A stretch of DNA of 64,000 nucleotides from an uncultured Bacteroidales bacterium (lineage in GTDB: Bacteria > Bacteroidota > Bacteroidia > Bacteroidales > Paludibacteraceae): NCBI GenBank assembly GCA_902774185.1, contig CACYHE010000009.1, positions 1 to 64,000 of the forward strand. Direction: 5' to 3'. Under the pieces are notes generated by a model. The model worked only from the letters and a program-made list of their open reading frames with translations. It had not been told where the DNA came from and did no database searches. This document shows, in pieces, positions 1-64,000 of this stretch (positions are counted from its first letter, which is position 1; each line of letters opens with the position of its first letter). Both the position numbers and the translations under genes were made by a program.

Positions 1-225
1 ACCCGGGAAACGTCCTGCGGACGCAAATTTCTCTTTGTACTCTACAGTGAGGGGCATAAAATCCGTTCCCGGCACTGCATCTTTGGCGGAGCAGACAGTG
101 GCTAAGATCATCGTGTTGCCAAGCGTGGCCATTACGGCGCCATCTGCTTGTTTTGCCAACTTGCCTGTCTCCAGCTTGATTACTCGTCCATCGGGGAGAG
201 CAATCTCTTTCGTTACAATATTCAT
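1..225 (-). CDS. pnp: Polyribonucleotide nucleotidyltransferase (PNPase), N-terminal part only
   Basis: The minus strand from an ATG at 225 runs off the left edge and encodes the first 75 residues, from [14 protein letters not shown] through [17 protein letters not shown]. This matches the start of the first RNase PH-like domain of PNPase; the ADGAV, TMILATV and [11 protein letters not shown] blocks are typical. PNPase is a phosphorolytic 3'-5' exoribonuclease involved in mRNA and structured-RNA turnover. The second RNase PH domain, KH and S1 domains lie outside the window. A small inverted repeat lies just upstream at 244-260. Identification is secure for the fragment; completeness cannot be judged. 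Confidence 0.93.
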
Positions 226-243
226 CTTAAATTCGTCAATTTT

Positions 244-260
244 GGGCACCGTTTGTGCCC
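244..260. other. Hairpin upstream of pnp
   Basis: GGGCAC (244-249) and GTGCCC (255-260) form a perfect 6-bp stem with a 5-nt loop, 19 bp before the pnp ATG. It would fall in the pnp 5' UTR. PNPase mRNAs are often autoregulated through leader structure, so a regulatory hairpin is possible, but nothing here proves it. No convincing -7/-33 promoter was found immediately upstream. Confidence 0.4.
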
Positions 261-398
261 GTTAAATATGTTGTTTTTGTCTTGTCCACAAAAATCCGTG
301 CAAATTTACTACAAAAAATTGAAATGACCAAAAAATTTTGCATAAATCTTTTAAATATTTATATTTATAAGGATTTTGATATAATTTTGTGGATATTT

Positions 399-452
399 GC
401 ACAATTGTGCGAACGTAAATTCGGTGGGAGCCCTTTGGGAGGACCGAAGTTA
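399..452 (-). repeat. Two-hairpin intergenic element, copy 1
   Basis: Read on the minus strand, GTAACTTCGG (near 450) pairs with CCGAATTTAC to form hairpin A with a C/G-rich insert; then comes GTTC, and GCAC-AATT-GTGC forms hairpin B, followed by AAATA. The same layout and outer sequences recur at 1346-1412, while the insert inside hairpin A differs completely. It lies between pnp and the vapD trio in a stretch (226-623) where I see no gene. Confidence 0.55.
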
Positions 453-487
453 CTACATTTCTCATTTTTGGACCAATCCAACAAGAA

Positions 488-511
488 AATGGAGCGTGTT
501 TGCGCTCCATT
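488..511 (-). terminator. Intrinsic terminator-like hairpin downstream of the vapD trio
   Basis: AATGGAGCG (488-496) and CGCTCCATT (503-511) form a 9-bp stem with a 6-nt loop. On the minus strand it is followed by TTCTTGTT. It lies 112 bp beyond the stop of the 45-aa ORF and resembles the stem at 12078-12103. Confidence 0.6.
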
Positions 512-623
512 CTCTCTAATTCCCAAACTCCTTCACTCCCTTAGTCCCTTTCTCCCTTCCTTTCAGGGAAGGGTCGGGGTTAGGCTTCCTTAACTCCCTA
601 ACTCCCTAATTCGATAATCGAGA

Positions 624-761
624 TCAGAACATATACGGAGTCTCGCGTTGCGGAGCCATTCCCGGTTCAGAGGCTGAGTTAGAATTCAGCAGCATTACGC
701 TCATGTCCGCCAGCACTGGCTGTGCGGTCATTTTCGGTTGTATGTAAGTTTGTTTTTTCAT
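624..761 (-). CDS. Small hypothetical protein (45 aa) of the MKKxTYIxP type
   Basis: ATG at 761 and TGA at 624-626 give 45 residues beginning MKKQTYIQPKMTAQPVLADM and ending TPYMF. Short Bacteroidales proteins with an MKK-TYI-P start and a hydrophobic stretch followed by a polar tail are common and mostly uncharacterised. It begins 7 bp after the vapD stop, so it is probably the last gene of that transcript. The terminator-like stem at 488-511 lies downstream. There is no clear signal peptide and no function can be given. Support comes from start, stop, spacing and family resemblance only. Confidence 0.55.
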   Translation of the reverse strand: MKKQTYIQPKMTAQPVLADMSVMLLNSNSASEPGMAPQRETPYMF

Positions 762-768
762 AATGCTT

Positions 769-1044
769 TTATTCTTTCATAAATTGTGTAAAATTAGACC
801 AATCCTCCACTTTAAATGCACGGATGTCACGAACAGATGCCGCAAACCATGGAGTGGATTTTAATGCATTCATAGCACGCACCAAATTTGAGAAGTCTCC
901 TTGTGTTATATACAAACTCCCTTGCGTGTTGTAAAAACCATATTGCTCCATTATGTTGCTAATATCATAATAGGCATTGTTATAGGGCTCACCGTAATAG
1001 GTTTTCAAGTCCTTTATTACCATATCAAATGCGATAGCAAACAT
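769..1044 (-). CDS. vapD: VapD-family endoribonuclease toxin
   Basis: From the ATG at 1044 the protein is 91 aa: it starts MFAIAFDMVIKDLKTYYGEP and contains the family-typical YGFYNTQGSLY, LVRAMNALK and WFAASVRDIRAFKVEDWS blocks. VapD proteins are small ferredoxin-fold ribonucleases related to Cas2, with an early acidic residue (here D7) after strand 1. An upstream in-frame ATG at 1107 exists, but the 1044 start matches the usual family length (about 90-95 aa) and leaves a 7-bp gap after the preceding 57-aa ORF. That ORF is the obvious candidate antitoxin by position. Transcription probably starts at the promoter 1249-1280. Confidence 0.88.
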   Translation of the reverse strand: MFAIAFDMVIKDLKTYYGEPYNNAYYDISNIMEQYGFYNTQGSLYITQGDFSNLVRAMNALKSTPWFAASVRDIRAFKVEDWSNFTQFMKE

Positions 1045-1051
1045 ATTTTTC

Positions 1052-1225
1052 TCAAATTGCAGTAAAGTACTTGGATGCGCCGAAATAAATACGACCATTC
1101 GCGTCACGAACAGCTATCTCTTGTCCGATGAATGGGTTTTGGCGGATATTAATTACTTCGCCTTTAACTCCTTCTGATAGGCCTGATAATTCAGGACTTA
1201 CTATAGCATATTGTCCTTTACTCAT
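1052..1225 (-). CDS. 57-aa protein upstream of vapD, candidate antitoxin
   Basis: ATG at 1225 and TGA at 1052-1054 give MSKGQYAIVSPELSGL through GRIYFGASKYFTAI. It is acidic to neutral and beta-rich in appearance, with no recognised motif. It sits 7 bp before vapD and just behind a canonical promoter, the position occupied by the antitoxin in two-gene vapX/vapD modules. I do not recognise the family from sequence; antitoxin function is inferred from gene order only. GAAAGGA 7 bp before the ATG is a plausible ribosome binding site. Confidence 0.6.
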   Translation of the reverse strand: MSKGQYAIVSPELSGLSEGVKGEVINIRQNPFIGQEIAVRDANGRIYFGASKYFTAI

Positions 1226-1248
1226 AATGATTCCTTTCTTTTCGGCTG

Positions 1249-1280
1249 CAAAGTTACAACAAAATAATCAAATATACAAA
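1249..1280 (-). promoter_or_regulatory. Bacteroidota -33/-7 promoter for the vapD trio
   Basis: On the minus strand TTTG (1277-1280), exactly 20 bp, then TAACTTTG (1249-1256). This is a full match to the TTTG-N20-TAnnTTTG consensus and lies 24 bp before the ATG of the 57-aa ORF. Confidence 0.85.
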
Positions 1281-1345
1281 TTTTTGTCGATAAAAATTCA
1301 TTATGCTCGCATAAAGTGGAGTTTTAGCGGTAAAAAGTTGTTATT

Positions 1346-1412
1346 TGCACGTTAGTGCGAACGTAATTTCGAGGTGGGGCGGTTTTGCACCGCCCCGGTG
1401 TCCTCGAAGTTA
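1346..1412 (-). repeat. Two-hairpin intergenic element, copy 2
   Basis: GTAACTTCGAGG pairs with CCTCGAAATTAC (one mismatch) around an inner perfect stem of GGGGCGGT (1376-1383) and ACCGCCCC (1389-1396). On the minus strand GTTC then GCAC-TAAC-GTGC follows, then AAATA. The outer arms and second hairpin match copy 1 at 399-452, but the inner sequence does not. It lies 50 bp beyond the end of the 2921-aa gene and may also act as its terminator. Confidence 0.6.
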
Positions 1413-1461
1413 CTTATTTGACATATGCAAATTTTTGCCGTACTTTTGTTCCGATTTTACA

Positions 1462-4400
1462 TTATTTTACCATTTTTCCTGTTACGTCATACATCTGACC
1501 GCCACGGAGGATGAAGACATTCTCATCAATGATGACTTTCTGTACACCATTTGCACCATTGAGCATTCCACCATTTTCGATGCCCGTCGGTGTCTGCGGC
1601 ATCTTAGCCTTCAGCAGCAAGCCGTAACCCTCGGTCGTACCCTTGTTCAGGTTGATCGGATACTCGCTCATCGAGAGGTTCCAGATGATGTTGCCTTCGT
1701 ATGTCAGGTACAGCTCAGCATTCTCCATTGCCGGAGCACTGATCGTGTACTCACCTGCCTGCGGAGCATAGAGCGACAGGTCATAAACGGCTTGGTCATT
1801 GCTCATCGGCGCATAAACCATACAGAGCTTGTTGCCATACGCATTACCGAAGATCTGCGGTACGCTCGGCGTATTGGTCATCGTCATCTTCAGAAGGTCC
1901 TTACCAATCTCGTACTCATTCGTAGCCTCTTCGCTTGCCGAGATATAGAGTTTGTCGGTGTAATTCTCGTTACCGAAGAACACCTTCATTCTCTCAACAC
2001 CCTTAGCAGGCATACGACGCGGAGCAAGACCCGGAGCAGAAGTGTTCATTACCAAGTTAACGGTTACATTCACTTGGATGAAGAACGGAATACATGCAGA
2101 CAATGGTTGATCTGCATCAATATCCTCATATCCGTCACCCGTAGCATTCAGCACCTGTGCAACATATTGACTCGGTACATAACCATTGAACATATTCTGG
2201 TTACCTACACCGCACCAACCAAAGTCTGTCGATGCGCCGCTTCCGGAGTTATATTTCATCTCCATCGAGTTCGGAGCAACATAGCTGCTTCCCGCTTTCT
2301 TCATGAAGCGCAGTACCTTCGATTCGCCGTCAATAGTAATCAGGTAGAATGTACCCGGCTGTAATGTACCACGATACTTCTTCCATCCGTATTGGCCGTT
2401 AGCACGGATGTCACCATGGTAATCCATGATTGCGTAGTTCACTTCGTTCTGCAGTGGAGCACCCGTCTCAGCATCATAGATACCATTTAGAGCATCTACC
2501 TCAAACGGAACGGTGAACGAATGCCAGTGATCCCGATTAGCACCATCGGACAACTCCATATCTACATATCCTTCCGGAGCAGCGATGTTACCGCTACCGC
2601 TGACAGTTACGTTCGTTGCCTGACCTGTGCTACCTAATTGTACAGAGATCGAGAACGAAGGAACATTTACGGTACTGTTAACCGTCATCGTGTTGTTAAC
2701 ACCAAGGTGTACACCTTCAGCCTGCAGCGGAGCGTTTACTTCTACGTTACCGGTAATGTTACCCAACGGCTTTGTACCCGTATTAATAACCAATGTCGCA
2801 TTATCTGCTACAACAACGTCTGCATATTCTTCCAGTGTCGATGCGTTCGTATTTCCGTCTACAGCAACCGTCTTACTATAGAGAGCAATGTCTTGTTGAT
2901 TTCCCGTATAGCAAGAGAAGAGTCCATTATTTTTATTATAACGCATTACATTATGCGTATAATTACCTTGCGCAGTAATAGTAGCCTTACCGCCTTCACT
3001 CAAAACAATCGTCCACGTAGCATTACCATCAATCTTTGCTTGTGATTTCAAATAGTTGCTACTTGAACTTGCAGCATAGAGGTATTTCTTATCCGCAGCC
3101 TTGAATGCGAAGGTGTTCTCACCAACTGCTACCAGCGTGAAGATCGCTGTTCCTTCGTCGGCTACAAGCTTGCCTTCTTCCAAAGTGCCTGCAACTTGAC
3201 CACGGTTATTGGCATTCTGTGCGCCCATCGCGTAAATATCTTCACCGCTGGATACATACTCTGCGATGATCACATTCATACCATTAACCAGCGTGCTGGA
3301 AGAGGTCAGACGTTCCCAACCACCGGACAGGTTAGCATCTTTCACTTTCAGCGTATAGGAAGCCTCACCGGCATAATAGTAGTCAGTTTCAGCAGATGTT
3401 GCTGTTACCGTTACTTCACCAACTACGCCCTTCAGCGTCAATGCGCCCGTAGCAGCATCTACAGTTGCAACCTCATCGTTGTTACCGCTATACGTTACTG
3501 TCAAACCATGCAGGTTCGTCAACTCAGGAGCCTCGAACGAGCGACCTCTTGTAATCATATAAGATGTGGTAGCATAAGCCAAACCTGCCGCTTGCTTAAC
3601 GATACTCCACTGAGCAGTGAACGAAGCATTTGCACCAACAGTAAAGTTCGAACCTGCTGCAAGCGTCTCGCCTGCGTTGTTCAGTTTCCAACCTGCAAAC
3701 TCCTTATTCTCCGGAGCCGTGAAGGTGTTCGCTGCGAGCTCATAGTTACCAATCGGTACGTTCTCAACAACTACATCGTCGCCGGTGCCTTCACCTGCCG
3801 TGTAAGTAATCGTGTAAACTGAGATCCATTGAGCGGTGAAGGTAGCAGCTGCTGTTACCGTATATTTCGAACCAGCTTCGCGTACATCCTCTTCGCCTGT
3901 CAATAACCAGCCTGCAAAGATCTTGCCTTCCGGAGCGGTAAATGTATCAGCAGCCTTCAAACTGATGTTAGAGCCTTCTTCAATACTCTCTACTACATCA
4001 AGACCTTCAGCCTCACCCGGCTTGTACGTTACATTGTACGAAGCGAACTCTGCCGGAGTCCATTCAATAGTGATAGCGTCATAGTAAACAGCACCGTTAT
4101 TTGACTTGATACCGATGTATTTGTAGTTATCGCTATATGCTTTACCGGTTTCAAATTCCATCGCACCGCCATCCTTGCCAATAGTACCGATCTTCACACC
4201 TTTTATAAGTTCATCGGAGCTATATAAGTCTGCAGCAGACTCATATTGAGAACCCTTTGCATAGATTTCCAAGTAGTTGTTTCCATTCGTCGTCTCCGTA
4301 GCGGAAATATTCTTCAGATAACCAATAGCCGTAGTTGTCACGATACCTGACTTGGCTTGTGTACCGGTGCTGCTGCGCATCTGGATTGCCCCTGCATGAT

Positions 4401-7400
4401 CAGGATTATCACCGTTCTTACTATTACCTGCGTACTTAACGCTTGATCCAAATGTCTTGTTACTCCAATCTGTATAAGAAGAACCCGCTTCAATTGCATC
4501 TGCTGTCAATACATCCTTATTCGGATCTACAACATTAAGCGTGTAGGAAGCCGTACCAACTGCATAGTCATTATTCTCTTCGCTGGTAGCGGTAATAACA
4601 GCCGTACCTTCAGCGTTGATAGTGATTGCACCCGTATTCGCATCTACGGAAACGGCTGCATTATCACTGCTATATGCCACAGATACACCTTCCGGTTTTG
4701 TCAATGTAGGAGCGGTAAAGCTCTCGCCCAGATTTGCATTATACTCAGCCTGCGGGAAGGACATTACCGGAATCGTCTTGGCCGCTACGGTGATCGTAAA
4801 GGTTGTTTGTGCAGCAGTATAATTAGCACCCTGTGCAATACGAGCCGTTACGGTCGTAGAACCTTCAGCAACCGGAGTAACCTTGTTTGCAGAAATAGTT
4901 GCAACGCTTTCATCTAAGTCTTCGTAAATGATAGTTGCCTCAACATTCTTAGTGATAGAGAGTGCAGTCTCGCCATCCGAAGTCTTAAGATTGATATTTG
5001 CAATCGACAACGTAGTTACTGTACCATTGATGTAGGTAACAGTGATATTTTTAATCTTACAAGTTGCACTTGCTGTGAAGACAACTTCACCAGCTAAACC
5101 GCTCCAGGATCCTTCAGAATAAGTGCCTACATTAGCGCTAACACTAATAGTAGTATTGAAAGTAATCGCGGTGATTAGTTTTCCTGCCGGAGCTGTTATA
5201 GTCAATGTTCCGTTTGTATAGAAACGAGCAGTAGCATCATTTGTAAAATACTTCGGATCATTATTTGCACTTGCCTTAGCAAATGTAATAGTTACAGGAC
5301 TTGTACATTCAGTACCCAAAACTTTCTCATTACTATAACCTTGTGCAGTAGCATCCCACGTAAAATCACTTCCTTCAGCCCATTGTGCAGTAATCGTTAC
5401 GTTTGCAGCCGGCATCGTGAACGAATAAACACCTGCGGTCTCGATAACTGCTACCGGAGTCTCGCCTGCCATTACAGACCAGCCGTTGAACTTGTAACCG
5501 TCCTTGGTATAAGTGCCGTCAGGAATTTCAACGTTTGCATTCTCCAACTGATCACCAAGACTCATTTCAGGATCTGCACTACCGCCATTCATATCAAACG
5601 TTACTGAATAACGTGTCTGTGCCGGAATAACATGAACCATGAACGTTGTTGATGCCCCCGTGAAGTTGATCTTACCTTCCATATTGTCTGCCGCCATCGT
5701 AGCGGTTACTTCTACATCAACCTCCGCTTCTCCCTTCGCGCGAAGTTTATTATCCACAATCTCCAATGCATCATTTTCGTCGCAAGAGAATGTGATGGCA
5801 CCGGTGCTTCCATGACGGTTGATCGTCAAATCAGCCTCAGCCAAATCAGGCTGACCAACCTCAAACGATGCTACATTTGCGACATCCAATACACCCGCAC
5901 GGAGTTGAGAAACAACTTGCGAACCTGTCAACTCAGGTGTATTCCCTTGATAGTTCAAGATAGTAGCTTTCAAAATAACCTCGTCACCTTCATGCAGTTT
6001 GTTACTTTCAGTAAAAGTAGCGTTATTGAAGTACTTGCCGTTATATACATACAGCTGACCGTTTTCACTTCCGTCTTCAGAAATGTAATAGCGGTTCAAG
6101 TTGTTGCCATTGAAGCCACTGACAATACCTCTTACCCACATATAATCGGTGGAAGAAGTGGTTGACTGATAAGCGCTTGCAATAATCATTGCAGTAGCAT
6201 CAGCTACATTGTGAGGATTCTCTTCATTGTCGAAGACAGATTTAACAGTAACCGTATATTCAGCACTCTTGGTTACTTCACCCAATGTATAAGAAACATT
6301 GATAGTGTAAGAACCTGCTGCACTGCCGTTATATGCGCTTTCGGTATCAAAGCCGTTAGCCGCAGCAACCAGCGCGGTAACATCCTCATCAGCAATATCC
6401 TCTACATACGAAGCGGTTACTGTCGGAGTCGGCAGTGCCATTCCTACATAAGCGGTTGTGCTGGTATAAGAGAGTGTGATATGATCCAAAGTCTTGGTAG
6501 TATAGGTAACAGCCACTTGTTTTGTGTCGCTCTGTCCTTCGTAGGTAGCAGTTACTTCTACATTACCGGGAGCGGTTACAATATCGTTTGTGAGGTTGTT
6601 CGTCCATGTAGCAAGAGCCGTTACATCTTTCGTATAACCGGTGTTATGGGTTGCAGTAGCGGTAAGACCCGTATGGCTGAACTGATTGTCTTCCGGTGAA
6701 TAATTCTTCTTTTCCAACTCTCCACCGATAGCAACAGATGCTACAGCAGCGGCCGTACGAGCAACGATAGTGTTACCTTGTGCCAATCGATGTTCGTTGC
6801 TGGTATATGCATAGTTACCAATTATTGTAACTTGGTCACCAACATTAAGCGGACAAGCAGGATCAACCGTAAAGTCAGCACCATTGATGTATTTACCATT
6901 ATGTATATACAACTCATTTTCTTTTTGACCATTGACAGAAATGTAATACTGTCCGTTGGTGTATTTGGTCGGGTCAATGCTCTTTATCTGACTTACAAGA
7001 CCCGTTACCTTTACATTATTCATGCTCGTCAGCGAGTTAGCCTCCAGATACGAGTACAAGTCACTAACCGAAGCAAAGGTCATACCGAAGTAATAAGTAG
7101 CCTCAGCCACCTCTGAATCCTCATGACCAGCCTGAACAGCAATCGCCTTGAAGTTGTATGTGCCGTATGCATTCAGCGTGATAGCACCTTCGTAAAGTGT
7201 GCCATTTGTGCTTGACGGAGTAGTTCCATCCGTGGTGTAGTAAATACTTGCGTCATCAGCAGCCAAAATCGTAATATCAGTACTCTCATAGAATACACCT
7301 TCTGCTACAGGGAACGTCGGAGCATCCAGTACCGGCAATTGTGCCGTGCACTCAGTCGTGTAACCGGTGTAAGAAACACCACCTCCTGTGGAATAAGACA

Positions 7401-10227
7401 AACTGATTGCATAATAGCGGACATTATAACTGGTTTCTTTCTCGTGAGTTACACGTGCGCCGCGAACATTTGCATAATTCGCAATAGGCATTGAAGCCTC
7501 AAAGTCAGAACCATTTGCTGCCGTTACTTTTGTTGTCAGCAAAACAGGATCACCAATAGCGTTTTGGTCTGCATCAATCAAAACCGCATATACATTATTA
7601 GTTAACGGATCTTTGGTTGTACCACCACCGATTTTTGCTTTTACGGTAATAGCCGTAGGTGCCTCAGGAATAATCTGCGTCTCGGCATTGCTAACCTTTA
7701 CTTGTACATATCTTGTGGTACCGCTACCGTCTTGATAATAGCCGGACTTGCTTTCTGCCTGTGCACTTACAGCAAAGCCACTTGTAACGGTGTTAGTAGA
7801 ACCTAATGAAGTAGTTGCAAATACGTCATGTTTGGTTACTTCACCTGCTTGCTCTGTTGCAAACACTGCATACAATACATCCGCTGTAGAAGCAATCGTA
7901 TAGTTTGCACCCTTAGCATATGCCGGAGCAGTGGCGCAATTCTCATCAGCATCCCAACCAACAAGCACTTTATCAGAGCAGCCTAAGCCAGCTAATTCTT
8001 CCGGCAGAGCAATCACACTATTCAATTTAAGGCCTGTACCCCAGTTATACGGAGTACCACCATTCTCCACGAGACTCAGCGTAGCAGCAGGATAGTCGCT
8101 TGTAGTGAAGCTTCCAGCCAATGTCGGGTTGCTCTCATCGCAATAAGAAGTACCGTCACCTACAGCCATTACGGTGTAGTCATATTGGGTATTAGCGTCA
8201 AGACCTGTCTTCTCAAACGACACTTCAGGAGCAACAATAATCTCATCTGTCAAAACAGCAACACTGCCTTCGTGTTTAACAATATTCAGCACATAGCCGT
8301 CAGCATTATCTACTGCAAGCCATGCAATCGTTGCGCTCTGATACGTCTTAGTCACTTCATCCAATACCGGAGCAGCAAGACCTGTACAAGCCTGTGCTTG
8401 GAAGTTAGCCGTAATCGTACCGGCCGCACCGATAGCAGCGGTTGTAGTTACGGAAGTAGCATTGGCTATCTCAATATCATCGCTTGAAGCAGTCCAGTTT
8501 ACGAACTCATATCCGCTTTCCGGTGTTGCAACAAGAGTTACATCTTCTGCATATTCAGCATAAACCGGACCAGCACCGTTATTGATAGTAGCTGAACCCA
8601 TGTTGCCATCATTTACAGCAACGGCTACAGCGTAAGTCGAAGTAACAGCCATCGAAAGAGCGACCTCTACATTGGAAGCAAGACCGCCGCCGCTGATGGT
8701 AACTGTACCTTCAACCGGAGTAGTAGTTGCAGTCGGAGTAGCCGGAGTAACCGTTACTTCAACACCGCCTTGTGCCATTGCAGCCTCAGCTGTCAAAGAA
8801 GTCGGGCTAACCGAAAAGCCGGTAGAAGCCGCCAGAGTCAAACCGCTTGTCAGGTTTGCACCTTCCAACGTAAATGTCTTGCCATCAACAGCGATATTCT
8901 GTTTAGCTGTGAAGCTCAACGAACTCGGATCAACCGTCACTTCCGGAGCAATTGCCTCGTAGGTAACGGTAATTTTTGTACATTGGTTATTATTAGAACT
9001 TCCACCGCCTGTGAAAGTAATACTATTTGCCGAACCAGACCATGTTTTTTTATCATCAGCCACACTTCCTACATTAGCATTCATAGCATTAGGCCATGTA
9101 CTTCCCGTAAATACTACTGATGTAATTACATATCCTTCTGGAACAGAAATAACCATAGTGTTTTTGGGATACATTCTCACTTGAGATGCATTAATATACA
9201 TATAACTTCCTGAACCTTTTGCATAACTGATAGTTATATCATCTTGAGTTCCGGTGTATGTCAAATTAGCAGCATCACCAGTGATAGAACCGTTTGCACT
9301 TGTATTAAAGAAAGTGTTATTGGGAATAATATCATACTCACCCGGAGTTACAACGTGCTCATTAACGGTAATAGTATAGTTAGCCGTTTTGGTTACGTCT
9401 CCGTCTGTGAAAGAAACCGTTACTTCTTTTTCACCAGTTGTGCTCATATCCGGCGAACTTACTGTAGTCGGAGTAACTACTTCGTTTTCATCGTCCTGTG
9501 CTACATCATTCTCTGTTACACTATAAGTAGCGGTGCAAGTACCATCAAACGAGAAAGAATCAAATTGTTCATAAACTGTAGTTTGTCCCGAAACCGCAAT
9601 AGACTTCAATGTCTTTACAATCACAACATCACCGCCATCTTCCTCATAAGTAACGATTGCTTTATTGAAATATATGGCACCGTTGGCTGATGACGGACGA
9701 GAGATTTCAATGGTTAAATCTCCTTTTACCTCATTTGTATTATTTACACTAAATTCTGTACCTCCATTGGATGCGTTCTGAGTTGTATAAGCTGAAGAAG
9801 TACCAATAGTTGTTCCGCCAATAATAACTTTTGCAGATACATTAGTATTTGCTTTTGAAGTACCCCAAACTTGTACTTTTGTGATTTTATACTCACTAAA
9901 AGCACTTGTTGTCAAACGGATGTAGGTAACAGCTTTTTTATTCGTTCCACATTGAATGTACGAGTTGCTACTCGTATAGTCTCCATCACTTGACACTGCC
10001 CACGTATTTGAAGCATCGTCAGTAAGGTTTTTGTCGGCTGTTACTCCGCTTGTAATTTGCAGAGTAGCAGTTTCCGCCCACACATTGCCAATTCCTGCGA
10101 TCAGGAATAGCATTGCGAGAAACAGGGGTTTTAGCATAGTCCCCCAACGGTGAGCCGACGGAGAACCGACAATCATGGCTAACGTCGTACTAACGTCACG
10201 CCAAGAAAATAGTTTAAAATGTTTCAT
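1462..10227 (-). CDS. Giant T9SS-secreted multi-domain repeat protein (2921 aa)
   Basis: The protein begins MKHFKLF and has an unusually long n-region before the hydrophobic signal segment LFLAMLFLIAGIGNVWA (about residues 35-51). Recognisable modules are an FN3-like domain (about 612-700), a chitobiase-C-like domain (about 976-1045), two OB-like modules resembling DUF6359 (about 1049-1140 and 1339-1430), InlB/Listeria-Bacteroides repeats ending in AQW (about 1538-1615, 2062-2130, 2137-2210) and BIG_2/cadherin-like domains (about 1819-1905, 2212-2290). The C-terminus FILRGGQMYDVTGKMVK fits a T9SS type A sorting domain, so it is expected to cross the outer membrane and be anchored on the surface. 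It starts 20 bp after the 207-aa membrane protein gene. Ligand and role are unknown. Confidence 0.88.
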   Translation of the reverse strand: MKHFKLFSWRDVSTTLAMIVGSPSAHRWGTMLKPLFLAMLFLIAGIGNVWAETATLQITSGVTADKNLTDDASNTWAVSSDGDYTSSNSYIQCGTNKKAVTYIRLTTSAFSEYKITKVQVWGTSKANTNVSAKVIIGGTTIGTSSAYTTQNASNGGTEFSVNNTNEVKGDLTIEISRPSSANGAIYFNKAIVTYEEDGGDVVIVKTLKSIAVSGQTTVYEQFDSFSFDGTCTATYSVTENDVAQDDENEVVTPTTVSSPDMSTTGEKEVTVSFTDGDVTKTANYTITVNEHVVTPGEYDIIPNNTFFNTSANGSITGDAANLTYTGTQDDITISYAKGSGSYMYINASQVRMYPKNTMVISVPEGYVITSVVFTGSTWPNAMNANVGSVADDKKTWSGSANSITFTGGGSSNNNQCTKITVTYEAIAPEVTVDPSSLSFTAKQNIAVDGKTFTLEGANLTSGLTLAASTGFSVSPTSLTAEAAMAQGGVEVTVTPATPTATTTPVEGTVTISGGGLASNVEVALSMAVTSTYAVAVAVNDGNMGSATINNGAGPVYAEYAEDVTLVATPESGYEFVNWTASSDDIEIANATSVTTTAAIGAAGTITANFQAQACTGLAAPVLDEVTKTYQSATIAWLAVDNADGYVLNIVKHEGSVAVLTDEIIVAPEVSFEKTGLDANTQYDYTVMAVGDGTSYCDESNPTLAGSFTTSDYPAATLSLVENGGTPYNWGTGLKLNSVIALPEELAGLGCSDKVLVGWDADENCATAPAYAKGANYTIASTADVLYAVFATEQAGEVTKHDVFATTSLGSTNTVTSGFAVSAQAESKSGYYQDGSGTTRYVQVKVSNAETQIIPEAPTAITVKAKIGGGTTKDPLTNNVYAVLIDADQNAIGDPVLLTTKVTAANGSDFEASMPIANYANVRGARVTHEKETSYNVRYYAISLSYSTGGGVSYTGYTTECTAQLPVLDAPTFPVAEGVFYESTDITILAADDASIYYTTDGTTPSSTNGTLYEGAITLNAYGTYNFKAIAVQAGHEDSEVAEATYYFGMTFASVSDLYSYLEANSLTSMNNVKVTGLVSQIKSIDPTKYTNGQYYISVNGQKENELYIHNGKYINGADFTVDPACPLNVGDQVTIIGNYAYTSNEHRLAQGNTIVARTAAAVASVAIGGELEKKNYSPEDNQFSHTGLTATATHNTGYTKDVTALATWTNNLTNDIVTAPGNVEVTATYEGQSDTKQVAVTYTTKTLDHITLSYTSTTAYVGMALPTPTVTASYVEDIADEDVTALVAAANGFDTESAYNGSAAGSYTINVSYTLGEVTKSAEYTVTVKSVFDNEENPHNVADATAMIIASAYQSTTSSTDYMWVRGIVSGFNGNNLNRYYISEDGSENGQLYVYNGKYFNNATFTESNKLHEGDEVILKATILNYQGNTPELTGSQVVSQLRAGVLDVANVASFEVGQPDLAEADLTINRHGSTGAITFSCDENDALEIVDNKLRAKGEAEVDVEVTATMAADNMEGKINFTGASTTFMVHVIPAQTRYSVTFDMNGGSADPEMSLGDQLENANVEIPDGTYTKDGYKFNGWSVMAGETPVAVIETAGVYSFTMPAANVTITAQWAEGSDFTWDATAQGYSNEKVLGTECTSPVTITFAKASANNDPKYFTNDATARFYTNGTLTITAPAGKLITAITFNTTISVSANVGTYSEGSWSGLAGEVVFTASATCKIKNITVTYINGTVTTLSIANINLKTSDGETALSITKNVEATIIYEDLDESVATISANKVTPVAEGSTTVTARIAQGANYTAAQTTFTITVAAKTIPVMSFPQAEYNANLGESFTAPTLTKPEGVSVAYSSDNAAVSVDANTGAITINAEGTAVITATSEENNDYAVGTASYTLNVVDPNKDVLTADAIEAGSSYTDWSNKTFGSSVKYAGNSKNGDNPDHAGAIQMRSSTGTQAKSGIVTTTAIGYLKNISATETTNGNNYLEIYAKGSQYESAADLYSSDELIKGVKIGTIGKDGGAMEFETGKAYSDNYKYIGIKSNNGAVYYDAITIEWTPAEFASYNVTYKPGEAEGLDVVESIEEGSNISLKAADTFTAPEGKIFAGWLLTGEEDVREAGSKYTVTAAATFTAQWISVYTITYTAGEGTGDDVVVENVPIGNYELAANTFTAPENKEFAGWKLNNAGETLAAGSNFTVGANASFTAQWSIVKQAAGLAYATTSYMITRGRSFEAPELTNLHGLTVTYSGNNDEVATVDAATGALTLKGVVGEVTVTATSAETDYYYAGEASYTLKVKDANLSGGWERLTSSSTLVNGMNVIIAEYVSSGEDIYAMGAQNANNRGQVAGTLEEGKLVADEGTAIFTLVAVGENTFAFKAADKKYLYAASSSSNYLKSQAKIDGNATWTIVLSEGGKATITAQGNYTHNVMRYNKNNGLFSCYTGNQQDIALYSKTVAVDGNTNASTLEEYADVVVADNATLVINTGTKPLGNITGNVEVNAPLQAEGVHLGVNNTMTVNSTVNVPSFSISVQLGSTGQATNVTVSGSGNIAAPEGYVDMELSDGANRDHWHSFTVPFEVDALNGIYDAETGAPLQNEVNYAIMDYHGDIRANGQYGWKKYRGTLQPGTFYLITIDGESKVLRFMKKAGSSYVAPNSMEMKYNSGSGASTDFGWCGVGNQNMFNGYVPSQYVAQVLNATGDGYEDIDADQPLSACIPFFIQVNVTVNLVMNTSAPGLAPRRMPAKGVERMKVFFGNENYTDKLYISASEEATNEYEIGKDLLKMTMTNTPSVPQIFGNAYGNKLCMVYAPMSNDQAVYDLSLYAPQAGEYTISAPAMENAELYLTYEGNIIWNLSMSEYPINLNKGTTEGYGLLLKAKMPQTPTGIENGGMLNGANGVQKVIIDENVFILRGGQMYDVTGKMVK
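10149..10200 (-). repeat. 11-nt tandem pairs inside the signal-peptide n-region
   Basis: Two pairs of 11-nt units lie in codons of the n-region of the 2921-aa protein: 10149-10170 (ggtgagccgac / ggagaaccgac) and 10179-10200 (ctaacgtcgta / ctaacgtcacg). They encode the unusual residues between MKHFKLF and the hydrophobic core. Confidence 0.55.
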
Positions 10228-10247
10228 AATGTATATGTTTTTAAAAA

Positions 10248-10871
10248 TTAAAATTTGCTGTTCATCTCTTTGGATATATCATCACTCATACCAAGAAGTA
10301 TAAAATCATAATAGTGTTTAAGATCTTCTATTAACTCTTGAGACGTATAAGCTTTTTTTGTAATGGGATTTATAGGAGCATAAACACCCGCCAGGGCATT
10401 GGCAAACCCGGATAACAACTCATTCATATGAGATATATCATGAGCGGCTTTTAGAGACGGAAATAGTCCTTCCGTTTTAGAGATAATTGTATTTAATTGG
10501 TATAGCCTATTCATGTTAACTATTATTACCTCCGTATTTAACTTACCTTTTGCTAATTCCTCGTGAACATTTTTATATGCTTCATTAAAATCATTCATAA
10601 TTTGCAATTTCAACTTAAACATCTCAAAATTTCGCGATTCTCTATATTGGTCTTCTTGCTTTTCCTGTAAAGTGTTATTGATTGCAAACATTGCGTACAC
10701 ATTCAAGGCAGTTAATGCGAGAGCCGAGAAGCCACAGATAAACGTTCCGGCATTAGCCCATTCATTACTGTCAGAAGATAATGTACCATGAAAAATACAG
10801 AAATACATTCCAAAAGGCACAAGGGATAACAAAATAAATATTATAACCCAAATTAGTTGTTTGTTTTTCAT
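10248..10871 (-). CDS. Hypothetical membrane protein with two N-terminal TM segments (207 aa)
   Basis: Two hydrophobic segments (about residues 6-26 and 40-63) are followed by a charged, probably helical cytoplasmic region. That region includes a coiled-coil-like stretch from about 68 and a C-terminal helical part with HDISHMNELLSGFAN and ELIEDLKHYYDF. I recognise no named family. The stop codon is 20 bp before the giant secreted protein, so the two are probably cotranscribed. Similar two-TM plus helical-tail proteins occur widely in accessory regions, but no function is claimed. The ATG at 10871 is the only sensible start before the first TM. Confidence 0.7.
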   Translation of the reverse strand: MKNKQLIWVIIFILLSLVPFGMYFCIFHGTLSSDSNEWANAGTFICGFSALALTALNVYAMFAINNTLQEKQEDQYRESRNFEMFKLKLQIMNDFNEAYKNVHEELAKGKLNTEVIIVNMNRLYQLNTIISKTEGLFPSLKAAHDISHMNELLSGFANALAGVYAPINPITKKAYTSQELIEDLKHYYDFILLGMSDDISKEMNSKF

Positions 10872-10907
10872 ATTGTTTGTTATTTAAAATTATTTGCTCT
10901 CTAATTG

Positions 10908-10921
10908 TACCGAATTCGGTA
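10908..10921. other. 14-bp perfect palindrome between ORF6N and membrane-protein genes
   Basis: TACCGAATTCGGTA is a perfect palindrome 37 bp upstream of the 207-aa gene and about 87 bp downstream of the ORF6N stop. With no loop it suits a dimeric operator better than a terminator. No clear -7/-33 promoter was seen beside it. Confidence 0.4.
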
Positions 10922-11001
10922 TAATTATCAATTATCCTTTCTTCCTTTCAATCTTTCCTCTATTACTTGGTCCTTTTCACTTGTGATCAAAATTTTTGAT
11001 C

Positions 11002-11691
11002 TCAAATCTGGGTGTGCTCATTGTTTCTCTTCTCTTTTTTTCGTCTCTCTTCCTCGTACCGCGCCTCTGTTGCCGCAAAGCCTACCGGAATCGGTTTGTC
11101 TTTCTTTGGCGGCTCTTGGTATTTCATGCTCAACGCACCAATTGCGTTATAGATGTTATCCAACTCTGCTCTCATCTCTTCGCTCAAATCATTCACAGCA
11201 CCCAAGTTGTTCTCCAAAGCATCTTCCAACATCTGCATCTTCATCCGCAACTCATTGATCGCTAATTCATGTTCCCGATTCTGCAACATCAATCGCCTTG
11301 CTGCCACAAAGGCATTCATAATTCCGATACTAACAGATATAGCTGTCGGACTCTTTAGTACGGCAGAAAGCATTGCTACACCTTGCTCGGTAAATACATA
11401 AGGGCGGTGACGCAAACCCATTTTGTCGGAATTGGACATCACAATTTGTGATCTCCATTTTTCAAATTCCTGATTATCAAGCTGAAACATGAACTCTTCC
11501 GGAAAACGTTCAGGGTTACGATTCACTGCTTGTTTCAATACACGAGTCTCCACTCCATACAATGTCGCCAGATCTCTATCTACCATCACTTGCTTGCTGC
11601 GAATTATGAAAATCCGCTGTTGCACTGACAACATCTGAATAGTGCTGCTTGTTATTACTGCCGGTTTTACTATTTCTGCTTTCTTTGCCAT
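11002..11691 (-). CDS. ORF6N domain-containing DNA-binding protein (229 aa)
   Basis: Residues about 20-110 match the ORF6N domain: RIFIIRSKQVMVDRDLATLY, VLKQAVNRNPERFPEEFMF, HRPYVFTEQGVAMLSAVL. The rest is a helical, coiled-coil-prone tail (ALENNLGAVNDLSEEMRAEL). ORF6N is found in phage antirepressor-type and mobile-element regulators, and in Bacteroidota it is a common accessory gene. The gene sits behind a full promoter (11865-11896) and a leader of about 165 nt carrying a terminator-like hairpin immediately before the start codon. The leader resembles that of the Mpi-like invertase at 31229. DNA binding is inferred from the domain; targets are unknown. Confidence 0.88.
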   Translation of the reverse strand: MAKKAEIVKPAVITSSTIQMLSVQQRIFIIRSKQVMVDRDLATLYGVETRVLKQAVNRNPERFPEEFMFQLDNQEFEKWRSQIVMSNSDKMGLRHRPYVFTEQGVAMLSAVLKSPTAISVSIGIMNAFVAARRLMLQNREHELAINELRMKMQMLEDALENNLGAVNDLSEEMRAELDNIYNAIGALSMKYQEPPKKDKPIPVGFAATEARYEEERRKKEKRNNEHTQI

Positions 11692-11700
11692 TCGATCTAA

Positions 11701-11736
11701 TCAAAAAAAGAAACAAAACCGTACAACGATTCTGTT
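11701..11736 (-). terminator. Terminator-like hairpin in the ORF6N leader
   Basis: On the minus strand AACAGAATCGT (11726-11736), loop TGT, ACGGTTTTGTT (11712-11722) pairs over 11 bp with G-U wobbles and is followed by TCTTTTTTTGA. It lies 10 bp before the ORF6N ATG, so readthrough would be needed for expression. A related stem is at 31858-31880. Confidence 0.65.
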
Positions 11737-11864
11737 TTCTTGAGCGCACTATTTCTTCCCTACGGACGTCAGCCCGGTGGTAAAATATTGATATACTGTG
11801 GATTGTTTCATACAAAAGTAGTGTCTTAACCGTTGGTACTTCTGTCATCTATCAAATTCGGCTG

Positions 11865-11896
11865 CAAAGGTACGAAAAATTTTTGATGTATGCAAG
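11865..11896 (-). promoter_or_regulatory. Promoter of the ORF6N gene
   Basis: CTTG (11893-11896), 20 bp, then TACCTTTG (11865-11872) on the minus strand. The -7 box is perfect and the -33 has one mismatch. The conserved ACCAACGGTTAA motif follows at 11826-11837 in the leader. Confidence 0.75.
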
Positions 11897-12004
11897 TATT
11901 TGGGCAAATAAATTTTTTTTTATCGTAAAGAACGAGCTTTTTGATTAAATGGTTCTTTTTTGCGACATGAAAATGGTGCAAATGGTGAGGATGGTGGAGT
12001 TACA

Positions 12005-12048
12005 TACGTGATTGATACGTGATTGATAGGTAAATGATACGTGATTGA
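12005..12048. repeat. Four tandem 11-nt units
   Basis: tacgtgattga occurs at 12005-12015, 12016-12026 and 12038-12048, with a diverged unit at 12027-12037, all in one 11-nt register. It is intergenic, between ORF6N and the giant-protein operon terminator. No origin-like features (DnaA boxes or replication gene) are near. Confidence 0.7.
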
Positions 12049-12077
12049 CCCGTTGAAGTTGAGAAAAACAACACAAC

Positions 12078-12103
12078 AAACGGAGCGTTTTGGCGCTCCG
12101 TTT
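12078..12103 (-). terminator. Terminator of the giant-protein operon
   Basis: AAACGGAGCG (12078-12087) and CGCTCCGTTT (12094-12103) form a 10-bp stem with loop TTTTGG, followed on the minus strand by TTGTTGTGTTGTTTTT. It lies 66 bp after the stop of the 138-aa gene. The other side is also T-rich, so it may work in both directions. Confidence 0.75.
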
Positions 12104-12130
12104 ATTTGTTATTTGTTATTTGACATTTGT

Positions 12131-12179
12131 CATTCGTTCATTCGTTAACTCTTAACTCTTAACTCTTAACTATTCATTC
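12131..12179. repeat. 7-nt repeat array, intergenic
   Basis: Seven consecutive heptamers in one register, including three exact ttaactc copies. The array overlaps the end of the 138-aa gene, and a looser (g)ttattt heptamer run extends left to the terminator. Confidence 0.75.
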
Positions 12180-12586
12180 TTTATCTGCTTTCTGCGGCGG
12201 AGAGCAAGGAAGGCACCATAGGCAGCGACAAGCAGCATCATCGGCAGGACGGCATCTCCGACAGGGAAGGGGTTAACAGGAACGTCAGGATCGTCCTCAT
12301 CTTCGAATCCTTCTTCGCCGACTCTGCGTGGACGGGTTCCCGGCGCTTGAGCCGGATTATAATTGGCGGAGGTAGTGACACCTGTTGCTGCGGCTAAGGG
12401 TAGGGCAGAACCCGAATACATCATCGTGCTCGTAGAACTCATCGTTGCCTGGGGCATTCCGACTTGCACGGCGGAGTAGGACGCTTTGCGTTGCTGCGGC
12501 CGGTAGGGAGTGCCGAAGGTAGCGGCGGAGACGCTCACTACGCTCAATATGGCAATCACACTCAATATATATTTCAACGTTTTCAT
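12170..12586 (-). CDS. Small secreted protein with C-terminal PVGD-LP / TM / RRR tail (138 aa)
   Basis: An N-terminal signal peptide (MKTLKYILSVIAILSVVSVSA) is followed by a low-complexity Ser/Thr/Ala/Pro-rich middle and an acidic stretch (EEGFEDEDDPD). The C-terminus reads PFPVGDAVLP, then a hydrophobic segment MMLLVAAYGAFLAL, then RRRKQ. A short motif, TM and basic tail is the layout of tripartite sorting signals (sortase or exosortase type); comparable PxGD-type tails recur on small Bacteroidales proteins next to T9SS cargo. It is the last gene of the giant-protein operon, 41 bp after the 1402-aa gene. Processing by a protease is inference only, and no sortase is in the window. Confidence 0.75.
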   Translation of the reverse strand: MKTLKYILSVIAILSVVSVSAATFGTPYRPQQRKASYSAVQVGMPQATMSSTSTMMYSGSALPLAAATGVTTSANYNPAQAPGTRPRRVGEEGFEDEDDPDVPVNPFPVGDAVLPMMLLVAAYGAFLALRRRKQIKNE

Positions 12587-12594
12587 AAACTAAT

Positions 12595-12636
12595 ACCTTT
12601 CAATTTTCACTTTTCACCTTTCACCTTTCACTTTCC
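12595..12636. repeat. 7-nt repeat array providing a stop codon
   Basis: Six heptamers (acctttc, aattttc, acttttc, acctttc, acctttc, actttcc) in perfect register. The TGA of the 1402-aa gene lies inside the array, which also forms the leader of the 138-aa gene. Confidence 0.8.
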
Positions 12637-15600
12637 ACGTACCTTTTTTCCCGTAGCGTCATAGATGACTCCGTTATGGAGGATATACACCTTGTCGTTG
12701 TACAGGAACTTAATCGGTTGGTTACCATGTATATCGCCGTCCACGATGTCCAGATCGGTCGGCACAGGGCGTTTACCTACTTTTGCATTGAGGGCAAAAC
12801 GTCCGCTGATGGTTCCGGCTTCCGCGTTGAACGGATAACTGTCTTCGAGCAGGTTCGTCACATCGCCTGTGAGGTAGTCGGTCAAGTAAACGCCTTCCAG
12901 TTCGCTGACCTTGCTTGTGCTATGCATCGAGAAGATGTGTTCGCCTGTCGTTGCTATACGGACGTTCACGGGGATCAACTGCTCTGCCAGTTCCTGGTTA
13001 ATTGCGAGGTACGCCATCTTCATGTCATTGAAGAGCATGTACGTACGCAAGCTGTTTCCGTCACCGAGCAGTTTCTCCAAGTCGGCGTTGATCTCAAACT
13101 CAGCGCTGTACTTGTCGCTCACCAGAATACCCATCATGTCTTCGGCTTCATCGCTTGCCAGTACGATATACGCTTTCTGTGTCGGATGAACCTCGGCCTG
13201 TACTTCTCTGCGGTAACTCGGAGCCGAAGCCTTGCGGTTCGTAGCACCGAAGGTGACATAACCATCTTTCGGAGCCTGTACGAGGAACGCACTCGACGGT
13301 TTCAGTTTCGTGGTCTCAATCGGCAACTGGTCGTATTCCTTGAAACTGATATCCGGGATGTTCGCATATTGAATGACATCGTCGGTTTCATCGTCGTAAC
13401 TTAATTCTCCTTGATGTAGCGCCATGTACGGGTTGGCAATGATGTTCCATCCTTTCGCGTAGGTAGGCGTGTTCTCATCGCCCCATGCTTTCACATACAC
13501 CGTATCTTTGTGGGTCTCACCAACGACACCCTTTTCGCCCAAAGCAGCCCATTCGTTGCTGAAGGTCATCGGCATTCGTACGATGGAGAATGCCTTGCCG
13601 GTCGGACGTTTGGCAGTCATGATATAGCCGTGACTCGGCTCCAAGTTCGTCGGCATCGTGCCGCCCCATGTATATTCCACCCAGTTGGCATCTTGGTTCT
13701 GCTGAATATTTGTCGCACGCAGTTTTCCGCTGTAGTAACGCAGTTTAACGCCTGCACTCGCGGTACTCTTGGTGTTCTTGTAAACGATATTGCTTGTTGC
13801 AACCGGGAACGGAACCGCAATAGGGTAGTATTGGTCATAGTCGATATACCAATCGCTGTACCACACATCTCCTCCGGCACTCTTCGCCAAGTTAGCATCT
13901 GCGGGCACGTACAAGCGCGCTACATCATATGCTTTTTCTCCCACGCGCGTCCAACCGTTGCGAAGCACCAGCGTACGCACTTTCAGCGTACCTACATCCA
14001 GTGCACCTTTCGTCACTTCGACGGTTGCCCCCGGATAGATCTCCATACGGTCAACAACTACATCCTTACCGGGGAAGTCTCCTGCATTAGCTGTCAGCGT
14101 CACACCCGGCAATACATGTACATCAGCCGTACCCCAAGCAGCATCACCTGACATCAACGAAGACATCGTAGCGTTGGTCGCAATGATTTTCGGTACAACG
14201 ATATTACTCATCGCCTTGACTGTTGCGTCTTTCTTCCACTCCAGCGTCAACATAGCGCCGTTACTTGCAGCTGCTGCGAAGTCAATTGCATCACCGAAGT
14301 GTACCGTGTAGTTGTATTTGGATGTTTTATTCTTAGCATCGTTTGCTTTCGTCTGAACGAGCGTAATAGCACTACTGCTTGTCTCGCCCAAATGCGCTAC
14401 TACCGATGTGGCAGCAATACCCTGTGCATCTACTTCCACGATCGCGCTATGCTGACTCCATTCAACCACTTCCGCTTCGGTGAACGGAATATCGCTCGCA
14501 GGGATAAGCCGCAACTCTTCCACACCAGTTGCATAAGTACCCCAAGCAAACGGACTGTTCTTTATACTCAATGTTCCTGAGTTGTTCGAGGAATGGATTT
14601 TATATTTGGCATCCTGCGGATTGGTGATACTGTTACTGCTACCTATTTGTGTGAGCGTCCACCAATACTGTTTATTAATATTATTGGTAACCGTTGCCGT
14701 ACCATCTCCCTTAAGGCTATTCTTTGGAGAAGCGAAGGCGAACAATGGTTTATTGCCGTTATTCTTCATTCCAAGTTTTATCTTCTCACCGTCAGGATTT
14801 CCATCACTATCTCCATCATTATATAGATAGCCGGCTCCACTATTCTGTCCGTACAGATTATAGATATTGGTATTCGCCGTATAAGCAAGACTCGGATTAT
14901 TGAGATCATCTACCGCTATCTCTACCGGAGCCGGAGTTTGCTCATCGCTAAAGTCAGCCGGCAGTGCGTACCATTTGTTATCCTTTTTACCTGCAATGAC
15001 AAAATCCGTCGCAATATGACGACCGATAATATCTTGCGTCAAGTTCTTGGTAATCGGTTTTGCTCCGCTTACACTAACCGTGATACCCGTCAATTTATCC
15101 AAACCGTCGCTTGTATCGCCTTCTCCCGGGGTATAGAAAATGAACGCATTTTCCTCTATTGCACCGCTACCATTAGTAGCTAACGCTGAACCATCTGCTT
15201 TCTTGATCTCAAACTTACTTGGTAAGTTCGGGAAGGTCAGTGTCGTACTCGGGGTCAGACCTGTACCGCTAATCTGTATCGTATCTTGCGACCTAACCGT
15301 CTTCCCTGCCGTCGAAGTAATAAAGATCGGCGTGCCGGCTGTTGCCAAGTGCGGCGTCAACGTCAACTCCGCACAACTGAACACATAGTCTGTGTAACTT
15401 CCGTCACGCCATTTTGCAAATAAGTTAACCGTTGCTCCATTGGTTGTAGTTAAATTATTTACTTCTGCTCCATTATTATAAGCTTTTTCACCACCTGCTG
15501 ATGTTGCCCAACCATCAAAAACTTTGCCTACTAAGCTAAATCCACAATTAGTTAAATTCTGCGCGGTACCATAAGTAAATTCTTGATCACTCATATTACC

Positions 15601-16836
15601 GGTAGCATCATTATTATTCTTGTTAAAATGAACCGTATAAGTATTCAATGCCCAATGTGCATATAGAGTCACATCATCATCATAAATCCAATTGCCATCA
15701 GAGATGTAACTTGTAATGTTATCTGCTGCGAAATCGCCATTTGCTTCCAAAATCTTTGTGCCGCCCAGAGTGTAGTACCCATCCAAATGATATCCGGTGG
15801 TACTATTTGTCGCGTGGTCTATGTCTCCTAATGCCGAAGTTCCGTAGTCCACTACTGCCGTACCATCATTGGTACCACCTGTTCCTTTGTCCAATGTAAT
15901 GGTCAATGTGTGTGCGATCCAACGTGCATATAAGTTAGCATCATTTGCTTTATCCCACAACTCCTCAGCTGTAAGAGTTTTCGGATTTCCGGAATAGGAA
16001 TAATACTGTGTACCACCCGTAGAAGCACTCACATCGTAATAACCGTCAAAATCGTAGCCTGTGCGCGTTGGAACAACTACTGCACCTCCTCCCACTTTGA
16101 GGGTTGTAGGAGGAATTTCTCCATATGTTACACGAACCACTTGGTCACTTCCGCTACCTCCGTTGGGTTTTAAGGTAGCATCATAACTTTGTGCGGTAAA
16201 TGTAACGTTAAGTATTACATCTTCATCTGGCATCGTGAACTGTTTTGCATCTCCTGCTGCTAACGATATGTCAGTGTTGTCACCAACAATACTTGCTCCA
16301 CTATATGCGTATCCTGTACTTGGAGTGGCAGTAAATGTAACATTATCATTCTCACATGCAGAACCATCAACCACAACCACTCCACTACCGGTTTGATTCG
16401 GAATGATATCATACGGTGTACAAGAAGAGAACAAGGATAAAGTTGGTTTTGTTGTGTAATAATATTGAGAGTCGTTATGATCTTCGTCTTCATAGTAATA
16501 TACGGCATATAATATAGTGGACTCTCCATTATAGTTTGATGTCGGCCACGCATAATACCCATGATATGCAGAATAAGCATTCCCCGGGTGGACAGCATCG
16601 CATTGCTCCCCAGGAGCCCATGCGGTTGGTATATTCCATCCATCATTATCCGGTTCACTTCCCGGCTGTTGCCCTTTTTCAATTGTTCCATAATCAACAT
16701 ATGCGCCTGTATCATGATTCCACACTTTAAGTGTGATTGTTACTCCCCACGCACTAATGCTCATTCCCAGCATCAGTACTATTGCGCAGATATGTTTTGT
16801 ATATTGTATCATATTCGTTAAGATATTCGTTTTCAT
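12628..16836 (-). CDS. Large T9SS-secreted repeat protein with sorting domain (1402 aa)
   Basis: The ATG at 16836 (MKTNILTNMIQ) is chosen over 16857 because the extra residues are translated repeat spacer. The signal peptide ends near ISAWG. Several InlB/Listeria-Bacteroides repeats follow (endings FTAQ, YARW, YAHW, FAKW; about residues 145-490). A large beta-rich region comes next, resembling the secreted-carrier part of such proteins, with PGVTLTANAGD and VEVTKGALDVGTLKV. The C-terminal segment PIKFLYNDKVYILHNGVIYD, ending in ATGKKVRGK, fits a T9SS sorting domain. It is the third gene of the operon starting at 29073 and the only giant one there with a clear sorting domain. The substrate or adhesion target is unknown. 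Confidence 0.88.
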   Translation of the reverse strand: MKTNILTNMIQYTKHICAIVLMLGMSISAWGVTITLKVWNHDTGAYVDYGTIEKGQQPGSEPDNDGWNIPTAWAPGEQCDAVHPGNAYSAYHGYYAWPTSNYNGESTILYAVYYYEDEDHNDSQYYYTTKPTLSLFSSCTPYDIIPNQTGSGVVVVDGSACENDNVTFTATPSTGYAYSGASIVGDNTDISLAAGDAKQFTMPDEDVILNVTFTAQSYDATLKPNGGSGSDQVVRVTYGEIPPTTLKVGGGAVVVPTRTGYDFDGYYDVSASTGGTQYYSYSGNPKTLTAEELWDKANDANLYARWIAHTLTITLDKGTGGTNDGTAVVDYGTSALGDIDHATNSTTGYHLDGYYTLGGTKILEANGDFAADNITSYISDGNWIYDDDVTLYAHWALNTYTVHFNKNNNDATGNMSDQEFTYGTAQNLTNCGFSLVGKVFDGWATSAGGEKAYNNGAEVNNLTTTNGATVNLFAKWRDGSYTDYVFSCAELTLTPHLATAGTPIFITSTAGKTVRSQDTIQISGTGLTPSTTLTFPNLPSKFEIKKADGSALATNGSGAIEENAFIFYTPGEGDTSDGLDKLTGITVSVSGAKPITKNLTQDIIGRHIATDFVIAGKKDNKWYALPADFSDEQTPAPVEIAVDDLNNPSLAYTANTNIYNLYGQNSGAGYLYNDGDSDGNPDGEKIKLGMKNNGNKPLFAFASPKNSLKGDGTATVTNNINKQYWWTLTQIGSSNSITNPQDAKYKIHSSNNSGTLSIKNSPFAWGTYATGVEELRLIPASDIPFTEAEVVEWSQHSAIVEVDAQGIAATSVVAHLGETSSSAITLVQTKANDAKNKTSKYNYTVHFGDAIDFAAAASNGAMLTLEWKKDATVKAMSNIVVPKIIATNATMSSLMSGDAAWGTADVHVLPGVTLTANAGDFPGKDVVVDRMEIYPGATVEVTKGALDVGTLKVRTLVLRNGWTRVGEKAYDVARLYVPADANLAKSAGGDVWYSDWYIDYDQYYPIAVPFPVATSNIVYKNTKSTASAGVKLRYYSGKLRATNIQQNQDANWVEYTWGGTMPTNLEPSHGYIMTAKRPTGKAFSIVRMPMTFSNEWAALGEKGVVGETHKDTVYVKAWGDENTPTYAKGWNIIANPYMALHQGELSYDDETDDVIQYANIPDISFKEYDQLPIETTKLKPSSAFLVQAPKDGYVTFGATNRKASAPSYRREVQAEVHPTQKAYIVLASDEAEDMMGILVSDKYSAEFEINADLEKLLGDGNSLRTYMLFNDMKMAYLAINQELAEQLIPVNVRIATTGEHIFSMHSTSKVSELEGVYLTDYLTGDVTNLLEDSYPFNAEAGTISGRFALNAKVGKRPVPTDLDIVDGDIHGNQPIKFLYNDKVYILHNGVIYDATGKKVRGK

Positions 16837-16850
16837 AACTTTCAATTCTT

Positions 16851-16878
16851 TAAACATTAAACATTAAACTTTAAACAT
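16851..16878. repeat. 7-nt repeat array between giant genes
   Basis: taaacat, taaacat, taaactt, taaacat in register, filling the 53-bp gap between the 3400-aa and 1402-aa genes. Confidence 0.75.
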
Positions 16879-16881
16879 TAT

Positions 16882-16896
16882 TGAATATCTTATTCA
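16882..16896 (-). other. Stop-codon hairpin shared by two giant genes (copy 1)
   Basis: TGAATAAGATATTCA on the minus strand contains the TAA stop of the 3400-aa gene and forms TGAATA/TATTCA with loop AGA. The identical 15-mer lies at 27143-27157. TAAGATATTC is complementary to GAATATCTTA in codons 3-7 of the next gene. Confidence 0.6.
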
Positions 16897-19800
16897 AATT
16901 TAGCCCAAACGGCGTAGAATGTTACACCATCGAATGTCTGTACATCGATACTTGCGCCTGCCGCGATGTAGTACGCATGGTCTGAACCATCATTGCCTGC
17001 ACCGGTAATAGCCACCGTCGTGGGAGCATCGCCTGTGCCGTTCAGATAAGCCACCAATGCCGGCCAATCTTCTCGTATCCAGCCTACCAAGTGCAAGTGG
17101 TTGCTCTCGCAATCATTTGCATTCGGTGTTGTCCAATCATCGCTCGTCGGCGTTGTCTTCGTCGCACTCAACGCATTAGCCTCTATCGTCGCAACTACAT
17201 CTGCAAATGCTTTACCGTGTACCAAATCCGTGAAGTGTACCAACGGCAGAGGCAGCACTTTGACATTCACAACTGTCTCCGGACCATCTGCATGGGTAAA
17301 GGATACTGCCGTCGTATTCTCTCCGGTCGATGCCCTACCGCTGATAGTCGAGTAATTGGCATTAAGTCCGCCTACCCAGTTGATATAGGTATTATCCTTA
17401 TTACGCGTGTATGTCTTCTTACTTGCATCAACACCTGCCGGCGTATAAGCCACATCCAGACGTGCATTCTGTCCTACATACAAGTTCAGCGGATCAGGTA
17501 TAGCTGCGCTATTCAAAGTCCATGTCCAACTCGTCACGGTCATCAAGCTAAAGCTTGCCGTTACGTCATAAGCGCCGTTAGCGTCCTCTGCGAAGGTCAG
17601 TGTGATGTTTTGTGCAGCGCTACTGTTGTTGTCCAGAGAGATAGCCGGATCGGCCGTCGCACTAACCTTACCGCTACCCGTAGCAACTTCGTACGAATGT
17701 AACTGATAACCAGCCGCAGGTGTGATCGTCAGCGATACATCCTTATCTCCGCCGCATGTACCTACACTCGTCTTGCCGAATGCAATCGTTCCGTTCTCCG
17801 GACTATTCTGACTCAGCGTCACCTTCGTCGCACAACAACTCGTCGAATAAGCCGTGTATGTGTAAATTGTACCGGTTTGGGTAATCACGATATCCTTAAT
17901 ATATACGCGCTTGCCAGAAGTACTTGCAAAGTGAACTGTCTGTGTGGATGCATTGACGGAAGTAACCGTACTGGAGCAATCATGCCAGTTATCATCACCC
18001 GTCGGGTAAGAGAACGGAGAGCTACCGAAACTTGCTGTACTGCCATCATCTATACAACTGAGTGTTACTGAACCTGTCTCGGTACTATATCTTTTCAGTT
18101 TGAAGGTGATAGTAAATGAGGATGCTAATGTTTTGTCGCTCAAATCAATATCAAGTGAACCTGCATTTTTGGAGGATGACAAACGAGCCTCCCCTGCAGT
18201 TCCGGTACCATATACATAACTTGCCGTATATTTATCCGCTTTTGCTTTATTATCGTCATAGGCATCTCCATTAGTTACCTGTTGGAAAGCATCGTTAAAT
18301 ACCGTCACAGGTCCCGAACTACTGCTCTCCGTTGCCCAAACGGCATAATAGTGTTTATCCTCATCTACCGTTCCGGCAGCGGGTTTCATCAGGTCACCCG
18401 GCTCGGTGTCTGTTTCACCGTCAATAGTGCTTTCGGACCAACCGACAAATACCTTACTACTACAAGCCGTAGGTGCACTCGGGTCACTCGGAACCGAACC
18501 TTGTTCGGCAACGGAAGCACTCAGGTCTTCATCGTCCGCACGGTAGATTGTAGTAGTCGCTCCATCTGCATCAAAGATGATTTCGTGACGCTCTGCCCAC
18601 TTAGCGTGCAAGGTGATATCGCCATGCGAGCCAAGCGGAATACTTGTGACTTGGTCCGAATAAACGCCAGCCGAATAAGTGGAGAACCATCCTTCAAAAC
18701 GGTCATGTCCCTTAGTCGGGTCTTGCAATGTGATGGTAGCTGTCGTCACATTATAGGTAGCAGGGTTGCTGCCACTATTGGTTCCACTGTATAATTCGTA
18801 CGTAATACTATAAGGCACTGGTGTCCATTGTGCGGTTAGCGTGAAGTCTGCATCAATAGCGGCAGCAGAAATCGTTGCATTGGCTGCATAAACCTCATCA
18901 TCCGCGCTACACAACCAACCTGCGAATGTATAGTAGTCGCGTGTCGGCTCTGTCGCACATACGGCATAGTCATTTCGTTTGTCATGACTACCATCTGCAC
19001 ATGTAGTCGAACCTCCGTCTGCATCATAGGTTACCTTCACTAAGTTAGCATCACACTGTGTTCGATAGTTCCCGTATGTAACGGTTGCTACTCTTACATC
19101 TATTTCATCCAAGCGAGTATTGGAGGTATTGCCAAATGTTATATTGATGGTACTTGCTCCATCTGTTGTAATCGTATAAGATCCGGAATATGGAGCGCTA
19201 CTACCTGTGATAGAACCGGAAATGGTAGGCGTTTTTCCTCCTTCACTAGTGGCAACCGTCAATGTTCCTAAAGATGATTTGTTAGTTATAAAACTCAGAG
19301 TAAGTGTAACAGCGCCACCTGTTGGAATACCTGAAATAGTCCATGTTTCGTTTTGTTTTATCATCAACTCAGGAGCCGTTCCACCAGCCGTATTATCATT
19401 ACGCGCATATGTGGCATTTGATGTCTCGACATAACTAACAGAACCTCCTCCATAAACAGTCTTACCTGAGTGAGAGCCTTGAGCACTCGGTTTAGCAGCA
19501 TCACTAGGCTCGGTTGCGGTTGTTGCACCTGTCCAATCTTCACTCCACATCACAGTATTCACAGCAGCGCCTGCTGTTTCTGCAAACACTGCATAGAAAT
19601 GAGTTGTACCGCTAATCGTCGGAGAACCGCCAACCGTCGTAAACAAGTCATCGTATTCACCGGTTCCGGTGCCTTTAGGTGTAGCACCCCAACTATGGGT
19701 ACTCCAACCCATGAACTTGCTTGCACAAGCGCTCAATGTGTTGTCTGCAGGAGCGTCAGGCATAGCATCAATTTTCGAACCACTCACTACGTTCGTATTA

Positions 19801-22800
19801 CCTACGGTCACATTGTGCTCGCCGACATCCCATGTGCCATTTCCAACATGCCACGTCACAGTATGAACCGCCGTCCATTTAGCGTACAGCGTAAAGTCTG
19901 CAGTCTTAGCCGTCGCACCGATAGACGATCCTGCACTAACCGTACAAGAGGCGTCGGTAAACCATCCGTCGAACCGATAACCATCCTTCACACCATCAAC
20001 CAAAGCCGTCGCACTTCCATAAGTATGTGTCGTGGGTGCACCCGTCGGAACACCAGCCGTGGCATTTCCTGAATAAGCCTCATTGCCTTGGTCCTTATAG
20101 GTAATCGTGTATTGCTCAGCGGTCCATTTTGCATAAACAGTCACACCGCCGTCTTTTACCCAGTGTCCACTACCATCGGTCCAGTTAACAGCCTCGATAG
20201 TAACACTGTTCTGCAGCACGCCGCTTGTACTGATCACCAGCGTGCCCGTTCCGTTATCGCCGCTCCAGTAACCGCCAAATTCATAACCGGTCTTGCTCGG
20301 AGCGCTCCAACCTGCCAACGTACCGGCATCAAAGGTCGCCGTCACACTCGTCGCACCCGATGCTGCACCTTCGCGGTCCAACTCAATCGTATATTGCTTT
20401 GCATTCCACTTCGCGTACAGCGTCTGGGCTGCCGTCACATCCTTATCCCAGTCGCGGGCACTCGTTCCATTCGCGAGATAATACTGCGTGCCGCTTCCGT
20501 CATTATCGGTCTCGCCATCCCAATAACCGTCAAACGTGTAACCCGTACGCGTCGGAGTGGTTACCGTCGTCATCGCCGAACCATAGGTTGCAGTCGTGCT
20601 GGCGTCTCCGCCCGTTCCACTATTCTTGTCAAAGTTCACCGTACAACTCTTCACCGTACAGGTCGCCGTTACCGTCGCATTGCCGGTGATGTAATATACA
20701 CCCGGCGTACCGGCAGCCGCAGCCGTCACGGTCGTTCCGTTCGTCACTACTACGCTCGAGAACTGATATCCAGTAGTTGGCGTAACTGTCACCTTGATAT
20801 ACTGCGTCGGCATCACCGTTCCGCCCGAAGCCAGCGCTGTAGTCGAGGTACCGGCATCGTCGTTGTATTTCTCCATCGTCACCGTACAATTCGTACCCGA
20901 CGAAGCAACCGTATATGTCTTCATACCGGTTGTGATGCTGTAGGTGTAGAACTCGCAGTTATCATTGTCCGAAGTCGTACCCGTTGTGTGCGTTGTCGTC
21001 GGAGTAACCGTCGTAGCAGCTTCCGTCACAGGCGCACCTTCAAAGCCCATCGCATTCGTGATAGCCAAACCACTACCGCTATTATCTTTGGTCCAATAGA
21101 TATTGCCTGTTCCTTGACCTTCGTTATTAGCGATATGCCAGTAATCGAATCCGTCATAAGTGCTCGTAGTTACGCTATAGAAATTAGCCGTACCTGCTAC
21201 TTTGGATAACTGTGTGTTTGAGTTGTGTGTCGATTTACCGATACGGTACCAAAGTTTGCTGCCGTCCCATTTGTTCACCTCGTTATCCCAGTAGATCACT
21301 TTGCCCGAAGCCTGGTTGGTACTCGGATAAACAACCGAAACCTTCATCTGGTCTCCTAATACACCTGCCGTGAAATCGAAGTTGAATGTATATGTAGCTG
21401 TTTTAGTGCCGGTCGTCACTTTCGCGTCTGCATCGTGCGGCATCGTCCAGTTGTTGCAGTTAGCACTGGTAATACCCGTCTCGTCGGAGTTTCCGTACCA
21501 ATCGTTACAACCATCAGTAATACGGAAGTTATAGGTCGTTCCACCGGTCAGGTTGAGCGACAGCGTCGCATGCGTAGCATCTACTTTTGTCAGCGCATAA
21601 TGGTCGATATCTGCTCCGAGGCTTGTTTTTAGGTAGAACTGCATACACTTGAGTTGGAATGCACTACTGGTCGTCGCGCAATTACTACCATATTGAACGG
21701 TACACGTGTACGCACCTGCATCGTCCACTGTTGCATTATTCTTTGTGTAAGTAGCACTCGTCGCGCCAACTATATTGACACCATCTTTCTTCCATTGATA
21801 AGTCACCGGAGTTCCTGCACCACCTGTCGGCGTAGCCGTCAACGAGATCGTCTCACCCGGGTAGAACTGATAAGCACCGCTTATATCTACACTCGAAGGA
21901 GCACCACAAGTAACTGTGAAATCAGCTGTCGCCGTAGCGCTGTTATAATTCGTTGTAGTAGCAACTGTTGCTGTAATCGTTGCCGTACCTTCCGCTACAG
22001 CCGTTACAACACCCGTGCTTTCATTGACTGATGCAACGCTGGGGTCACTACTGCTATAAGTCACCGTTCCGCTTCCCGTGTTGCCTCCAATCGTCGGATT
22101 AGAAGAATCATCTCCAATTACCAGCGTTCCGGACTCATAACTCAGCGTCGGCGTTATATTGGCCTTATTGACGGTCAAGGTATAAGAAGCTTCATCCGCA
22201 CAATAACTAATATCATTCACTTCCTGTGCAATCGAAGAAGCTGTGACGGTAGCTGATCCTGAACCTGCAATGCTTACTTGACCTGTTGTGCTATTGATCG
22301 TTACACAACCTGCCGGCGAAACATTGCTTAATGCATAAGTCACCGCTACACTATGCGTGTTCGTCAGCGTCTTTGTGAACGCTGCATCACCAAATGTCTT
22401 CGTCTCTGTTGCCGGACTATAAGCCAATTCCGCATCCGTACAACAACCTGTGATGTAGTCGGCATAAGTTACATTTTGTGAAGCAACTTCTAACTCTAAA
22501 TCATCCAAACGAGTATTGGAATTATTGCCGAATGTTAAGTTGATAGTGCTTGCCCCATCTGTTGTGATGGTATATGTTCCCGTACCACTAGTGATAGAAC
22601 CGGTAATACTTGGCTCTGCTTCATCATCAGTATCAACCGACAATGTTTGCAGAGATGTCTTATTGGTTTTAAATGTTAGTGTAAGCGTGGCGGCACCACT
22701 GGTCGGAATGCCGGAAATTGTCCATTCATTACCGGAAGTGAGTAATAATTCAGGAGCAGTACCACCACCTGTATTCTCATTTCTACAATAAACATTCTCA

Positions 22801-25800
22801 CCTGTTTCAGAGTATGTGATACTTGCACTGCCATACATCGTAGTTCCCTTAGAAGTACTACAGTTTACACTTGCTTTAGCTTGTTCTTTTGTGGGAGTAC
22901 CATTTCCCGTAGAAGTAACTGTATTTGCCCAAGTTTCTGCCCACATCGTAGTACCAACACTTGCTCCGGATGTGCTCTTTGTTACAAACACAGCACGATA
23001 AGTCGTATTCGCCTTCAGCGTTGTTGCACCGCCTACTGTGGTGAACAAATCTGCCGGAGCACTCTGAACAGGGGTTTCAATTTTGTCGCCTGCCGTCCAA
23101 CCCATGAACGTGTTCGCTCCAGTACCACAACTTGCCAGCGCATTATCTGCCGGAGTACTCGGCAACTCACTCACCTTTGTTCCGTACTTCACTTCCGTTG
23201 TCCCGCCGGTTGCAGCGCCATTACCCACTTTCCATGTAACCGTGATCGGTTTATAGAATACCGCCTTAATAGTTACATTGCCTGTCGGAGTGCCGGTTAA
23301 TGTCGTGCTGGCACTCGTCGTAGAAGTGATAGCCAAATCATTGTTGGAACCATCGAACTCCCAGTTCTTGAATGTATAATTGGTTGTACTTACACCTGCT
23401 GCCAAAGCGCGTGTGGTACAAGTAGCTGTTACTCCAGCTGCGTCAATAGACGAACCATCCGATGCTGCAACCTTATTCACCGTCACACTATAGACATCAA
23501 CCGTCGTCGTAGTCGTCTGGTTAATGCCGCCCTCAGTATAGGAAGCAGTAATCGTTTGACTTCCTGCGCTCAGCGCAGTCGTAGGTGTCCATGTAACACT
23601 TGCCGTCACGGCCTTCGTACTACCGTCACCCATCGTGGCAGTAACAACAGCGCCCGTGCTACTGAATGTCTCGCCTACCAAGTACTTGCGTGTTGTCGGC
23701 TGCGTCGTGATAGCAATGCTCTTCAGTTTGGCTGTCGCCGCGGCCGTAATAACGATATTGCCGGTAATAACCGCACTGAATGTAAACGCACCCGTACTAT
23801 TATTATAGGTGTAATCCGTTCCGGCTGTCAGCGTCGCACCGCCCATCGTCACAGCAATACTGCTCGGCAGGAAGAAGTTTGTTGCATCTACCGTAAACGA
23901 ACTATTCAGCGCTGTAGTTGCACTTCCCGTATAGGTGAACGAAGCCGGCAGACCCGCATTGGCTACGTTGCTGAACGTCTTGGTGATCGTATAAACATTC
24001 GCTGTCCATTTCGCGTACAGCGTCATCGTCTCATTCACTACATCCGTAGCGAAGTTCCATTCGTCTGTACATTCAGCATCGGTAAACCAACCGCCAAATG
24101 TATAACCCGTTGCGCTCGGCTCACTTGGTGCACTAATCTTGCTACCTGCCATTACATTGGTCAACTTAGAAATCGCATCTCCGTGACCTTGCAGATCAAA
24201 CGAAACCTCACCTTTCACAAACTCCTTGCTCATCACAAGCGTGTGGGCCATGATATTGAAAGTGGCCGTCACATTATATGTCGAACCAACGATCATACCG
24301 CTCAAGGTTGCGTTGGGGTTAACGCCGGTATTTCCGAGATTGCCATTATAATTGGTTGCAATGACATAGTCGGTTGAGGTGCCGGTCGGTGTATATTCAT
24401 AGGTTCCGCTCCACTCACCTGAACCCTGATCCGTGACCGTAGCTACCGAACTATTCCAATTATCGCTACTCATCAGACTCATCGTCAACGCCGTTGCTTT
24501 CCATGCCACATTGCTTGTTCCGGAACCGTTTGAGCAGAAGATGTTACTTCCACCTGATGATGCTTGAGTCAGTGTACCATTAGCATTGTAGAAATCAGAA
24601 CAGTTAGAAGCAAATCGTTGCAGAGTCACTTGGTTCAAGTCGCCATTAGCAGGCACTACAGCAGCGTATATCTTCTTACCATCATCGACACCAGTTGCGT
24701 TAAACAGCCAGTAAGTCGCCTGTGCCGCTCCTCCTGCGCCCGAAGCATTAAACCATGTCTTCACGCATGCACTTGCATCCCACGCACTGCTGCTCTCCGC
24801 CTGGATAAACACCGTCGTACCATTTATAAATAGCGAAGCTGCAACTATCGTCACCGTAGCTGTCGCCGTATTTCCGTTGTAGTTATCTGTAGCTGCAACC
24901 GTTGCTGTGACAGTAACAGAACCAGCTTCCACACCGGTTACAACACCCGTGCTCGTATTGATCGTCGCGCAACCTGCCGGTGAAGCGGATGTGATAGCAT
25001 AGGTCACACTACCGCTACCCGGGTTACCTCCAACGGTAGGCGTAGCAGTGTTATCTCCTGCAGCCACACTATTCGGCGAGTATGTCAAGGTCGGAGTAAT
25101 ATTCGCCTTATCCACCGTCAATGTATACGATGCCTCATCGGCACAATAACTAACCGTCGATACTGTCTGAGCCGCAGAGGATGCCGTGATAGTAGTTGTT
25201 CCTGCTCCCTTGATAGTTACTGTTCCATCTGCCGCAACCGTTGCTACATCTGTATCACTGGATTCATATGTTACAGTCACACTATTACTATTCGTCAATG
25301 TGTTCGTGAATGTACCATTCCCATAAGTCTTTGATACACTTCCCGTTGCGTATGCCAATTCAGGATCCGTACAACAAACCGTACGATAATTCGTCAATGT
25401 TGTACCACTTGCCGCAAACTTACCGACACCGTTGTCGTTCTGCGCAAAGCGATAAACAAAACTCCATGTGCCGTTGCCGTTGTCCGTCGGCCCGCTCACG
25501 TAAACCGGATCGGCAGGAATAGTTCCGCTGGTCTTTGACCAAGTCAGTCTGTCGCCGCTCTTCATGAAGTATCCAGAACTCGGCGTCACCGTTACCGTCA
25601 CTTCTCTCGTAGACTCTCCTCCACATGTCGCAGTACTTGCCGCCGAGAACGTCATAGTTGAAATATGCGTACTCCCCGCCGAATTATAGCTCACTGCCAC
25701 TCCCTTGTCGCAGCAAGAAGGGGAACTCCAATAGTTGATTGTTCCTGCTTTATACAGAAGAATGCTATAAGGATCGTCGCCTGCTTGGAATAATTTATTT

Positions 25801-27092
25801 GTCTCGTCAAAACTTAAATACGCATCGTTATACTTGCTATTATAGTAATAATGACAATTCAAACTCCAAACTCCTGCCGAGACGGTTATTTTGTATGGAT
25901 CATCACTGTCATAGGCTTTTCCCCACCAATCGGTATAAGCTATATCCAAATAATTGTTAGTCGCATTTACAACATCGTGAATCCTCCAGTTGTCAGTAGA
26001 ACCGTCGATTGTATAACACCAATTCGCATTAACGGCAGCAGCGTGATATTTGTTGGAAGAAGTCTCGTTTATTTGCGCACTCGCCATTGTATGAGATGTA
26101 GTGTTATAGTCTGCAGAACTGGATTTTAAGATGTAGTTCTTTGAGCTATAGTTGACAACGATAAGATATTTACTGCCGCTGGTAATAGAACTCGTCTCTT
26201 TCGTATATTCTCCTTGCGCATATACGGCATGTAGCGTTATATTATCAGATGCCGGATGATAAGTATCTCCCGCTTTTCCCACTATAGTTGGCGCAGTTGT
26301 AGTAGATGAACCCACCGCCGCAGTAGCCCATCCATAAAATGCCCATCCTTCTGATGCACAAGCAGCACTCGGACTCGCAGCAGGTAATTCTACTCCTGCT
26401 CCGCCGGATTCTTCCTCCAACGATGCCGTTCCGCATGTTCCTCCCTCTGCATTAAAGGTTACAGTATAAGGATCAGATGATGCGTACCACACGGATAACG
26501 ATGTCATACGAATTTGTACGGTAGTTGAAATATTAACCGAATTGGCATCTCCCGTCCATGTTCCTGTATAGCCATCATACGAATATGTTCCTTTATTAGC
26601 GCTTGCATTGCCGGGACCATATTTGTCAGTTCCACTTGCAGTACAAGTAAACTCAATTTTTGTAATATTTCCTGCTGTACAAGTAAATGAACCTGTTTGA
26701 TTAGCATATATCTGATAATAACTCGCATTATTCATAGTGGTCATTGTACATGACACATTATTTTTTGTCACATATGTAGCACCAGTTTCTGTTCCCGGTG
26801 TAAAATCAACCCGGATATCTCCCCACGCATTACCAACTCCCAATACTGTCAGACATGCCACAAGTATAGCCAAAACAGACTGGTGTGAAGAAGCCAATTG
26901 ACTTTTGGCTTCGAAAGGGAAGGCGTGCGGGGAGCACTGGCCGACCGAGAATGTCTCGCACGATGATTCAGCACTATATGTGCGCAAATCAGACTGGCGA
27001 GACACTATCGAGAGAGAATCGAGTCGAGAGTATGTCCTACTCATTACCTTACCAAAACCTATCAAAGTACTTATTAAGATATTCTTTTTCAT
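16890..27092 (-). CDS. Giant secreted InlB-repeat protein without visible sorting domain (3400 aa)
   Basis: The start MKKNILISTLIG at 27092 is preferred; the 14 upstream in-frame residues are translated heptamer spacer. A hydrophobic signal core (SVLAILVACLTVLGVGNAWG) lies at about residues 72-91, after an abnormal insert of about 55 residues. About eleven InlB/Listeria-Bacteroides units are recognisable by endings such as LYAKW, LHAKW, TAQW and FYAVF. Two related CCTD-ELAY modules and an Ig/PKD-like module (ISLTATPTGGAGTPVTYQW) are also present. It ends FYAVWAKFE with no T9SS C-terminal domain. It is the second gene of the operon, 17 bp of visible spacer after the 640-aa stop. Export is supported; surface anchoring is not. 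Confidence 0.85.
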   Translation of the reverse strand: MKKNILISTLIGFGKVMSRTYSRLDSLSIVSRQSDLRTYSAESSCETFSVGQCSPHAFPFEAKSQLASSHQSVLAILVACLTVLGVGNAWGDIRVDFTPGTETGATYVTKNNVSCTMTTMNNASYYQIYANQTGSFTCTAGNITKIEFTCTASGTDKYGPGNASANKGTYSYDGYTGTWTGDANSVNISTTVQIRMTSLSVWYASSDPYTVTFNAEGGTCGTASLEEESGGAGVELPAASPSAACASEGWAFYGWATAAVGSSTTTAPTIVGKAGDTYHPASDNITLHAVYAQGEYTKETSSITSGSKYLIVVNYSSKNYILKSSSADYNTTSHTMASAQINETSSNKYHAAAVNANWCYTIDGSTDNWRIHDVVNATNNYLDIAYTDWWGKAYDSDDPYKITVSAGVWSLNCHYYYNSKYNDAYLSFDETNKLFQAGDDPYSILLYKAGTINYWSSPSCCDKGVAVSYNSAGSTHISTMTFSAASTATCGGESTREVTVTVTPSSGYFMKSGDRLTWSKTSGTIPADPVYVSGPTDNGNGTWSFVYRFAQNDNGVGKFAASGTTLTNYRTVCCTDPELAYATGSVSKTYGNGTFTNTLTNSNSVTVTYESSDTDVATVAADGTVTIKGAGTTTITASSAAQTVSTVSYCADEASYTLTVDKANITPTLTYSPNSVAAGDNTATPTVGGNPGSGSVTYAITSASPAGCATINTSTGVVTGVEAGSVTVTATVAATDNYNGNTATATVTIVAASLFINGTTVFIQAESSSAWDASACVKTWFNASGAGGAAQATYWLFNATGVDDGKKIYAAVVPANGDLNQVTLQRFASNCSDFYNANGTLTQASSGGSNIFCSNGSGTSNVAWKATALTMSLMSSDNWNSSVATVTDQGSGEWSGTYEYTPTGTSTDYVIATNYNGNLGNTGVNPNATLSGMIVGSTYNVTATFNIMAHTLVMSKEFVKGEVSFDLQGHGDAISKLTNVMAGSKISAPSEPSATGYTFGGWFTDAECTDEWNFATDVVNETMTLYAKWTANVYTITKTFSNVANAGLPASFTYTGSATTALNSSFTVDATNFFLPSSIAVTMGGATLTAGTDYTYNNSTGAFTFSAVITGNIVITAAATAKLKSIAITTQPTTRKYLVGETFSSTGAVVTATMGDGSTKAVTASVTWTPTTALSAGSQTITASYTEGGINQTTTTTVDVYSVTVNKVAASDGSSIDAAGVTATCTTRALAAGVSTTNYTFKNWEFDGSNNDLAITSTTSASTTLTGTPTGNVTIKAVFYKPITVTWKVGNGAATGGTTEVKYGTKVSELPSTPADNALASCGTGANTFMGWTAGDKIETPVQSAPADLFTTVGGATTLKANTTYRAVFVTKSTSGASVGTTMWAETWANTVTSTGNGTPTKEQAKASVNCSTSKGTTMYGSASITYSETGENVYCRNENTGGGTAPELLLTSGNEWTISGIPTSGAATLTLTFKTNKTSLQTLSVDTDDEAEPSITGSITSGTGTYTITTDGASTINLTFGNNSNTRLDDLELEVASQNVTYADYITGCCTDAELAYSPATETKTFGDAAFTKTLTNTHSVAVTYALSNVSPAGCVTINSTTGQVSIAGSGSATVTASSIAQEVNDISYCADEASYTLTVNKANITPTLSYESGTLVIGDDSSNPTIGGNTGSGTVTYSSSDPSVASVNESTGVVTAVAEGTATITATVATTTNYNSATATADFTVTCGAPSSVDISGAYQFYPGETISLTATPTGGAGTPVTYQWKKDGVNIVGATSATYTKNNATVDDAGAYTCTVQYGSNCATTSSAFQLKCMQFYLKTSLGADIDHYALTKVDATHATLSLNLTGGTTYNFRITDGCNDWYGNSDETGITSANCNNWTMPHDADAKVTTGTKTATYTFNFDFTAGVLGDQMKVSVVYPSTNQASGKVIYWDNEVNKWDGSKLWYRIGKSTHNSNTQLSKVAGTANFYSVTTSTYDGFDYWHIANNEGQGTGNIYWTKDNSGSGLAITNAMGFEGAPVTEAATTVTPTTTHTTGTTSDNDNCEFYTYSITTGMKTYTVASSGTNCTVTMEKYNDDAGTSTTALASGGTVMPTQYIKVTVTPTTGYQFSSVVVTNGTTVTAAAAGTPGVYYITGNATVTATCTVKSCTVNFDKNSGTGGDASTTATYGSAMTTVTTPTRTGYTFDGYWDGETDNDGSGTQYYLANGTSARDWDKDVTAAQTLYAKWNAKQYTIELDREGAASGATSVTATFDAGTLAGWSAPSKTGYEFGGYWSGDNGTGTLVISTSGVLQNSVTIEAVNWTDGSGHWVKDGGVTVYAKWTAEQYTITYKDQGNEAYSGNATAGVPTGAPTTHTYGSATALVDGVKDGYRFDGWFTDASCTVSAGSSIGATAKTADFTLYAKWTAVHTVTWHVGNGTWDVGEHNVTVGNTNVVSGSKIDAMPDAPADNTLSACASKFMGWSTHSWGATPKGTGTGEYDDLFTTVGGSPTISGTTHFYAVFAETAGAAVNTVMWSEDWTGATTATEPSDAAKPSAQGSHSGKTVYGGGSVSYVETSNATYARNDNTAGGTAPELMIKQNETWTISGIPTGGAVTLTLSFITNKSSLGTLTVATSEGGKTPTISGSITGSSAPYSGSYTITTDGASTINITFGNTSNTRLDEIDVRVATVTYGNYRTQCDANLVKVTYDADGGSTTCADGSHDKRNDYAVCATEPTRDYYTFAGWLCSADDEVYAANATISAAAIDADFTLTAQWTPVPYSITYELYSGTNSGSNPATYNVTTATITLQDPTKGHDRFEGWFSTYSAGVYSDQVTSIPLGSHGDITLHAKWAERHEIIFDADGATTTIYRADDEDLSASVAEQGSVPSDPSAPTACSSKVFVGWSESTIDGETDTEPGDLMKPAAGTVDEDKHYYAVWATESSSSGPVTVFNDAFQQVTNGDAYDDNKAKADKYTASYVYGTGTAGEARLSSSKNAGSLDIDLSDKTLASSFTITFKLKRYSTETGSVTLSCIDDGSTASFGSSPFSYPTGDDNWHDCSSTVTSVNASTQTVHFASTSGKRVYIKDIVITQTGTIYTYTAYSTSCCATKVTLSQNSPENGTIAFGKTSVGTCGGDKDVSLTITPAAGYQLHSYEVATGSGKVSATADPAISLDNNSSAAQNITLTFAEDANGAYDVTASFSLMTVTSWTWTLNSAAIPDPLNLYVGQNARLDVAYTPAGVDASKKTYTRNKDNTYINWVGGLNANYSTISGRASTGENTTAVSFTHADGPETVVNVKVLPLPLVHFTDLVHGKAFADVVATIEANALSATKTTPTSDDWTTPNANDCESNHLHLVGWIREDWPALVAYLNGTGDAPTTVAITGAGNDGSDHAYYIAAGASIDVQTFDGVTFYAVWAKFE
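26890..27028 (-). repeat. Palindrome-rich insert in the signal-peptide region of the 3400-aa gene
   Basis: Three structures lie in the codons between MKKNILISTLIGFGKV and the hydrophobic core. They are an 8-bp stem gaagccaa/ttggcttc (26890-26912), a compound palindrome of 53 nt with outer arms tgtctcgc/gcgagaca (26952-27004), and an 11-nt tandem pair (27007-27028). Confidence 0.6.
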
Positions 27093-27103
27093 AACCTTTA
27101 ACT

Positions 27104-27138
27104 CTTTCATTCGTTCATTCATTAATTCGTTCATTCGT
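27104..27138. repeat. 7-nt repeat array between 640-aa and 3400-aa genes
   Basis: About five heptamers (ctttcat, tcgttca, ttcatta, attcgtt, cattcgt). Read in frame they would add the non-native MNELMNERMKELKV to the next protein, which argues for the later start. Confidence 0.65.
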
Positions 27139-27142
27139 TATA

Positions 27143-27157
27143 TGAATATCTTATTCA
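27143..27157 (-). other. Stop-codon hairpin shared by two giant genes (copy 2)
   Basis: Same TGAATAAGATATTCA 15-mer as at 16882-16896, containing the TAA of the 640-aa gene. The following gene again has the complementary GAATATCTTA just inside its start. Confidence 0.6.
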
Positions 27158-29073
27158 TCATAATCCGCAAATACGGCGTAGAATGTCTGATTTCCTACAG
27201 CCTTCAAGTCCGGAGAACCCGCAACGTCTGTAAACAAATTCAAACCGGTGTCATTATCCTGACTAACATTTGCCTCTGTTGTCCATCCAACAAACTTATC
27301 TCCGCAGTAGGATGCTGGACTCGGAGGACCGGGCACCGAAGCTACTTTAGTGCTTGTCCCATTATAGGTAAGCGTTTGTGCCTCGTACACATTCGTTGCT
27401 CCGTTCACACTCCATGTAACCGTACAAGTCCATTTGGCATAAAGCGTTATATCGTCTGCGTATTTCCAATTCTTGCTGGCATCGGTGTAAGTACTTCCTC
27501 CTCCGGCACTTGCAATCACATTACCGCTGGCATCTATAATCTGCGTACCACCTCCGTTCTTGGCGGTGTAATAACCGGCAAACGTCCAACCGGTCTTGGT
27601 CGGAGAAGTAATCGCCGGAGTGCCATCTAAATTATTGTCATCATCAAAAGTTACCGCAATAGAGGCCGTTCCTGCCGAAGTGGGCGTCAGGTCTTTATCA
27701 AAATTAATCGTATAGTTATTTGGTGTCCATTTCGCATAGAGCGTCTTATTTTCTCCGCTTACTGTACTTGTACCAAAGTTCCACTGTGTTCCTTGCGTCC
27801 AATCTGCATTGTCATACCAACCGCCGAAGGCGTAACCGGTCACACTCTCCGAATAACTCGGATCAGTTGCCAAATCACCGTTGTTCACATATTGTGTAGT
27901 CGGAGTACTACTTCCATGCCCGTTCAAATTAAATGTCACACTGCGAGGCTGGAATGTAATGGTATCGCTATATACTGTTGCCGGCTTGCCGTTTGTAGCA
28001 AAAGCACGTACGGAATAACGTGTGCCAAGTTCAAACGAACTTTTAGTAAGGTTCGCGCTAAATGACCCCGAACTATAAGCGCCGGAAGTAACGGCTACTT
28101 TTGTCACACCGCTTCCGCCTATCTCTTTCTTTGTGCCGTCTCTTTCGTACCATATAAATCCATAATCCCCACTTGCAACAGAGCAGTTAGTACCTGGTGT
28201 AATACTTGCACATTGTACACCCACCGTGGTCAAATTAAAGGACCCATTTAATGACGCATTTCCGACAGTCGGATCTGCAGAGCATGCGGCAGCCTCTGAA
28301 GTAGTGAACGAAGTACCTTTAATCCAAGCTGATTTGCAACTGTTATTAGAACGCACCCACCAATTATAAGTAGTAGCTGATTCTAATGATGTCAAATCCA
28401 CATATGTGTTAGTGGTATTTGAAACTGTCGGAGTGGTATTTATACCGGGAGCATTATTTGAAGTACTACGATACACATCAAAATGACCAACGCTATGTGA
28501 ATCAGACCAACTCAAATGTGCTGTAGAGGAGCCAATAGTTCCGTTCGTCAGAGAGGTTGGTTCATAGGTGTACGAAATCTGAATCGTGGAGATTTGTAAT
28601 TGCGTATTTGTTATATTCACATTTTGGATCTTCAACGACGATGTGGCGGCAATATTAGTTACGGTATATGAACCACTGCTACGAGAAACAGATGTAGCAG
28701 TTCCTCCGTCCACGGTATATTTAACAGACGGGTTTGTAGCCGTAGCCATTACAAATCCCGTGATAGTTACTCCATCTACAGGAGTGATTGTAATCGAACC
28801 ACCCTTCTGGTTGCTAGAAAAGTACAATCGCAACTGCTTATTATTAGCGTTATACGCAGGGGCACTGCCAGAGTTTGCTGCAGTGGAGAATGACAACAAG
28901 TTTGTGACAGAACCTGAAGTGGCAGTAAAATTGGTATAATTGCTTCCCGAAGCAGCTCCCCATCCTAATGTATAGGTGTTACATGCTCCCCACATCTGTC
29001 CGACGGAGAGGGTGATTAATAAGATGATGGTTGCGAACCATCGAAAGTTGTTCAATAAGTTAAAATGTTTCAT
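27151..29073 (-). CDS. Secreted FN3/InlB-repeat protein, first gene of the giant operon (640 aa)
   Basis: The signal peptide MKHFNLLNNFRWFATIILL... ends near QMWG (about residue 29). An FN3-like module (about 175-260, with SSTAHLSWSDSHSVGHFDVY) is followed by the segment ACSADPTVGNASLNGSF (about 263-280). Three InlB repeats with endings LYAKW and FYAVF come after it. The protein stops at FYAVFADYDE without a T9SS sorting domain. Bases 28237-28292 are a near-identical inverted copy of the 3' end of the truncated gene at 30012. The downstream 3400-aa gene starts 58 bp later. A likely export substrate; function unknown. Confidence 0.85.
   Translation of the reverse strand: MKHFNLLNNFRWFATIILLITLSVGQMWGACNTYTLGWGAASGSNYTNFTATSGSVTNLLSFSTAANSGSAPAYNANNKQLRLYFSSNQKGGSITITPVDGVTITGFVMATATNPSVKYTVDGGTATSVSRSSGSYTVTNIAATSSLKIQNVNITNTQLQISTIQISYTYEPTSLTNGTIGSSTAHLSWSDSHSVGHFDVYRSTSNNAPGINTTPTVSNTTNTYVDLTSLESATTYNWWVRSNNSCKSAWIKGTSFTTSEAAACSADPTVGNASLNGSFNLTTVGVQCASITPGTNCSVASGDYGFIWYERDGTKKEIGGSGVTKVAVTSGAYSSGSFSANLTKSSFELGTRYSVRAFATNGKPATVYSDTITFQPRSVTFNLNGHGSSTPTTQYVNNGDLATDPSYSESVTGYAFGGWYDNADWTQGTQWNFGTSTVSGENKTLYAKWTPNNYTINFDKDLTPTSAGTASIAVTFDDDNNLDGTPAITSPTKTGWTFAGYYTAKNGGGTQIIDASGNVIASAGGGSTYTDASKNWKYADDITLYAKWTCTVTWSVNGATNVYEAQTLTYNGTSTKVASVPGPPSPASYCGDKFVGWTTEANVSQDNDTGLNLFTDVAGSPDLKAVGNQTFYAVFADYDE
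28237..28292 (-). repeat. Inverted repeat, left copy (candidate recombination site)
   Basis: This 56-bp segment matches 30952-31007 in opposite orientation with five mismatches, including an exact 22-bp block (28271-28292) that contains GCATGC and CTGCAG palindromes. Both copies are read in the same codon phase (A-C-S-A-D-P). Confidence 0.7.
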
Positions 29074-29114
29074 TTTATCTATTGCTTATAATGTTATCTA
29101 TGTTATTGGTTAGC

Positions 29115-29130
29115 GGCTCTTGGCTGAGCC
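29115..29130 (-). other. Leader hairpin before the giant operon
   Basis: GGCTC (29115-29119) pairs with GAGCC (29126-29130), between the candidate -7 box and the 640-aa ATG. Confidence 0.35.
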
Positions 29131-29138
29131 CTTAATCT

Positions 29139-29146
29139 CAAAATTA
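29139..29146 (-). promoter_or_regulatory. Candidate -7 box for the giant operon
   Basis: TAATTTTG on the minus strand is a perfect TAnnTTTG, 65 bp before the ATG of the 640-aa gene. The expected -33 position (29167-29170) reads AATC, a poor match, so the assignment is weak. Confidence 0.4.
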
Positions 29147-29191
29147 TATTGATCTTTGACATAATGGATTACCCGCTTGCACTAAGGCTCA

Positions 29192-29219
29192 ATACGATTC
29201 GCGAATACTTCGCTCGTAT
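29192..29219. other. Inverted repeat in the divergent region
   Basis: ATACGA and TCGTAT flank a 10-bp palindrome attcgcgaat (29197-29206). No gene is visible in 29074-29404. Confidence 0.35.
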
Positions 29220-29244
29220 GAATTTTTGCCTTGTGCTACGCGTT

Positions 29245-29281
29245 CCCCACGAAATATCGTTGCACTAGCATTTCGTCGGGG
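29245..29281. other. Long inverted repeat between the giant operon and the TA module
   Basis: CCCCACGAAAT (29245-29255) pairs with ATTTCGTcGGGG (29270-29281), with one bulged base and a 14-nt loop. It lacks a T-run, so it does not look like a simple terminator for the plus strand. Confidence 0.45.
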
Positions 29282-29347
29282 ACCCCATAAGTGCTTTTCG
29301 CCCAAAACAGCCAAAAATGCTTCAAAAACATCTTTTTGTCTCAAAAA

Positions 29348-29379
29348 CTTGCATATATCAGAAAAAAGTTGTACCTTTG
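29348..29379 (+). promoter_or_regulatory. Promoter of the toxin-antitoxin pair
   Basis: CTTG (29348-29351), 20 bp, TACCTTTG (29372-29379), 25 bp before the antitoxin ATG. The -7 box is perfect and the -33 has one mismatch. Confidence 0.8.
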
Positions 29380-29404
29380 CAGCGGTTTTTGAAAATTTAG
29401 ATCT

Positions 29405-29557
29405 ATGTTAGTAACACCTACAAGAGAAAGAGATTTCGTACCGATGTCTCACAATTACGAAAGCGAAGTGTACTACACTCGTGAGGAATTTATGGACGAA
29501 TTGGCTAAGCAACTTGGTCATGTTTATGGTTTGAATGATATCAGGGAGGCGTGCTGA
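29405..29557 (+). CDS. Putative antitoxin of a ParE/RelE-type module (50 aa)
   Basis: ATG at 29405 and TGA at 29555-29557 encode MLVTPTRERDFVPM... ending YGLNDIREAC. The acidic, helical second half (YYTREEFMDELAKQLGHVYG) looks like a toxin-wrapping antitoxin tail. The stop shares its A with the ATG of the downstream toxin (TGATG), a typical coupled arrangement. It has its own promoter. The family is not recognised by name; identity rests on size, overlap and the partner. Confidence 0.72.
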   Translation: MLVTPTRERDFVPMSHNYESEVYYTREEFMDELAKQLGHVYGLNDIREAC

Positions 29558-29859
29558 TGCGTTATACGATTCGATTCAAATCAAAGGCATATTCCGACAT
29601 CGCTCAGTTGAGGGACTTTATTCACAAGAAGTGTGCAGCTCCCTTAATGGCTCTTCGTCAGTTTGAATTATTAGAAGAGCATCTGAATTGGATAGAGCAA
29701 TATGCCGAGTTGCCGGGAATAGACGTAGAACTTTCCATCAAATATGGTCAGATTATGCGCAACGTAACATTTGGGAAAAAAATGGCTATTCTCTATACTG
29801 TTGAGGATAATATAGTGTATATTCATCGAATCATGCCACAAAGTATGATTATTCTATAA
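29557..29859 (+). CDS. RelE/ParE-family toxin (100 aa)
   Basis: The ATG at 29557 overlaps the antitoxin stop. The sequence has the RelE/ParE layout: MRYTIRFKSKAYSDIAQLRDFI (strand and helix), central QYAELPG, then strands IMRNVTFGKKMAILYTVEDN and IVYIHRIMPQSM. The C-terminal hIHRI segment is typical of ParE/RelE-fold proteins, which inhibit gyrase or cleave mRNA depending on subfamily. The sequence does not decide which. A GTG six bases upstream is possible but less likely. The module lies within the 2.7-kb segment bounded by the inverted repeats at 28237 and 30952. Confidence 0.8.
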   Translation: MRYTIRFKSKAYSDIAQLRDFIHKKCAAPLMALRQFELLEEHLNWIEQYAELPGIDVELSIKYGQIMRNVTFGKKMAILYTVEDNIVYIHRIMPQSMIIL

Positions 29860-29880
29860 GACAAATAGTTAATAATCTTT

Positions 29881-29922
29881 CAAGCGGTAATCCAACAAGC
29901 AGCAGGGTTGCCGCTTGTTTTA
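29881..29922 (+). terminator. Terminator of the TA module
   Basis: CAAGCGG (29881-29887) and CCGCTTG (29911-29917), with a further CAAC/GTTG pairing inside, followed by TTTTA. It lies 21 bp after the toxin stop. Confidence 0.7.
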
Positions 29923-30011
29923 TGTCAATATGTCAATGTGCGTTTTGCGGAAAGTCCGCGACTATAGGTTGAATGTAAATAACTAAATCGAAATATTTAA
30001 ACCAAAATAGT

Positions 30012-31067
30012 ATGACAAATTTGTTTACTAATTTATCAAATTGGAAAGTAAAGTACACTTGTGCTTTGCTTATGTTTGTTTGCTTTGGTGTTGGCACCGC
30101 GTGGGGAGCACAACCAATCAACTCCCAAGCTCCGGCAAATGGGAAATCGTTCATTATTGCTCTTTATTACAATGGCAAGTACCATGCTTTACCTGCCAAT
30201 TTAACAAACACTGGTGTGACTCCTGCAGGTTTGGAATGTACTCTTGATGCGAACAACAAAGTGTCGGCTATTAGTACATGTGATACTCCTGATGAGTGCT
30301 TGTGGTATTTCGAAACAGCTACGGGAGGGTATAATATATCTTATGTTGATGCAGAAGATACTAAACGGTATCTTTATAAAAATGGTACGACGGGAAACAA
30401 TTACAATATTTCCGCTAATGCAAATTACAAATCCCAATCCGTATGGGCATTTACATCTGGGACATTACCTAACTTTAGCGTGACAGCATATTCCATGAAA
30501 ACTACAAAAACCGCAGATAGTGGAACTATGAAACATACGGTAATGAAAGCCAAAAACAATACTTCTTTTCAAGTTAATGGAACAACTAACACATATGTTA
30601 TTACTTTGTTAAAACCAGCCCCTAGAATCAACTGCGCTACTTCTAGTTTAACAGGTTTTACCTATGCTGCGGGAAACGGTCCAAGTGATGCGCAATCTTT
30701 TTCTGTTAGTGGATCGCATTTAACTGCGGATATTACCGTTAGTGCACCATCTAACTTTGAAGTCAGTACCTCAAGCGGAAGCGGTTATAGCAGCAGTGTA
30801 ACGCTTACTCAATCATCTGGCTCTGTTGGCGCGACAACAGTTTATATTCGTCTCAAATCCGGACTTTCTACCGGATCGTACACCGGAACCTCCATCACTA
30901 TGACTAGTACAGGAGCCGCAAATAAGACTATTTCTTTGTCAGGTTCTGTCACTGCCGCATGCTCTGCAGATCCATCTGTCGGAAGTGTGTCATTAAACGG
31001 GTCCTTTTTTGGGAACACCTGTTTTATGCCCCTCCGCCCTGATAAATGCGACTCAAATAGTCCATAG
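30012..31067 (+). pseudogene. Truncated T9SS-type secreted protein gene (N-terminal 351 codons)
   Basis: The signal peptide (KYTCALLMFVCFGVGTAWG, ending about residue 33) precedes a module with GKSFIIALYYNGKYHALPANL and a BACON/Ig-like module rich in SGSGYSSSVTL. The segment ACSADPSVGSVSLNGSF then aligns with residues about 263-280 of the 640-aa protein. Homology stops after base 31007, and about 18 unrelated residues (FGNTCFMPLRPDKCDSNSP) lead to a stop. There are no InlB repeats and no sorting domain. It is either a disrupted gene or a silent N-terminal cassette, because recombination at the inverted repeat would join it in frame to the 640-aa gene. No good promoter is seen upstream. Confidence 0.72.
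30952..31007 (+). repeat. Inverted repeat, right copy (candidate recombination site)
   Basis: Pairs with 28237-28292: 51 of 56 bases match, with an exact 22-bp block at 30952-30973. Coding homology ends at its right edge. Confidence 0.7.
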
Positions 31068-31076
31068 TGGCATTTA
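31043..31076. other. Inverted repeat at the truncation junction
   Basis: TAAATGC and GCATTTA (with ACT/AGT inside) frame a 12-nt loop just beyond the break in the truncated gene. The rest of 31068-31228 is AT-rich, with no recognisable gene. Confidence 0.4.
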
Positions 31077-31228
31077 CCTTATTCCATCGTACTTATCACG
31101 TATCCTACACCACCTTATATATACTATGTATATATCCAGTGATTTTGAATTTTGCATTTTTTGCTCTTTTTAGTTATCTACATTATGTCAATGTGCATTT
31201 CGCTTATTTTTTAGTGCCAAGCGCAGCA

Positions 31229-31834
31229 CTATGCTATCTTATTCATCAGTATATATCGTTTTAACGTGTTCGGGCTGCATTTAAGTCTTTTGGCGATTGA
31301 CCTTTGCGATTTGCCTTCCAACATCGCTCTGCGGATATATTCCGATTTGCCGTACAATAGATGTGTCTCAGGACTGCTCTTACTTCCTCGCGGTCTTCCC
31401 ACATGTTTTCCTTCTGCCCTCAACCGCGCCATGGCTTCCCGTGTCCGCTGACTAATCAGGTTCCGCTCTATCTCTGCGCTTAACCCAAAAGCAAACGCCA
31501 ACACCTTGCTCTGTATATCATCCCCTAACCTGTAACCGTCCTTGATGGTCCACACCGCACACTCACGGCGCATACAATAACTCAATATCTCCATGATCAT
31601 GTAGAGATTTCTTCCCAAGCGGCTCAATTCGCTGCAGATAATCAAATCTCCTTTCCCTACATGTTTTATCAAATGTCCTAAACGTCTTTTGGTATAGGCT
31701 TTCGTACCAGACACCGTCTCCTCTATCCAATCTTCAATTACCAAACCCTCTCTCGCGCAAAACTGACGAATCTCATACCGCTGATTTTCCACCGTCTGTT
31801 TATCACTGCTCACGCGAATATACCCATACGTCAT
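31229..31834 (-). CDS. Mpi-like serine DNA invertase/resolvase (201 aa)
   Basis: MTYGYIRVSSDKQTVENQR carries the catalytic serine in YIRVSSDKQ (residue 9 or 10), followed by the resolvase signatures CSELSRLGR, LAFAFGLSAEIERNLISQRT and GRPRGSK. A C-terminal helix-turn-helix (SQRSIAKRLKCSPNTLKRY) follows. Length and sequence fit the Bacteroides Mpi/Pin-type invertases, which invert promoter or coding segments between inverted repeats. The ATG at 31834 is chosen over 31861 because it gives the conserved MxxGYIRVSSDKQ start. It sits immediately beside the truncated secreted-protein gene with the inverted repeat. It has a perfect promoter and a leader hairpin shared with ORF6N. Confidence 0.9.
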   Translation of the reverse strand: MTYGYIRVSSDKQTVENQRYEIRQFCAREGLVIEDWIEETVSGTKAYTKRRLGHLIKHVGKGDLIICSELSRLGRNLYMIMEILSYCMRRECAVWTIKDGYRLGDDIQSKVLAFAFGLSAEIERNLISQRTREAMARLRAEGKHVGRPRGSKSSPETHLLYGKSEYIRRAMLEGKSQRSIAKRLKCSPNTLKRYILMNKIA

Positions 31835-31857
31835 TATGCATCCAATTTTAAACGAAA

Positions 31858-31880
31858 ACAAAACCGCTTTGCGATTCCGT
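31858..31880 (-). terminator. Terminator-like hairpin in the invertase leader
   Basis: ACGGAATCGC, loop AAA, GCGGTTTTGT pairs over 10 bp with G-U wobbles, followed by TTTCGTTT. It lies 24 bp before the ATG. Sequence and position correspond to the stem before ORF6N; the loop-proximal pair differs on both sides (T-A there, C-G here), so pairing is kept. Confidence 0.55.
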
Positions 31881-31927
31881 AAGGGTTAGATTATTAACCG
31901 TTGGTTCTTGTTTTTCAAATTCGGGTG

Positions 31928-31959
31928 CAAAGGTACTGCAAAAAAATGAAATACGCAAA
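31928..31959 (-). promoter_or_regulatory. Promoter of the Mpi-like invertase
   Basis: TTTG (31956-31959), 20 bp, TACCTTTG (31928-31935) on the minus strand: a full consensus match. ACCAACGGTTAA follows at 31894-31905, as in the ORF6N leader. Confidence 0.85.
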
Positions 31960-32067
31960 TAAAATTATTAAGAAATTTTAAATGTAAACTTTATGTGACA
32001 AAGAGCATAAAACAAGAAAAACGCAACATATTATATTTCAAAACATCCGGCAAAAGAAATGTTCGAT

Positions 32068-34014
32068 TTATAAACTTGCTCGCAGTAAGAGATGCACGTC
32101 CGTTCGAGTGGTTGCGCGATGATGCTCGGAAGCCCATTTGGAACTATAAACCGTTTCGCTAACCCGCAGATAGAGTGCCAGTTGGTTGATGATCTGCCAT
32201 TTGAGACACAAGTACGCCCGACCGCCCAAACCATAGGTCGCAGGAATAGAAAAAGAGTAGAGTACGTCGTGCTCGTACAGATAGATGCGATTGGACCAGT
32301 TTTGAGCGTCAAAACCCTGCAACCGAAGCCGCAGACTTAATGGTGTACGGTGTACGGTGTAGGGTGTAAAATCATATGCTATATCTTGTGCGATACTGAT
32401 GCCGTAACTGCTTACATAATTACCGTCTGCCGTGGTACGCAAACTCCATGGACCTTTGCTCCAATCGAACTGAAAACGTGCGGAATAGGTAGAACTGCCT
32501 TTCTTTCGGGTACGGATTCTTCCGCTAATCGCTAATCGCTCTTCGCTCCTCGTTCGATCATATTTGGCCTCCAACATTGCGTCATACCCGATCGTTTTTG
32601 TGGCATCGCCCAAACCGTATTTATATCCGCTGAAATAGAATACATCGCCGTAGCCGCTGAACCGCCAGTTTTTGAGCCGTGTGATGTCAAAACCGATATA
32701 TCCGCCGTTCTCATCATTGATGCGCGAAGTCTCCGAAAAACCGTAGCCCCACGCATTGTCAAACCAAGGCGAATAATAGCGATATAAAGCAATCAGATTT
32801 ACCCCATCCGCAGGATAAAATCGACATCCCACAAGCGTACCTACTCCCCATTTGTCATTGGTGATTTGTGATTTGTCATTGGTGGTTTCTGATTGGTGAT
32901 TTTGGCTGGTAGCCACTTCGCCGAAGACATCAAACCAACCGTGGTTATACCGTACTGAAGCACCCAATACGGCTTGATGGAACCCTCTGAAATAGTGTTG
33001 GTTATACTTCGCATTACGGTACGGACGAATGGAGTCCGACCATATGTTTTCGATACCCGTCAGCTGCACTTCAAGTCGCTTATGGCGCAGCGTCAGATTC
33101 GCTCCTACGGTGTGTTGCCATGTGCTGTCATTGGCGCGTCGCATGGAGTACAACGCACTTACATCCAGACGGGTGCTCTTGCCCCATTCCCAACGCAGCG
33201 TGGTACCTGCGCCATGCATACTTGCGCCATCCGCTCCGCCGTAGTGACGCAGTCCCTGTTGCTGCATCCCGGCTGAGGCTACATACATCGATTTGCCCGA
33301 ATGAAAAACCGGTGCCAACACAAGTCCCTGACCGAACGATGCCTGGTAGTTGCCTCCAACGATCTTATGCACATGCGGAGCGATGTCGGTTAACTGCAGA
33401 TACGCCCCGTATTGAAGGTCTTGCGCCATGCCGCCTACCGGTCTTCTAAGCTGCGCACCGAAAGTTACACGACGCTGATAATCAAAACGATAGCGGAACT
33501 GCGCGAAGACCGGATCCGTACTTAAAGTGTCCTCTATATTCCGTGCGTCAACCCGTGCAACCAGTTCATGTTTCGCGTGCGCGAACACCTCACGCGCGTA
33601 CTTCATATTATTATTTGTTATAGGTGATTGGTCATTGGTAATTTGGATGAAGGGCAACAGGTCCCGGATCTCATAATCCGCCAGACTCGGAATCAACTGT
33701 AACTCATACAGACTCTCAAACGGATGGCGATCGGCGTACAACAGGATATCATCGATCTGACGAGGGGACAGAAAATAAAGTTGCTCCAGTTCTTCTTCAT
33801 TCGTATGGTTCAGGTCAATCGGATTCGCATGTAACGCATATAGGTCTGTTTGCAGTTGTTCAAAATCGACGGCATCTATCTCCGTAACGGCATTATAGAT
33901 ATCGAGGACGACTTCGTCCAAGTTGAAAGTTGAAAATTGAAAGTTGAAAGACTCTTGCGCAACTATTTTCAGCGCACAACAAATAAGCCCTATGAACCAA
34001 ATTCTGTGTTTCAC
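32068..34014 (-). CDS. Helix-hairpin-helix / outer-membrane beta-barrel protein (648 aa)
   Basis: A GTG at 34014 gives a clean signal peptide (VKHRIWFIGLICCALKIVAQ). ComEA-like helix-hairpin-helix segments follow (about residues 60-135: HANPIDLNHTNEEELEQLYFL, PFESLYELQLI). The remaining about 480 residues alternate beta-strands with aromatic ends, as in an outer-membrane barrel. Large HhH-plus-barrel proteins of this size are common and uncharacterised in Bacteroidota. The start is decided by the promoter at 34019-34050, whose -7 box ends 4 bp before the GTG, giving an almost leaderless mRNA. Five arrays of 7-nt repeats lie within the gene, encoding segments such as FNFQFSTFN and ITNDKSQITNDK. 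Confidence 0.82.
   Translation of the reverse strand: MKHRIWFIGLICCALKIVAQESFNFQFSTFNLDEVVLDIYNAVTEIDAVDFEQLQTDLYALHANPIDLNHTNEEELEQLYFLSPRQIDDILLYADRHPFESLYELQLIPSLADYEIRDLLPFIQITNDQSPITNNNMKYAREVFAHAKHELVARVDARNIEDTLSTDPVFAQFRYRFDYQRRVTFGAQLRRPVGGMAQDLQYGAYLQLTDIAPHVHKIVGGNYQASFGQGLVLAPVFHSGKSMYVASAGMQQQGLRHYGGADGASMHGAGTTLRWEWGKSTRLDVSALYSMRRANDSTWQHTVGANLTLRHKRLEVQLTGIENIWSDSIRPYRNAKYNQHYFRGFHQAVLGASVRYNHGWFDVFGEVATSQNHQSETTNDKSQITNDKWGVGTLVGCRFYPADGVNLIALYRYYSPWFDNAWGYGFSETSRINDENGGYIGFDITRLKNWRFSGYGDVFYFSGYKYGLGDATKTIGYDAMLEAKYDRTRSEERLAISGRIRTRKKGSSTYSARFQFDWSKGPWSLRTTADGNYVSSYGISIAQDIAYDFTPYTVHRTPLSLRLRLQGFDAQNWSNRIYLYEHDVLYSFSIPATYGLGGRAYLCLKWQIINQLALYLRVSETVYSSKWASEHHRATTRTDVHLLLRASL
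32342..32369. repeat. 7-nt repeats in the HhH/barrel gene (a)
   Basis: Four contiguous heptamers: ggtgtac, ggtgtac, ggtgtag, ggtgtaa. Confidence 0.85.
32524..32558. repeat. 7-nt repeats in the HhH/barrel gene (b)
   Basis: Five heptamers: gctaatc, gctaatc, gctcttc, gctcctc, gttcgat. On the coding strand they give YDRTRSEERLAIS. Confidence 0.8.
32851..32899. repeat. 7-nt repeats in the HhH/barrel gene (c)
   Basis: Seven heptamers in strict register, alternating tttgtca/tttgtga and ttggtga/ttggtgg types. Confidence 0.85.
33611..33645. repeat. 7-nt repeats in the HhH/barrel gene (d)
   Basis: Five heptamers: ttatttg, ttatagg, tgattgg, tcattgg, taatttg. They encode ITNDQSPITNNN. Confidence 0.75.
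33921..33948. repeat. 7-nt repeats in the HhH/barrel gene (e)
   Basis: agttgaa, agttgaa, aattgaa, agttgaa just after the signal peptide codons; encodes FNFQFSTFN. Confidence 0.85.
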
Positions 34015-34018
34015 GGCG

Positions 34019-34066
34019 CAAAAGTACAAAAATTCTTGCATATATGCAAAAAAAGCAGTAATTTTG
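34019..34066. promoter_or_regulatory. Interleaved divergent promoters sharing a 14-bp palindrome
   Basis: Minus strand: TTTG (34047-34050), 20 bp, TACTTTTG (34019-34026) for the HhH/barrel gene. Plus strand: CTTG (34035-34038), 20 bp, TAATTTTG (34059-34066) for the LPG-synthase-like gene. Both -33 boxes lie on the ends of the perfect palindrome TTGCATATATGCAA (34036-34049). Confidence 0.8.
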
Positions 34067-34092
34067 CAGCGTATTTGTCCAAAAAGACCCAA

Positions 34093-35010
34093 ATGGTCCG
34101 AAAAAAAATATATCATATCATCGAGTGGGTCATCGCGCTGGCAGCCTGTGGCTATCTCGCTTATCGCTTGGCGATATATGACGACTATGCAACGCTTTGG
34201 GCTTCGCTGCGGTCGATGGGTGTCGGGCAGTGGTCGGCATTGGTGCTTTGTGTGGCCCTGATGCCGGTGAACATGAGTATCGAAGCATGGCGGTGGAAGA
34301 CGCTAATGAATGGTGACGCTTTGCTTAATGATGCGAATGATGGAATGATGACTTGGAAAGAAGCGCACCGACAGGTCTATTATTCCAAACTGGCAGGCCT
34401 GATCACCCCTTGGCGACTCGGCGAATACCCGGCACGGGGACTATTGATGAAGAATGATGGGAATGGTGCGAATGGTGGATTGTGGTCACGTGTGCTCTCC
34501 ATGGGAGCCGTAGGCTCCGCCACGATGACGGCAGCAATCATCGCTACCGGCTTAGTAGCGATGATATTTGAGATTGGAGATTTGAGATTTGAGATTGCTT
34601 ATTATCTGTTTGTCGGAGCCGTGCTGCTCTTGCTTATCGTTGCACTCGTTTTGGCACCCCGTCTCTTGCGTCGCTGGGCGACCGTCTCACGACGACTCAT
34701 CCTCATCTCCTTGGGACAGAGCTTTGTGCGCCTTGCCTGTTGGTGCGTCCAACTGGCACTCGTGCTTTATGCGCTAAACGTCTTTCAACTTTCAACTTTC
34801 AGCTTTCAACTTTTACCTGTCTATTACCTGCTCGTCACCATCACACCCAACGTCCCGATTGCCGAAGTAGGCGTACGGGGGGCATGGGCGATCACGCTCT
34901 TTGGATCCATGAACGCAGCTCTCGCCGGAGTGCTCTTATGGGGCATAAACACCCTCTTACCTTGCTTAATTTGGCCTTTTTTGAGAAAAAATGAAAATAA
35001 TTTTGCATAA
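34093..35010 (+). CDS. Lysylphosphatidylglycerol synthase TM-region-like membrane protein (305 aa)
   Basis: Starting at the ATG at 34093 (MVRKKIYHIIEWVIALAACG), the protein has about eight hydrophobic segments. It shows the family layout of the LPG_synthase_TM/UPF0104 flippase-like group: a polar SIEAWRWKTLM block, YYSKLAGLITPWRLGEYPAR and a late VPIAEVGVRGAW segment. Proteins of this family move or modify lipids in the inner membrane, but substrate cannot be inferred. The start after the promoter at 34035-34066 excludes the upstream in-frame ATG at 33937. Two 7-nt repeat arrays (34566 and 34782) and a GAATGATG-like run encode short loops. The malQ promoter overlaps its last codons. Confidence 0.82.
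   Translation: MVRKKIYHIIEWVIALAACGYLAYRLAIYDDYATLWASLRSMGVGQWSALVLCVALMPVNMSIEAWRWKTLMNGDALLNDANDGMMTWKEAHRQVYYSKLAGLITPWRLGEYPARGLLMKNDGNGANGGLWSRVLSMGAVGSATMTAAIIATGLVAMIFEIGDLRFEIAYYLFVGAVLLLLIVALVLAPRLLRRWATVSRRLILISLGQSFVRLACWCVQLALVLYALNVFQLSTFSFQLLPVYYLLVTITPNVPIAEVGVRGAWAITLFGSMNAALAGVLLWGINTLLPCLIWPFLRKNENNFA
34566..34593. repeat. 7-nt repeats inside the LPG-synthase-like gene (a)
   Basis: atttgag, attggag, atttgag, atttgag; encodes FEIGDLRFEI. Confidence 0.85.
34782..34809. repeat. 7-nt repeats inside the LPG-synthase-like gene (b)
   Basis: ctttcaa, ctttcaa, ctttcag, ctttcaa; encodes FQLSTFSFQL within a membrane-adjacent loop. Confidence 0.85.
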
Positions 35011-35033
35011 TTAAAAAAAAAGTTGTATCTTTG
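35002..35033 (+). promoter_or_regulatory. Promoter of malQ
   Basis: TTTG (35002-35005), 20 bp, TATCTTTG (35026-35033): full consensus. It overlaps the end of the upstream gene. The leader to 35110 contains a short aaatcgt-type heptamer run (35068-35100). Confidence 0.85.
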
Positions 35034-35109
35034 CGCTCGAAATGGGTCAATGGCTAAATGCCTCAATAAATCGTAATTCGTAAATGACTAAATCGTAAAT
35101 AAAATAACC

Positions 35110-37713
35110 ATGAACATCAATTTTCAAATTCACTATCGTGCCGAGTATGGGCAGTCTCTGTGCGTGATCGAGACGCAAGAGTCGATGTTGGGTTGGACGG
35201 AGAAAAATCCGTTGGTGCTTAGTTGCCAAGGAACCGATTTCTGGTCTGTGAATGTGCCTGTTAGCGATTTTCCGACGAGCGTGCAGTATAAGTACGCTAT
35301 CTGTGTGGGAGCCGGGCAGTATATCTATGAGGCCGGAGAACCGCGTACCTTGGCGTTGAAGGCTGCCGACAAGCGTATCGTCGTTCGTGACGCATGGCAA
35401 GCCAGCACGTACGAAGACTCGTTCTACACCACCGCTTTCCTCAAAGCACTCTTTATGCGTCATAAACCGGCGAAAGCGAAAGCGCCGAAGGGCAACATCC
35501 GTTTCTCGATCGACCTGCCCCAGATCCTGCCTTCGCAAGGCGTGGCCATCATCGGTAACTGCGAAGCATTGGGTAACTGGGACGCAGCTAACAAGCTCAT
35601 TATGAGCGATGCAGAGTTCCCGATCTGGCGTGCGGACATCGAAGTAAAAGGTCAGGATATCGTTGAATACAAATACGTCGTTTATGACCTCAAAACCGGA
35701 GCTGTGGTAGATACCGAATGGGGTGAGAATCGTCAGATCTGGGGTGTGGAGAAAGGTCAGGTCATCTATCAGAACGACCGTGTTTTCCGTCGTACCCAAC
35801 CGCGTTGGAAGGGTGCAGGTGTAGCCGTTCCGGTCTTCTCGCTGCGTAGTGCCGAAGGATTCGGTATCGGTGAGTTCCAGGACCTCAAGAAGATGGCCGA
35901 TTGGGCTGCCGCTACGGGGCAGCAGATGATTCAGACGCTGCCGATCAACGATACCACGCTAAGACACAATAACTTAGATAGTTATCCCTACAACGCCGTT
36001 TCCGTATTTGCGCTTCATCCGATATATATCAATATCGAGAAGATGGGCAAACTGACACCGGCGATGAAGAAGAAATACGAGGCGCAGAAAGCAGAATTGA
36101 ACGCCCTCTCTTTTGCTGACTATCAGAACGTTTATGATGCGAAGATGGTGTACTTCAAAGCTCTGTACAAACAGGACAAAGATGCCCTCTTCAGCAGCGA
36201 AGAATACAAGGCTTTTGAGGCGAAGAATGCTGCTTGGCTCGAACCCTATGCTGCTTTCCTTGCTAAACGGGACAAACAACCGAAAGATTTCTATAAGTTC
36301 CTGCAGTTCCATGCAGATAAGCAGTTGGCTGACGCCGTTGCTTATGCCCATAACCTCGGTGTAGCCATGAAGGGTGATATACCTATCGGTATCAGTCCGG
36401 ATTCGGTCGATGCAGCTGTTTATCCGTCGCTCTTCAACCTGGACGCATCTGCCGGTGCGCCGCCCGATGATTTCTCTATCAGCGGTCAGAACTGGGGCTT
36501 CCCGACTTATAACTGGGAGGAGATGGCCAAAGACGGTTTCGGATGGTGGAAAGCTCGTTTCCGCAAGATGCAGGACTATTTCGATGCTTACCGTGTCGAT
36601 CATATCTTAGGTTTCTTCCGTATCTGGCAGATGCGTAAGACCGATGTATGGGGTCTGTGCGGACATTTCGTTCCGGCTCTCCCGTATTCGTACGATGACC
36701 TTTGCGCACAAGGCGTGAGCCTCGATTGGGACCGTATGACCAAGCCCTATATCCGTTCGAACTTCTTAGGTTCGGTACTGGGATTCGATACCGATTGGGC
36801 AAAGCAACATGCCCTTCAGACACGCGATAACTATATCTACTGGTTCCGTCCGGAGTTTGATACCCAAGCGAAGGTACAGGAATGGGCAGACCGTCTGCTC
36901 GGCGATGAGAAACAACTCAAAGCGTCCGGTCTCTCGGAGGCAGCGGTTCATAACATCTGCAACGGACTCATCTACCTGCATTGCGAAGTGCTGATGGTCG
37001 AAGATCAACGTCGTCCGGGATGGCTCCATCCGCGTATCTCCATCTATCAGAGTCACTCGTTCAATGAGCTCTATAGCGACCAGAAAGAGGCGCTGATGCG
37101 TATCTATAACGACTATTTCTTCCGTCGTCATACCCAGTTCTGGCGTGACTCGGCCATGCGCAAACTGCCGACGCTTATCGGTGCAACGAAAATGCTCTGC
37201 TGCGGTGAAGACTTAGGTATGGTTCCGGCTTGTGTGCCTGACGTGATGCACGAACTGCAGATTCTCAGTCTCGAGATCCAACGCATGCCGAAAGATCCGA
37301 CCGTTAAGTTCGCTCACCCGGCTGACGCGCCGTATCAGTCCGTCTGCACAACGGGTACGCACGATATGAACCCGCTGCGTGCTTGGTGGGAAGAGGATCG
37401 CGCCGTAACCCAACGTTTCTATAACGACCAGATGGGATGGTGGGGCGAAGCGCCGCAAGAGATGAGTCCGGAGATTGCTGAGTTCATCATCAACCAGCAT
37501 ATGTACAGTCCCGCTATGTGGACCATCCTGCCTTTGCAAGACTGGTTAGCTATCGACGGTGACGTACGTATCAAAGACCAGTTCGCCGATCGTATCAACG
37601 TACCGGCTAACCCGCGCCATTTCTGGAACTACAGAATGCACTTGAGTCTGGAAGACTTGATGAAATGTGATCGGTTGAACGCGAAGATCAAAAAGCTGAC
37701 AAGCGTTCGCTGA
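35110..37713 (+). CDS. malQ: 4-alpha-glucanotransferase with two CBM20 domains (GH77, 867 aa)
   Basis: Two N-terminal starch-binding CBM20-like domains (about residues 1-105 and 125-230, with VAIIGNCEALGNWDAANKL) precede a GH77 catalytic domain from about 255 (RSAEGFGIGEFQDLKKMADW). The catalytic residues are visible as Asp497 (YRVDH nucleophile), Glu700 (GEDLG acid/base) and Asp752 (GTHD). The enzyme transfers alpha-1,4-glucan segments between maltooligosaccharides in cytosolic glycogen/starch metabolism; no signal peptide is present. The domain order matches the usual long Bacteroidota type. It is expressed alone, with its own promoter and a strong terminator facing pfkA. Confidence 0.95.
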   Translation: MNINFQIHYRAEYGQSLCVIETQESMLGWTEKNPLVLSCQGTDFWSVNVPVSDFPTSVQYKYAICVGAGQYIYEAGEPRTLALKAADKRIVVRDAWQASTYEDSFYTTAFLKALFMRHKPAKAKAPKGNIRFSIDLPQILPSQGVAIIGNCEALGNWDAANKLIMSDAEFPIWRADIEVKGQDIVEYKYVVYDLKTGAVVDTEWGENRQIWGVEKGQVIYQNDRVFRRTQPRWKGAGVAVPVFSLRSAEGFGIGEFQDLKKMADWAAATGQQMIQTLPINDTTLRHNNLDSYPYNAVSVFALHPIYINIEKMGKLTPAMKKKYEAQKAELNALSFADYQNVYDAKMVYFKALYKQDKDALFSSEEYKAFEAKNAAWLEPYAAFLAKRDKQPKDFYKFLQFHADKQLADAVAYAHNLGVAMKGDIPIGISPDSVDAAVYPSLFNLDASAGAPPDDFSISGQNWGFPTYNWEEMAKDGFGWWKARFRKMQDYFDAYRVDHILGFFRIWQMRKTDVWGLCGHFVPALPYSYDDLCAQGVSLDWDRMTKPYIRSNFLGSVLGFDTDWAKQHALQTRDNYIYWFRPEFDTQAKVQEWADRLLGDEKQLKASGLSEAAVHNICNGLIYLHCEVLMVEDQRRPGWLHPRISIYQSHSFNELYSDQKEALMRIYNDYFFRRHTQFWRDSAMRKLPTLIGATKMLCCGEDLGMVPACVPDVMHELQILSLEIQRMPKDPTVKFAHPADAPYQSVCTTGTHDMNPLRAWWEEDRAVTQRFYNDQMGWWGEAPQEMSPEIAEFIINQHMYSPAMWTILPLQDWLAIDGDVRIKDQFADRINVPANPRHFWNYRMHLSLEDLMKCDRLNAKIKKLTSVR

Positions 37714-37729
37714 TCTTTCGGACAGACCT

Positions 37730-37759
37730 AAAAAAGCGAGGTTCGCGCCTCGCTTTTTT
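37730..37759. terminator. Bidirectional terminator between malQ and pfkA
   Basis: AAAAAAGCGAGG (37730-37741) and CCTCGCTTTTTT (37748-37759), 12-bp stem with a 6-nt loop. It has A/T runs on both sides and serves the two converging genes. Confidence 0.92.
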
Positions 37760-37778
37760 AGTATCTCTCAACTCTCAA

Positions 37779-38765
37779 CTAAATCGAAAGCGTCTGGAGA
37801 GCCTCCCACGAGTCTTCCTTGATATCTTTCTTCTGGTGGATAGCCTTGGTGAGCGGAACGAGCACGATGTCGTCGTTCTGAATACCGACCATGACGTTAC
37901 GCTGACCGTCGAGTAGCGCCTGAACGGCAGCCACACCCATACGGGAAGCGAGGATGCGGTCGTATGCCGAAGGACTGCCGCCACGTTGGAGGTGTCCGAG
38001 AACGGTCACGCGGGTGGAGTACTCCGGATGCACTTTCTCGATGATCTCCGCTACGGTCTTGGCACCACCTTCCACTGCGTGCTCTTGAACGAGTACGATG
38101 GACGAGTTCTTCGATTTGCGGCGACCACTACCGATAGCTTCTTCTATCTGCTCGGGGACCGGTGCACGCTCCGGGATGATAGCTGCCTCACAGCCACCTG
38201 CTATAGCGGCGTTCAGCGTCAGGAAGCCTGCATCGCGACCCATCACCTCTACAAGGAACACACGCTCGTGAGACGTAGCGGTGTCACGCAGTTTGTCGAT
38301 ACACTCGGTGATAGTGCTCAGCGAGGTGTCATAACCGATCGTCGCATCGGTTCCCCAAAGGTCATTGTCAATCGTGCCCGGCAGACCGATAATAGGTATA
38401 TCGTACTCCTGCGAGAAGAGTCTTCCGCCGGTGAAAGTACCGTCGCCGCCGATGACGATCAGCGCGTCGATCTCCTCGCGTTGCAGCGTCTCGTACGCTT
38501 TCTGACGACCCTCCGGAGTCTTGAACTCGGGGCAACGTGCCGACTTGATGATCGTACCGCCACGTTGGATAATACCGGAAACGTCTTGGGTGGTAAACTC
38601 TTTCACTTCGCCGTCTATCAAACCTTTGTAGCCGCGATAGATAGCCTTGACGCGAATGCCTTGATAGATGGCTGCGCGTGTCACAGCGCGAAGAGCGGCA
38701 TTCATTCCCGGCGAGTCACCTCCTGAAGTGAGGACGCCAACTGTTTTGATGTTGTTAGAATCCAT
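37779..38765 (-). CDS. pfkA: ATP-dependent 6-phosphofructokinase (328 aa)
   Basis: The PfkA hallmarks are present: [13 protein letters not shown] near the N-terminus, IGGDGTF (the Gly after GGD favours ATP over pyrophosphate use), [19 protein letters not shown] with the catalytic Asp, MGRDAG, and [15 protein letters not shown]. It phosphorylates fructose 6-phosphate in glycolysis, in the cytosol. Length is normal. It is the last gene of the porQ-cmk-ispH-pfkA operon, 37 bp after ispH, and ends 20 bp before the shared terminator. Confidence 0.96.
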
Positions 38766-38802
38766 AAATGTATTTACTATTTGGTCATTTACGATGTACT
38801 AT

Positions 38803-39756
38803 TTATTGGGTCTTTTCGATCTCCTCTTTCACTTTCTCCATCAGCCATAAGGGAGTGCTCGTTGCGCCGCAGATACCGATTCTGAGACCGGCTTCGTCTG
38901 GCAGATCGCTTTGCTGACAGACCGCTTCGCTGTTAGACCACTTCGTTGTTAGATTATTCAACTCGTCCGCTGATGACACGAACAGCGTATTGGGGTTCGC
39001 CTCCAAGCAATGCTGATAGAGCACTTTCGCATTAGAGGACTTGGAGCCGCCAACGAAAATCACCAAGTCGTTAGACCGAGCGAATGCCTGTAACTGACTT
39101 ACCCGATTTGCCACATTCCTACAAATCGTGTCGTGATACTCGAAAGCCGCGCTTTCTTCTCGTAATGACGTAATCCCGTGATCACGTAATAACGACCGGC
39201 GTGCCTCAATCGCATTCACCAATTCCTGAAATCCCTCCACGCTCTTTGTCGTTTGCGAGAAGAGGTAGATGGGTCGGTTGAAATCGATTTTATCGAGTTG
39301 TTCTGCGTTCTCGATGACAATCGCCGTGTCGTTGGTTTGACCCTGCAAACCAATCACTTCTGCGTGACCGGGTTTGCCGTAGATCACGATCTGCGGAGGG
39401 ATGGCTTCATCGTTCTTATGCTGCTCGTAGCATGCACGGATACGGTCCTGCAGTTTCTTGACCACCGGACAGGTCGCATCAATGATCTCGATACCCCTTT
39501 GCTGCGCAATCCAATAGGTGGAAGGCGGTTCTCCGTGTGCCCTTAGCAACACACGTGAATGAGCGGGTAGGGTGCGTAAGTCATCGTAATCGATGGTCGC
39601 CAGACCTTTCATTTCCAACCGGGCTACTTCCTGTCCGTTATGCACGATATCCCCCAAGCAATAAAGCGAACCTTTCTCCAGTTCGCTCTCCGCTGCTTGG
39701 ATGGCACGTGTCACCCCAAAACAAAAACCGCTATGTTCGTCTATGGAAACTTTCAA
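38803..39756 (-). CDS. ispH: 4-hydroxy-3-methylbut-2-enyl diphosphate reductase (317 aa)
   Basis: The three cluster cysteines are present: C12 (SGFCFGV), C96 (DATCPVVKK) and the late GICGATSTP. H39 (GDIVHN), H74 (RAHGEP) and SQTTKS are also seen. IspH makes IPP and DMAPP as the last step of the MEP pathway using a [4Fe-4S] cluster. The start is a TTG at 39756 lying inside a 7-nt repeat array; no ATG fits. The protein carries two repeat-encoded inserts, an 8-nt array (39162-39193) and a 16-nt array (38891-38954, encoding the stretch around SNSEAVCQQSDLP). Both lie in loops between conserved blocks and make it longer than usual. Confidence 0.95.
   Translation of the reverse strand: MKVSIDEHSGFCFGVTRAIQAAESELEKGSLYCLGDIVHNGQEVARLEMKGLATIDYDDLRTLPAHSRVLLRAHGEPPSTYWIAQQRGIEIIDATCPVVKKLQDRIRACYEQHKNDEAIPPQIVIYGKPGHAEVIGLQGQTNDTAIVIENAEQLDKIDFNRPIYLFSQTTKSVEGFQELVNAIEARRSLLRDHGITSLREESAAFEYHDTICRNVANRVSQLQAFARSNDLVIFVGGSKSSNAKVLYQHCLEANPNTLFVSSADELNNLTTKWSNSEAVCQQSDLPDEAGLRIGICGATSTPLWLMEKVKEEIEKTQ
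38891..38954 (-). repeat. Four 16-nt tandem units inside ispH
   Basis: Minus-strand units ATCTAACAACGAAGTG, GTCTAACAGCGAAGCG, GTCTGTCAGCAAAGCG and ATCTGCCAGACGAAGC are contiguous. The 15-mer CAGCGAAGCGGTCTG also occurs in xerC at 55524-55555. Confidence 0.85.
39162..39193. repeat. Four 8-nt tandem units inside ispH
   Basis: gtaatgac, gtaatccc, gtgatcac, gtaataac, contiguous, within the loop encoding LLRDHGITSLR. Confidence 0.75.
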
Positions 39757-39806
39757 CTTTTCACTGTCAACTACTCTTAACTCTCAACTATCAACTCTCA
39801 ACTATT
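39751..39806. repeat. 7-nt repeats at the cmk-ispH junction
   Basis: Eight heptamers in strict register (tttcaac, ttttcac, tgtcaac, tactctt, aactctc, aactatc, aactctc, aactatt). The array runs from the last codons of cmk through the TTG start of ispH. Confidence 0.85.
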
Positions 39807-40487
39807 TACGGCTTTGTCAAAAAGTCCGTAAATAACCTCCATCTGTTCTTCGCGTGTCATGTGACTGTTATCTACCACAATCGCATCTTCCGCTTGGCGT
39901 AACGGACTCTCCGCACGATGGGTATCCCGGTAATCCCGGTCGTTGACATCTGCCAGTACGGCTGCAAAATCAGGGTGCTCCCCTTTCTCTACCAACTCGT
40001 CGTAACGTCTCTGCGCACGCACTTCGGGCGAGGCGGTAAGGAACAGTTTGAGTTCCGCCTTCGGGAAGACCACCGTACCGATATCACGACCGTCCATGAC
40101 GATACCCTTCGCTTCTCCCATCTTCTGTTGCTGCGCAACCAGGAACGCCCGCACCTCTTTGATCTGTGAGATTTGGCTGGCACGGTTGCCGGCTTCCAGC
40201 GTACGGATCTGACGCTCTACATCTTCGCCGTTCAGTGTCACGTGTTGCGCCCCATCGACTTGGATAAAGCCTATGTGTATCTGCGATAAGAGTTCTTTCA
40301 ACTTTTCACTGTCAACTTCTCTCAACTCTAAACGCTCATCTTTCAACTTCGAGAAGTATAAACCGATCGCACGATACATCGCACCTGTGTCCACGTAGGT
40401 GTAACCTGCGTACTTGGCAAGTGCCTTGGCGATCGTCGATTTGCCGCACGAACTATATCCGTCTATAGCAACAATAATTTTATTCAT
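39798..40487 (-). CDS. cmk: Cytidylate kinase (229 aa)
   Basis: P-loop GYSSCGKSTIAKALA at residues 10-24, then YVDTGAMYRAIG, NRASQISQIKEVR, GIVMDGRDIGTVVFP and the lid-like RDYRDTHRAESPL, all typical of CMP kinase. It phosphorylates CMP/dCMP in the cytosol. It lies 35 bp after porQ and 41 bp before ispH in the same operon. A run of eight 7-nt repeats (40295-40350) encodes the unusual KLKDERLELREVDSEKLKEL segment in the CMP-binding region, where a variable insert is tolerated. Confidence 0.95.
   Translation of the reverse strand: MNKIIVAIDGYSSCGKSTIAKALAKYAGYTYVDTGAMYRAIGLYFSKLKDERLELREVDSEKLKELLSQIHIGFIQVDGAQHVTLNGEDVERQIRTLEAGNRASQISQIKEVRAFLVAQQQKMGEAKGIVMDGRDIGTVVFPKAELKLFLTASPEVRAQRRYDELVEKGEHPDFAAVLADVNDRDYRDTHRAESPLRQAEDAIVVDNSHMTREEQMEVIYGLFDKAVNS
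40295..40350. repeat. 7-nt repeats inside cmk
   Basis: Eight units in register, beginning ctttcaa, cttttca, ctgtcaa and ending caacttc. They resemble the array at 39751 but are translated. Confidence 0.8.
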
Positions 40488-40522
40488 AAAAAATGCTTTT
40501 GACTTTCGACTTTGTCTTTCGA

Positions 40523-41659
40523 CTATCTCATCAATGAATTGATATCTAATGTTAATCCGAGTTGGTACGAGAAATTGGACTTGGTCAACTGACTCATCGC
40601 AAAGCCGATCCGTGCCTGTTTGATCTTCACGCCCGCACCTATCGCAAAACCGGCTAAGGACCGCTGATCGCTTAACTGCAACTCGGCACGCCTGCGGTGG
40701 TTATAACTGATGGCGATATAGAACGCTTCGCTCTTCGGTACGATCTCAAAACTCCAGATCGTATGGCGGAACAGCATGTCGTACCATTTGATGTTGTGGG
40801 AGAGGATGTCACCGGTCGTCGGACTCTTATCCAGACTCGTCCATTCGTAGTTCAGATACCAGGTCTGCATGTTATGAATCTGCAGATGGAAGCGCAACGG
40901 CGCATGTTTGACACGATAGGTGAGACCCAGTTGCAGGTTCAAAGGCAACATCTCATGGTTGCTTCCTCCTTCGTGCGAGTAGAATCCTTTTAACTGCCAA
41001 CCGATATTGGCGAGAACCAAACCCATCTGGAACGTGGAGTCGGGTGTCTGAAAATGTCCGCCTACGTCTGCGCCTATCGCAAAACTGCTGTAACTCTCAT
41101 AGATTGAGAAAACCGGTTTGAGCGAGACACCCACTTTGAATAACGGACTTAACTGCCGAGCATACATCACATCGATCAGTACGTCCCGTGCTCCGAAACT
41201 GCCGCCTGTCAGATTACCGTTCATATCGGCATACTCCATGCGTCCGTAGTCCAAATAATGCATACCGACCGCGAAGTAATTAGGCTTGTCCGGTTCACCT
41301 TCGATGGGTTTCTCAATGGAAGAACGACCGAAATTATGACCGTATAGCACGGAACCGAACATCGTGCCGGGCAGGAAATAGGAGTAGTTAAACTGCAGGT
41401 TCATGTGACTGTTCTCGTGCAGCAAAGCCGGATTGCACAGTCCCATCGAGATATCTCCGTCGCTGAGGCTGACGTTACTTCCGCCTAACGCATTGATGCG
41501 CGAAGAAGACGGCAGACTCATAAATGAGAATACCGAACGGCCTGCACTTGACACTTGTGCCATGCAAGTTGAAAATTGAAAAATGAAAATTGAAAGGAAA
41601 ATCCATCCTTTCCCCTTTAACCTTTCACCTTTCACCTTATTTATCCTTTCACCTTTCAC
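40523..41659 (-). CDS. porQ: Type IX secretion system protein PorQ (378 aa)
   Basis: After the signal peptide (ending STCMAQ) the protein shows PorQ blocks: FSFMSLPSSSRINALGGSNVS, MGLCNPALL, FNYSYFLPGTMFGSVLYGHNF and FAIGADVGGHFQTPDSTF. Strand-like repeats to the C-terminus fit an outer-membrane barrel. PorQ works with PorZ at the cell surface in attaching T9SS cargo to A-LPS. The start is uncertain: GTG at 41659 or 41635, both inside a 119-nt heptamer array that also encodes the signal peptide. It is first in the operon with cmk, ispH and pfkA, and provides the T9SS link for the large secreted proteins here. Confidence 0.92.
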   Translation of the reverse strand: MKGERINKVKGERLKGKGWIFLSIFIFQFSTCMAQVSSAGRSVFSFMSLPSSSRINALGGSNVSLSDGDISMGLCNPALLHENSHMNLQFNYSYFLPGTMFGSVLYGHNFGRSSIEKPIEGEPDKPNYFAVGMHYLDYGRMEYADMNGNLTGGSFGARDVLIDVMYARQLSPLFKVGVSLKPVFSIYESYSSFAIGADVGGHFQTPDSTFQMGLVLANIGWQLKGFYSHEGGSNHEMLPLNLQLGLTYRVKHAPLRFHLQIHNMQTWYLNYEWTSLDKSPTTGDILSHNIKWYDMLFRHTIWSFEIVPKSEAFYIAISYNHRRRAELQLSDQRSLAGFAIGAGVKIKQARIGFAMSQLTKSNFSYQLGLTLDINSLMR

Positions 41660-41685
41660 TTTTCACCTTTCACCTTTCACCTTTC
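41567..41685. repeat. Seventeen-unit 7-nt array across the porQ leader, start and signal peptide
   Basis: The 119 nt divide exactly into 17 heptamers, from agttgaa/aattgaa types on the coding side to repeated acctttc/tttcacc types in the leader. On the minus strand the GTGAAAGG units supply both GTG start codons and AAAGG-like ribosome binding sites. Confidence 0.85.
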
Positions 41686-41697
41686 TCAAATCGGCTG

Positions 41698-41729
41698 CAA
41701 AGATACTACATTTTTTTTACATACGCAAG
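41698..41729 (-). promoter_or_regulatory. Promoter of the porQ-cmk-ispH-pfkA operon
   Basis: CTTG (41726-41729), 20 bp, TATCTTTG (41698-41705) on the minus strand, about 39 bp before the first GTG. Confidence 0.8.
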
Positions 41730-41798
41730 CACGCGCACACTTTTTTTGCGCACGTATAGCCCTAAATTGAATATTTTTTAGAAAAAAGTGTAATTTTT

Positions 41799-41830
41799 TT
41801 TGTGCATTCCAAATATTTTTTGTAATTTTG
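41799..41830 (+). promoter_or_regulatory. Promoter of the RyR-channel operon
   Basis: TTTG (41799-41802), 20 bp, TAATTTTG (41823-41830): full consensus, 19 bp before the ATG at 41850. The short leader has a small GCAC/GTGC hairpin. Confidence 0.85.
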
Positions 41831-41849
41831 CACGCAAAATTGTGCGAAA

Positions 41850-43946
41850 ATGAGAAGTAAGCTTCGTTCCCATACGATAGGCAACCGTTCGTTGCGGTTG
41901 GATAGGATGTTGACAGGCAGTCTTTGGAAGCAGTCTTTTTGGATTGTGTGCATTCTGATTTTGACCTGGCTCGTGTCTTATGTTTGTCTGTCCTTATCCG
42001 GTGCCAATTGGCGGGTGTTCTGTACGAATCATGGCATCAAACCATGGTTGTTGCCGCTTTACATTCTGATTGATACCAATGCCTTAAGCAGTCTCTACAT
42101 AGCGGATGATCCGAATGATACGATCCACGGATGGCTATTGTTGGTCAGCAGCATCACGTATCTGATCGGTTTACTCATCTTCAACGGTATCATCATCTCG
42201 GTGTTAAGCAACTATATCGCCCAGCGCAGGGAGAACTATCAGAACGGTCTGTCCCGTTACAAAGTGTCGGGGCATTATATCATCATGGGGTATGACGAGA
42301 TGGTGCCATCGGTCATCTCCGATATCTTCCGGCGGGATAAAGAGGCACATGTACTGATGCTCTCTGCCGTGCCTTCCGACAAGATCCGGGAACATCTGCG
42401 TAAGTCGGTGCAAAGGGAGTATTTTGACCGAATCCTGGTCAACTACGGACATCGTGCCGCCAAAGAGTATTATCCCGATATCCATTTGGAGGAAGCCAAA
42501 GAGGTCTATGTGGTAGGAAACCGCTCGATGCCTAACCACGATGCCGTCAATGTGGAATGCGTGGAAAGTATCTGCACTTATCTCAAGGAACAACCGCAAC
42601 ACGCGATCCGACGGATCACCTGCGTGTTCGAAGATCTGGATACCTATGCTTCGTTCCGCACCTCGGATATCTTCTCGGATATCACCAAGGATTTGCATCT
42701 GGAGTTCGCTCCGTATAATTTCTATGTGAGTTGGGCCAAACGGGTCTTCATCGACCGCTCGTATATCGGAAAAAAAGACAATAAGCTCTATGCCTATCCG
42801 GCGCCTTGCCGGCAAGGGATAGGTCCGAACGATACCCATTACGTGCATTTGGTATTCGTCGGTATGTCGAATTTTGCCGTTACTTTTGCCAATGAAGCGG
42901 CGCATGTGCTCCATTTCCCGAATAGCGAGAAGGCACGTACCCGTATCACGTTTATTGATCTCCATGCGGATCGGGAGATGCCGGTTTTCATTACACGTAA
43001 CCATCATTTCTTTGAAGTGCAACCCTATTCGTACGGCGATTTTACGGAGCAGGGAGATGGTTGTATCAAGCCCGACACCTCTCGCCTGAAATTCTCCGGC
43101 AAGGACAGCGACTTCCTGGATGTGGACTTTGAGTTCATCAAAGGGGATATTTACTCGGCTTCCATCCAAAATCTCATCTATCAGTGGGCGAAAGATGAAC
43201 AGCAATACCTCTCGCTCTTCCTGGCGATGACGAACCAGAGGGATAACTTCGCCTTTGCCATGAACATGCCGGACGCGGTGTATAACAATGCTGTACCGGT
43301 GTTTGTGCGTCAAGACAGTTCTGATAACTTCATCACGCTCCTGCGTCAGGCAGATACGAAGGCGCCGCGCAAAGGCGAACCCGAATACCGCTGGTACGAG
43401 AAGGATAAGGTACAAACCAAAGAGAGTCACGGACGGTATGCCCACCTGTACCCCTTCGGTATGAACGACACGTCGTTCTACTCGGAAGAGACCTCTCTAC
43501 GTCGTGCCAAACTGATTAACGACCTGTACAATCAGAAATGGGCAGGGAAGAATTGGGAGGAATTGAATGTGGCTGAGAAATGGTCGAACCTGTATTTTGC
43601 CTACGGCATCAGTTATAAACTGTTGGTACTTAGAGCCATGCGGGGTCTGGATCCGGACGATACAAGTCATGACAAAGATCCTTTGACCGTTGCTGAGGGG
43701 GAGGCCTTGGGTCGCACAGAGCATAACCGCTGGAATGTGGAGAAACTGCTGATGGGTTATCGCAAACCGCAAAGCAAAGAGGATCCTTACGGCAAAGAAG
43801 AAGCCGTGGCAAAGCAACTGAGCAACAATAAGCATTTCTTTATCCACCCGCAGATACGGCCGTATGAAGAACTGACGGAAGAGATGAAGCAGCTGGATAT
43901 CGAATTCTCTAAATATATACCTTGGATCATTGAAAAATCGGAATAA
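41850..43946 (+). CDS. Two-TM/pore, RCK-like channel protein with C-terminal RyR domain (698 aa)
   Basis: TM1 (about residues 28-50), a pore-loop-like stretch (about 64-80, LLPLYILIDTNALSSL) and TM2 (about 93-118) precede two Rossmann/RCK-like segments, HYIIMGYDEMVPSVISDIF and YVHLVFVGMSNFAVTFANEA. This layout resembles CASTOR/POLLUX-type cation channels. The C-terminus (about 620-695: LGRTEHNRWNVEKLLMGYRKP, HPQIRPYEEL) matches the ryanodine-receptor RyR domain. It is followed 3 bp later by a PrsW protease and then by a separate RyR protein. A gated ion channel with RyR as sensor is the likely idea; ion and ligand are unknown. Confidence 0.8.
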   Translation: MRSKLRSHTIGNRSLRLDRMLTGSLWKQSFWIVCILILTWLVSYVCLSLSGANWRVFCTNHGIKPWLLPLYILIDTNALSSLYIADDPNDTIHGWLLLVSSITYLIGLLIFNGIIISVLSNYIAQRRENYQNGLSRYKVSGHYIIMGYDEMVPSVISDIFRRDKEAHVLMLSAVPSDKIREHLRKSVQREYFDRILVNYGHRAAKEYYPDIHLEEAKEVYVVGNRSMPNHDAVNVECVESICTYLKEQPQHAIRRITCVFEDLDTYASFRTSDIFSDITKDLHLEFAPYNFYVSWAKRVFIDRSYIGKKDNKLYAYPAPCRQGIGPNDTHYVHLVFVGMSNFAVTFANEAAHVLHFPNSEKARTRITFIDLHADREMPVFITRNHHFFEVQPYSYGDFTEQGDGCIKPDTSRLKFSGKDSDFLDVDFEFIKGDIYSASIQNLIYQWAKDEQQYLSLFLAMTNQRDNFAFAMNMPDAVYNNAVPVFVRQDSSDNFITLLRQADTKAPRKGEPEYRWYEKDKVQTKESHGRYAHLYPFGMNDTSFYSEETSLRRAKLINDLYNQKWAGKNWEELNVAEKWSNLYFAYGISYKLLVLRAMRGLDPDDTSHDKDPLTVAEGEALGRTEHNRWNVEKLLMGYRKPQSKEDPYGKEEAVAKQLSNNKHFFIHPQIRPYEELTEEMKQLDIEFSKYIPWIIEKSE

Positions 43947-43949
43947 ATT

Positions 43950-44681
43950 ATGGTACTGATTCAAATGCACTTGATGTTTATCTTGGCGGTTGTACCTTCG
44001 ATCGCCCTGTTGTTTTATATCTATTGGAAGGATCCCCAGAAGGAACCTGTCTCGCAGATTGTCAAAGCTTTCTTTTTGGGCGTAGCGATTTGTATTCCTG
44101 TCGGTTTCCTCGAGACCGGCGTCAACGCTTTGCTCTTTGGAGCAGAAGGCAAAGCCATCTCACTTTTCGGAACGACGATAGAAGCGTTCTTCGTGGCTGC
44201 GTTACCCGAAGAAGCCGCCAAACTATTGATCCTCTGGCTTGTGCTGCGAAAGAATAAGTATTTTGACGAGCATTTTGACGGTATCGTCTATGCGGTAGCA
44301 GTAAGTCTGGGTTTTGCAACCATCGAGAATATCTTCTATGTAATTGGTTCTCCCTCTTGGGTGACGGTAGCTATCTCCCGTTCCTTATTGGCGGTGCCCG
44401 GTCATTATGCGTTTGCCGTACTGATGGGGTACTACTACTCGCTCTATCATTTTGTGGAGCCCTCTAAGAAAAATGCCTTCTTCATCCTCTTTATGCCCTT
44501 CCTGCTGCACGGTATTTACGATGCCTTGGCAATGAGCGGAACGGTGAACCCTGTGGCAGGCGGTGTTGCGTTCTGTGCCCTGATCTATTTCTGCATCAAG
44601 ATGCAACGCTTTGCGCAATCCCGCATCAAGACGCTGGTGGAGATGCAAAAAGCCGCTACCACTGAACCGGAAACTGTATGA
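43950..44681 (+). CDS. PrsW-family intramembrane protease (243 aa)
   Basis: About seven hydrophobic segments carry the PrsW/glutamic-type intramembrane protease motifs: Glu87-Glu88 in LPEEAAKL, Glu126 in ENIFY, His152 in VPGHYAF and His187-Asp191 in HGIYD. Members cleave membrane anti-sigma factors or act as CAAX-like proteases; the target here is unknown. It starts 3 bp after the RyR channel gene and overlaps the next RyR gene by 4 bp (ATGA), so the three are almost certainly translationally coupled. Confidence 0.9.
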   Translation: MVLIQMHLMFILAVVPSIALLFYIYWKDPQKEPVSQIVKAFFLGVAICIPVGFLETGVNALLFGAEGKAISLFGTTIEAFFVAALPEEAAKLLILWLVLRKNKYFDEHFDGIVYAVAVSLGFATIENIFYVIGSPSWVTVAISRSLLAVPGHYAFAVLMGYYYSLYHFVEPSKKNAFFILFMPFLLHGIYDALAMSGTVNPVAGGVAFCALIYFCIKMQRFAQSRIKTLVEMQKAATTEPETV

Positions 44682-44971
44682 AAGAACAAGCTTACATACC
44701 CCAACCGCTAGACACTTCGGCGATTGTGTTGCCTAAGGACTTGGATGCGCTTACCGAACAGTTGGCGCAGAACGTCCATGCCGTATGGGCGGCAGGGCGG
44801 GTAGCGGACGGCTGGACTTATGGCGAAGTGCGGGATGATGTCCGTAAGACGCATCCATGCCTCGTGCCTTACGATCAACTGCCCGAATCCGAAAAAGAAT
44901 ACGACCGCCGTACTTCCATCGAAACGCTCAAGTGCATCCTTGCACAAGGCTTTACCATCCTCAAACAATAG
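44678..44971 (+). CDS. Stand-alone RyR domain protein (97 aa)
   Basis: The whole protein is one RyR (ryanodine receptor) domain: YIPQPLDTSAIVLP, LTEQLAQNVHAVWA, RVADGWTYGEVRDDVRKTHP, CLVPYDQLPESEKEYDRRT and ETLKCILAQGF. This is the full canonical pattern, better conserved than the domain at the end of the 698-aa channel. It has no signal peptide and is likely cytosolic. The ATG overlaps the prsW stop. Next to a RyR-tailed channel and a membrane protease it could bind or compete for the same ligand; this is inference. Confidence 0.9.
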   Translation: MKEQAYIPQPLDTSAIVLPKDLDALTEQLAQNVHAVWAAGRVADGWTYGEVRDDVRKTHPCLVPYDQLPESEKEYDRRTSIETLKCILAQGFTILKQ

Positions 44972-44983
44972 TTTCTACATCCC

Positions 44984-47900
44984 TTGCTCCGTCGTTTATC
45001 TTACATAGTATGTCTGTTTCTGCTGCTCGTAACCGCTCCGTTACGGGCACAGTGGTGGAATACGAATACCAGTGGAGACAGTTGGGTGAATACGGATTAT
45101 AACACGACGGAGGGAAGAGATTTCTGGGTGACGTACATATCTTCCGGTGGTAACCAGGGACAGGATATGAACAACCTGAAGATTCGTATTTTCGCTACTG
45201 CCCGCCAGAAAACGACGGTTAAAGTGATTTATGCAGATGGCAGTACGGAAAGTTTTCAGGTGGCAGGACTCATGAAGCGTGCTATCCATGATCTGAATCT
45301 AAGTAAAGCATATATTCTCTTGGGTGAAGAAGTGGATGCCCGAGCGGTGCACGTGCAGGCGAATAATCCCATCTCGCTGTATGCGGTCAGCCAAAACCCT
45401 GTCGCAGGTTCACAAGACGGTACGAACGTTTACCCGACAGAAGCATTAAGCAAGGAATATGTCATCCAGACCTATGGAAGTGATAAATGGTCCACTGAAT
45501 TTGCGCTTCTTTCTACCAAGGATTATACAACCGTAGATTTGGAAATCCATAAGGCGTATGACAGCAAAGTTTTTGGTCCGAGTGACCAGTATGCGGACTC
45601 TGTAATAACGAAACAAATCTATCTGCCGAGAGCCGGTTCTGTTTATCTGTATCGTTCCAAACAGGCAGAGTATTCGCTTTCGGGCACCAAGATTTGTGCC
45701 TCCCAACCGATTGCCGTTTTCCAAGGAGGACAGGAAGCCATGATCCCGTATGGTACATCCAATAGTAACCATATTTATTCGCAGGTGATGCCTACCGATA
45801 TGTGGGGAAAGACCTATGTCGCTACCAGTACCAAAAATCAGAAGGAGGATTATTACAGGCTTACTTCATTAGTTCCTAACACCGAGATAACTCGAGATCA
45901 ACAACATTTAATCACGTTGGACATCTCTGAGACATTACTGGACGAGACATACCAAGACACACTTCATACGCCTAAGAACGTAGAAAAGAGCGTTGTGTAT
46001 CGATCGACGAATCCGTTTATGCTCAACGCATACCTGACAGATGCGATAGTTAATGGCGATAGTGTCTATTATGAAGATGAAGATGATTACGAGGTCTCCA
46101 CGCGTTACGGAGCTCCGGCAATGTCTCCGGTAACGCCTATCGAATTAGGTACCCGAAGTCTCGTTTTCTCAACCCTGGATGCGCAAAACATCAAAACGCA
46201 TTATGTCAATGTGGTTACCTATACCGCTACGAAAAACCAGATGCGGTTAGATGGTGATAAGACGATCACCTTCACCGATATACCGAATACCCCATACTCT
46301 TTTGCGGTGGTTAAATTGGACACAGGAGCGCATGTATTAACCAATAACAATATGGGAGTCCAGGGTGTCTTCACGGCTTATATGTATGGGTTAGGACGTA
46401 ACTCGATGGATAAAAAGGAGTCCTACGCCTATAGTGCCGGTTCGCGTATTGAACGAAGTATCGACATGTTGATTGATGGGCAATACATCAAAGAGAAAAA
46501 TGTGTGTATTCCCAACGGAACCACCTTTACACCCATCATCAACCATGATTATGATAATTATCATTGGAAGTTTGAGCCGGATAACTATTCGTCCTATCCC
46601 ATCATAAGCGATGATTATACTTCGATTCAAGTTTATACCACGCACTTACCTACGGCAGGAACGTGGACCGCTAGTCTGATTGTCAATTATACCACTCCGC
46701 TTTGCCAAAACATCATAACAGATACAGTCATCGCCTATATCCATATGCACGATACGGTGCGTATTGATCAAGGCTATAACGAACAGCAACGACGTGACAT
46801 CTGTTACGGCGAAAATTTCTTTGTGCATTATAACGGACGCCAACGCTACGACTATATCGCAGACACGACGACCACGCAACAGGTCTTGGGTAAAAACATC
46901 AAATTTGAGATCAATAAAGAGTATATCTTCAAAGATACTATTCCCAACGAATGGGGGTGTGATAGCGTGGTTTGGCAACACGTCACCATTCGTCCGTCCT
47001 ACGATCTAGAGGCATATGACACGATATGTTATCAACATCTGCCGTACCGATGGACAAACCCCAAAACAGGTGCGCTTATCAAGACGTTTACCAAGGATGA
47101 CTTGTATAATAAGCATAACTTGCATCTGACATCCGAGGATGCCTTTCTGGTCGATTCGATCATTACTCCAAAACAAAAACTGCAGACCCGATACGGCTGC
47201 GACAGTCTGGTAGTGCTCAAGCTACTCGTGATGCCGGATTATGAGCTTGACGACGGGAATGACGATGTGTGTCAGGATGCCGAACAGGGTTATGTTTGGC
47301 GTTCCGATACAGATCCCAAACATGCACATACCGATGCTGACGGGAATGTGTTAACTGGACACAATAAGGTATGGATTACCAATAAAGCAACCAACCGAAA
47401 AGTGCATGTACTGCCCGGTCAAAAAATCCCGCTTAACACGCCTGGAACTTTCACGTTGGTGGACTCTCTCAAAACATCGCATGTGTGCCAGACTTGCGGC
47501 GATGCAGGCGGCTGTGACAGCGTGCATACAAAAACGATCGTGATCCACAAAAAGACGCAGGTGAGTCTTCCGGAATTGAATCTGTGTGATAACGATACGG
47601 TCACAGCGCTGAATGATACGCTATGTGTCGGATATAAGTACCAAGGTGCAATTCCTGAACCATGGAAGAGTGCCAACCGCTATGTGATTCTGAATGGGGA
47701 TAAGACGTTCACGGATTATAACAAGACACACGATGCACTGCAATGCGATTCCATCACCACGCAACGTGTGCATCTATGCCCGACATTCGAGACCACCCTG
47801 CCGGAAGTGTCCCTTTGTCAGAATGAAACCAAATACGAATGGAAGCGTGCCGATAACGGGCAACTGATACAGGCTATCGAGATTCCTACAAGCGACTACT

Positions 47901-50900
47901 ATCCTGTTTCCTTCCAATACACGGATACGCTGCAAGCGAATGCCCATTGCGGTTGCGACAGTATCCTGCATCTGACCCTTACGGTAAATCCGGTACATGA
48001 CACCATCCTGTACGACACCATCTGTGATTCAAGTCTGCCGTACCGATGGACTGTGCATAACAACTACACCAATAGGAATCAGACCTTCAATATTTCACGT
48101 CCGGCTGCCGAAGCGCAGAACGTTTGGCACACTACGCGGCAAGCCAACTTACAGACCTTCAAAGGTTGTGACTCTATCGTGCATCTGGATCTGATTGTCT
48201 ATCCGAAGGTGACGAATGAAGTGACGCTTACACTATGCCCTGAACAACTGCCGTATCAGTACTGCGAGAATGGTGCCACTATGCCTGTAGGCGCTACGAT
48301 TTGGAATAAGACAGAGACCATCCCCAGCCGTCAGTTCCCGATGGCATGTGATAGCGTCATCACTTATCATATCACGGTTAGTGCGGAGAATATCCAACCT
48401 ATTACCGTTCGCCGTTGTGACGATAACCTGCCTTATTCGTATGACTATCCGGCTCTTCCGGCTGAGGCTACTCATACACGCCTGTTAACCGATATCCGGG
48501 AAACAGGGATCTATGATGATACCGTGTCTATCGCCGGACAATGCCGTACGATATACCGTTTGAACTTCACGGTCGATAAAACTTATGACAATACCCTGCC
48601 GCAGGTGGATGTGTGTATCAATAACTTACCCTATTCGTGGCGAGTGACGGATAAGAAAGGGAACTCCCGTACGATCTCTATCAACATACCGGACGACAAG
48701 GTTTTGCCGTTCGATACCTTGTGTACCGCTAATCTGAAAAGCATACACGATTGTGACAGTATCGTGCGTTTGCCGCTCCGTGTACACCCTACCTATACCA
48801 CCCAAGTGTATGACACCATCTGCCAGAAATCCCTGCCCTATACTTGGAGAGACAACAAAGGTACTTCCTTGCGCCAAATCCGGCTGACCGATATCCGTAA
48901 CTCCGGACAATGGAAAGACCCGGATTGGACATATACCACCGATTATAATCATCATTCGCAGTACAACTGTGACAGTTTGCTAACCCTTCATTTGACGGTC
49001 TATCCGACTTTGACGAACGAAGTGACGCTTACACTCTGTCCCGAACAGTTGCCGTATCAGTACTGCGAGAACGGTGCTACCGTTCCGGTCGGATATACGG
49101 GAGGGGACCTAAAAGAGACTATACCCAGCAAACAGTTCCCGAAGTCTTGTGACAGTGTTATTACTTATCATATCAGCGTCAGTGCGGAGAATATCGTGCC
49201 TATCACCGTGACGCAATGTAATAATGAACCGCCGTATAGTTATGACTACGGAGCGGAACCGATAGACGCGGTACACCGACATCGTTTGGAGAACCTCAAG
49301 ACATCCGGTGTGTACAGAGACACAGTCGAAGTGGCAGGACAGTGCCGCACGATTTACGAATTGCATCTGACCGTCAACGATACCACCAAAAGCGAGCGGA
49401 CCTATTACTTATGCGAAGGGGATACTTATACGGATATCGACTTCCCGACTATCAAGGCACGCAAAGACACGGTCTTCGTCAAGCGTCTGGAGAAAGCCAA
49501 CGCAGTCGGTTGCGACAGTGTGGTAACGGTGACGGTTAAATTCGGAAAGAAATACGAAGATCCCACCAGTGCCGTAGTGCTGTGCGAAAGGGAGAAATCC
49601 TACCTCTGGGAGACCAGCGACACGTATCAAGTCACCCCCTATCGGCATCTTCTGACCTGGGGCGATCTGCACGAACAGGTGTTGGATACCACTTTGACAG
49701 ATACGTTGCATACCGCTTCCCCGTTCTATTGCGACAGTATCGTCCGTCGTCATGTCACCGTCAACCCGACCACCATACGCGATATATCCGTCACTTGGTG
49801 CGCAAGTGCCGGACCGTACTCGTATGGAGAGAAAGGCAAACAGGCCACCGAGACAGGTTACTATATCGATACGCTCATCACCAAGAATCACTTTGGTTGC
49901 GACAGTGTGCTGCATCTGCATTTGGAGTGGAAAGACAGTATCTATTTCCACGATACCGTCCGTATCTGTGATAACAAAGCGTTGAAGAAACATGACAAAC
50001 TCTATATCGGTGACAAATATGCGGCCTTTGGCGGTACGTATGATGCAAGCTTGTACGATTCCGTGCGCGTCTATCCGGTGGGTCAGTTTAGAGATACGAT
50101 CACGTTCAAAAACTCCATCGGTTGTGACAGTTCGTTCTATATCGTGGTTGAAGTGCAACCCACGCATTACTCGAATCAGGAACGGAACGTGTGCCAGTTT
50201 GCTGATGTCACTTACGAAGCGATGCATAACGGTTTGGGAGGTAGCGTACCGACAGATGTGCTGGGAGATGTCGAGTTCATGGATACCATTCCGGCACTTG
50301 GCAACGGATGTGACTCCGTCGTCCATATGACCTATCATATCCGACCTCATTACCATTTCTCGCAAGGCGAGATCGCACTCTGTCAGTCACCGGGCAGTAC
50401 ATGGATCTGGTACAACGAACACGGCGATCCGGAGGGTTCCATCTCTCTGTCCGAAGGAGATAAGACCTATCATCTGGGTAATGAATATTCCACTATTTAC
50501 GGCTGTGATAGTACGTACGGTATAACGGTCTATGTCGCTCCGATCTATCATTTCTATGACACGATCCCCTTGTGCGAAAATGACTCTGCGCATTGGCATA
50601 AGATGCTCTTTACCGGTAGTCAATACACTGCGTATGGTAAGACCTATGACCCGACGCCCTTTGATAGCATCAAGACGAACCTGTCGCATGGTACCTATCA
50701 TGTGGATATCAAGCATCAGACGAAGGTTTATGACTGCGATTCCATATACCATCTGACGCTGTATGTACACGAAGTGGCCCATACTGATTCTTTGGATAGT
50801 GTTTGCCAGGGACATCCGTTCCATAACCCGAACTGGAACCGGGGGGAGGGTATGTATATGAATACCGATCGGGTAGGAACGTATGTTTCCGTGGATACCA

Positions 50901-53629
50901 TACCTTCCAAAGTAACGGGTTGTGATTCGATCGTAACGCTCACGCTGCGGGTGGATTCGGTCTATGACTATCGACCCTATTTTGAGTTCTGCCAGGATAC
51001 CATCCATACTGACACCATCGTCGAATGGAGAGACGAAGCAGGCAAACCGCATATCTTCACTTTGGATCTGTCCAAAGCCGGAACTTTCGGTTTCACCGAT
51101 GCCTATACCTCTATTCACGGTTGCGACAGTATCTTCGGCGTGTCATGGTTCGTGCATCCTATCTATCGCTTCGATTCAACCTATGTCATTTGTCAAAGCG
51201 AACGTGTCGATTGGCAGCACAAAGGGTACTCCGGCGATAGGTACGGTTGGGGGTATGACCGCCTTCCGAGCGACCGGTACGACACCCATCAAGATGTGGA
51301 GTATTATCATTACCGGGATGGTGATTCCATCCTGGCGCCGGGTGTGTACTACGACACTGCCCATTACTACTCCACTGAATTCGGTTGCGATAGTACGTTC
51401 TATCTCAAACTGATCGTGCAACCCGGAGGGCATTACATCCGGAACGAGGTTGCCTGCGGTGACGAGAAATACCACGTCTTCTATACCTCCGATGCGTACG
51501 GTCAACATACCGACACTATCTTCTTCCCGCCGATCACACGTCTGCTTGACGGAGAGCTCAAAGACACGATGTATTATGAAGCGGAACGTCGTCTTACGGC
51601 CGTTAACGGAGGATGTGACAGTATCATTCATTTCCATCTGACCGTCCATCCTTCCTATGAATATGTGACGAGTGCACGGATTTGTTGGGGCGGAAGTTAC
51701 GAATGGCGAGGTGGCAAATATTACTCCACCGGAGTCTATTACGATTCTATCCAAGGCGGAACAGATTACTGGCATTGCGACTCGGTCTATGTGCTCGAAC
51801 TGTATGTCAAACCGGTCGTCATCATTCCGCACTACGACACCATCTGCGATAATGAAACCTATCAGCATCTGGATACGCTCTGGTACACCAACGGAACACA
51901 GTCCTATGTCGAAACAATGGTTTGGACACCCGGTATGCAGATTCCGCAAGACTATTCGGAAGTGTATTTCAAAGGTCGGGACGGCTGCGACAGTATCATC
52001 TATCGCTATTGGCTGCAAATCAATAAGACCTATCTGTTCGATGAGACGGCTAAATTATGTTCCAACGAAACGTATAAGATGGAAGACGGACATGTCTTCT
52101 CCGGTTTGGAAACCGAATACGAGATCGGAATCCCTGTCGATCCTAAGGATACTACGTTCATACATAGTTATCAAACCGTACACGGTTGTGACTCGGTCTA
52201 TCAACTGCACGCAACTATCTATCCCGTCTATCGGCATAGGGATACCATCACCATCTGCGATGATGGCGAAGCGGTATGGCGGGATCATACCTATCGGGGA
52301 AGTATGTACGGTAATGTGTTAGGGGACGGTTATCCGGCAGGCGAACATATCTTCCATGATACCTATCATACTCATGACCAAGGTTGCGATTCAATTTACG
52401 AACTGCATCTGATGGTGATGCCGACGTATCTTTTTGAAGAGCATATCAAGAAATGTGCGGATGAAGATATGACGTGGCATGGTCATAATCTGGATCATCT
52501 GGCGGTAGGTACCTATTTCTTCCATGATAGTGCGTACACGGCTGTCTATGGTTGCGACTCTGTCCATCATCTCTATCTGACGGTGAACGACACCACACGC
52601 GAAGTGCTGCCCGACACCATCTGCTATCCGGAGGTATATGACTTCCACGGCAAACCGCTCACCGAAGCCGGTTATTACTACGACACCACGCTTAATGAAT
52701 GGGGATGTCATCATTTCACCCATCTCTATCTCGAGGTCATTGATCCTACCGTGCCTACGGCAAGAGTCGATTCGATCTGTGCGGACGATGAGGCGTATGA
52801 CCTCTTCTATACCTATACCGGTGACTACGACCCGATCGCTTATTCCGTCAAGTACGATGAAGAGGGACACCGGAACGGGTTCGAAGATATCATCGATCAT
52901 CCGATCACAACACCGGACGAACTGTCTTGGCTGCGTATCCCGATGCCGAACATAGAGGCGGATAGAACCCGGTATCCCAGACCTGATTACTACCGCATCA
53001 AACTGGTGCTCGATAACGGTATCTGTACCAATCCTGACCTGTGCAGTACCGATACCACCATCGTACTCAGTTATCCGTCCTGGATCACGCAACAGCGTTT
53101 CGGAGATGTGATAGCCCTCTATAACGACACCTATAACGGCGGGTATCACTGGTCGCATTATCAATGGTATCATGGCGATAAACCCATACCCGGCGAGACC
53201 CACGAATACCTATATGTGCCTACCGGACTCGTCGTCGGAGACCAGTACCACGTGCGCTTGACACGGGATGGCGAAGTGCAGGATTTCCAGACTTGTCCTA
53301 TCACCATTGTGCCCAATCCGATTGAGAATGATTTTGCACCCGAGAAGGGATACCTCTCCGTCGTGCCTACCTGCGTGTGCAACTGTAACCCCTATATCAA
53401 CATCCTCTCACGTCACGATGGTACCTATCGAATCACGACTGCAACAGGACGACTTGTCTCACAAGGCGTCTTCCGGGCAGATGTGACCCAAGTGCCGGTA
53501 CCTGTCTTGGAAGGTATCTATGTCGTTCAACTGTGGTCCAATGATACACCCGAAGAACCCTATCGGTCCGTTAAAATTTTAGTAAGCTCTAAATGTACAC
53601 CGGAACATTACGAAAATATACCCTTCTGA
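44984..53629 (+). CDS. Giant T9SS surface protein with IgGFc-binding-like N-terminus and CDS-motif repeats (2881 aa)
   Basis: The start is a TTG at 44984, since no ATG or GTG fits before the signal peptide LRRLSYIVCLFLLLVTAPLRAQ. Residues about 30-520 resemble the IgGFc-binding N-terminal domain (GRDFWVTY, NPISLYAVSQNP, EYVIQTYG). From about 610 the protein is a series of about 85-residue modules, each with a GCDS-hydrophobic strand followed by a Cys-starting strand. I count 26 CDS motifs plus a degenerate one (EWGCHHF). The C-terminus (ISLRHD-like, TYRITTATGRLVSQGVF, GIYVVQLW, SVKILVS) is a T9SS type A-like sorting domain. It lies 12 bp after the RyR gene and overlaps the next gene by 37 nt. 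Confidence 0.88.
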   Translation: MLRRLSYIVCLFLLLVTAPLRAQWWNTNTSGDSWVNTDYNTTEGRDFWVTYISSGGNQGQDMNNLKIRIFATARQKTTVKVIYADGSTESFQVAGLMKRAIHDLNLSKAYILLGEEVDARAVHVQANNPISLYAVSQNPVAGSQDGTNVYPTEALSKEYVIQTYGSDKWSTEFALLSTKDYTTVDLEIHKAYDSKVFGPSDQYADSVITKQIYLPRAGSVYLYRSKQAEYSLSGTKICASQPIAVFQGGQEAMIPYGTSNSNHIYSQVMPTDMWGKTYVATSTKNQKEDYYRLTSLVPNTEITRDQQHLITLDISETLLDETYQDTLHTPKNVEKSVVYRSTNPFMLNAYLTDAIVNGDSVYYEDEDDYEVSTRYGAPAMSPVTPIELGTRSLVFSTLDAQNIKTHYVNVVTYTATKNQMRLDGDKTITFTDIPNTPYSFAVVKLDTGAHVLTNNNMGVQGVFTAYMYGLGRNSMDKKESYAYSAGSRIERSIDMLIDGQYIKEKNVCIPNGTTFTPIINHDYDNYHWKFEPDNYSSYPIISDDYTSIQVYTTHLPTAGTWTASLIVNYTTPLCQNIITDTVIAYIHMHDTVRIDQGYNEQQRRDICYGENFFVHYNGRQRYDYIADTTTTQQVLGKNIKFEINKEYIFKDTIPNEWGCDSVVWQHVTIRPSYDLEAYDTICYQHLPYRWTNPKTGALIKTFTKDDLYNKHNLHLTSEDAFLVDSIITPKQKLQTRYGCDSLVVLKLLVMPDYELDDGNDDVCQDAEQGYVWRSDTDPKHAHTDADGNVLTGHNKVWITNKATNRKVHVLPGQKIPLNTPGTFTLVDSLKTSHVCQTCGDAGGCDSVHTKTIVIHKKTQVSLPELNLCDNDTVTALNDTLCVGYKYQGAIPEPWKSANRYVILNGDKTFTDYNKTHDALQCDSITTQRVHLCPTFETTLPEVSLCQNETKYEWKRADNGQLIQAIEIPTSDYYPVSFQYTDTLQANAHCGCDSILHLTLTVNPVHDTILYDTICDSSLPYRWTVHNNYTNRNQTFNISRPAAEAQNVWHTTRQANLQTFKGCDSIVHLDLIVYPKVTNEVTLTLCPEQLPYQYCENGATMPVGATIWNKTETIPSRQFPMACDSVITYHITVSAENIQPITVRRCDDNLPYSYDYPALPAEATHTRLLTDIRETGIYDDTVSIAGQCRTIYRLNFTVDKTYDNTLPQVDVCINNLPYSWRVTDKKGNSRTISINIPDDKVLPFDTLCTANLKSIHDCDSIVRLPLRVHPTYTTQVYDTICQKSLPYTWRDNKGTSLRQIRLTDIRNSGQWKDPDWTYTTDYNHHSQYNCDSLLTLHLTVYPTLTNEVTLTLCPEQLPYQYCENGATVPVGYTGGDLKETIPSKQFPKSCDSVITYHISVSAENIVPITVTQCNNEPPYSYDYGAEPIDAVHRHRLENLKTSGVYRDTVEVAGQCRTIYELHLTVNDTTKSERTYYLCEGDTYTDIDFPTIKARKDTVFVKRLEKANAVGCDSVVTVTVKFGKKYEDPTSAVVLCEREKSYLWETSDTYQVTPYRHLLTWGDLHEQVLDTTLTDTLHTASPFYCDSIVRRHVTVNPTTIRDISVTWCASAGPYSYGEKGKQATETGYYIDTLITKNHFGCDSVLHLHLEWKDSIYFHDTVRICDNKALKKHDKLYIGDKYAAFGGTYDASLYDSVRVYPVGQFRDTITFKNSIGCDSSFYIVVEVQPTHYSNQERNVCQFADVTYEAMHNGLGGSVPTDVLGDVEFMDTIPALGNGCDSVVHMTYHIRPHYHFSQGEIALCQSPGSTWIWYNEHGDPEGSISLSEGDKTYHLGNEYSTIYGCDSTYGITVYVAPIYHFYDTIPLCENDSAHWHKMLFTGSQYTAYGKTYDPTPFDSIKTNLSHGTYHVDIKHQTKVYDCDSIYHLTLYVHEVAHTDSLDSVCQGHPFHNPNWNRGEGMYMNTDRVGTYVSVDTIPSKVTGCDSIVTLTLRVDSVYDYRPYFEFCQDTIHTDTIVEWRDEAGKPHIFTLDLSKAGTFGFTDAYTSIHGCDSIFGVSWFVHPIYRFDSTYVICQSERVDWQHKGYSGDRYGWGYDRLPSDRYDTHQDVEYYHYRDGDSILAPGVYYDTAHYYSTEFGCDSTFYLKLIVQPGGHYIRNEVACGDEKYHVFYTSDAYGQHTDTIFFPPITRLLDGELKDTMYYEAERRLTAVNGGCDSIIHFHLTVHPSYEYVTSARICWGGSYEWRGGKYYSTGVYYDSIQGGTDYWHCDSVYVLELYVKPVVIIPHYDTICDNETYQHLDTLWYTNGTQSYVETMVWTPGMQIPQDYSEVYFKGRDGCDSIIYRYWLQINKTYLFDETAKLCSNETYKMEDGHVFSGLETEYEIGIPVDPKDTTFIHSYQTVHGCDSVYQLHATIYPVYRHRDTITICDDGEAVWRDHTYRGSMYGNVLGDGYPAGEHIFHDTYHTHDQGCDSIYELHLMVMPTYLFEEHIKKCADEDMTWHGHNLDHLAVGTYFFHDSAYTAVYGCDSVHHLYLTVNDTTREVLPDTICYPEVYDFHGKPLTEAGYYYDTTLNEWGCHHFTHLYLEVIDPTVPTARVDSICADDEAYDLFYTYTGDYDPIAYSVKYDEEGHRNGFEDIIDHPITTPDELSWLRIPMPNIEADRTRYPRPDYYRIKLVLDNGICTNPDLCSTDTTIVLSYPSWITQQRFGDVIALYNDTYNGGYHWSHYQWYHGDKPIPGETHEYLYVPTGLVVGDQYHVRLTRDGEVQDFQTCPITIVPNPIENDFAPEKGYLSVVPTCVCNCNPYINILSRHDGTYRITTATGRLVSQGVFRADVTQVPVPVLEGIYVVQLWSNDTPEEPYRSVKILVSSKCTPEHYENIPF

Positions 53630-54669
53630 TCCTTTGCCTCCTGTGCCTGCCAACCGCATGGGCACAGCGACGATTCAAAGTCGATGACAAACCGGAGTAT
53701 GAACTGGGCAAAGTGTATGGCTTCACCTTCAAAGATGTAGAAGATGATGTCGATGCTTTCTGGGGACTTCACGCTTCCCAGTATGTGGGTTCGCATCATC
53801 TGGTGGGCTTCTCCGTCGAAGGTGCTTGGACCTCTTTTGTCTCCAACTGGAGAGTGCCCTCTATCCGACCCGGTGGAGGGGCCGCAGGGTTCCATCTGCT
53901 TTACGAATACCAGTACAGCGGATTACTTGTTCAGACGGGTTTGGGTATCAACTACCAGGAGGTCTATACCAACCTCCGGGATACCGGTATCTATCATTAC
54001 GGTATGCACGATAAATGGGATGGGGTAGAACCTGCGGAGTTTACCCTCAAACATGAGTTCTACGGGCGTCAAGACAGGGCGCGTAACCTCTATGTGCAAG
54101 TTCCCATGTATGTCGGTCAGTACCTGTTCAGTACAGCCGGCATCGGCTATTGGCTTGCCGGATTCCACGTCAACTGCGCCTTCAAAGGGGACACCCGACA
54201 AACCCTCAACGCTACTACCAAAGCCCTGTACGAACCCTTCTTGGGCGTTTGGCATGAGATGGATAATCACGGGTATCGATATAACGTGCCGCTCGAACGA
54301 ACGGGAGAACGACTGCGTCTCCAATTCGATGTCTTGGCGCATGTGGAAGCCGGATACGAATACACCACGTTCTATAACGGACGTATCTATCGTACCGCAC
54401 CGGGTAACCGCCTCGATTGCCGACTTCGCTTTGCCGGCTTCGTGGACTTTGGTATGCTCAATATATGTCCTCGTACCAACAAAGACCTCTATGCCATCCC
54501 CGAGGAGTCCATCTATGACTTCTCTACCTATCGTATGGATCATGTCTTCTCAACGGCAGATGCACGGAAATACTGGATGAGAAACCTCTATATCGGTATC
54601 CGCTTTACCGTCCTCTTCGGCATACCGGCGAACGAACCCTGTATCCTCTGTGACCCTTGGAAACATTAA
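53593..54669 (+). CDS. Predicted outer-membrane beta-barrel protein (358 aa)
   Basis: The signal peptide (LILCLLCLPTAWAQ, ending about residue 25) is followed by about 330 residues of alternating strands with aromatic girdles (HHLVGFSVEGAWTSF, GLLVQTGLGINYQEVY, LYVQVPMYVGQYLF). The last strand ends IGIRFTVLFGIP before a Cys-containing tail. The ATG at 53593 overlaps the end of the giant adhesin gene by 37 nt. Barrels placed right after giant T9SS proteins (PorP/SprF-like) often take part in their export or anchoring; sequence alone does not prove that this is one. Confidence 0.75.
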   Translation: MYTGTLRKYTLLILCLLCLPTAWAQRRFKVDDKPEYELGKVYGFTFKDVEDDVDAFWGLHASQYVGSHHLVGFSVEGAWTSFVSNWRVPSIRPGGGAAGFHLLYEYQYSGLLVQTGLGINYQEVYTNLRDTGIYHYGMHDKWDGVEPAEFTLKHEFYGRQDRARNLYVQVPMYVGQYLFSTAGIGYWLAGFHVNCAFKGDTRQTLNATTKALYEPFLGVWHEMDNHGYRYNVPLERTGERLRLQFDVLAHVEAGYEYTTFYNGRIYRTAPGNRLDCRLRFAGFVDFGMLNICPRTNKDLYAIPEESIYDFSTYRMDHVFSTADARKYWMRNLYIGIRFTVLFGIPANEPCILCDPWKH

Positions 54670-54689
54670 CCGCTTAATTGATATCAACA

Positions 54690-55145
54690 ATGAAACGTTT
54701 TCTTACTATCGTAACGCTCTCCCTTCTTATGCTGACTGTCCATGCCGGCATTCGAACCGTTCAGTACAAAGGGCTCGCCTATGCCGTGGATACCGACAAC
54801 CACGTAGCACAGCTGCTTCGCCAATCGGTCATCATCAAAGGCAGCCTGCCCATTCCTGCAACCATCAAATATCGGGATAAAGCATCCGGGAAATATGTCG
54901 AATGTCCCGTTGTCTCTATCGCAGAAGGGGCGCTGGCAGGACAGAAGAAACTCAAAGCCGTTGCTATCCCGGCGTCCGTCCAAGAGATAGGTGACTATGC
55001 GTTTGCCAAATGTAAGCGCCTTCGCCATGCCTATTTCGAATCCGCTTCCTTAGGCTCCGTGGCAGGTAAGAAAAACTGGTTCGCAGGAACCAAAGCCGAT
55101 ATCCATTTCGTCCTCATGCCCGGCGAATCCGTGTCCTTGGAATAA
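54690..55145 (+). CDS. Small secreted BspA-type leucine-rich repeat protein (151 aa)
   Basis: The ATG at 54690 (MKRFLTIVTLSLLMLTVHAG) gives a clean signal peptide; an in-frame ATG four codons earlier adds nothing. The body has one clear LRR_5/BspA-like repeat (VSIAEGALAGQKKLKAVAIP, VQEIGDYAFAKCKRLRHAYF). No T9SS sorting domain is seen. It lies 20 bp after the barrel gene and 5 bp before xerC, so it is part of the same run. BspA-type repeats mediate binding in larger proteins, but this short form is not assigned a role. Confidence 0.8.
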   Translation: MKRFLTIVTLSLLMLTVHAGIRTVQYKGLAYAVDTDNHVAQLLRQSVIIKGSLPIPATIKYRDKASGKYVECPVVSIAEGALAGQKKLKAVAIPASVQEIGDYAFAKCKRLRHAYFESASLGSVAGKKNWFAGTKADIHFVLMPGESVSLE

Positions 55146-55150
55146 ACAAT

Positions 55151-56074
55151 ATGATTCAGCATTTTCTCGAATATATCGCTGTCGAACGTCGGTACTCCAA
55201 CCGTACCGTCGAAGCTTACCGTGATGACCTACGGGACTTCTGCCGGTTCCTGGGATGGGAACCGGAGGACTTCAACCCGGAGAATGTGGATGAGACCGAT
55301 GTCAAAGAGTGGATGCTGGATATGCTTGAATCGCAACACCAGTCGCCACGCTCCGTCAAACGACGCCTCTCTGCCCTTCGCTCGTTCTATAAGTTTCTGC
55401 TGCGGCAAGGCAAAGTGAAACGCGACATCACGGCCCGTGTCATCCCTCCCAAGGCCGACAAACCCCTTCCCGTCTTCTTCCGCGAAGAGGAGATGCAGGC
55501 AGCTTTGTCGAATGGTGATAACGGTCTGTCAGCGAAGCGGTCTGACAGTGTAACGGTCCAGCGAGATGACTTGATCATCTCGCTATTATACCAAACAGGT
55601 ATGCGTCAGGCCGAGTTACTTAACCTGACCGATGCCGACTTCGATCTTGCCCAAGGCCAAGTCCGCATCTTCGGTAAGCGCCGCAAAGAACGTGTCGTTC
55701 CCATCGGACCCAAACTGGTGGAGCAGATTCGTGCGTATATGGAATTTCGCGATTCCGAAATCTCCAATCTCCAATCTTCAATCTCCAATGTCAAATTCTT
55801 CCCCAATTTGACCAAGTACTCCTTATATACTATCGTGCGCACGCGTATGGGTGCTGTCTCTACCCTCAAAAAACACTCCCCGCACGTCCTGCGTCATACC
55901 TTTGCAACCACCATGCTCGATAACGGTGCGGATATCCGTACCATTCAAACGCTCCTCGGTCACGCCTCTATCTCTACCACCCAGGTCTATACCCATACCA
56001 CCTTTGAGCAGATCAAACGCGTCTATTCCGCTACGCATCCCCGAGCAAAAGGGCAAAATACCAACCCCAAATAG
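55151..56074 (+). CDS. xerC: Tyrosine recombinase XerC-like (307 aa)
   Basis: The N-terminal SAM-like core-binding domain (FLEYIAVERRYSNRTVEAYRDDL, residues 5-25, to about 95) is followed by the catalytic domain. The catalytic set is the Arg in TGMRQAELL, a Lys near FGKRRKERVVP, HVLRHTFAT (His-x-x-Arg), LLGHASISTTQVYTH (His and the nucleophilic Tyr). Size and motifs fit XerC/XerD chromosome-dimer resolution. Two repeat-derived inserts are present: 16-nt units (55524-55555, encoding SAKRSDSVT) and 7-nt units (55759-55786, encoding EISNLQSSIS). It is the last gene of the seven-gene plus-strand run. Confidence 0.92.
   Translation: MIQHFLEYIAVERRYSNRTVEAYRDDLRDFCRFLGWEPEDFNPENVDETDVKEWMLDMLESQHQSPRSVKRRLSALRSFYKFLLRQGKVKRDITARVIPPKADKPLPVFFREEEMQAALSNGDNGLSAKRSDSVTVQRDDLIISLLYQTGMRQAELLNLTDADFDLAQGQVRIFGKRRKERVVPIGPKLVEQIRAYMEFRDSEISNLQSSISNVKFFPNLTKYSLYTIVRTRMGAVSTLKKHSPHVLRHTFATTMLDNGADIRTIQTLLGHASISTTQVYTHTTFEQIKRVYSATHPRAKGQNTNPK
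55524..55555 (+). repeat. 16-nt tandem units inside xerC
   Basis: GTCTGTCAGCGAAGCG and GTCTGACAGTGTAACG, followed by a partial GTCCAGCGA unit. It shares CAGCGAAGCGGTCTG exactly with the ispH array. Confidence 0.8.
55759..55786. repeat. 7-nt repeats inside xerC
   Basis: aatctcc, aatctcc, aatcttc, aatctcc. Confidence 0.85.
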
Positions 56075-56111
56075 CAAAATTGCATTTTTTTTGCATTTTT
56101 TTTGAAAAATA

Positions 56112-56143
56112 TTTGGTCATATCAAAAAAAAGCAGTACCTTTG
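56112..56143 (+). promoter_or_regulatory. Promoter of the tRNA cluster
   Basis: TTTG (56112-56115), 20 bp, TACCTTTG (56136-56143): full consensus, 88 bp before the first tRNA. Confidence 0.88.
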
Positions 56144-56190
56144 CACGCTTTTTCGATCGAACGGATTACAAGTATGCGGCTCAGCGGGGC

Positions 56191-56225
56191 TAAATCGTAA
56201 ATCGTAAATCGTCAAATCGTAAATG
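56191..56225. repeat. 7-nt repeats before tRNA-Thr
   Basis: taaatcg three times, then a tcaaatcg variant and taaatg. A looser aggtttga/tcaaaca run lies at 56325-56408 between tRNA-Thr and tRNA-Tyr. Confidence 0.7.
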
Positions 56226-56230
56226 CTTTT

Positions 56231-56303
56231 GCCTCTATAGCTCAGTTGGTAGAGCACTAGATTTGTAATCCAGCGGTCGTTGGTTCGAGTCCGACTAGAG
56301 GCT
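56231..56303 (+). tRNA. tRNA-Thr (TGT)
   Basis: Acceptor GCCTCTA/TAGAGGC with discriminator T, D-arm GCTC-AGTTGGTA-GAGC, anticodon loop TTTGTAA (anticodon TGT), T-arm with TTCGAGT. The anticodon stem has one A-C mismatch at its middle pair. It is first of the tRNA cluster; a 7-bp hairpin follows at 56305-56321. Confidence 0.93.
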
Positions 56304-56425
56304 CTCGATTCGCAGAATCGAAAAGTTTGAAAGGTTTGAGGGTTTGAAGGTTTGAGATCGTTAATAACATCAAACAATATCAAACAATGTCAAACGACAT
56401 CAAACAACAATGTACATTGACAAAA

Positions 56426-56507
56426 GGGTGTGTTCCAGAGTGGCCAAATGGGGCAGACTGTAAATCTGCTGTCTTCGACTTCGGTGGTTCGAATCCATCC
56501 GCACCCA
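56426..56507 (+). tRNA. tRNA-Tyr (GTA)
   Basis: Acceptor GGGTGTG/CGCACCC with discriminator A, anticodon stem GCAGA/TCTGC around CTGTAAA (anticodon GTA), long variable arm (class II), T-loop TTCGAAT. Confidence 0.95.
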
Positions 56508-56535
56508 CACAATCGAGAGCTTACCTCTCGTTCAT

Positions 56536-56608
56536 GCGAAAGTAGCTCAGTCGATAGAGCACTAGCCTTCCAAGCTGGGGGTCGCGGGTTTGAGTCCCGT
56601 CTTTCGCT
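56536..56608 (+). tRNA. tRNA-Gly (TCC)
   Basis: Acceptor GCGAAAG/CTTTCGC with discriminator T, D-arm GCTC/GAGC, anticodon loop CTTCCAA (anticodon TCC), T-loop TTTGAGT. Confidence 0.95.
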
Positions 56609-56613
56609 CTTAT

Positions 56614-56652
56614 GCTGCTTTAGCTCAGTGGTAGCAACTCTCGGAAGCAGCT
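56614..56652 (+). pseudogene. tRNA-Thr (probable GGT) with internal deletion
   Basis: The 5' acceptor GCTGCTT, TA and D-arm start GCTCAGTGGTAG run directly into the T-loop remnant CAACTCTCGG and 3' acceptor AAGCAGC plus T. About 34 nt (the rest of the D-arm, the anticodon arm and part of the T-arm) are missing. A second tRNA-Thr is expected here in the Bacteroidales order before tuf. Decay or an assembly deletion are both possible; see tuf and rplL. Confidence 0.75.
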
Positions 56653-56654
56653 CT

Positions 56655-56688
56655 GATCGCGCGACAGCGCGAACTCTGTTTTGCAGAG
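56655..56688. other. Two small hairpins after the broken tRNA
   Basis: TCGCGC-gaca-GCGCGA followed by ACTCTG-ttttg-CAGAGT. There is no T-run after either. Confidence 0.4.
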
Positions 56689-56697
56689 TACTACACA

Positions 56698-56737
56698 TAA
56701 AAGGCAGGTCAACGGTCAAACATTGACCGGCCTTTTT
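56698..56737 (+). terminator. Terminator between the tRNA cluster and tuf
   Basis: AAAAGGC-a-GGTCAA (56698-56711) and TTGACC-g-GCCTTTT, with a T6 run. It implies that tuf has its own promoter or depends on readthrough. Confidence 0.8.
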
Positions 56738-56770
56738 TAAGTAAAATGACAATAAACAAACTATTTTTAG

Positions 56771-56788
56771 TTTATTAACGTTAATAAA
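56771..56788. other. 18-bp perfect palindrome upstream of tuf
   Basis: TTTATTAACGTTAATAAA lies 16 bp before the tuf ATG, after an AATAAAC/GTTTATT inverted repeat (56751-56777). No consensus -7 box was found, so it may be an operator or part of an unusual promoter. Confidence 0.45.
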
Positions 56789-56804
56789 AAATTAAAGAAT
56801 TACT

Positions 56805-57933
56805 ATGGCAAAAGAAAAATTTGACCGTTCGAAACCGCACGTTAACATCGGTACCATCGGTCACGTTGACCACGGAAAAACCACTCTGACCGCTGCTATT
56901 ACTACCGTATTGGCAAAGAAAGGTCTGTCTGAGCTCCGTTCGTTCGACTCTATTGACAACGCTCCGGAAGAGAAAGAGCGTGGTATTACCATTAACACCG
57001 CTCACGTAGAGTATCATGCTATCATCGTAGTAGCTGCTACTGACGGTCCGATGCCTCAGACTCGTGAGCACATCCTCTTGGCTCGCCAAGTGAACGTACC
57101 GCGCCTGGTTGTATTCATGAACAAGTGCGATATGGTTGACGATCCTGAGATGCTCGACCTCGTTGAGATGGAAATGCGTGAGCTGCTCAGCTTCTATGAG
57201 TTCGACGGCGACAATACTCCGGTTATCCGCGGTTCTGCACTCGGTGCATTGAACGGTGTTCCTGAGTGGGAAGAGAAAGTGCTCGAGCTTATGGACGCTT
57301 GCGACAACTGGATCCAACTCCCTGTACGTGCCGTTGATAAACCGTTCCTGATGCCGGTAGAGGACGTATTCTCTATCACGGGTCGTGGTACTGTTGCAAC
57401 GGGTCGTATCGAGACCGGTGTCATCAAAGTTGGTGATGAGGTTCAGCTGATCGGTTTGGGTAGCGAAGGTAAGAAGAGCGTTGTAACCGGCGTTGAGATG
57501 TTCCGCAAATTGCTGGATCAAGGTGAGGCTGGTGATAACGTAGGTCTGCTCCTCCGTGGTATCGACAAAGATGAGGTTAAACGTGGTATGGTATTGACTC
57601 ACCCGGGTTGCGTTAAACCGTACAGTGAGTTCAAGGCTTCCGTTTATATCTTGAAGAAAGAGGAAGGTGGCCGTCACACTCTTGAAGAAAGAGGAAGGTG
57701 GCCGTCACACTCCGTTCCACAACCACTATCGTCCGCAGTTCTATATCCGTACCATGGACGTAACCGGTGAGATCACTCTGCCGGAAGGAACTGAGATGGT
57801 AATGCCTGGCGATAACCTCGAGATCCAAGTTAAGTTGATCTATCCGGTAGCTTGCTCTGAGGGTCTGCGTTTCGCAATCCGTGAGGGTGGCCGTACGGTA
57901 GGTTCTGGTCAGATCACCAAACTCATCGACTAA
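56805..57933 (+). pseudogene. tuf: Elongation factor Tu, with internal deletion and frameshift
   Basis: The start [26 protein letters not shown] carries the G1 P-loop, and NKCD (G4) and GSAL (G5) are present. The segment [15 protein letters not shown] lacks about 30 residues, including the DCPGH (G3) motif that contacts GTP. An exact 31-bp tandem duplication (57650-57680, 57681-57711) then shifts the frame after [13 protein letters not shown]. The correct C-terminus ([16 protein letters not shown] to SGQITKLID) continues in the next frame to 57933. EF-Tu delivers aminoacyl-tRNA to the ribosome and is essential, so either another tuf copy exists or these are assembly errors. Position between tRNA-Thr and tRNA-Trp is conserved. 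Confidence 0.88.
57650..57711 (+). repeat. 31-bp exact tandem duplication in tuf
   Basis: The unit starting cttgaagaaagagg and ending ccgtcacact is present twice with no mismatch; 31 nt shifts the reading frame by one. Confidence 0.95.
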
Positions 57934-57954
57934 TACTCGTTATTAGCGATAAAC

Positions 57955-57979
57955 CGCTTGGGGCGTCGAGCCCCGAGCG
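57955..57979 (+). terminator. GC-rich hairpin between tuf and tRNA-Trp
   Basis: CGCTTGGGGC (57955-57964) and GCCCCGAGCG (57970-57979), 10 bp with one G-U pair, 5 bp before tRNA-Trp. There is no T-run, so processing or pausing is as likely as termination. Confidence 0.45.
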
Positions 57980-57983
57980 CTTT

Positions 57984-58054
57984 ACGGAAGTCTTCCAATG
58001 GTAGGAAAGCGGTCTCCAAAACCGTCAATGTGGGTTCGATTCCTGCCTTCCGTG
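57984..58054 (+). tRNA. tRNA-Trp (CCA)
   Basis: Acceptor ACGGAAG/CTTCCGT with discriminator G, D-stem TTCC/GGAA, anticodon stem GCGGT/ACCGT around CTCCAAA (anticodon CCA), T-loop TTCGATT. Its position between tuf and secE is the usual Bacteroidales arrangement. Confidence 0.93.
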
Positions 58055-58100
58055 CAAAATCCGGTCCGTTACAACCGGGGACATAAAAACATAGCTTCCG

Positions 58101-58130
58101 ATTCGACTTTAACGTATGTTAGAGCCGAAT
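58101..58130 (+). other. Long hairpin upstream of secE
   Basis: ATTCGaCTTTAAC, loop GTAT, GTTAGAGcCGAAT: 12 pairs with one A-C mismatch, 58 bp before the secE ATG. There is no T-run; a leader or RNA-processing element is possible. Confidence 0.45.
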
Positions 58131-58188
58131 TTGGTCGCGGAATAAAGGGTAACTAAAAAAAATACAAGAATAATAAAAATCTACTGAT

Positions 58189-58377
58189 ATGGCTTTTGTA
58201 GAAAGTATAAAAGAATCGTACAACGAGCTGGTTCACAAGACAAGTTGGCCGACCCGTAAAGAGTTGGCACAAAGCGCGGTGATCGTATTAATTGCTTCCA
58301 TTATCCTCGCGCTGATCGTTTGGCTCATGGACTGGTGCTTTGAGAGTATCATGACCTTTGTTTACGGTCTGTTCTAA
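58189..58377 (+). CDS. secE: Preprotein translocase subunit SecE (62 aa)
   Basis: A short SecE with the conserved amphipathic start (FVESIKESYNELVHKTSWPTRKEL) and a single membrane segment (SAVIVLIASIILALIVWLMDW, about 29-49). It clamps SecY in the inner-membrane Sec channel. It is located between tRNA-Trp and nusG, as usual, 38 bp before nusG. The single-TM form is normal outside enterobacteria. Confidence 0.93.
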   Translation: MAFVESIKESYNELVHKTSWPTRKELAQSAVIVLIASIILALIVWLMDWCFESIMTFVYGLF

Positions 58378-58415
58378 TCCCCAATCGTTAATCACTAATC
58401 GATAATTGTTAGATC

Positions 58416-58967
58416 ATGACTGAGAACAAAAAACAATGGTACGTGCTGCGTGCAATCAGCGGCAAGGAGAACAAGGTAGAAGAGTATATCAACAATGCTC
58501 TGGTATCGAGTTCGCTTTTCCGCGAGTATGTATCGCAAGTCCTGATTCCACGGGAGAAAGTGGTGACGCTCAAGAATGGCAAGCGTACTGAGAAGGAGCG
58601 CAACCTCCTGCCCGGATACCTGCTGGTAGAGTGCTACCTCTGCGACGAGAGCTTCCCTCTGTTGCGTAACATCCCGAATGTACTCGGATTCCTCAGCGGC
58701 GGAAAAACATCTGCTAAACCCGAACCGGTATCGCAGGCCGAGGTCAACAAACTCGTTGGTCTGGCAAGCGAGTCCGAAGTGCGCGCTGCAAGCGAAATCA
58801 CATTCCTTGTCGGCGAGAGCGTCAAGGTGGTCGATGGTCCGTTCAACGGATTCAAGGGTACTATCCAAGAGGTTAGTCAGGACAAACACAAACTCAAAGT
58901 CGTTGTAACTATCTTTGATCGTCAGACTCCGCTGGAGCTTGGCTTCAATCAGGTAGAGAAAGAGTAG
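58416..58967 (+). CDS. nusG: Transcription termination/antitermination protein NusG (183 aa)
   Basis: The N-terminal NGN domain (QWYVLRAISGKENKVEEYI, LLPGYLLVECYL, VLGFLSG) and C-terminal KOW domain (VGESVKVVDGPFNGFKGTIQEV) are complete. NusG binds RNA polymerase and influences pausing and Rho or ribosome coupling. It is the housekeeping copy by location (secE-nusG-rplK), not an UpxY-type paralogue. Confidence 0.95.
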   Translation: MTENKKQWYVLRAISGKENKVEEYINNALVSSSLFREYVSQVLIPREKVVTLKNGKRTEKERNLLPGYLLVECYLCDESFPLLRNIPNVLGFLSGGKTSAKPEPVSQAEVNKLVGLASESEVRAASEITFLVGESVKVVDGPFNGFKGTIQEVSQDKHKLKVVVTIFDRQTPLELGFNQVEKE

Positions 58968-59018
58968 GAGGTCTTGTTACGGACCGTTAGTCACTACTCG
59001 GTAGTTTAAAATCAATTA

Positions 59019-59037
59019 TTAACCGGCCGAGGGTTAA
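59019..59037 (+). other. Hairpin in the nusG-rplK gap
   Basis: TTAACC and GGTTAA around a 7-nt GC-rich loop in the 111-bp leader of rplK. It may belong to an L1-type autoregulatory leader; not proven. Confidence 0.35.
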
Positions 59038-59078
59038 TCACCCGCTATCAGGCCAAAAACTATTAACAAAGTAAAACT

Positions 59079-59501
59079 ATGGCTAAAGAAATTGCTGGTT
59101 TTATTAAACTCCAAATCAAGGGTGGCGCTGCCAACCCTGCACCTCCGGTAGGCCCGGCTCTGGGTTCGAAGGGTGTGAACATCATGGAGTTTTGCAAACA
59201 GTTCAATGCCAGAACGCAAGACAAGGCAGGTAAAGTGCTGCCTGTTATCATCACCGTTTATGTAGACAAGTCCTTCGATTTCATCGTTAAGACTCCTCCT
59301 GTAGCTATCCAGCTCCTCGAGGCAGCTAAGGTGAAAGGCGGTAGTGACCAGCCGAACCGTAACAAGGTAGCAACGATTACCGAGGAGCAGGCTCGTCAGA
59401 TCGCAACCGACAAGATGGTGGACCTCAACTGCTTCACCGTTGAGTCTGCACTTAAAATGGTTAAGGGAACCGCACGTTCCATGGGTATCGTAGTTAAATA
59501 A
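59079..59501 (+). CDS. rplK: Large ribosomal subunit protein uL11 (140 aa)
   Basis: Full-length L11: N-terminal [21 protein letters not shown] with the proline-rich loop, C-terminal RNA-binding part [23 protein letters not shown]. It binds the GTPase-associated region of 23S rRNA. The gene is 23 bp before rplA in the ribosomal-protein operon. Confidence 0.97.
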
Positions 59502-59524
59502 CAACTTCAATCACATCAACAATT

Positions 59525-60214
59525 ATGGCAAAACTGACAAAAAAACAGAAGCTTGCTGCTGAGAAGATTGAAGCTGGCAAGCTCTACACCATCGAGGAGG
59601 CAGCTGCTCTCGTCAAAGAGATCACTACCACCAAGTTCGATGCAAGCGTAGATATCGACGTACGTCTGGGTGTTGACCCCCGTAAGGCTAACCAAATGGT
59701 TCGCGGCGTCGTAGCTCTCCCTAACGGAACAGGTAAGGTTGTTCGCGTTCTCGCACTCTGTATGCCGGACCAGGAGGCAGCTGCTAAAGAGGCAGGTGCT
59801 GACTATGTAGGTCTGGATGAGTATATTGAAAAGATTAAAGGTGGATGGACGGACATTGACGTCATCATCACCCAACCTCAGATCATGGGTAAGATCGGTG
59901 CCCTCGGTCGCGTACTCGGTCCTCGCGGATTGATGCCGAACCCTAAGAGCGGTACGGTTACCATGGACGTAGCGAAAGCTGTTAAAGAGGTCAAGGGCGG
60001 TAAGATCGACTTCAAGGTTGACAAGTTCGGTATTGTACACACCTCTATCGGTAAAGTAAGCTTCAGCGCTGAGAAGATCGCAGAGAACGCACTCGCGTTC
60101 ATCGAGACCATCAAGCACCTCAAGCCCGCTGTTTCCAAAGGTGAGTACATCAAGAGCGTTTATCTTTCCAGCACGATGAGTCAGGGTATTAAGATTGATA
60201 CCAAATCTCTCTAA
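59525..60214 (+). CDS. rplA: Large ribosomal subunit protein uL1 (229 aa)
   Basis: Typical L1 length with the conserved blocks [48 protein letters not shown] and [18 protein letters not shown]. It binds 23S rRNA at the L1 stalk and commonly represses its own operon through a leader mimic. It is followed 24 bp later by rplJ. Confidence 0.97.
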
Positions 60215-60238
60215 TCTCTAAACAAATTACAGACAAGT

Positions 60239-60766
60239 ATGAAAAAGGAAGATAAAAATCTCGTCATTGAAGCCCTGGGCGCACAATTGGCTGAGTACGC
60301 ACATTTCTACCTCGTTAACATCGAGGGTCTGGATGCTGCGAAGACCAGTGACTTGCGTCGCGCATGCTTCAAGCAAGACATCAAACTCTTGGTAGCTAAG
60401 AACACCCTCCTCCAGAAAGCGCTTGAGAAAAAAGGCGTAGAGGAGGCCATCTTCGAGGCACTCAAGGGTAACACCGCTCTCATGCTCAGCAACACCGGTA
60501 ACGCTCCTGCTAAACTCATCAAAGAGTTCACCAAGGGCGACAAGACCGGAGAGGCTAAGCCGCAACTCAAAGCTGCTTACGTAGAAGAGACTGTTTACGT
60601 AGGCAAGCAGAATCTGGACTTCCTCTGCACGATCAAGTCGAAGAACGAACTTATCGCAGACCTGGTTGCTTTGCTCCAGAGCCCGGCGAAGAACGTTATT
60701 TCAGCACTGCAGAGCGGTCAAAATACTATTCACGGAGTGCTCCAGACTTTGGAAGAGCGCGCCTAA
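60239..60766 (+). CDS. rplJ: Large ribosomal subunit protein uL10 (175 aa)
   Basis: N-terminal rRNA-binding domain (FYLVNIEGLDAAKTSDLRRAC, KQDIKLLVAKNTLLQKAL) and the C-terminal helix that carries L7/L12 dimers (SALQSGQNTIHGVLQTLEER). Length is normal. The 74-bp gap before rplL has a short ctggaat-type repeat (60775-60799). Confidence 0.96.
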   Translation: MKKEDKNLVIEALGAQLAEYAHFYLVNIEGLDAAKTSDLRRACFKQDIKLLVAKNTLLQKALEKKGVEEAIFEALKGNTALMLSNTGNAPAKLIKEFTKGDKTGEAKPQLKAAYVEETVYVGKQNLDFLCTIKSKNELIADLVALLQSPAKNVISALQSGQNTIHGVLQTLEERA

Positions 60767-60840
60767 CCAGAAATCTGGAATTCTGGAAATCTGGAATTAA
60801 TTAACAACTGAATTTAAAAACATTTAAAATTTATAAGACA

Positions 60841-61251
60841 ATGGCAGATCTTAAAGTTATTGCTGAAACATTAGTTAACCTTACCGTTAAGGAAGTAAAT
60901 GAACTCGCTACTATCCTCAAAGAGGTAAATGAACTCGCTACTATCCTCAAAGAGGAGTACGGAATTGAGCCCGCTGCTGCAGCTGTTGCAGTTGCTGCTC
61001 CTGCTGCAGGTGGTGCCGCTGAGGCTGCTGCTGAGGAGAAGACCTCGTTCGACGTAGTTCTCAAGAGCGCAGGTGCAAACAAGCTCCAGGTTGTTAAGGC
61101 CGTTAAGGAGCAAACCGGTCTCGGCCTGAAAGAGGCTAAGGACATCGTAGACGCTGCTCCTTCTAACGTTAAGGAAGGCGTTGACAAAGCTACCGCAGAG
61201 GCTCTGAAGAAAGCTCTCGAAGAGGTAGGTGCTGAGGTAGAGCTGAAGTAA
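60841..61251 (+). CDS. rplL: Large ribosomal subunit protein bL12, with 10-residue internal duplication (136 aa)
   Basis: Complete L7/L12: N-terminal dimerisation helix, Ala-rich hinge ([15 protein letters not shown]), C-terminal factor-binding domain ([26 protein letters not shown]). The motif [10 protein letters not shown] occurs twice in tandem because of an exact 30-bp duplication (60895-60924, 60925-60954), so the protein is 10 residues longer than expected. The duplication falls in the N-terminal helical hairpin that binds L10. It could be real and in frame, or an artefact like those in tuf. Confidence 0.95.
60895..60954 (+). repeat. 30-bp exact tandem duplication in rplL
   Basis: The unit beginning gtaaatgaactcgc and ending ctcaaagag appears twice without mismatch and keeps the frame. 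Confidence 0.95.
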
Positions 61252-61287
61252 TACCTTCGCAAGCCAACCACCTAAATCGGGTGGAAC

Positions 61288-61326
61288 AGGTTTAGATCCC
61301 TATGCAAATGGGGGTCTAAACCTTTT
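61288..61326 (+). terminator. Attenuator/terminator between rplL and rpoB
   Basis: AGGTTTAGATCCC (61288-61300) and GGGGTCTAAACCT (61311-61323) form a 13-bp stem with one G-U pair, followed by TTTTC. The position matches the partial terminator that lowers rpoBC relative to ribosomal protein expression in other bacteria. The remaining 158 bp to rpoB is AT-rich, with no clear promoter. Confidence 0.85.
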
Positions 61327-61484
61327 CTGCTCAATAAGACAGAACGATTAAAAAACTGAAATATTTGGTAATTATTTGTGGGTAAATGTTAAAATAATAT
61401 AAAATTCAGACCCAACGATTTAGCTCTAAATTATTCATTACCAACAGTTTAATTCTGTTAAACAATTATCAACCATACAAAATA

Positions 61485-64000
61485 ATGGCTACAAGTAAAA
61501 AACAGCAGAGAGTCAATTTCAGTCGTATGCAAAAGCATATGCCCTATCCTGACTTTCTCGAGATTCAGCTGAAGTCCTTCCAGGATTTTCTGCAGATGGA
61601 TTCTACTCCGGAGCAGCGTCGTAAAGAGGGACTCTTTAAGGTATTCCAGGAGAACTTCCCGATCCAGGACACCCGCAACAGCTTTACCTTGGCTTTCTTG
61701 GACTACAGTGTGGACCGTCCCCGCTACTCCATCGAGGAGTGCATCAAGCGCGGTCTCACTTACTCTGTGCCCTTGAAGGCGAAGTTACGTCTGAGCTGCG
61801 AGGACCCCGATCACGAGGACTTCGATACCGTCGTTTCCGATGTCTATCTGGGAACGATCCCGTACATGACGCCGAAAGGCACCTTTGTCATCAACGGTGC
61901 TGAGCGTGTCATCGTTAGTCAGTTGCACCGTTCGCCGGGCGTGTTCTTCGGCACCTCGATGCACTCGAACGGCACCAAGCTCTACTCGGCGCGTATCATC
62001 CCCTTCCGCGGCTCTTGGATCGAGTTCGCTACCGACATCAACAAGGTCATGTATGCTTACATCGACCGTAAGAAGAAACTGCCGGTAACAACCCTCCTCC
62101 GCGCCATCGGCTTTGAGTCCGACCGCGACATCCTCAACTGCTTCGATTTGGCAGAGGAAGTAAAGGTCAACAAGGAGACCCTGCAGGCTAGTCTCGGCCG
62201 CAAACTGGCCGGTGATGTGATGCGTGCTTGGGTCGAGGACTTCGTAGATGAGGATACCGGTGAGGTAAGCTCCATCGAGCGTAACACGATCGTCGTAGAG
62301 CGCGAGGAAGAGCTGACCCCGGACACCATCGAGACCATCCTTGAGTCCGGTTCCAAGACCATCCTGCTCCACAAGCAGGAGGAGCGCGAGAACGATTTCG
62401 CCATCATCTTCAACACCTTGCAGAAAGACCCGGCTAAGACGGAGAAAGAGGCAGTCCTCTACATCTACCGCCAGCTGCGTAATGCTGAGCCGGCCGATGA
62501 TGCAACCGCTCGTGAGATGATCCAGAACCTCTTCTTCTCGCAGAAGCGTTATGACCTCGGTGAGGTAGGACGTTACCGTATCAACCGCAAGCTCAACATG
62601 TCCATCCCTGACGACGTGCGCGTCCTGACCAAGGAGGACATCATCGAGATCATCAAGTACCTCGTCATGCTCATCAACAGCAACGCCGAAGTAGATGATA
62701 TCGACCACCTCTCGAACCGTCGTGTTCGCACCGTAGGTGAGCAGCTCTTCAACCAGTTCGGCATCGGTTTGGCACGTATGTCCCGCACCGTTCGTGAGCG
62801 TATGAACGTTCGCGACAACGAGGTCTTCACCCCGACCGACCTGATCAACGCGAAAGCCATCTCGTCGATCATCAACTCCTATTTCGGCACCAACGCCCTG
62901 AGCCAGTTCATGGATCAGCAGAACCCGCTCGCCGAGATCACCCACAAGCGCCGTATGTCGGCTCTGGGTCCCGGCGGTCTGAGTCGTGACCGTGCCGGAT
63001 TCGAGGTCCGCGACGTACACTACACCCACTACGGCCGTCTCTGTCCTATCGAGACGCCGGAAGGACCGAACATCGGACTTATCTCGTCCATGTGTATCTA
63101 CGCGAAGATCAACAACCTCGGCTTCATCGAGACCCCGTATCGTCCCGTTAAGGACAGCGTGGTGGATCTCAAGAACGAGGATGTCATCTACCTCAGCGCA
63201 GAGGACGAGGAGAACCAAGTCGTTGCACAGGGTAACGCACCGCTCCGCGAGGACGGTAGCTTTATCCGCACGAAGGTCAAGACCCGTCTGGGTGCCGACT
63301 TCCCTGTCGTAGCGCCGAGCGAGGTTAACCTCATGGACGTAGCGCCTTGCCAGATCGCTTCGGTAGCCGCAGCCCTCATTCCGTTCCTCGAGCACGATGA
63401 TGCCCACCGTGCCCTCATGGGATCGAACATGATGCGCCAGGCAGTACCTCTGATCACTTCAGAGGCACCTATCGTAGGTACCGGCATCGAGGAGCAACTC
63501 GTTACCGACAGCCGCACACAGCTCGTGGCAGAAGGTGACGGCGAAGTGACCTATGTAGATGCAGACATCATTCGTATCAAATACAACCGCTCGGAGGAAG
63601 AAGAGCTCATCGCCTTCGACTCTGCCGAGAAAGAGTATAAGATGCCTAAGTTCGAGAAGACGAACCAGAATACCACCATCGACCTGCACCCGCTCGTTCG
63701 CAAGGGCGACCATGTGGAGAAAGGTCAGATCCTCACAGAGGGCTATGCAACTGCAGGCGGTGAACTGGCACTCGGTAAGAACCTCAAGGTAGCGTATATT
63801 CCTTGGAAGGGTTACAACTACGAGGATGCTATAGTCCTCAGCGAGCGTATCGTTCGCGAGGATATGTACACCTCGGTACACGTCGTAGAGCAGCTCCTCG
63901 AGGTCCGCGACACCAAGCGCGGCATGGAGGAGTTCACCTCCGACATCCCCAACGTCTCCGAGGAGGCTACCAAAGACCTCGACGAGAACGGTATCATTCG
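61485..64000 (+). CDS. rpoB: DNA-directed RNA polymerase subunit beta, 5' part (838 codons, runs off the edge)
   Basis: ATG at 61485 ([16 protein letters not shown]); the frame stays open to the window end. Beta-subunit blocks include [20 protein letters not shown] and the rifampicin pocket: [20 protein letters not shown] has Asp477, His487 and Ser492 (E. coli 516, 526, 531), the sensitive-type residues. Later blocks are [16 protein letters not shown] and [14 protein letters not shown]. It forms the core of RNA polymerase with RpoC, which should follow outside the window. Confidence 0.97.

Follow-up and report, generated by a model that had tools for sequence, protein, structure and literature searches.

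A predicted two-state inversion cassette for secreted protein front ends beside an Mpi-family invertase in a Paludibacteraceae genus

Two divergent genes for secreted proteins in a 64,000-nucleotide stretch of DNA from an uncultured Bacteroidales bacterium (here called the window, meaning the whole stretch analyzed) share an inverted repeat within their coding regions and lie beside a gene for an Mpi-family serine DNA invertase. We put the probability at roughly 85% that they form a two-state cassette: inversion of a 2.7-kb segment, predicted to be the work of the neighboring Mpi, would give a secreted repeat protein a different 5′ region, signal peptide, and N-terminal module. Since counterparts of the segment occur in opposite orientations in two related species, this gut bacterium would likely switch the tip of a surface protein by DNA flipping, and the same may apply within the strain from which the window derives.

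The inverted repeat and the genes that it joins

The two arms of the repeat, located by repeat search and assembly query, are 56 bp long (28237..28292 on the minus strand and 30952..31007 on the plus strand), match at 51 of 56 positions, and contain an exact stretch of 22 bp, which reproduces the values of an earlier, sequence-only reading of this DNA; chance alone would produce an exact inverted 22-mer about 1e-4 times per 64 kb. As that reading had also claimed, both copies are in one codon phase (1 and 1). The same codon boundary closes both arms, after ...SLNGSF, with the NGSF-coding end at 31007 in the truncated gene and at 28237 in the 640-aa gene. A promoter switch controlled by Mpi, with repeats flanking only an intergenic promoter, was ruled out, as both window arms are coding. 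An Rfam search over 26500-32500 returned no match.

The left arm lies in the gene of a 640-aa secreted protein (27151..29073, minus strand), an ORF with a match to PF09479, a sub-threshold fn3 match, and a structural model showing FN3-like domains (639 residues, the first Met being absent; pTM 0.46). Its front end, of the MKHFN type (28237-29073, minus), is now joined in frame to a fixed part made of InlB/List_Bact repeats (27151-28236, minus; PF09479). Only 16 bp downstream starts the gene of a 3,414-aa secreted protein with List_Bact repeats and Ig-like domains (16890..27134, minus; identified by its ORF and family matches), and the two genes probably form one operon. The right arm lies in a truncated, silent front-end gene of 351 aa (30012..31067, plus), whose ORF encodes a signal peptide, an N-terminal module, a further beta region, and the ...SLNGSF end. 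This front end, of the MTNLF type, runs in the present orientation into a dead-end tail outside the segment, consisting of the 19 residues FGNTCFMPLRPDKCDSNSP and a stop (31008..31067, plus); the same or nearly the same tail follows other front ends in the homologous proteins P0232, P0234, and P0240. The N-terminal module of the truncated gene weakly matches beta-trefoil proteins (best Foldseek E value, 0.0023), among them lectins, a clostridial hemagglutinin component, fibroblast growth factor, and fascin; because the model of this front end is low in confidence (mean pLDDT, 63), the match is a mere hint of the fold.

The invertase (201 aa; 31229..31834, minus) belongs to NF009949, the “master DNA invertase Mpi family,” with 301.8 bits against a cut-off of 272, and matches DNA-invertase chains in the PDB. 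It combines a Resolvase catalytic domain (PF00239, profile positions 2-145 of 145) with a C-terminal helix-turn-helix (HTH_38, 23.1 bits, under the cut-off of 27), and its gene ends 222 bp from the right repeat, so that the earlier description of an Mpi-type serine invertase at this distance holds. No other gene in the assembly, which is 87% complete, matches PF00239.

Between the arms, the segment interior of 2,659 bp (28293..30951) consists of the two divergent front ends with their 5′ regions, as delimited by ORFs and by comparison with the related loci L088 and L175. It also holds two ORFs on the plus strand that had been read as a toxin-antitoxin pair able to stabilize the segment: a 50-aa putative antitoxin (29405..29557), which matched no protein family, and a ParE-like toxin of 102 aa (29551..29859), whose Pfam score of 21.1 is under the cut-off of 23. 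No such pair lies between the two genes in any of the six related cassettes inspected (L061, L062, L088, L093, L096, and L175), two of which carry a DUF2442 gene in the interior, and no recognized toxin and antitoxin families are common to these cassettes. A toxin-antitoxin pair as a fixed part of the cassette was therefore rejected.

Recurrence and orientation in related species

The same cassette was found in eight species of the genus (the window, L061, L062, L088, L093, L096, L099, and L175), each of which combines Mpi with two divergent genes for secreted proteins, one truncated and the other larger, that have an inverted repeat at both coding ends; in seven of the eight it is in frame. 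The arms are perfect over 21-25 bp in L061, L062, and L093 and match at 28/30 positions in L088 and 38/40 in L175, and the silent ORF of L061 stops ahead of the arm. Although its arms match at only 19/25 positions, L099 was retained because both code for GxINGS; two further candidates with 19/25 arms and no NGS motif (L188 and L195) were left out, as was a lipoprotein pair in L153. In most of 167 distinct Mpi stretches no such cassette was seen, in part because 56 of them have less than 4 kb of downstream sequence. In some relatives, inverted repeats instead surround short, mostly intergenic segments beside Mpi, with intergenic arms in, e.g., L063 and L118; L114 (19/25) and L190 (20/25), where the repeats lie upstream of Mpi, were left out of this promoter-type count.

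That both orientations occur among related genomes, a check proposed in the sequence-only reading, is borne out by L088 and L175. With Mpi held fixed, positions 11407-11853 of L088 (450 bp, with the DUF2442 gene) match 10437-10013 of L175, and 11994-12228 match 9947-9711, in both cases on the opposite strand and at 82-83% identity. The 280-nt 5′ regions of the four genes agree with this: that of the large gene in L088 pairs with that of the silent gene in L175 (79%) and that of the silent gene in L088 with that of the large gene in L175 (67%), compared to 51-57% for the remaining pairs. For the 5′ regions of the window, the grouping with L175 is less clear-cut than for those of L088 (60-62%, with one expected pair at 54%). 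Short repeats in the 5′ regions match other loci either way round; L094, which matches the segments of L088 and of L175 in each of the two orientations, was not used.

Protein sequences point in the same direction. In the window and in P0240, the MTNLF-type front end is silent, whereas P0007, P0008, and P0076 have it fused to the repeat part (a motif expression applied to 17 proteins left out P0007 and P0008). P0240 has the window's tail in 18 of 19 residues, and its front end shares 184/198 residues with P0076 and 172/198 with P0007. On the other side, P0193 is the sole silent protein of the MKHFN type; it ends at NGSFF, where a contig end could have cut it. The inverted state of the window itself was not seen among the relatives: the 693-aa product of an in silico inversion had no close match among 7,992 candidates scored, and a DNA search for an inverted copy in 178 genomes of the genus found none, the best match outside this genome reaching 72% along some 260 nt. 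However, few contigs carry the two proteins of the window at all (three and four).

These observations also bear on the view that the truncated gene is a relic, either a duplicate in decay or the remnant of an ancient inversion, with sites that recombine no longer. The imperfect window arms (51/56), a window site that deviates from the consensus of the relatives, and the broken silent ORF in L061 would fit such decay. In contrast, the window's silent ORF has stayed open for 351 codons, through the repeat; the homologous proteins P0123, P0193, P0197, P0198, P0206, P0211, and P0216 on other contigs likewise stop no more than about 45 residues past NG(S/T)F, some perhaps cut by contig ends; the dead-end tail is common to four front ends; and one module occurs both silent and fused. 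We therefore regard a relic as unlikely. The earlier proposal of a module inversion is supported by the eight like cassettes, by both orientations in relatives, and by a nearly identical module in both states, with two corrections, to the toxin-antitoxin pair and to the place of the crossover (see below).

Predicted crossover site and mechanism

Site models trained without the window place an Mpi crossover site at 28228..28261 on the left (overlapping registers 28228-28244 and 28237-28261) and at 30983..31020 on the right (registers 30983-31007 and 31000-31016), at codons that are the same as in the other cassettes. With a model built from 22 sites at 13 loci (Mpi-linked repeats of other species, a set labeled Paludibacteraceae that includes some records named only Bacteroidales), the window sites rank 1 and 2 of 127,952 positions, and with restriction-enzyme loci added (37 sites) they rank 3 and 4. 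The orientation of the training sites in these models was picked after the window had been seen, a choice that an unsupervised 17-mer was meant to offset; with it the window sites rank 1 and 3 of 127,968. The four registers named beforehand score at background with this 17-mer because it is shifted by about 8 bp, and its top matches span the same bases. Even with 3 mismatches allowed, the strict consensus of the relatives' sites matches nowhere in the window's assembly. Under a looser pattern, drawn up with knowledge of the window, the left site is the sole perfect match and the right site is among 9 matches with up to 2 mismatches; at 3 mismatches, the 58 matches are barely more than the 50 in a control. 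The two overlapping registers are indistinguishable. Judging from sequence, the crossover, whose exact base we infer, likely lies at the outer end of the 56-bp repeat, in the S-L-N-G-S codons. The 22-bp core with GCATGC and CTGCAG, marked in the sequence-only reading, was rejected as the best candidate for the crossover because the other cassettes lack it but have the outer-end stretch in common.

Under the two-state reading, the neighboring Mpi-family invertase would flip the 2.7-kb segment, so that the two divergent front ends at its opposite ends would trade places on the fixed InlB-repeat part. After the flip, the repeat part would follow the MTNLF-type front end in a protein of 693 aa, and a silent 298-aa protein of the MKHFN type would remain. 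Each front end brings a 5′ region of its own, so either state would be expected to express the probable operon with the 3,414-aa protein, and the flip would swap tips rather than act as an ON/OFF switch.

Catalysis by the window's Mpi is the part of this reading challenged by a rival in which RecA-type homologous recombination at the repeat, or a recombinase other than Mpi, flips the segment and Mpi is a bystander acting elsewhere. The 56 bp at 91% identity could allow rare homologous exchange, and the Mpi of Bacteroides fragilis works at many distant sites (PMC5903667). Yet the shared stretch is just 21-25 bp in three relatives, where it resembles the repeats around short segments beside other Mpi genes; the cassette adjoins or is near Mpi in eight species; and the assembly has no further gene with a Resolvase domain, the one recombinase type covered by that search. 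We thus consider a bystander role quite improbable. Ordinary domain homology, i.e., a repeat of a common beta-sandwich domain inverted by chance, has next to no probability: although the arms do encode the start (CxADPxVGxxSLNGSF) of a common domain found in many proteins, the predicted copies of about 90% identity in unlinked genes, an outcome that the sequence-only reading had listed as part of what would refute the inversion, failed to appear when a 90-nt query over the left arm was run against the 2.19-Mb assembly (two arms only, plus a 14-nt chance match), strong similarity ends at the site, and comparable inverted pairs recur near Mpi in eight species.

Implications and comparison with known systems

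It is an even bet, in our view, that in this Paludibacteraceae genus the Mpi recombination site has turned into the protein motif S-L/I-N-G-S, the first strand of a beta-sandwich domain, with Mpi flipping between two slots of 5′ region plus signal peptide and homologous recombination replacing the module in each. Any secreted module ending in the motif could therefore be joined to any giant repeat protein starting with it, which, if true, would amount to an open-ended tip-swapping system for surface proteins. The swap may alter the binding of the surface or its recognition by others, and plausible selective forces include attack by phages as well as attachment to host or plant fiber. Mpi is known as a capsule-promoter switch; an Mpi-type enzyme that changes the front end, probably the binding tip, of large surface proteins across a genus would bring promoter inversion, the switching of restriction specificity, and the exchange of protein tips together under a single kind of recombinase. 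The analysis also supplies named loci from uncultured rumen bacteria, along with a site consensus that can be tested. A literature search, with most subscription papers outside its scope, recognized no description of Mpi exchanging the front ends of secreted repeat proteins; Milman and co-workers (2023) reportedly treated gene-altering programmed inversions, Chanin and co-workers (2024) intragenic inversions, and Coyne and co-workers (2003) Mpi.

The closest enzyme is the Mpi of B. fragilis, which belongs to the same NCBIfam family as the window invertase and, according to PMC4747536 and PMC5903667, has 13 inverted regions, 7 of which are polysaccharide promoters. The relatives with inverted repeats around short, mostly intergenic segments beside Mpi resemble that system, whereas the window's repeats lie in coding sequence and would exchange protein front ends. 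The SusC/SusD shufflons of B. fragilis depend on Tsr0667, a tyrosine enzyme, and on shufflon-type multiple inversions, in contrast to a two-state cassette with Mpi and List_Bact/FN3-like repeat proteins. Common to both would be inversion at Bacteroidales surface-protein genes, described for the shufflons, in PMC4747536, as DNA inversion at outer-membrane protein genes. For the MBA and UU172 elements of Ureaplasma, PMC3047005 describes inversion at short repeats within a surface-protein ORF that gives chimeric proteins, the N-terminal part staying constant while the remainder varies. The window would do the reverse in an unrelated organism, varying the 5′ region, signal peptide, and N-terminal module in front of a fixed C-terminal part.

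Nearer to hand, 12 loci have an Mpi relative beside long inverted repeats at two converging genes; the genes checked in four of them (L125, L142, L150, and L164) match the Eco57I-type methylase and/or the TaqI_C specificity domain in Pfam, and the loci have a loosely similar site. Such restriction-enzyme loci would exchange a DNA-specificity domain on the C-terminal side, whereas in the window the N-terminal part of a secreted protein would change. The G segment of phage Mu offers a further parallel, in that the serine invertase Gin swaps alternative parts of a surface-binding protein between two states; Gin swaps C-terminal tail-fiber parts behind a fixed N terminus, whereas the window cassette would swap N-terminal parts.

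A repeat shared by two coding sequences, and the neighbouring invertase

Contig 9, whose first 64 kb are the window, belongs to a 2.19-Mb assembly that is 87% complete. Among its same-genus relatives are uncultured Bacteroidales and Paludibacteraceae sampled in the rumen and related gut sites. The inverted repeat proposed in the sequence-only reading was borne out, with 51/56 matches between 28237-28292 and 30952-31007. The claim that its arms lie in the same codon phase also held: both encode, in one frame, the domain start CSADPxVGxxSLNGSF and terminate exactly behind the F codon of NGSF. Past the arm, the left gene (27151..29073, minus strand; 640 aa) continues for 361 residues of a repeat protein, and the gene for a 3,414-residue protein lies 16 bp beyond it; the right, silent gene (30012..31067, plus strand; 351 aa) adds 19 residues, its dead-end tail, and stops. 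General domain homology as the source of the similarity was rejected, the 56-bp repeat having no copies beyond the two arms anywhere in this assembly. A pure promoter switch was likewise rejected because both arms are coding.

Inversion of the 2.7-kb segment between the arms would instead exchange the 5' region, signal peptide, and N-terminal module ahead of one fixed C-terminal part. Each slot (the 5' region and signal peptide position at either segment end) has its own 5' region within the segment, and the protein would probably be expressed in both states. A TAnnTTTG sequence at 29146 precedes the start of the 640-aa gene; immediately ahead of the silent start, no such sequence was found. 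The silent module has weak beta-trefoil matches, and the front end of the 640-aa protein yielded a low-confidence model; changed binding or recognition through front-end exchange is plausible.

The adjacent gene (31229..31834, minus strand) had been read as an Mpi-type invertase, and its 201-aa product indeed scores above the NCBIfam Mpi-family cutoff. By sequence it matches DNA-invertase chains in the PDB, which we take to be Gin, and it alone has Resolvase-domain matches in this assembly. Mpi relatives at E 1e-40 or better occur in 99 of 300 genomes of the family, the closest one found in that search (88%) being at locus L088.

Between the dead-end tail and Mpi lies a stretch of about 50 bp (31099-31149; ACCACCTTATATATACTATGTATATATCCAGTGATTTT plus flanks) that is single copy in the window and matches many places in same-genus genomes; an Rfam search gave no match for it. 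A 237-bp query over this region found matches in at least 92 of 178 same-genus genomes, with few candidates per genome scored. Among the matches listed, most cover this stretch only, and at least three lie elsewhere in this genome.

Related cassettes and their orientations

The DNA around invertases comprised 188 loci including the window, with 167 distinct Mpi-like stretches, and we sorted loci into cassette, short-segment, and converging-gene classes from the repeat and gene outputs. One gene order, with Mpi, a truncated secreted gene facing it, and a larger secreted gene running divergently, recurs in eight loci of the same genus (two weaker candidates are excluded from this count): the window, L061 (genome G015), L062 (G022), L088 (G318), L093 (G263), L096 (G300), L099 (G297), and L175 (G285). 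In all eight, the two coding ends carry an inverted repeat, and the front ends vary between species. The two ORFs share one frame at the repeat in 7/8 cassettes, the exception being L061, where the silent ORF ends ahead of the arm. In L093, a 440-aa secreted gene separates Mpi from the silent gene. The L099 cassette is about 3 kb away from Mpi, on its upstream side, and its arms have only 19/25 matches. The toxin-antitoxin pair earlier placed in the segment is weakly supported and was not seen in the six other cassettes checked for it.

A check of related genomes for both orientations, every locus being turned so that Mpi reads forward, found them in L088 versus L175. In the middle of the segment, L088 11407-11853 and 11994-12228 align at 82 to 83% with the opposite strand of L175 (10437-10013 and 9947-9711), and a DUF2442 gene inside this block lies at 11644-11853 (minus) in L088 and 10013-10222 (plus) in L175. 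The 5' region of the L088 large gene is 79% identical to that of the L175 silent gene, and that of the L088 silent gene is 67% identical to that of the L175 large gene; the remaining pairs of these four reach 51 to 57% (shuffles, about 50%). In the window, the silent-gene 5' region is 62% identical to that of the L175 silent gene and 61% to that of the L088 large gene, and that of the 640-aa gene is 60% identical to that of the L175 large gene and hardly similar to that of the L088 silent gene (54%). L175 and, less sharply, the window thus share one orientation, opposite to that of L088. Because short repeats of the 5' regions match further loci, with L094 matching in both orientations, the argument rests on the 450-bp match that includes the DUF2442 gene; only L175 gave this match.

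In a comparison set of 245 proteins (P handles), the front end starting MTNLFTNLSNWKVKY precedes the dead-end tail in the window silent gene and P0240, and P0007, P0008, and P0076 have it ahead of the repeat part. The 640-aa protein and P0034 carry the front end starting MKHFNLLNNFRWF ahead of their repeat part, and a similar start (21 to 22 of 29 residues) does so in P0077, P0078, and P0087. P0240 combines the window tail (18/19 residues) with a module matching those of P0076 (184/198) and P0007 (172/198), and P0232 and P0234 have the window's tail behind other front ends again. Movement of modules between slots is suggested by P0193, which joins an MKHFN signal peptide to a module 210/286 identical to the window MTNLF module; P0193 ends in NGSFF, its final F as in the window silent tail versus N or S in the listed fused proteins, possibly a contig-end cut. 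When front and fixed parts of 15 proteins (2 of 17 were dropped) were compared in 105 pairs, the fixed parts were at least 70% identical in 27, and in 26 of these 27 the front parts were just 19 to 39% identical. The protein collections agree with the existence of both orientations.

A predicted crossover site within a protein motif

The repeats of relatives have the motif AAAC-GNYC-C(T/A)TT-NNTTK-GNNC-CA in common. A weight matrix from 22 sites in 13 loci, without the window, ranked the window sites 1 and 2 of 127,952 positions on two strands; adding the restriction-enzyme loci (37 sites) placed them 3 and 4, and 17-column versions placed them 1 and 2, and 2 and 5. An unsupervised 17-mer built from 12 arms, excluding the window, L088, L175, and the restriction loci, gave ranks 1 and 3 of 127,968, with the right site on the other strand at rank 4. 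The predicted crossover sites fall at the outer ends of the two 56-bp arms, and two overlapping site registers both fit the window. With up to 3 mismatches allowed, the strict consensus of the relatives' sites has no match in this assembly, which marks the window sites as diverged; a looser pattern hardly exceeds its control at 3 mismatches.

The aligned cassettes support this placement: the stretch common to them encodes S-L/I-N-G-S or T-N-G-T (GGS in L061 and L062), and it is at this stretch that strong homology stops. In the 640-aa protein model, ASLNGSF (model residues 272 to 278; numbers are one higher in the complete protein) makes up a beta strand. The region around it was modelled with good confidence and has fibronectin-III-like matches, which suggests that the exchange would fall within the first strand of a domain.

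Other Mpi-linked repeats and known systems

At 10 other Mpi loci, repeats flank short segments that are mostly intergenic and usually sit immediately upstream of Mpi; the segment of L231 contains Mpi itself. Inverted Mpi-type sites surround a short segment about 540 to 110 bp upstream of Mpi in L063, L102, L105, L113, L118, L120, L183, and L191, as if Mpi switched its own promoter. Long inverted repeats at two converging genes that follow an Mpi relative occur in 12 loci (L111, L122, L125, L132, L133, L137, L141, L142, L147, L150, L164, and L167). Genes checked in L125, L142, L150, and L164 match an Eco57I-type methylase and/or a TaqI_C specificity domain, on which basis we propose that flipping would switch restriction enzyme specificity.

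Single loci differ further. In L081 (9495-10298), an Mpi gene is split in two frames; next to it, perfect 20-bp inverted repeats bound a 154-bp segment lying upstream of a gene judged by eye to be SusC-like. L153 (5706-8068) has a 126-bp perfect inverted repeat, including a site-like stretch, in two converging lipoprotein-like genes upstream of an Mpi relative, and in L089 (G298 contig 9) two Mpi relatives share a strand, their starts being about 1.8 kb apart.

Earlier papers already describe Mpi promoter switches (PMC4747536, PMC5903667), SusC shufflons (PMC4747536), and Ureaplasma chimeric surface proteins (PMC3047005). A literature search found no report of the combination proposed here, in which large repeat proteins would exchange their front ends in an Mpi-linked manner at a recombination site that is also a protein motif.
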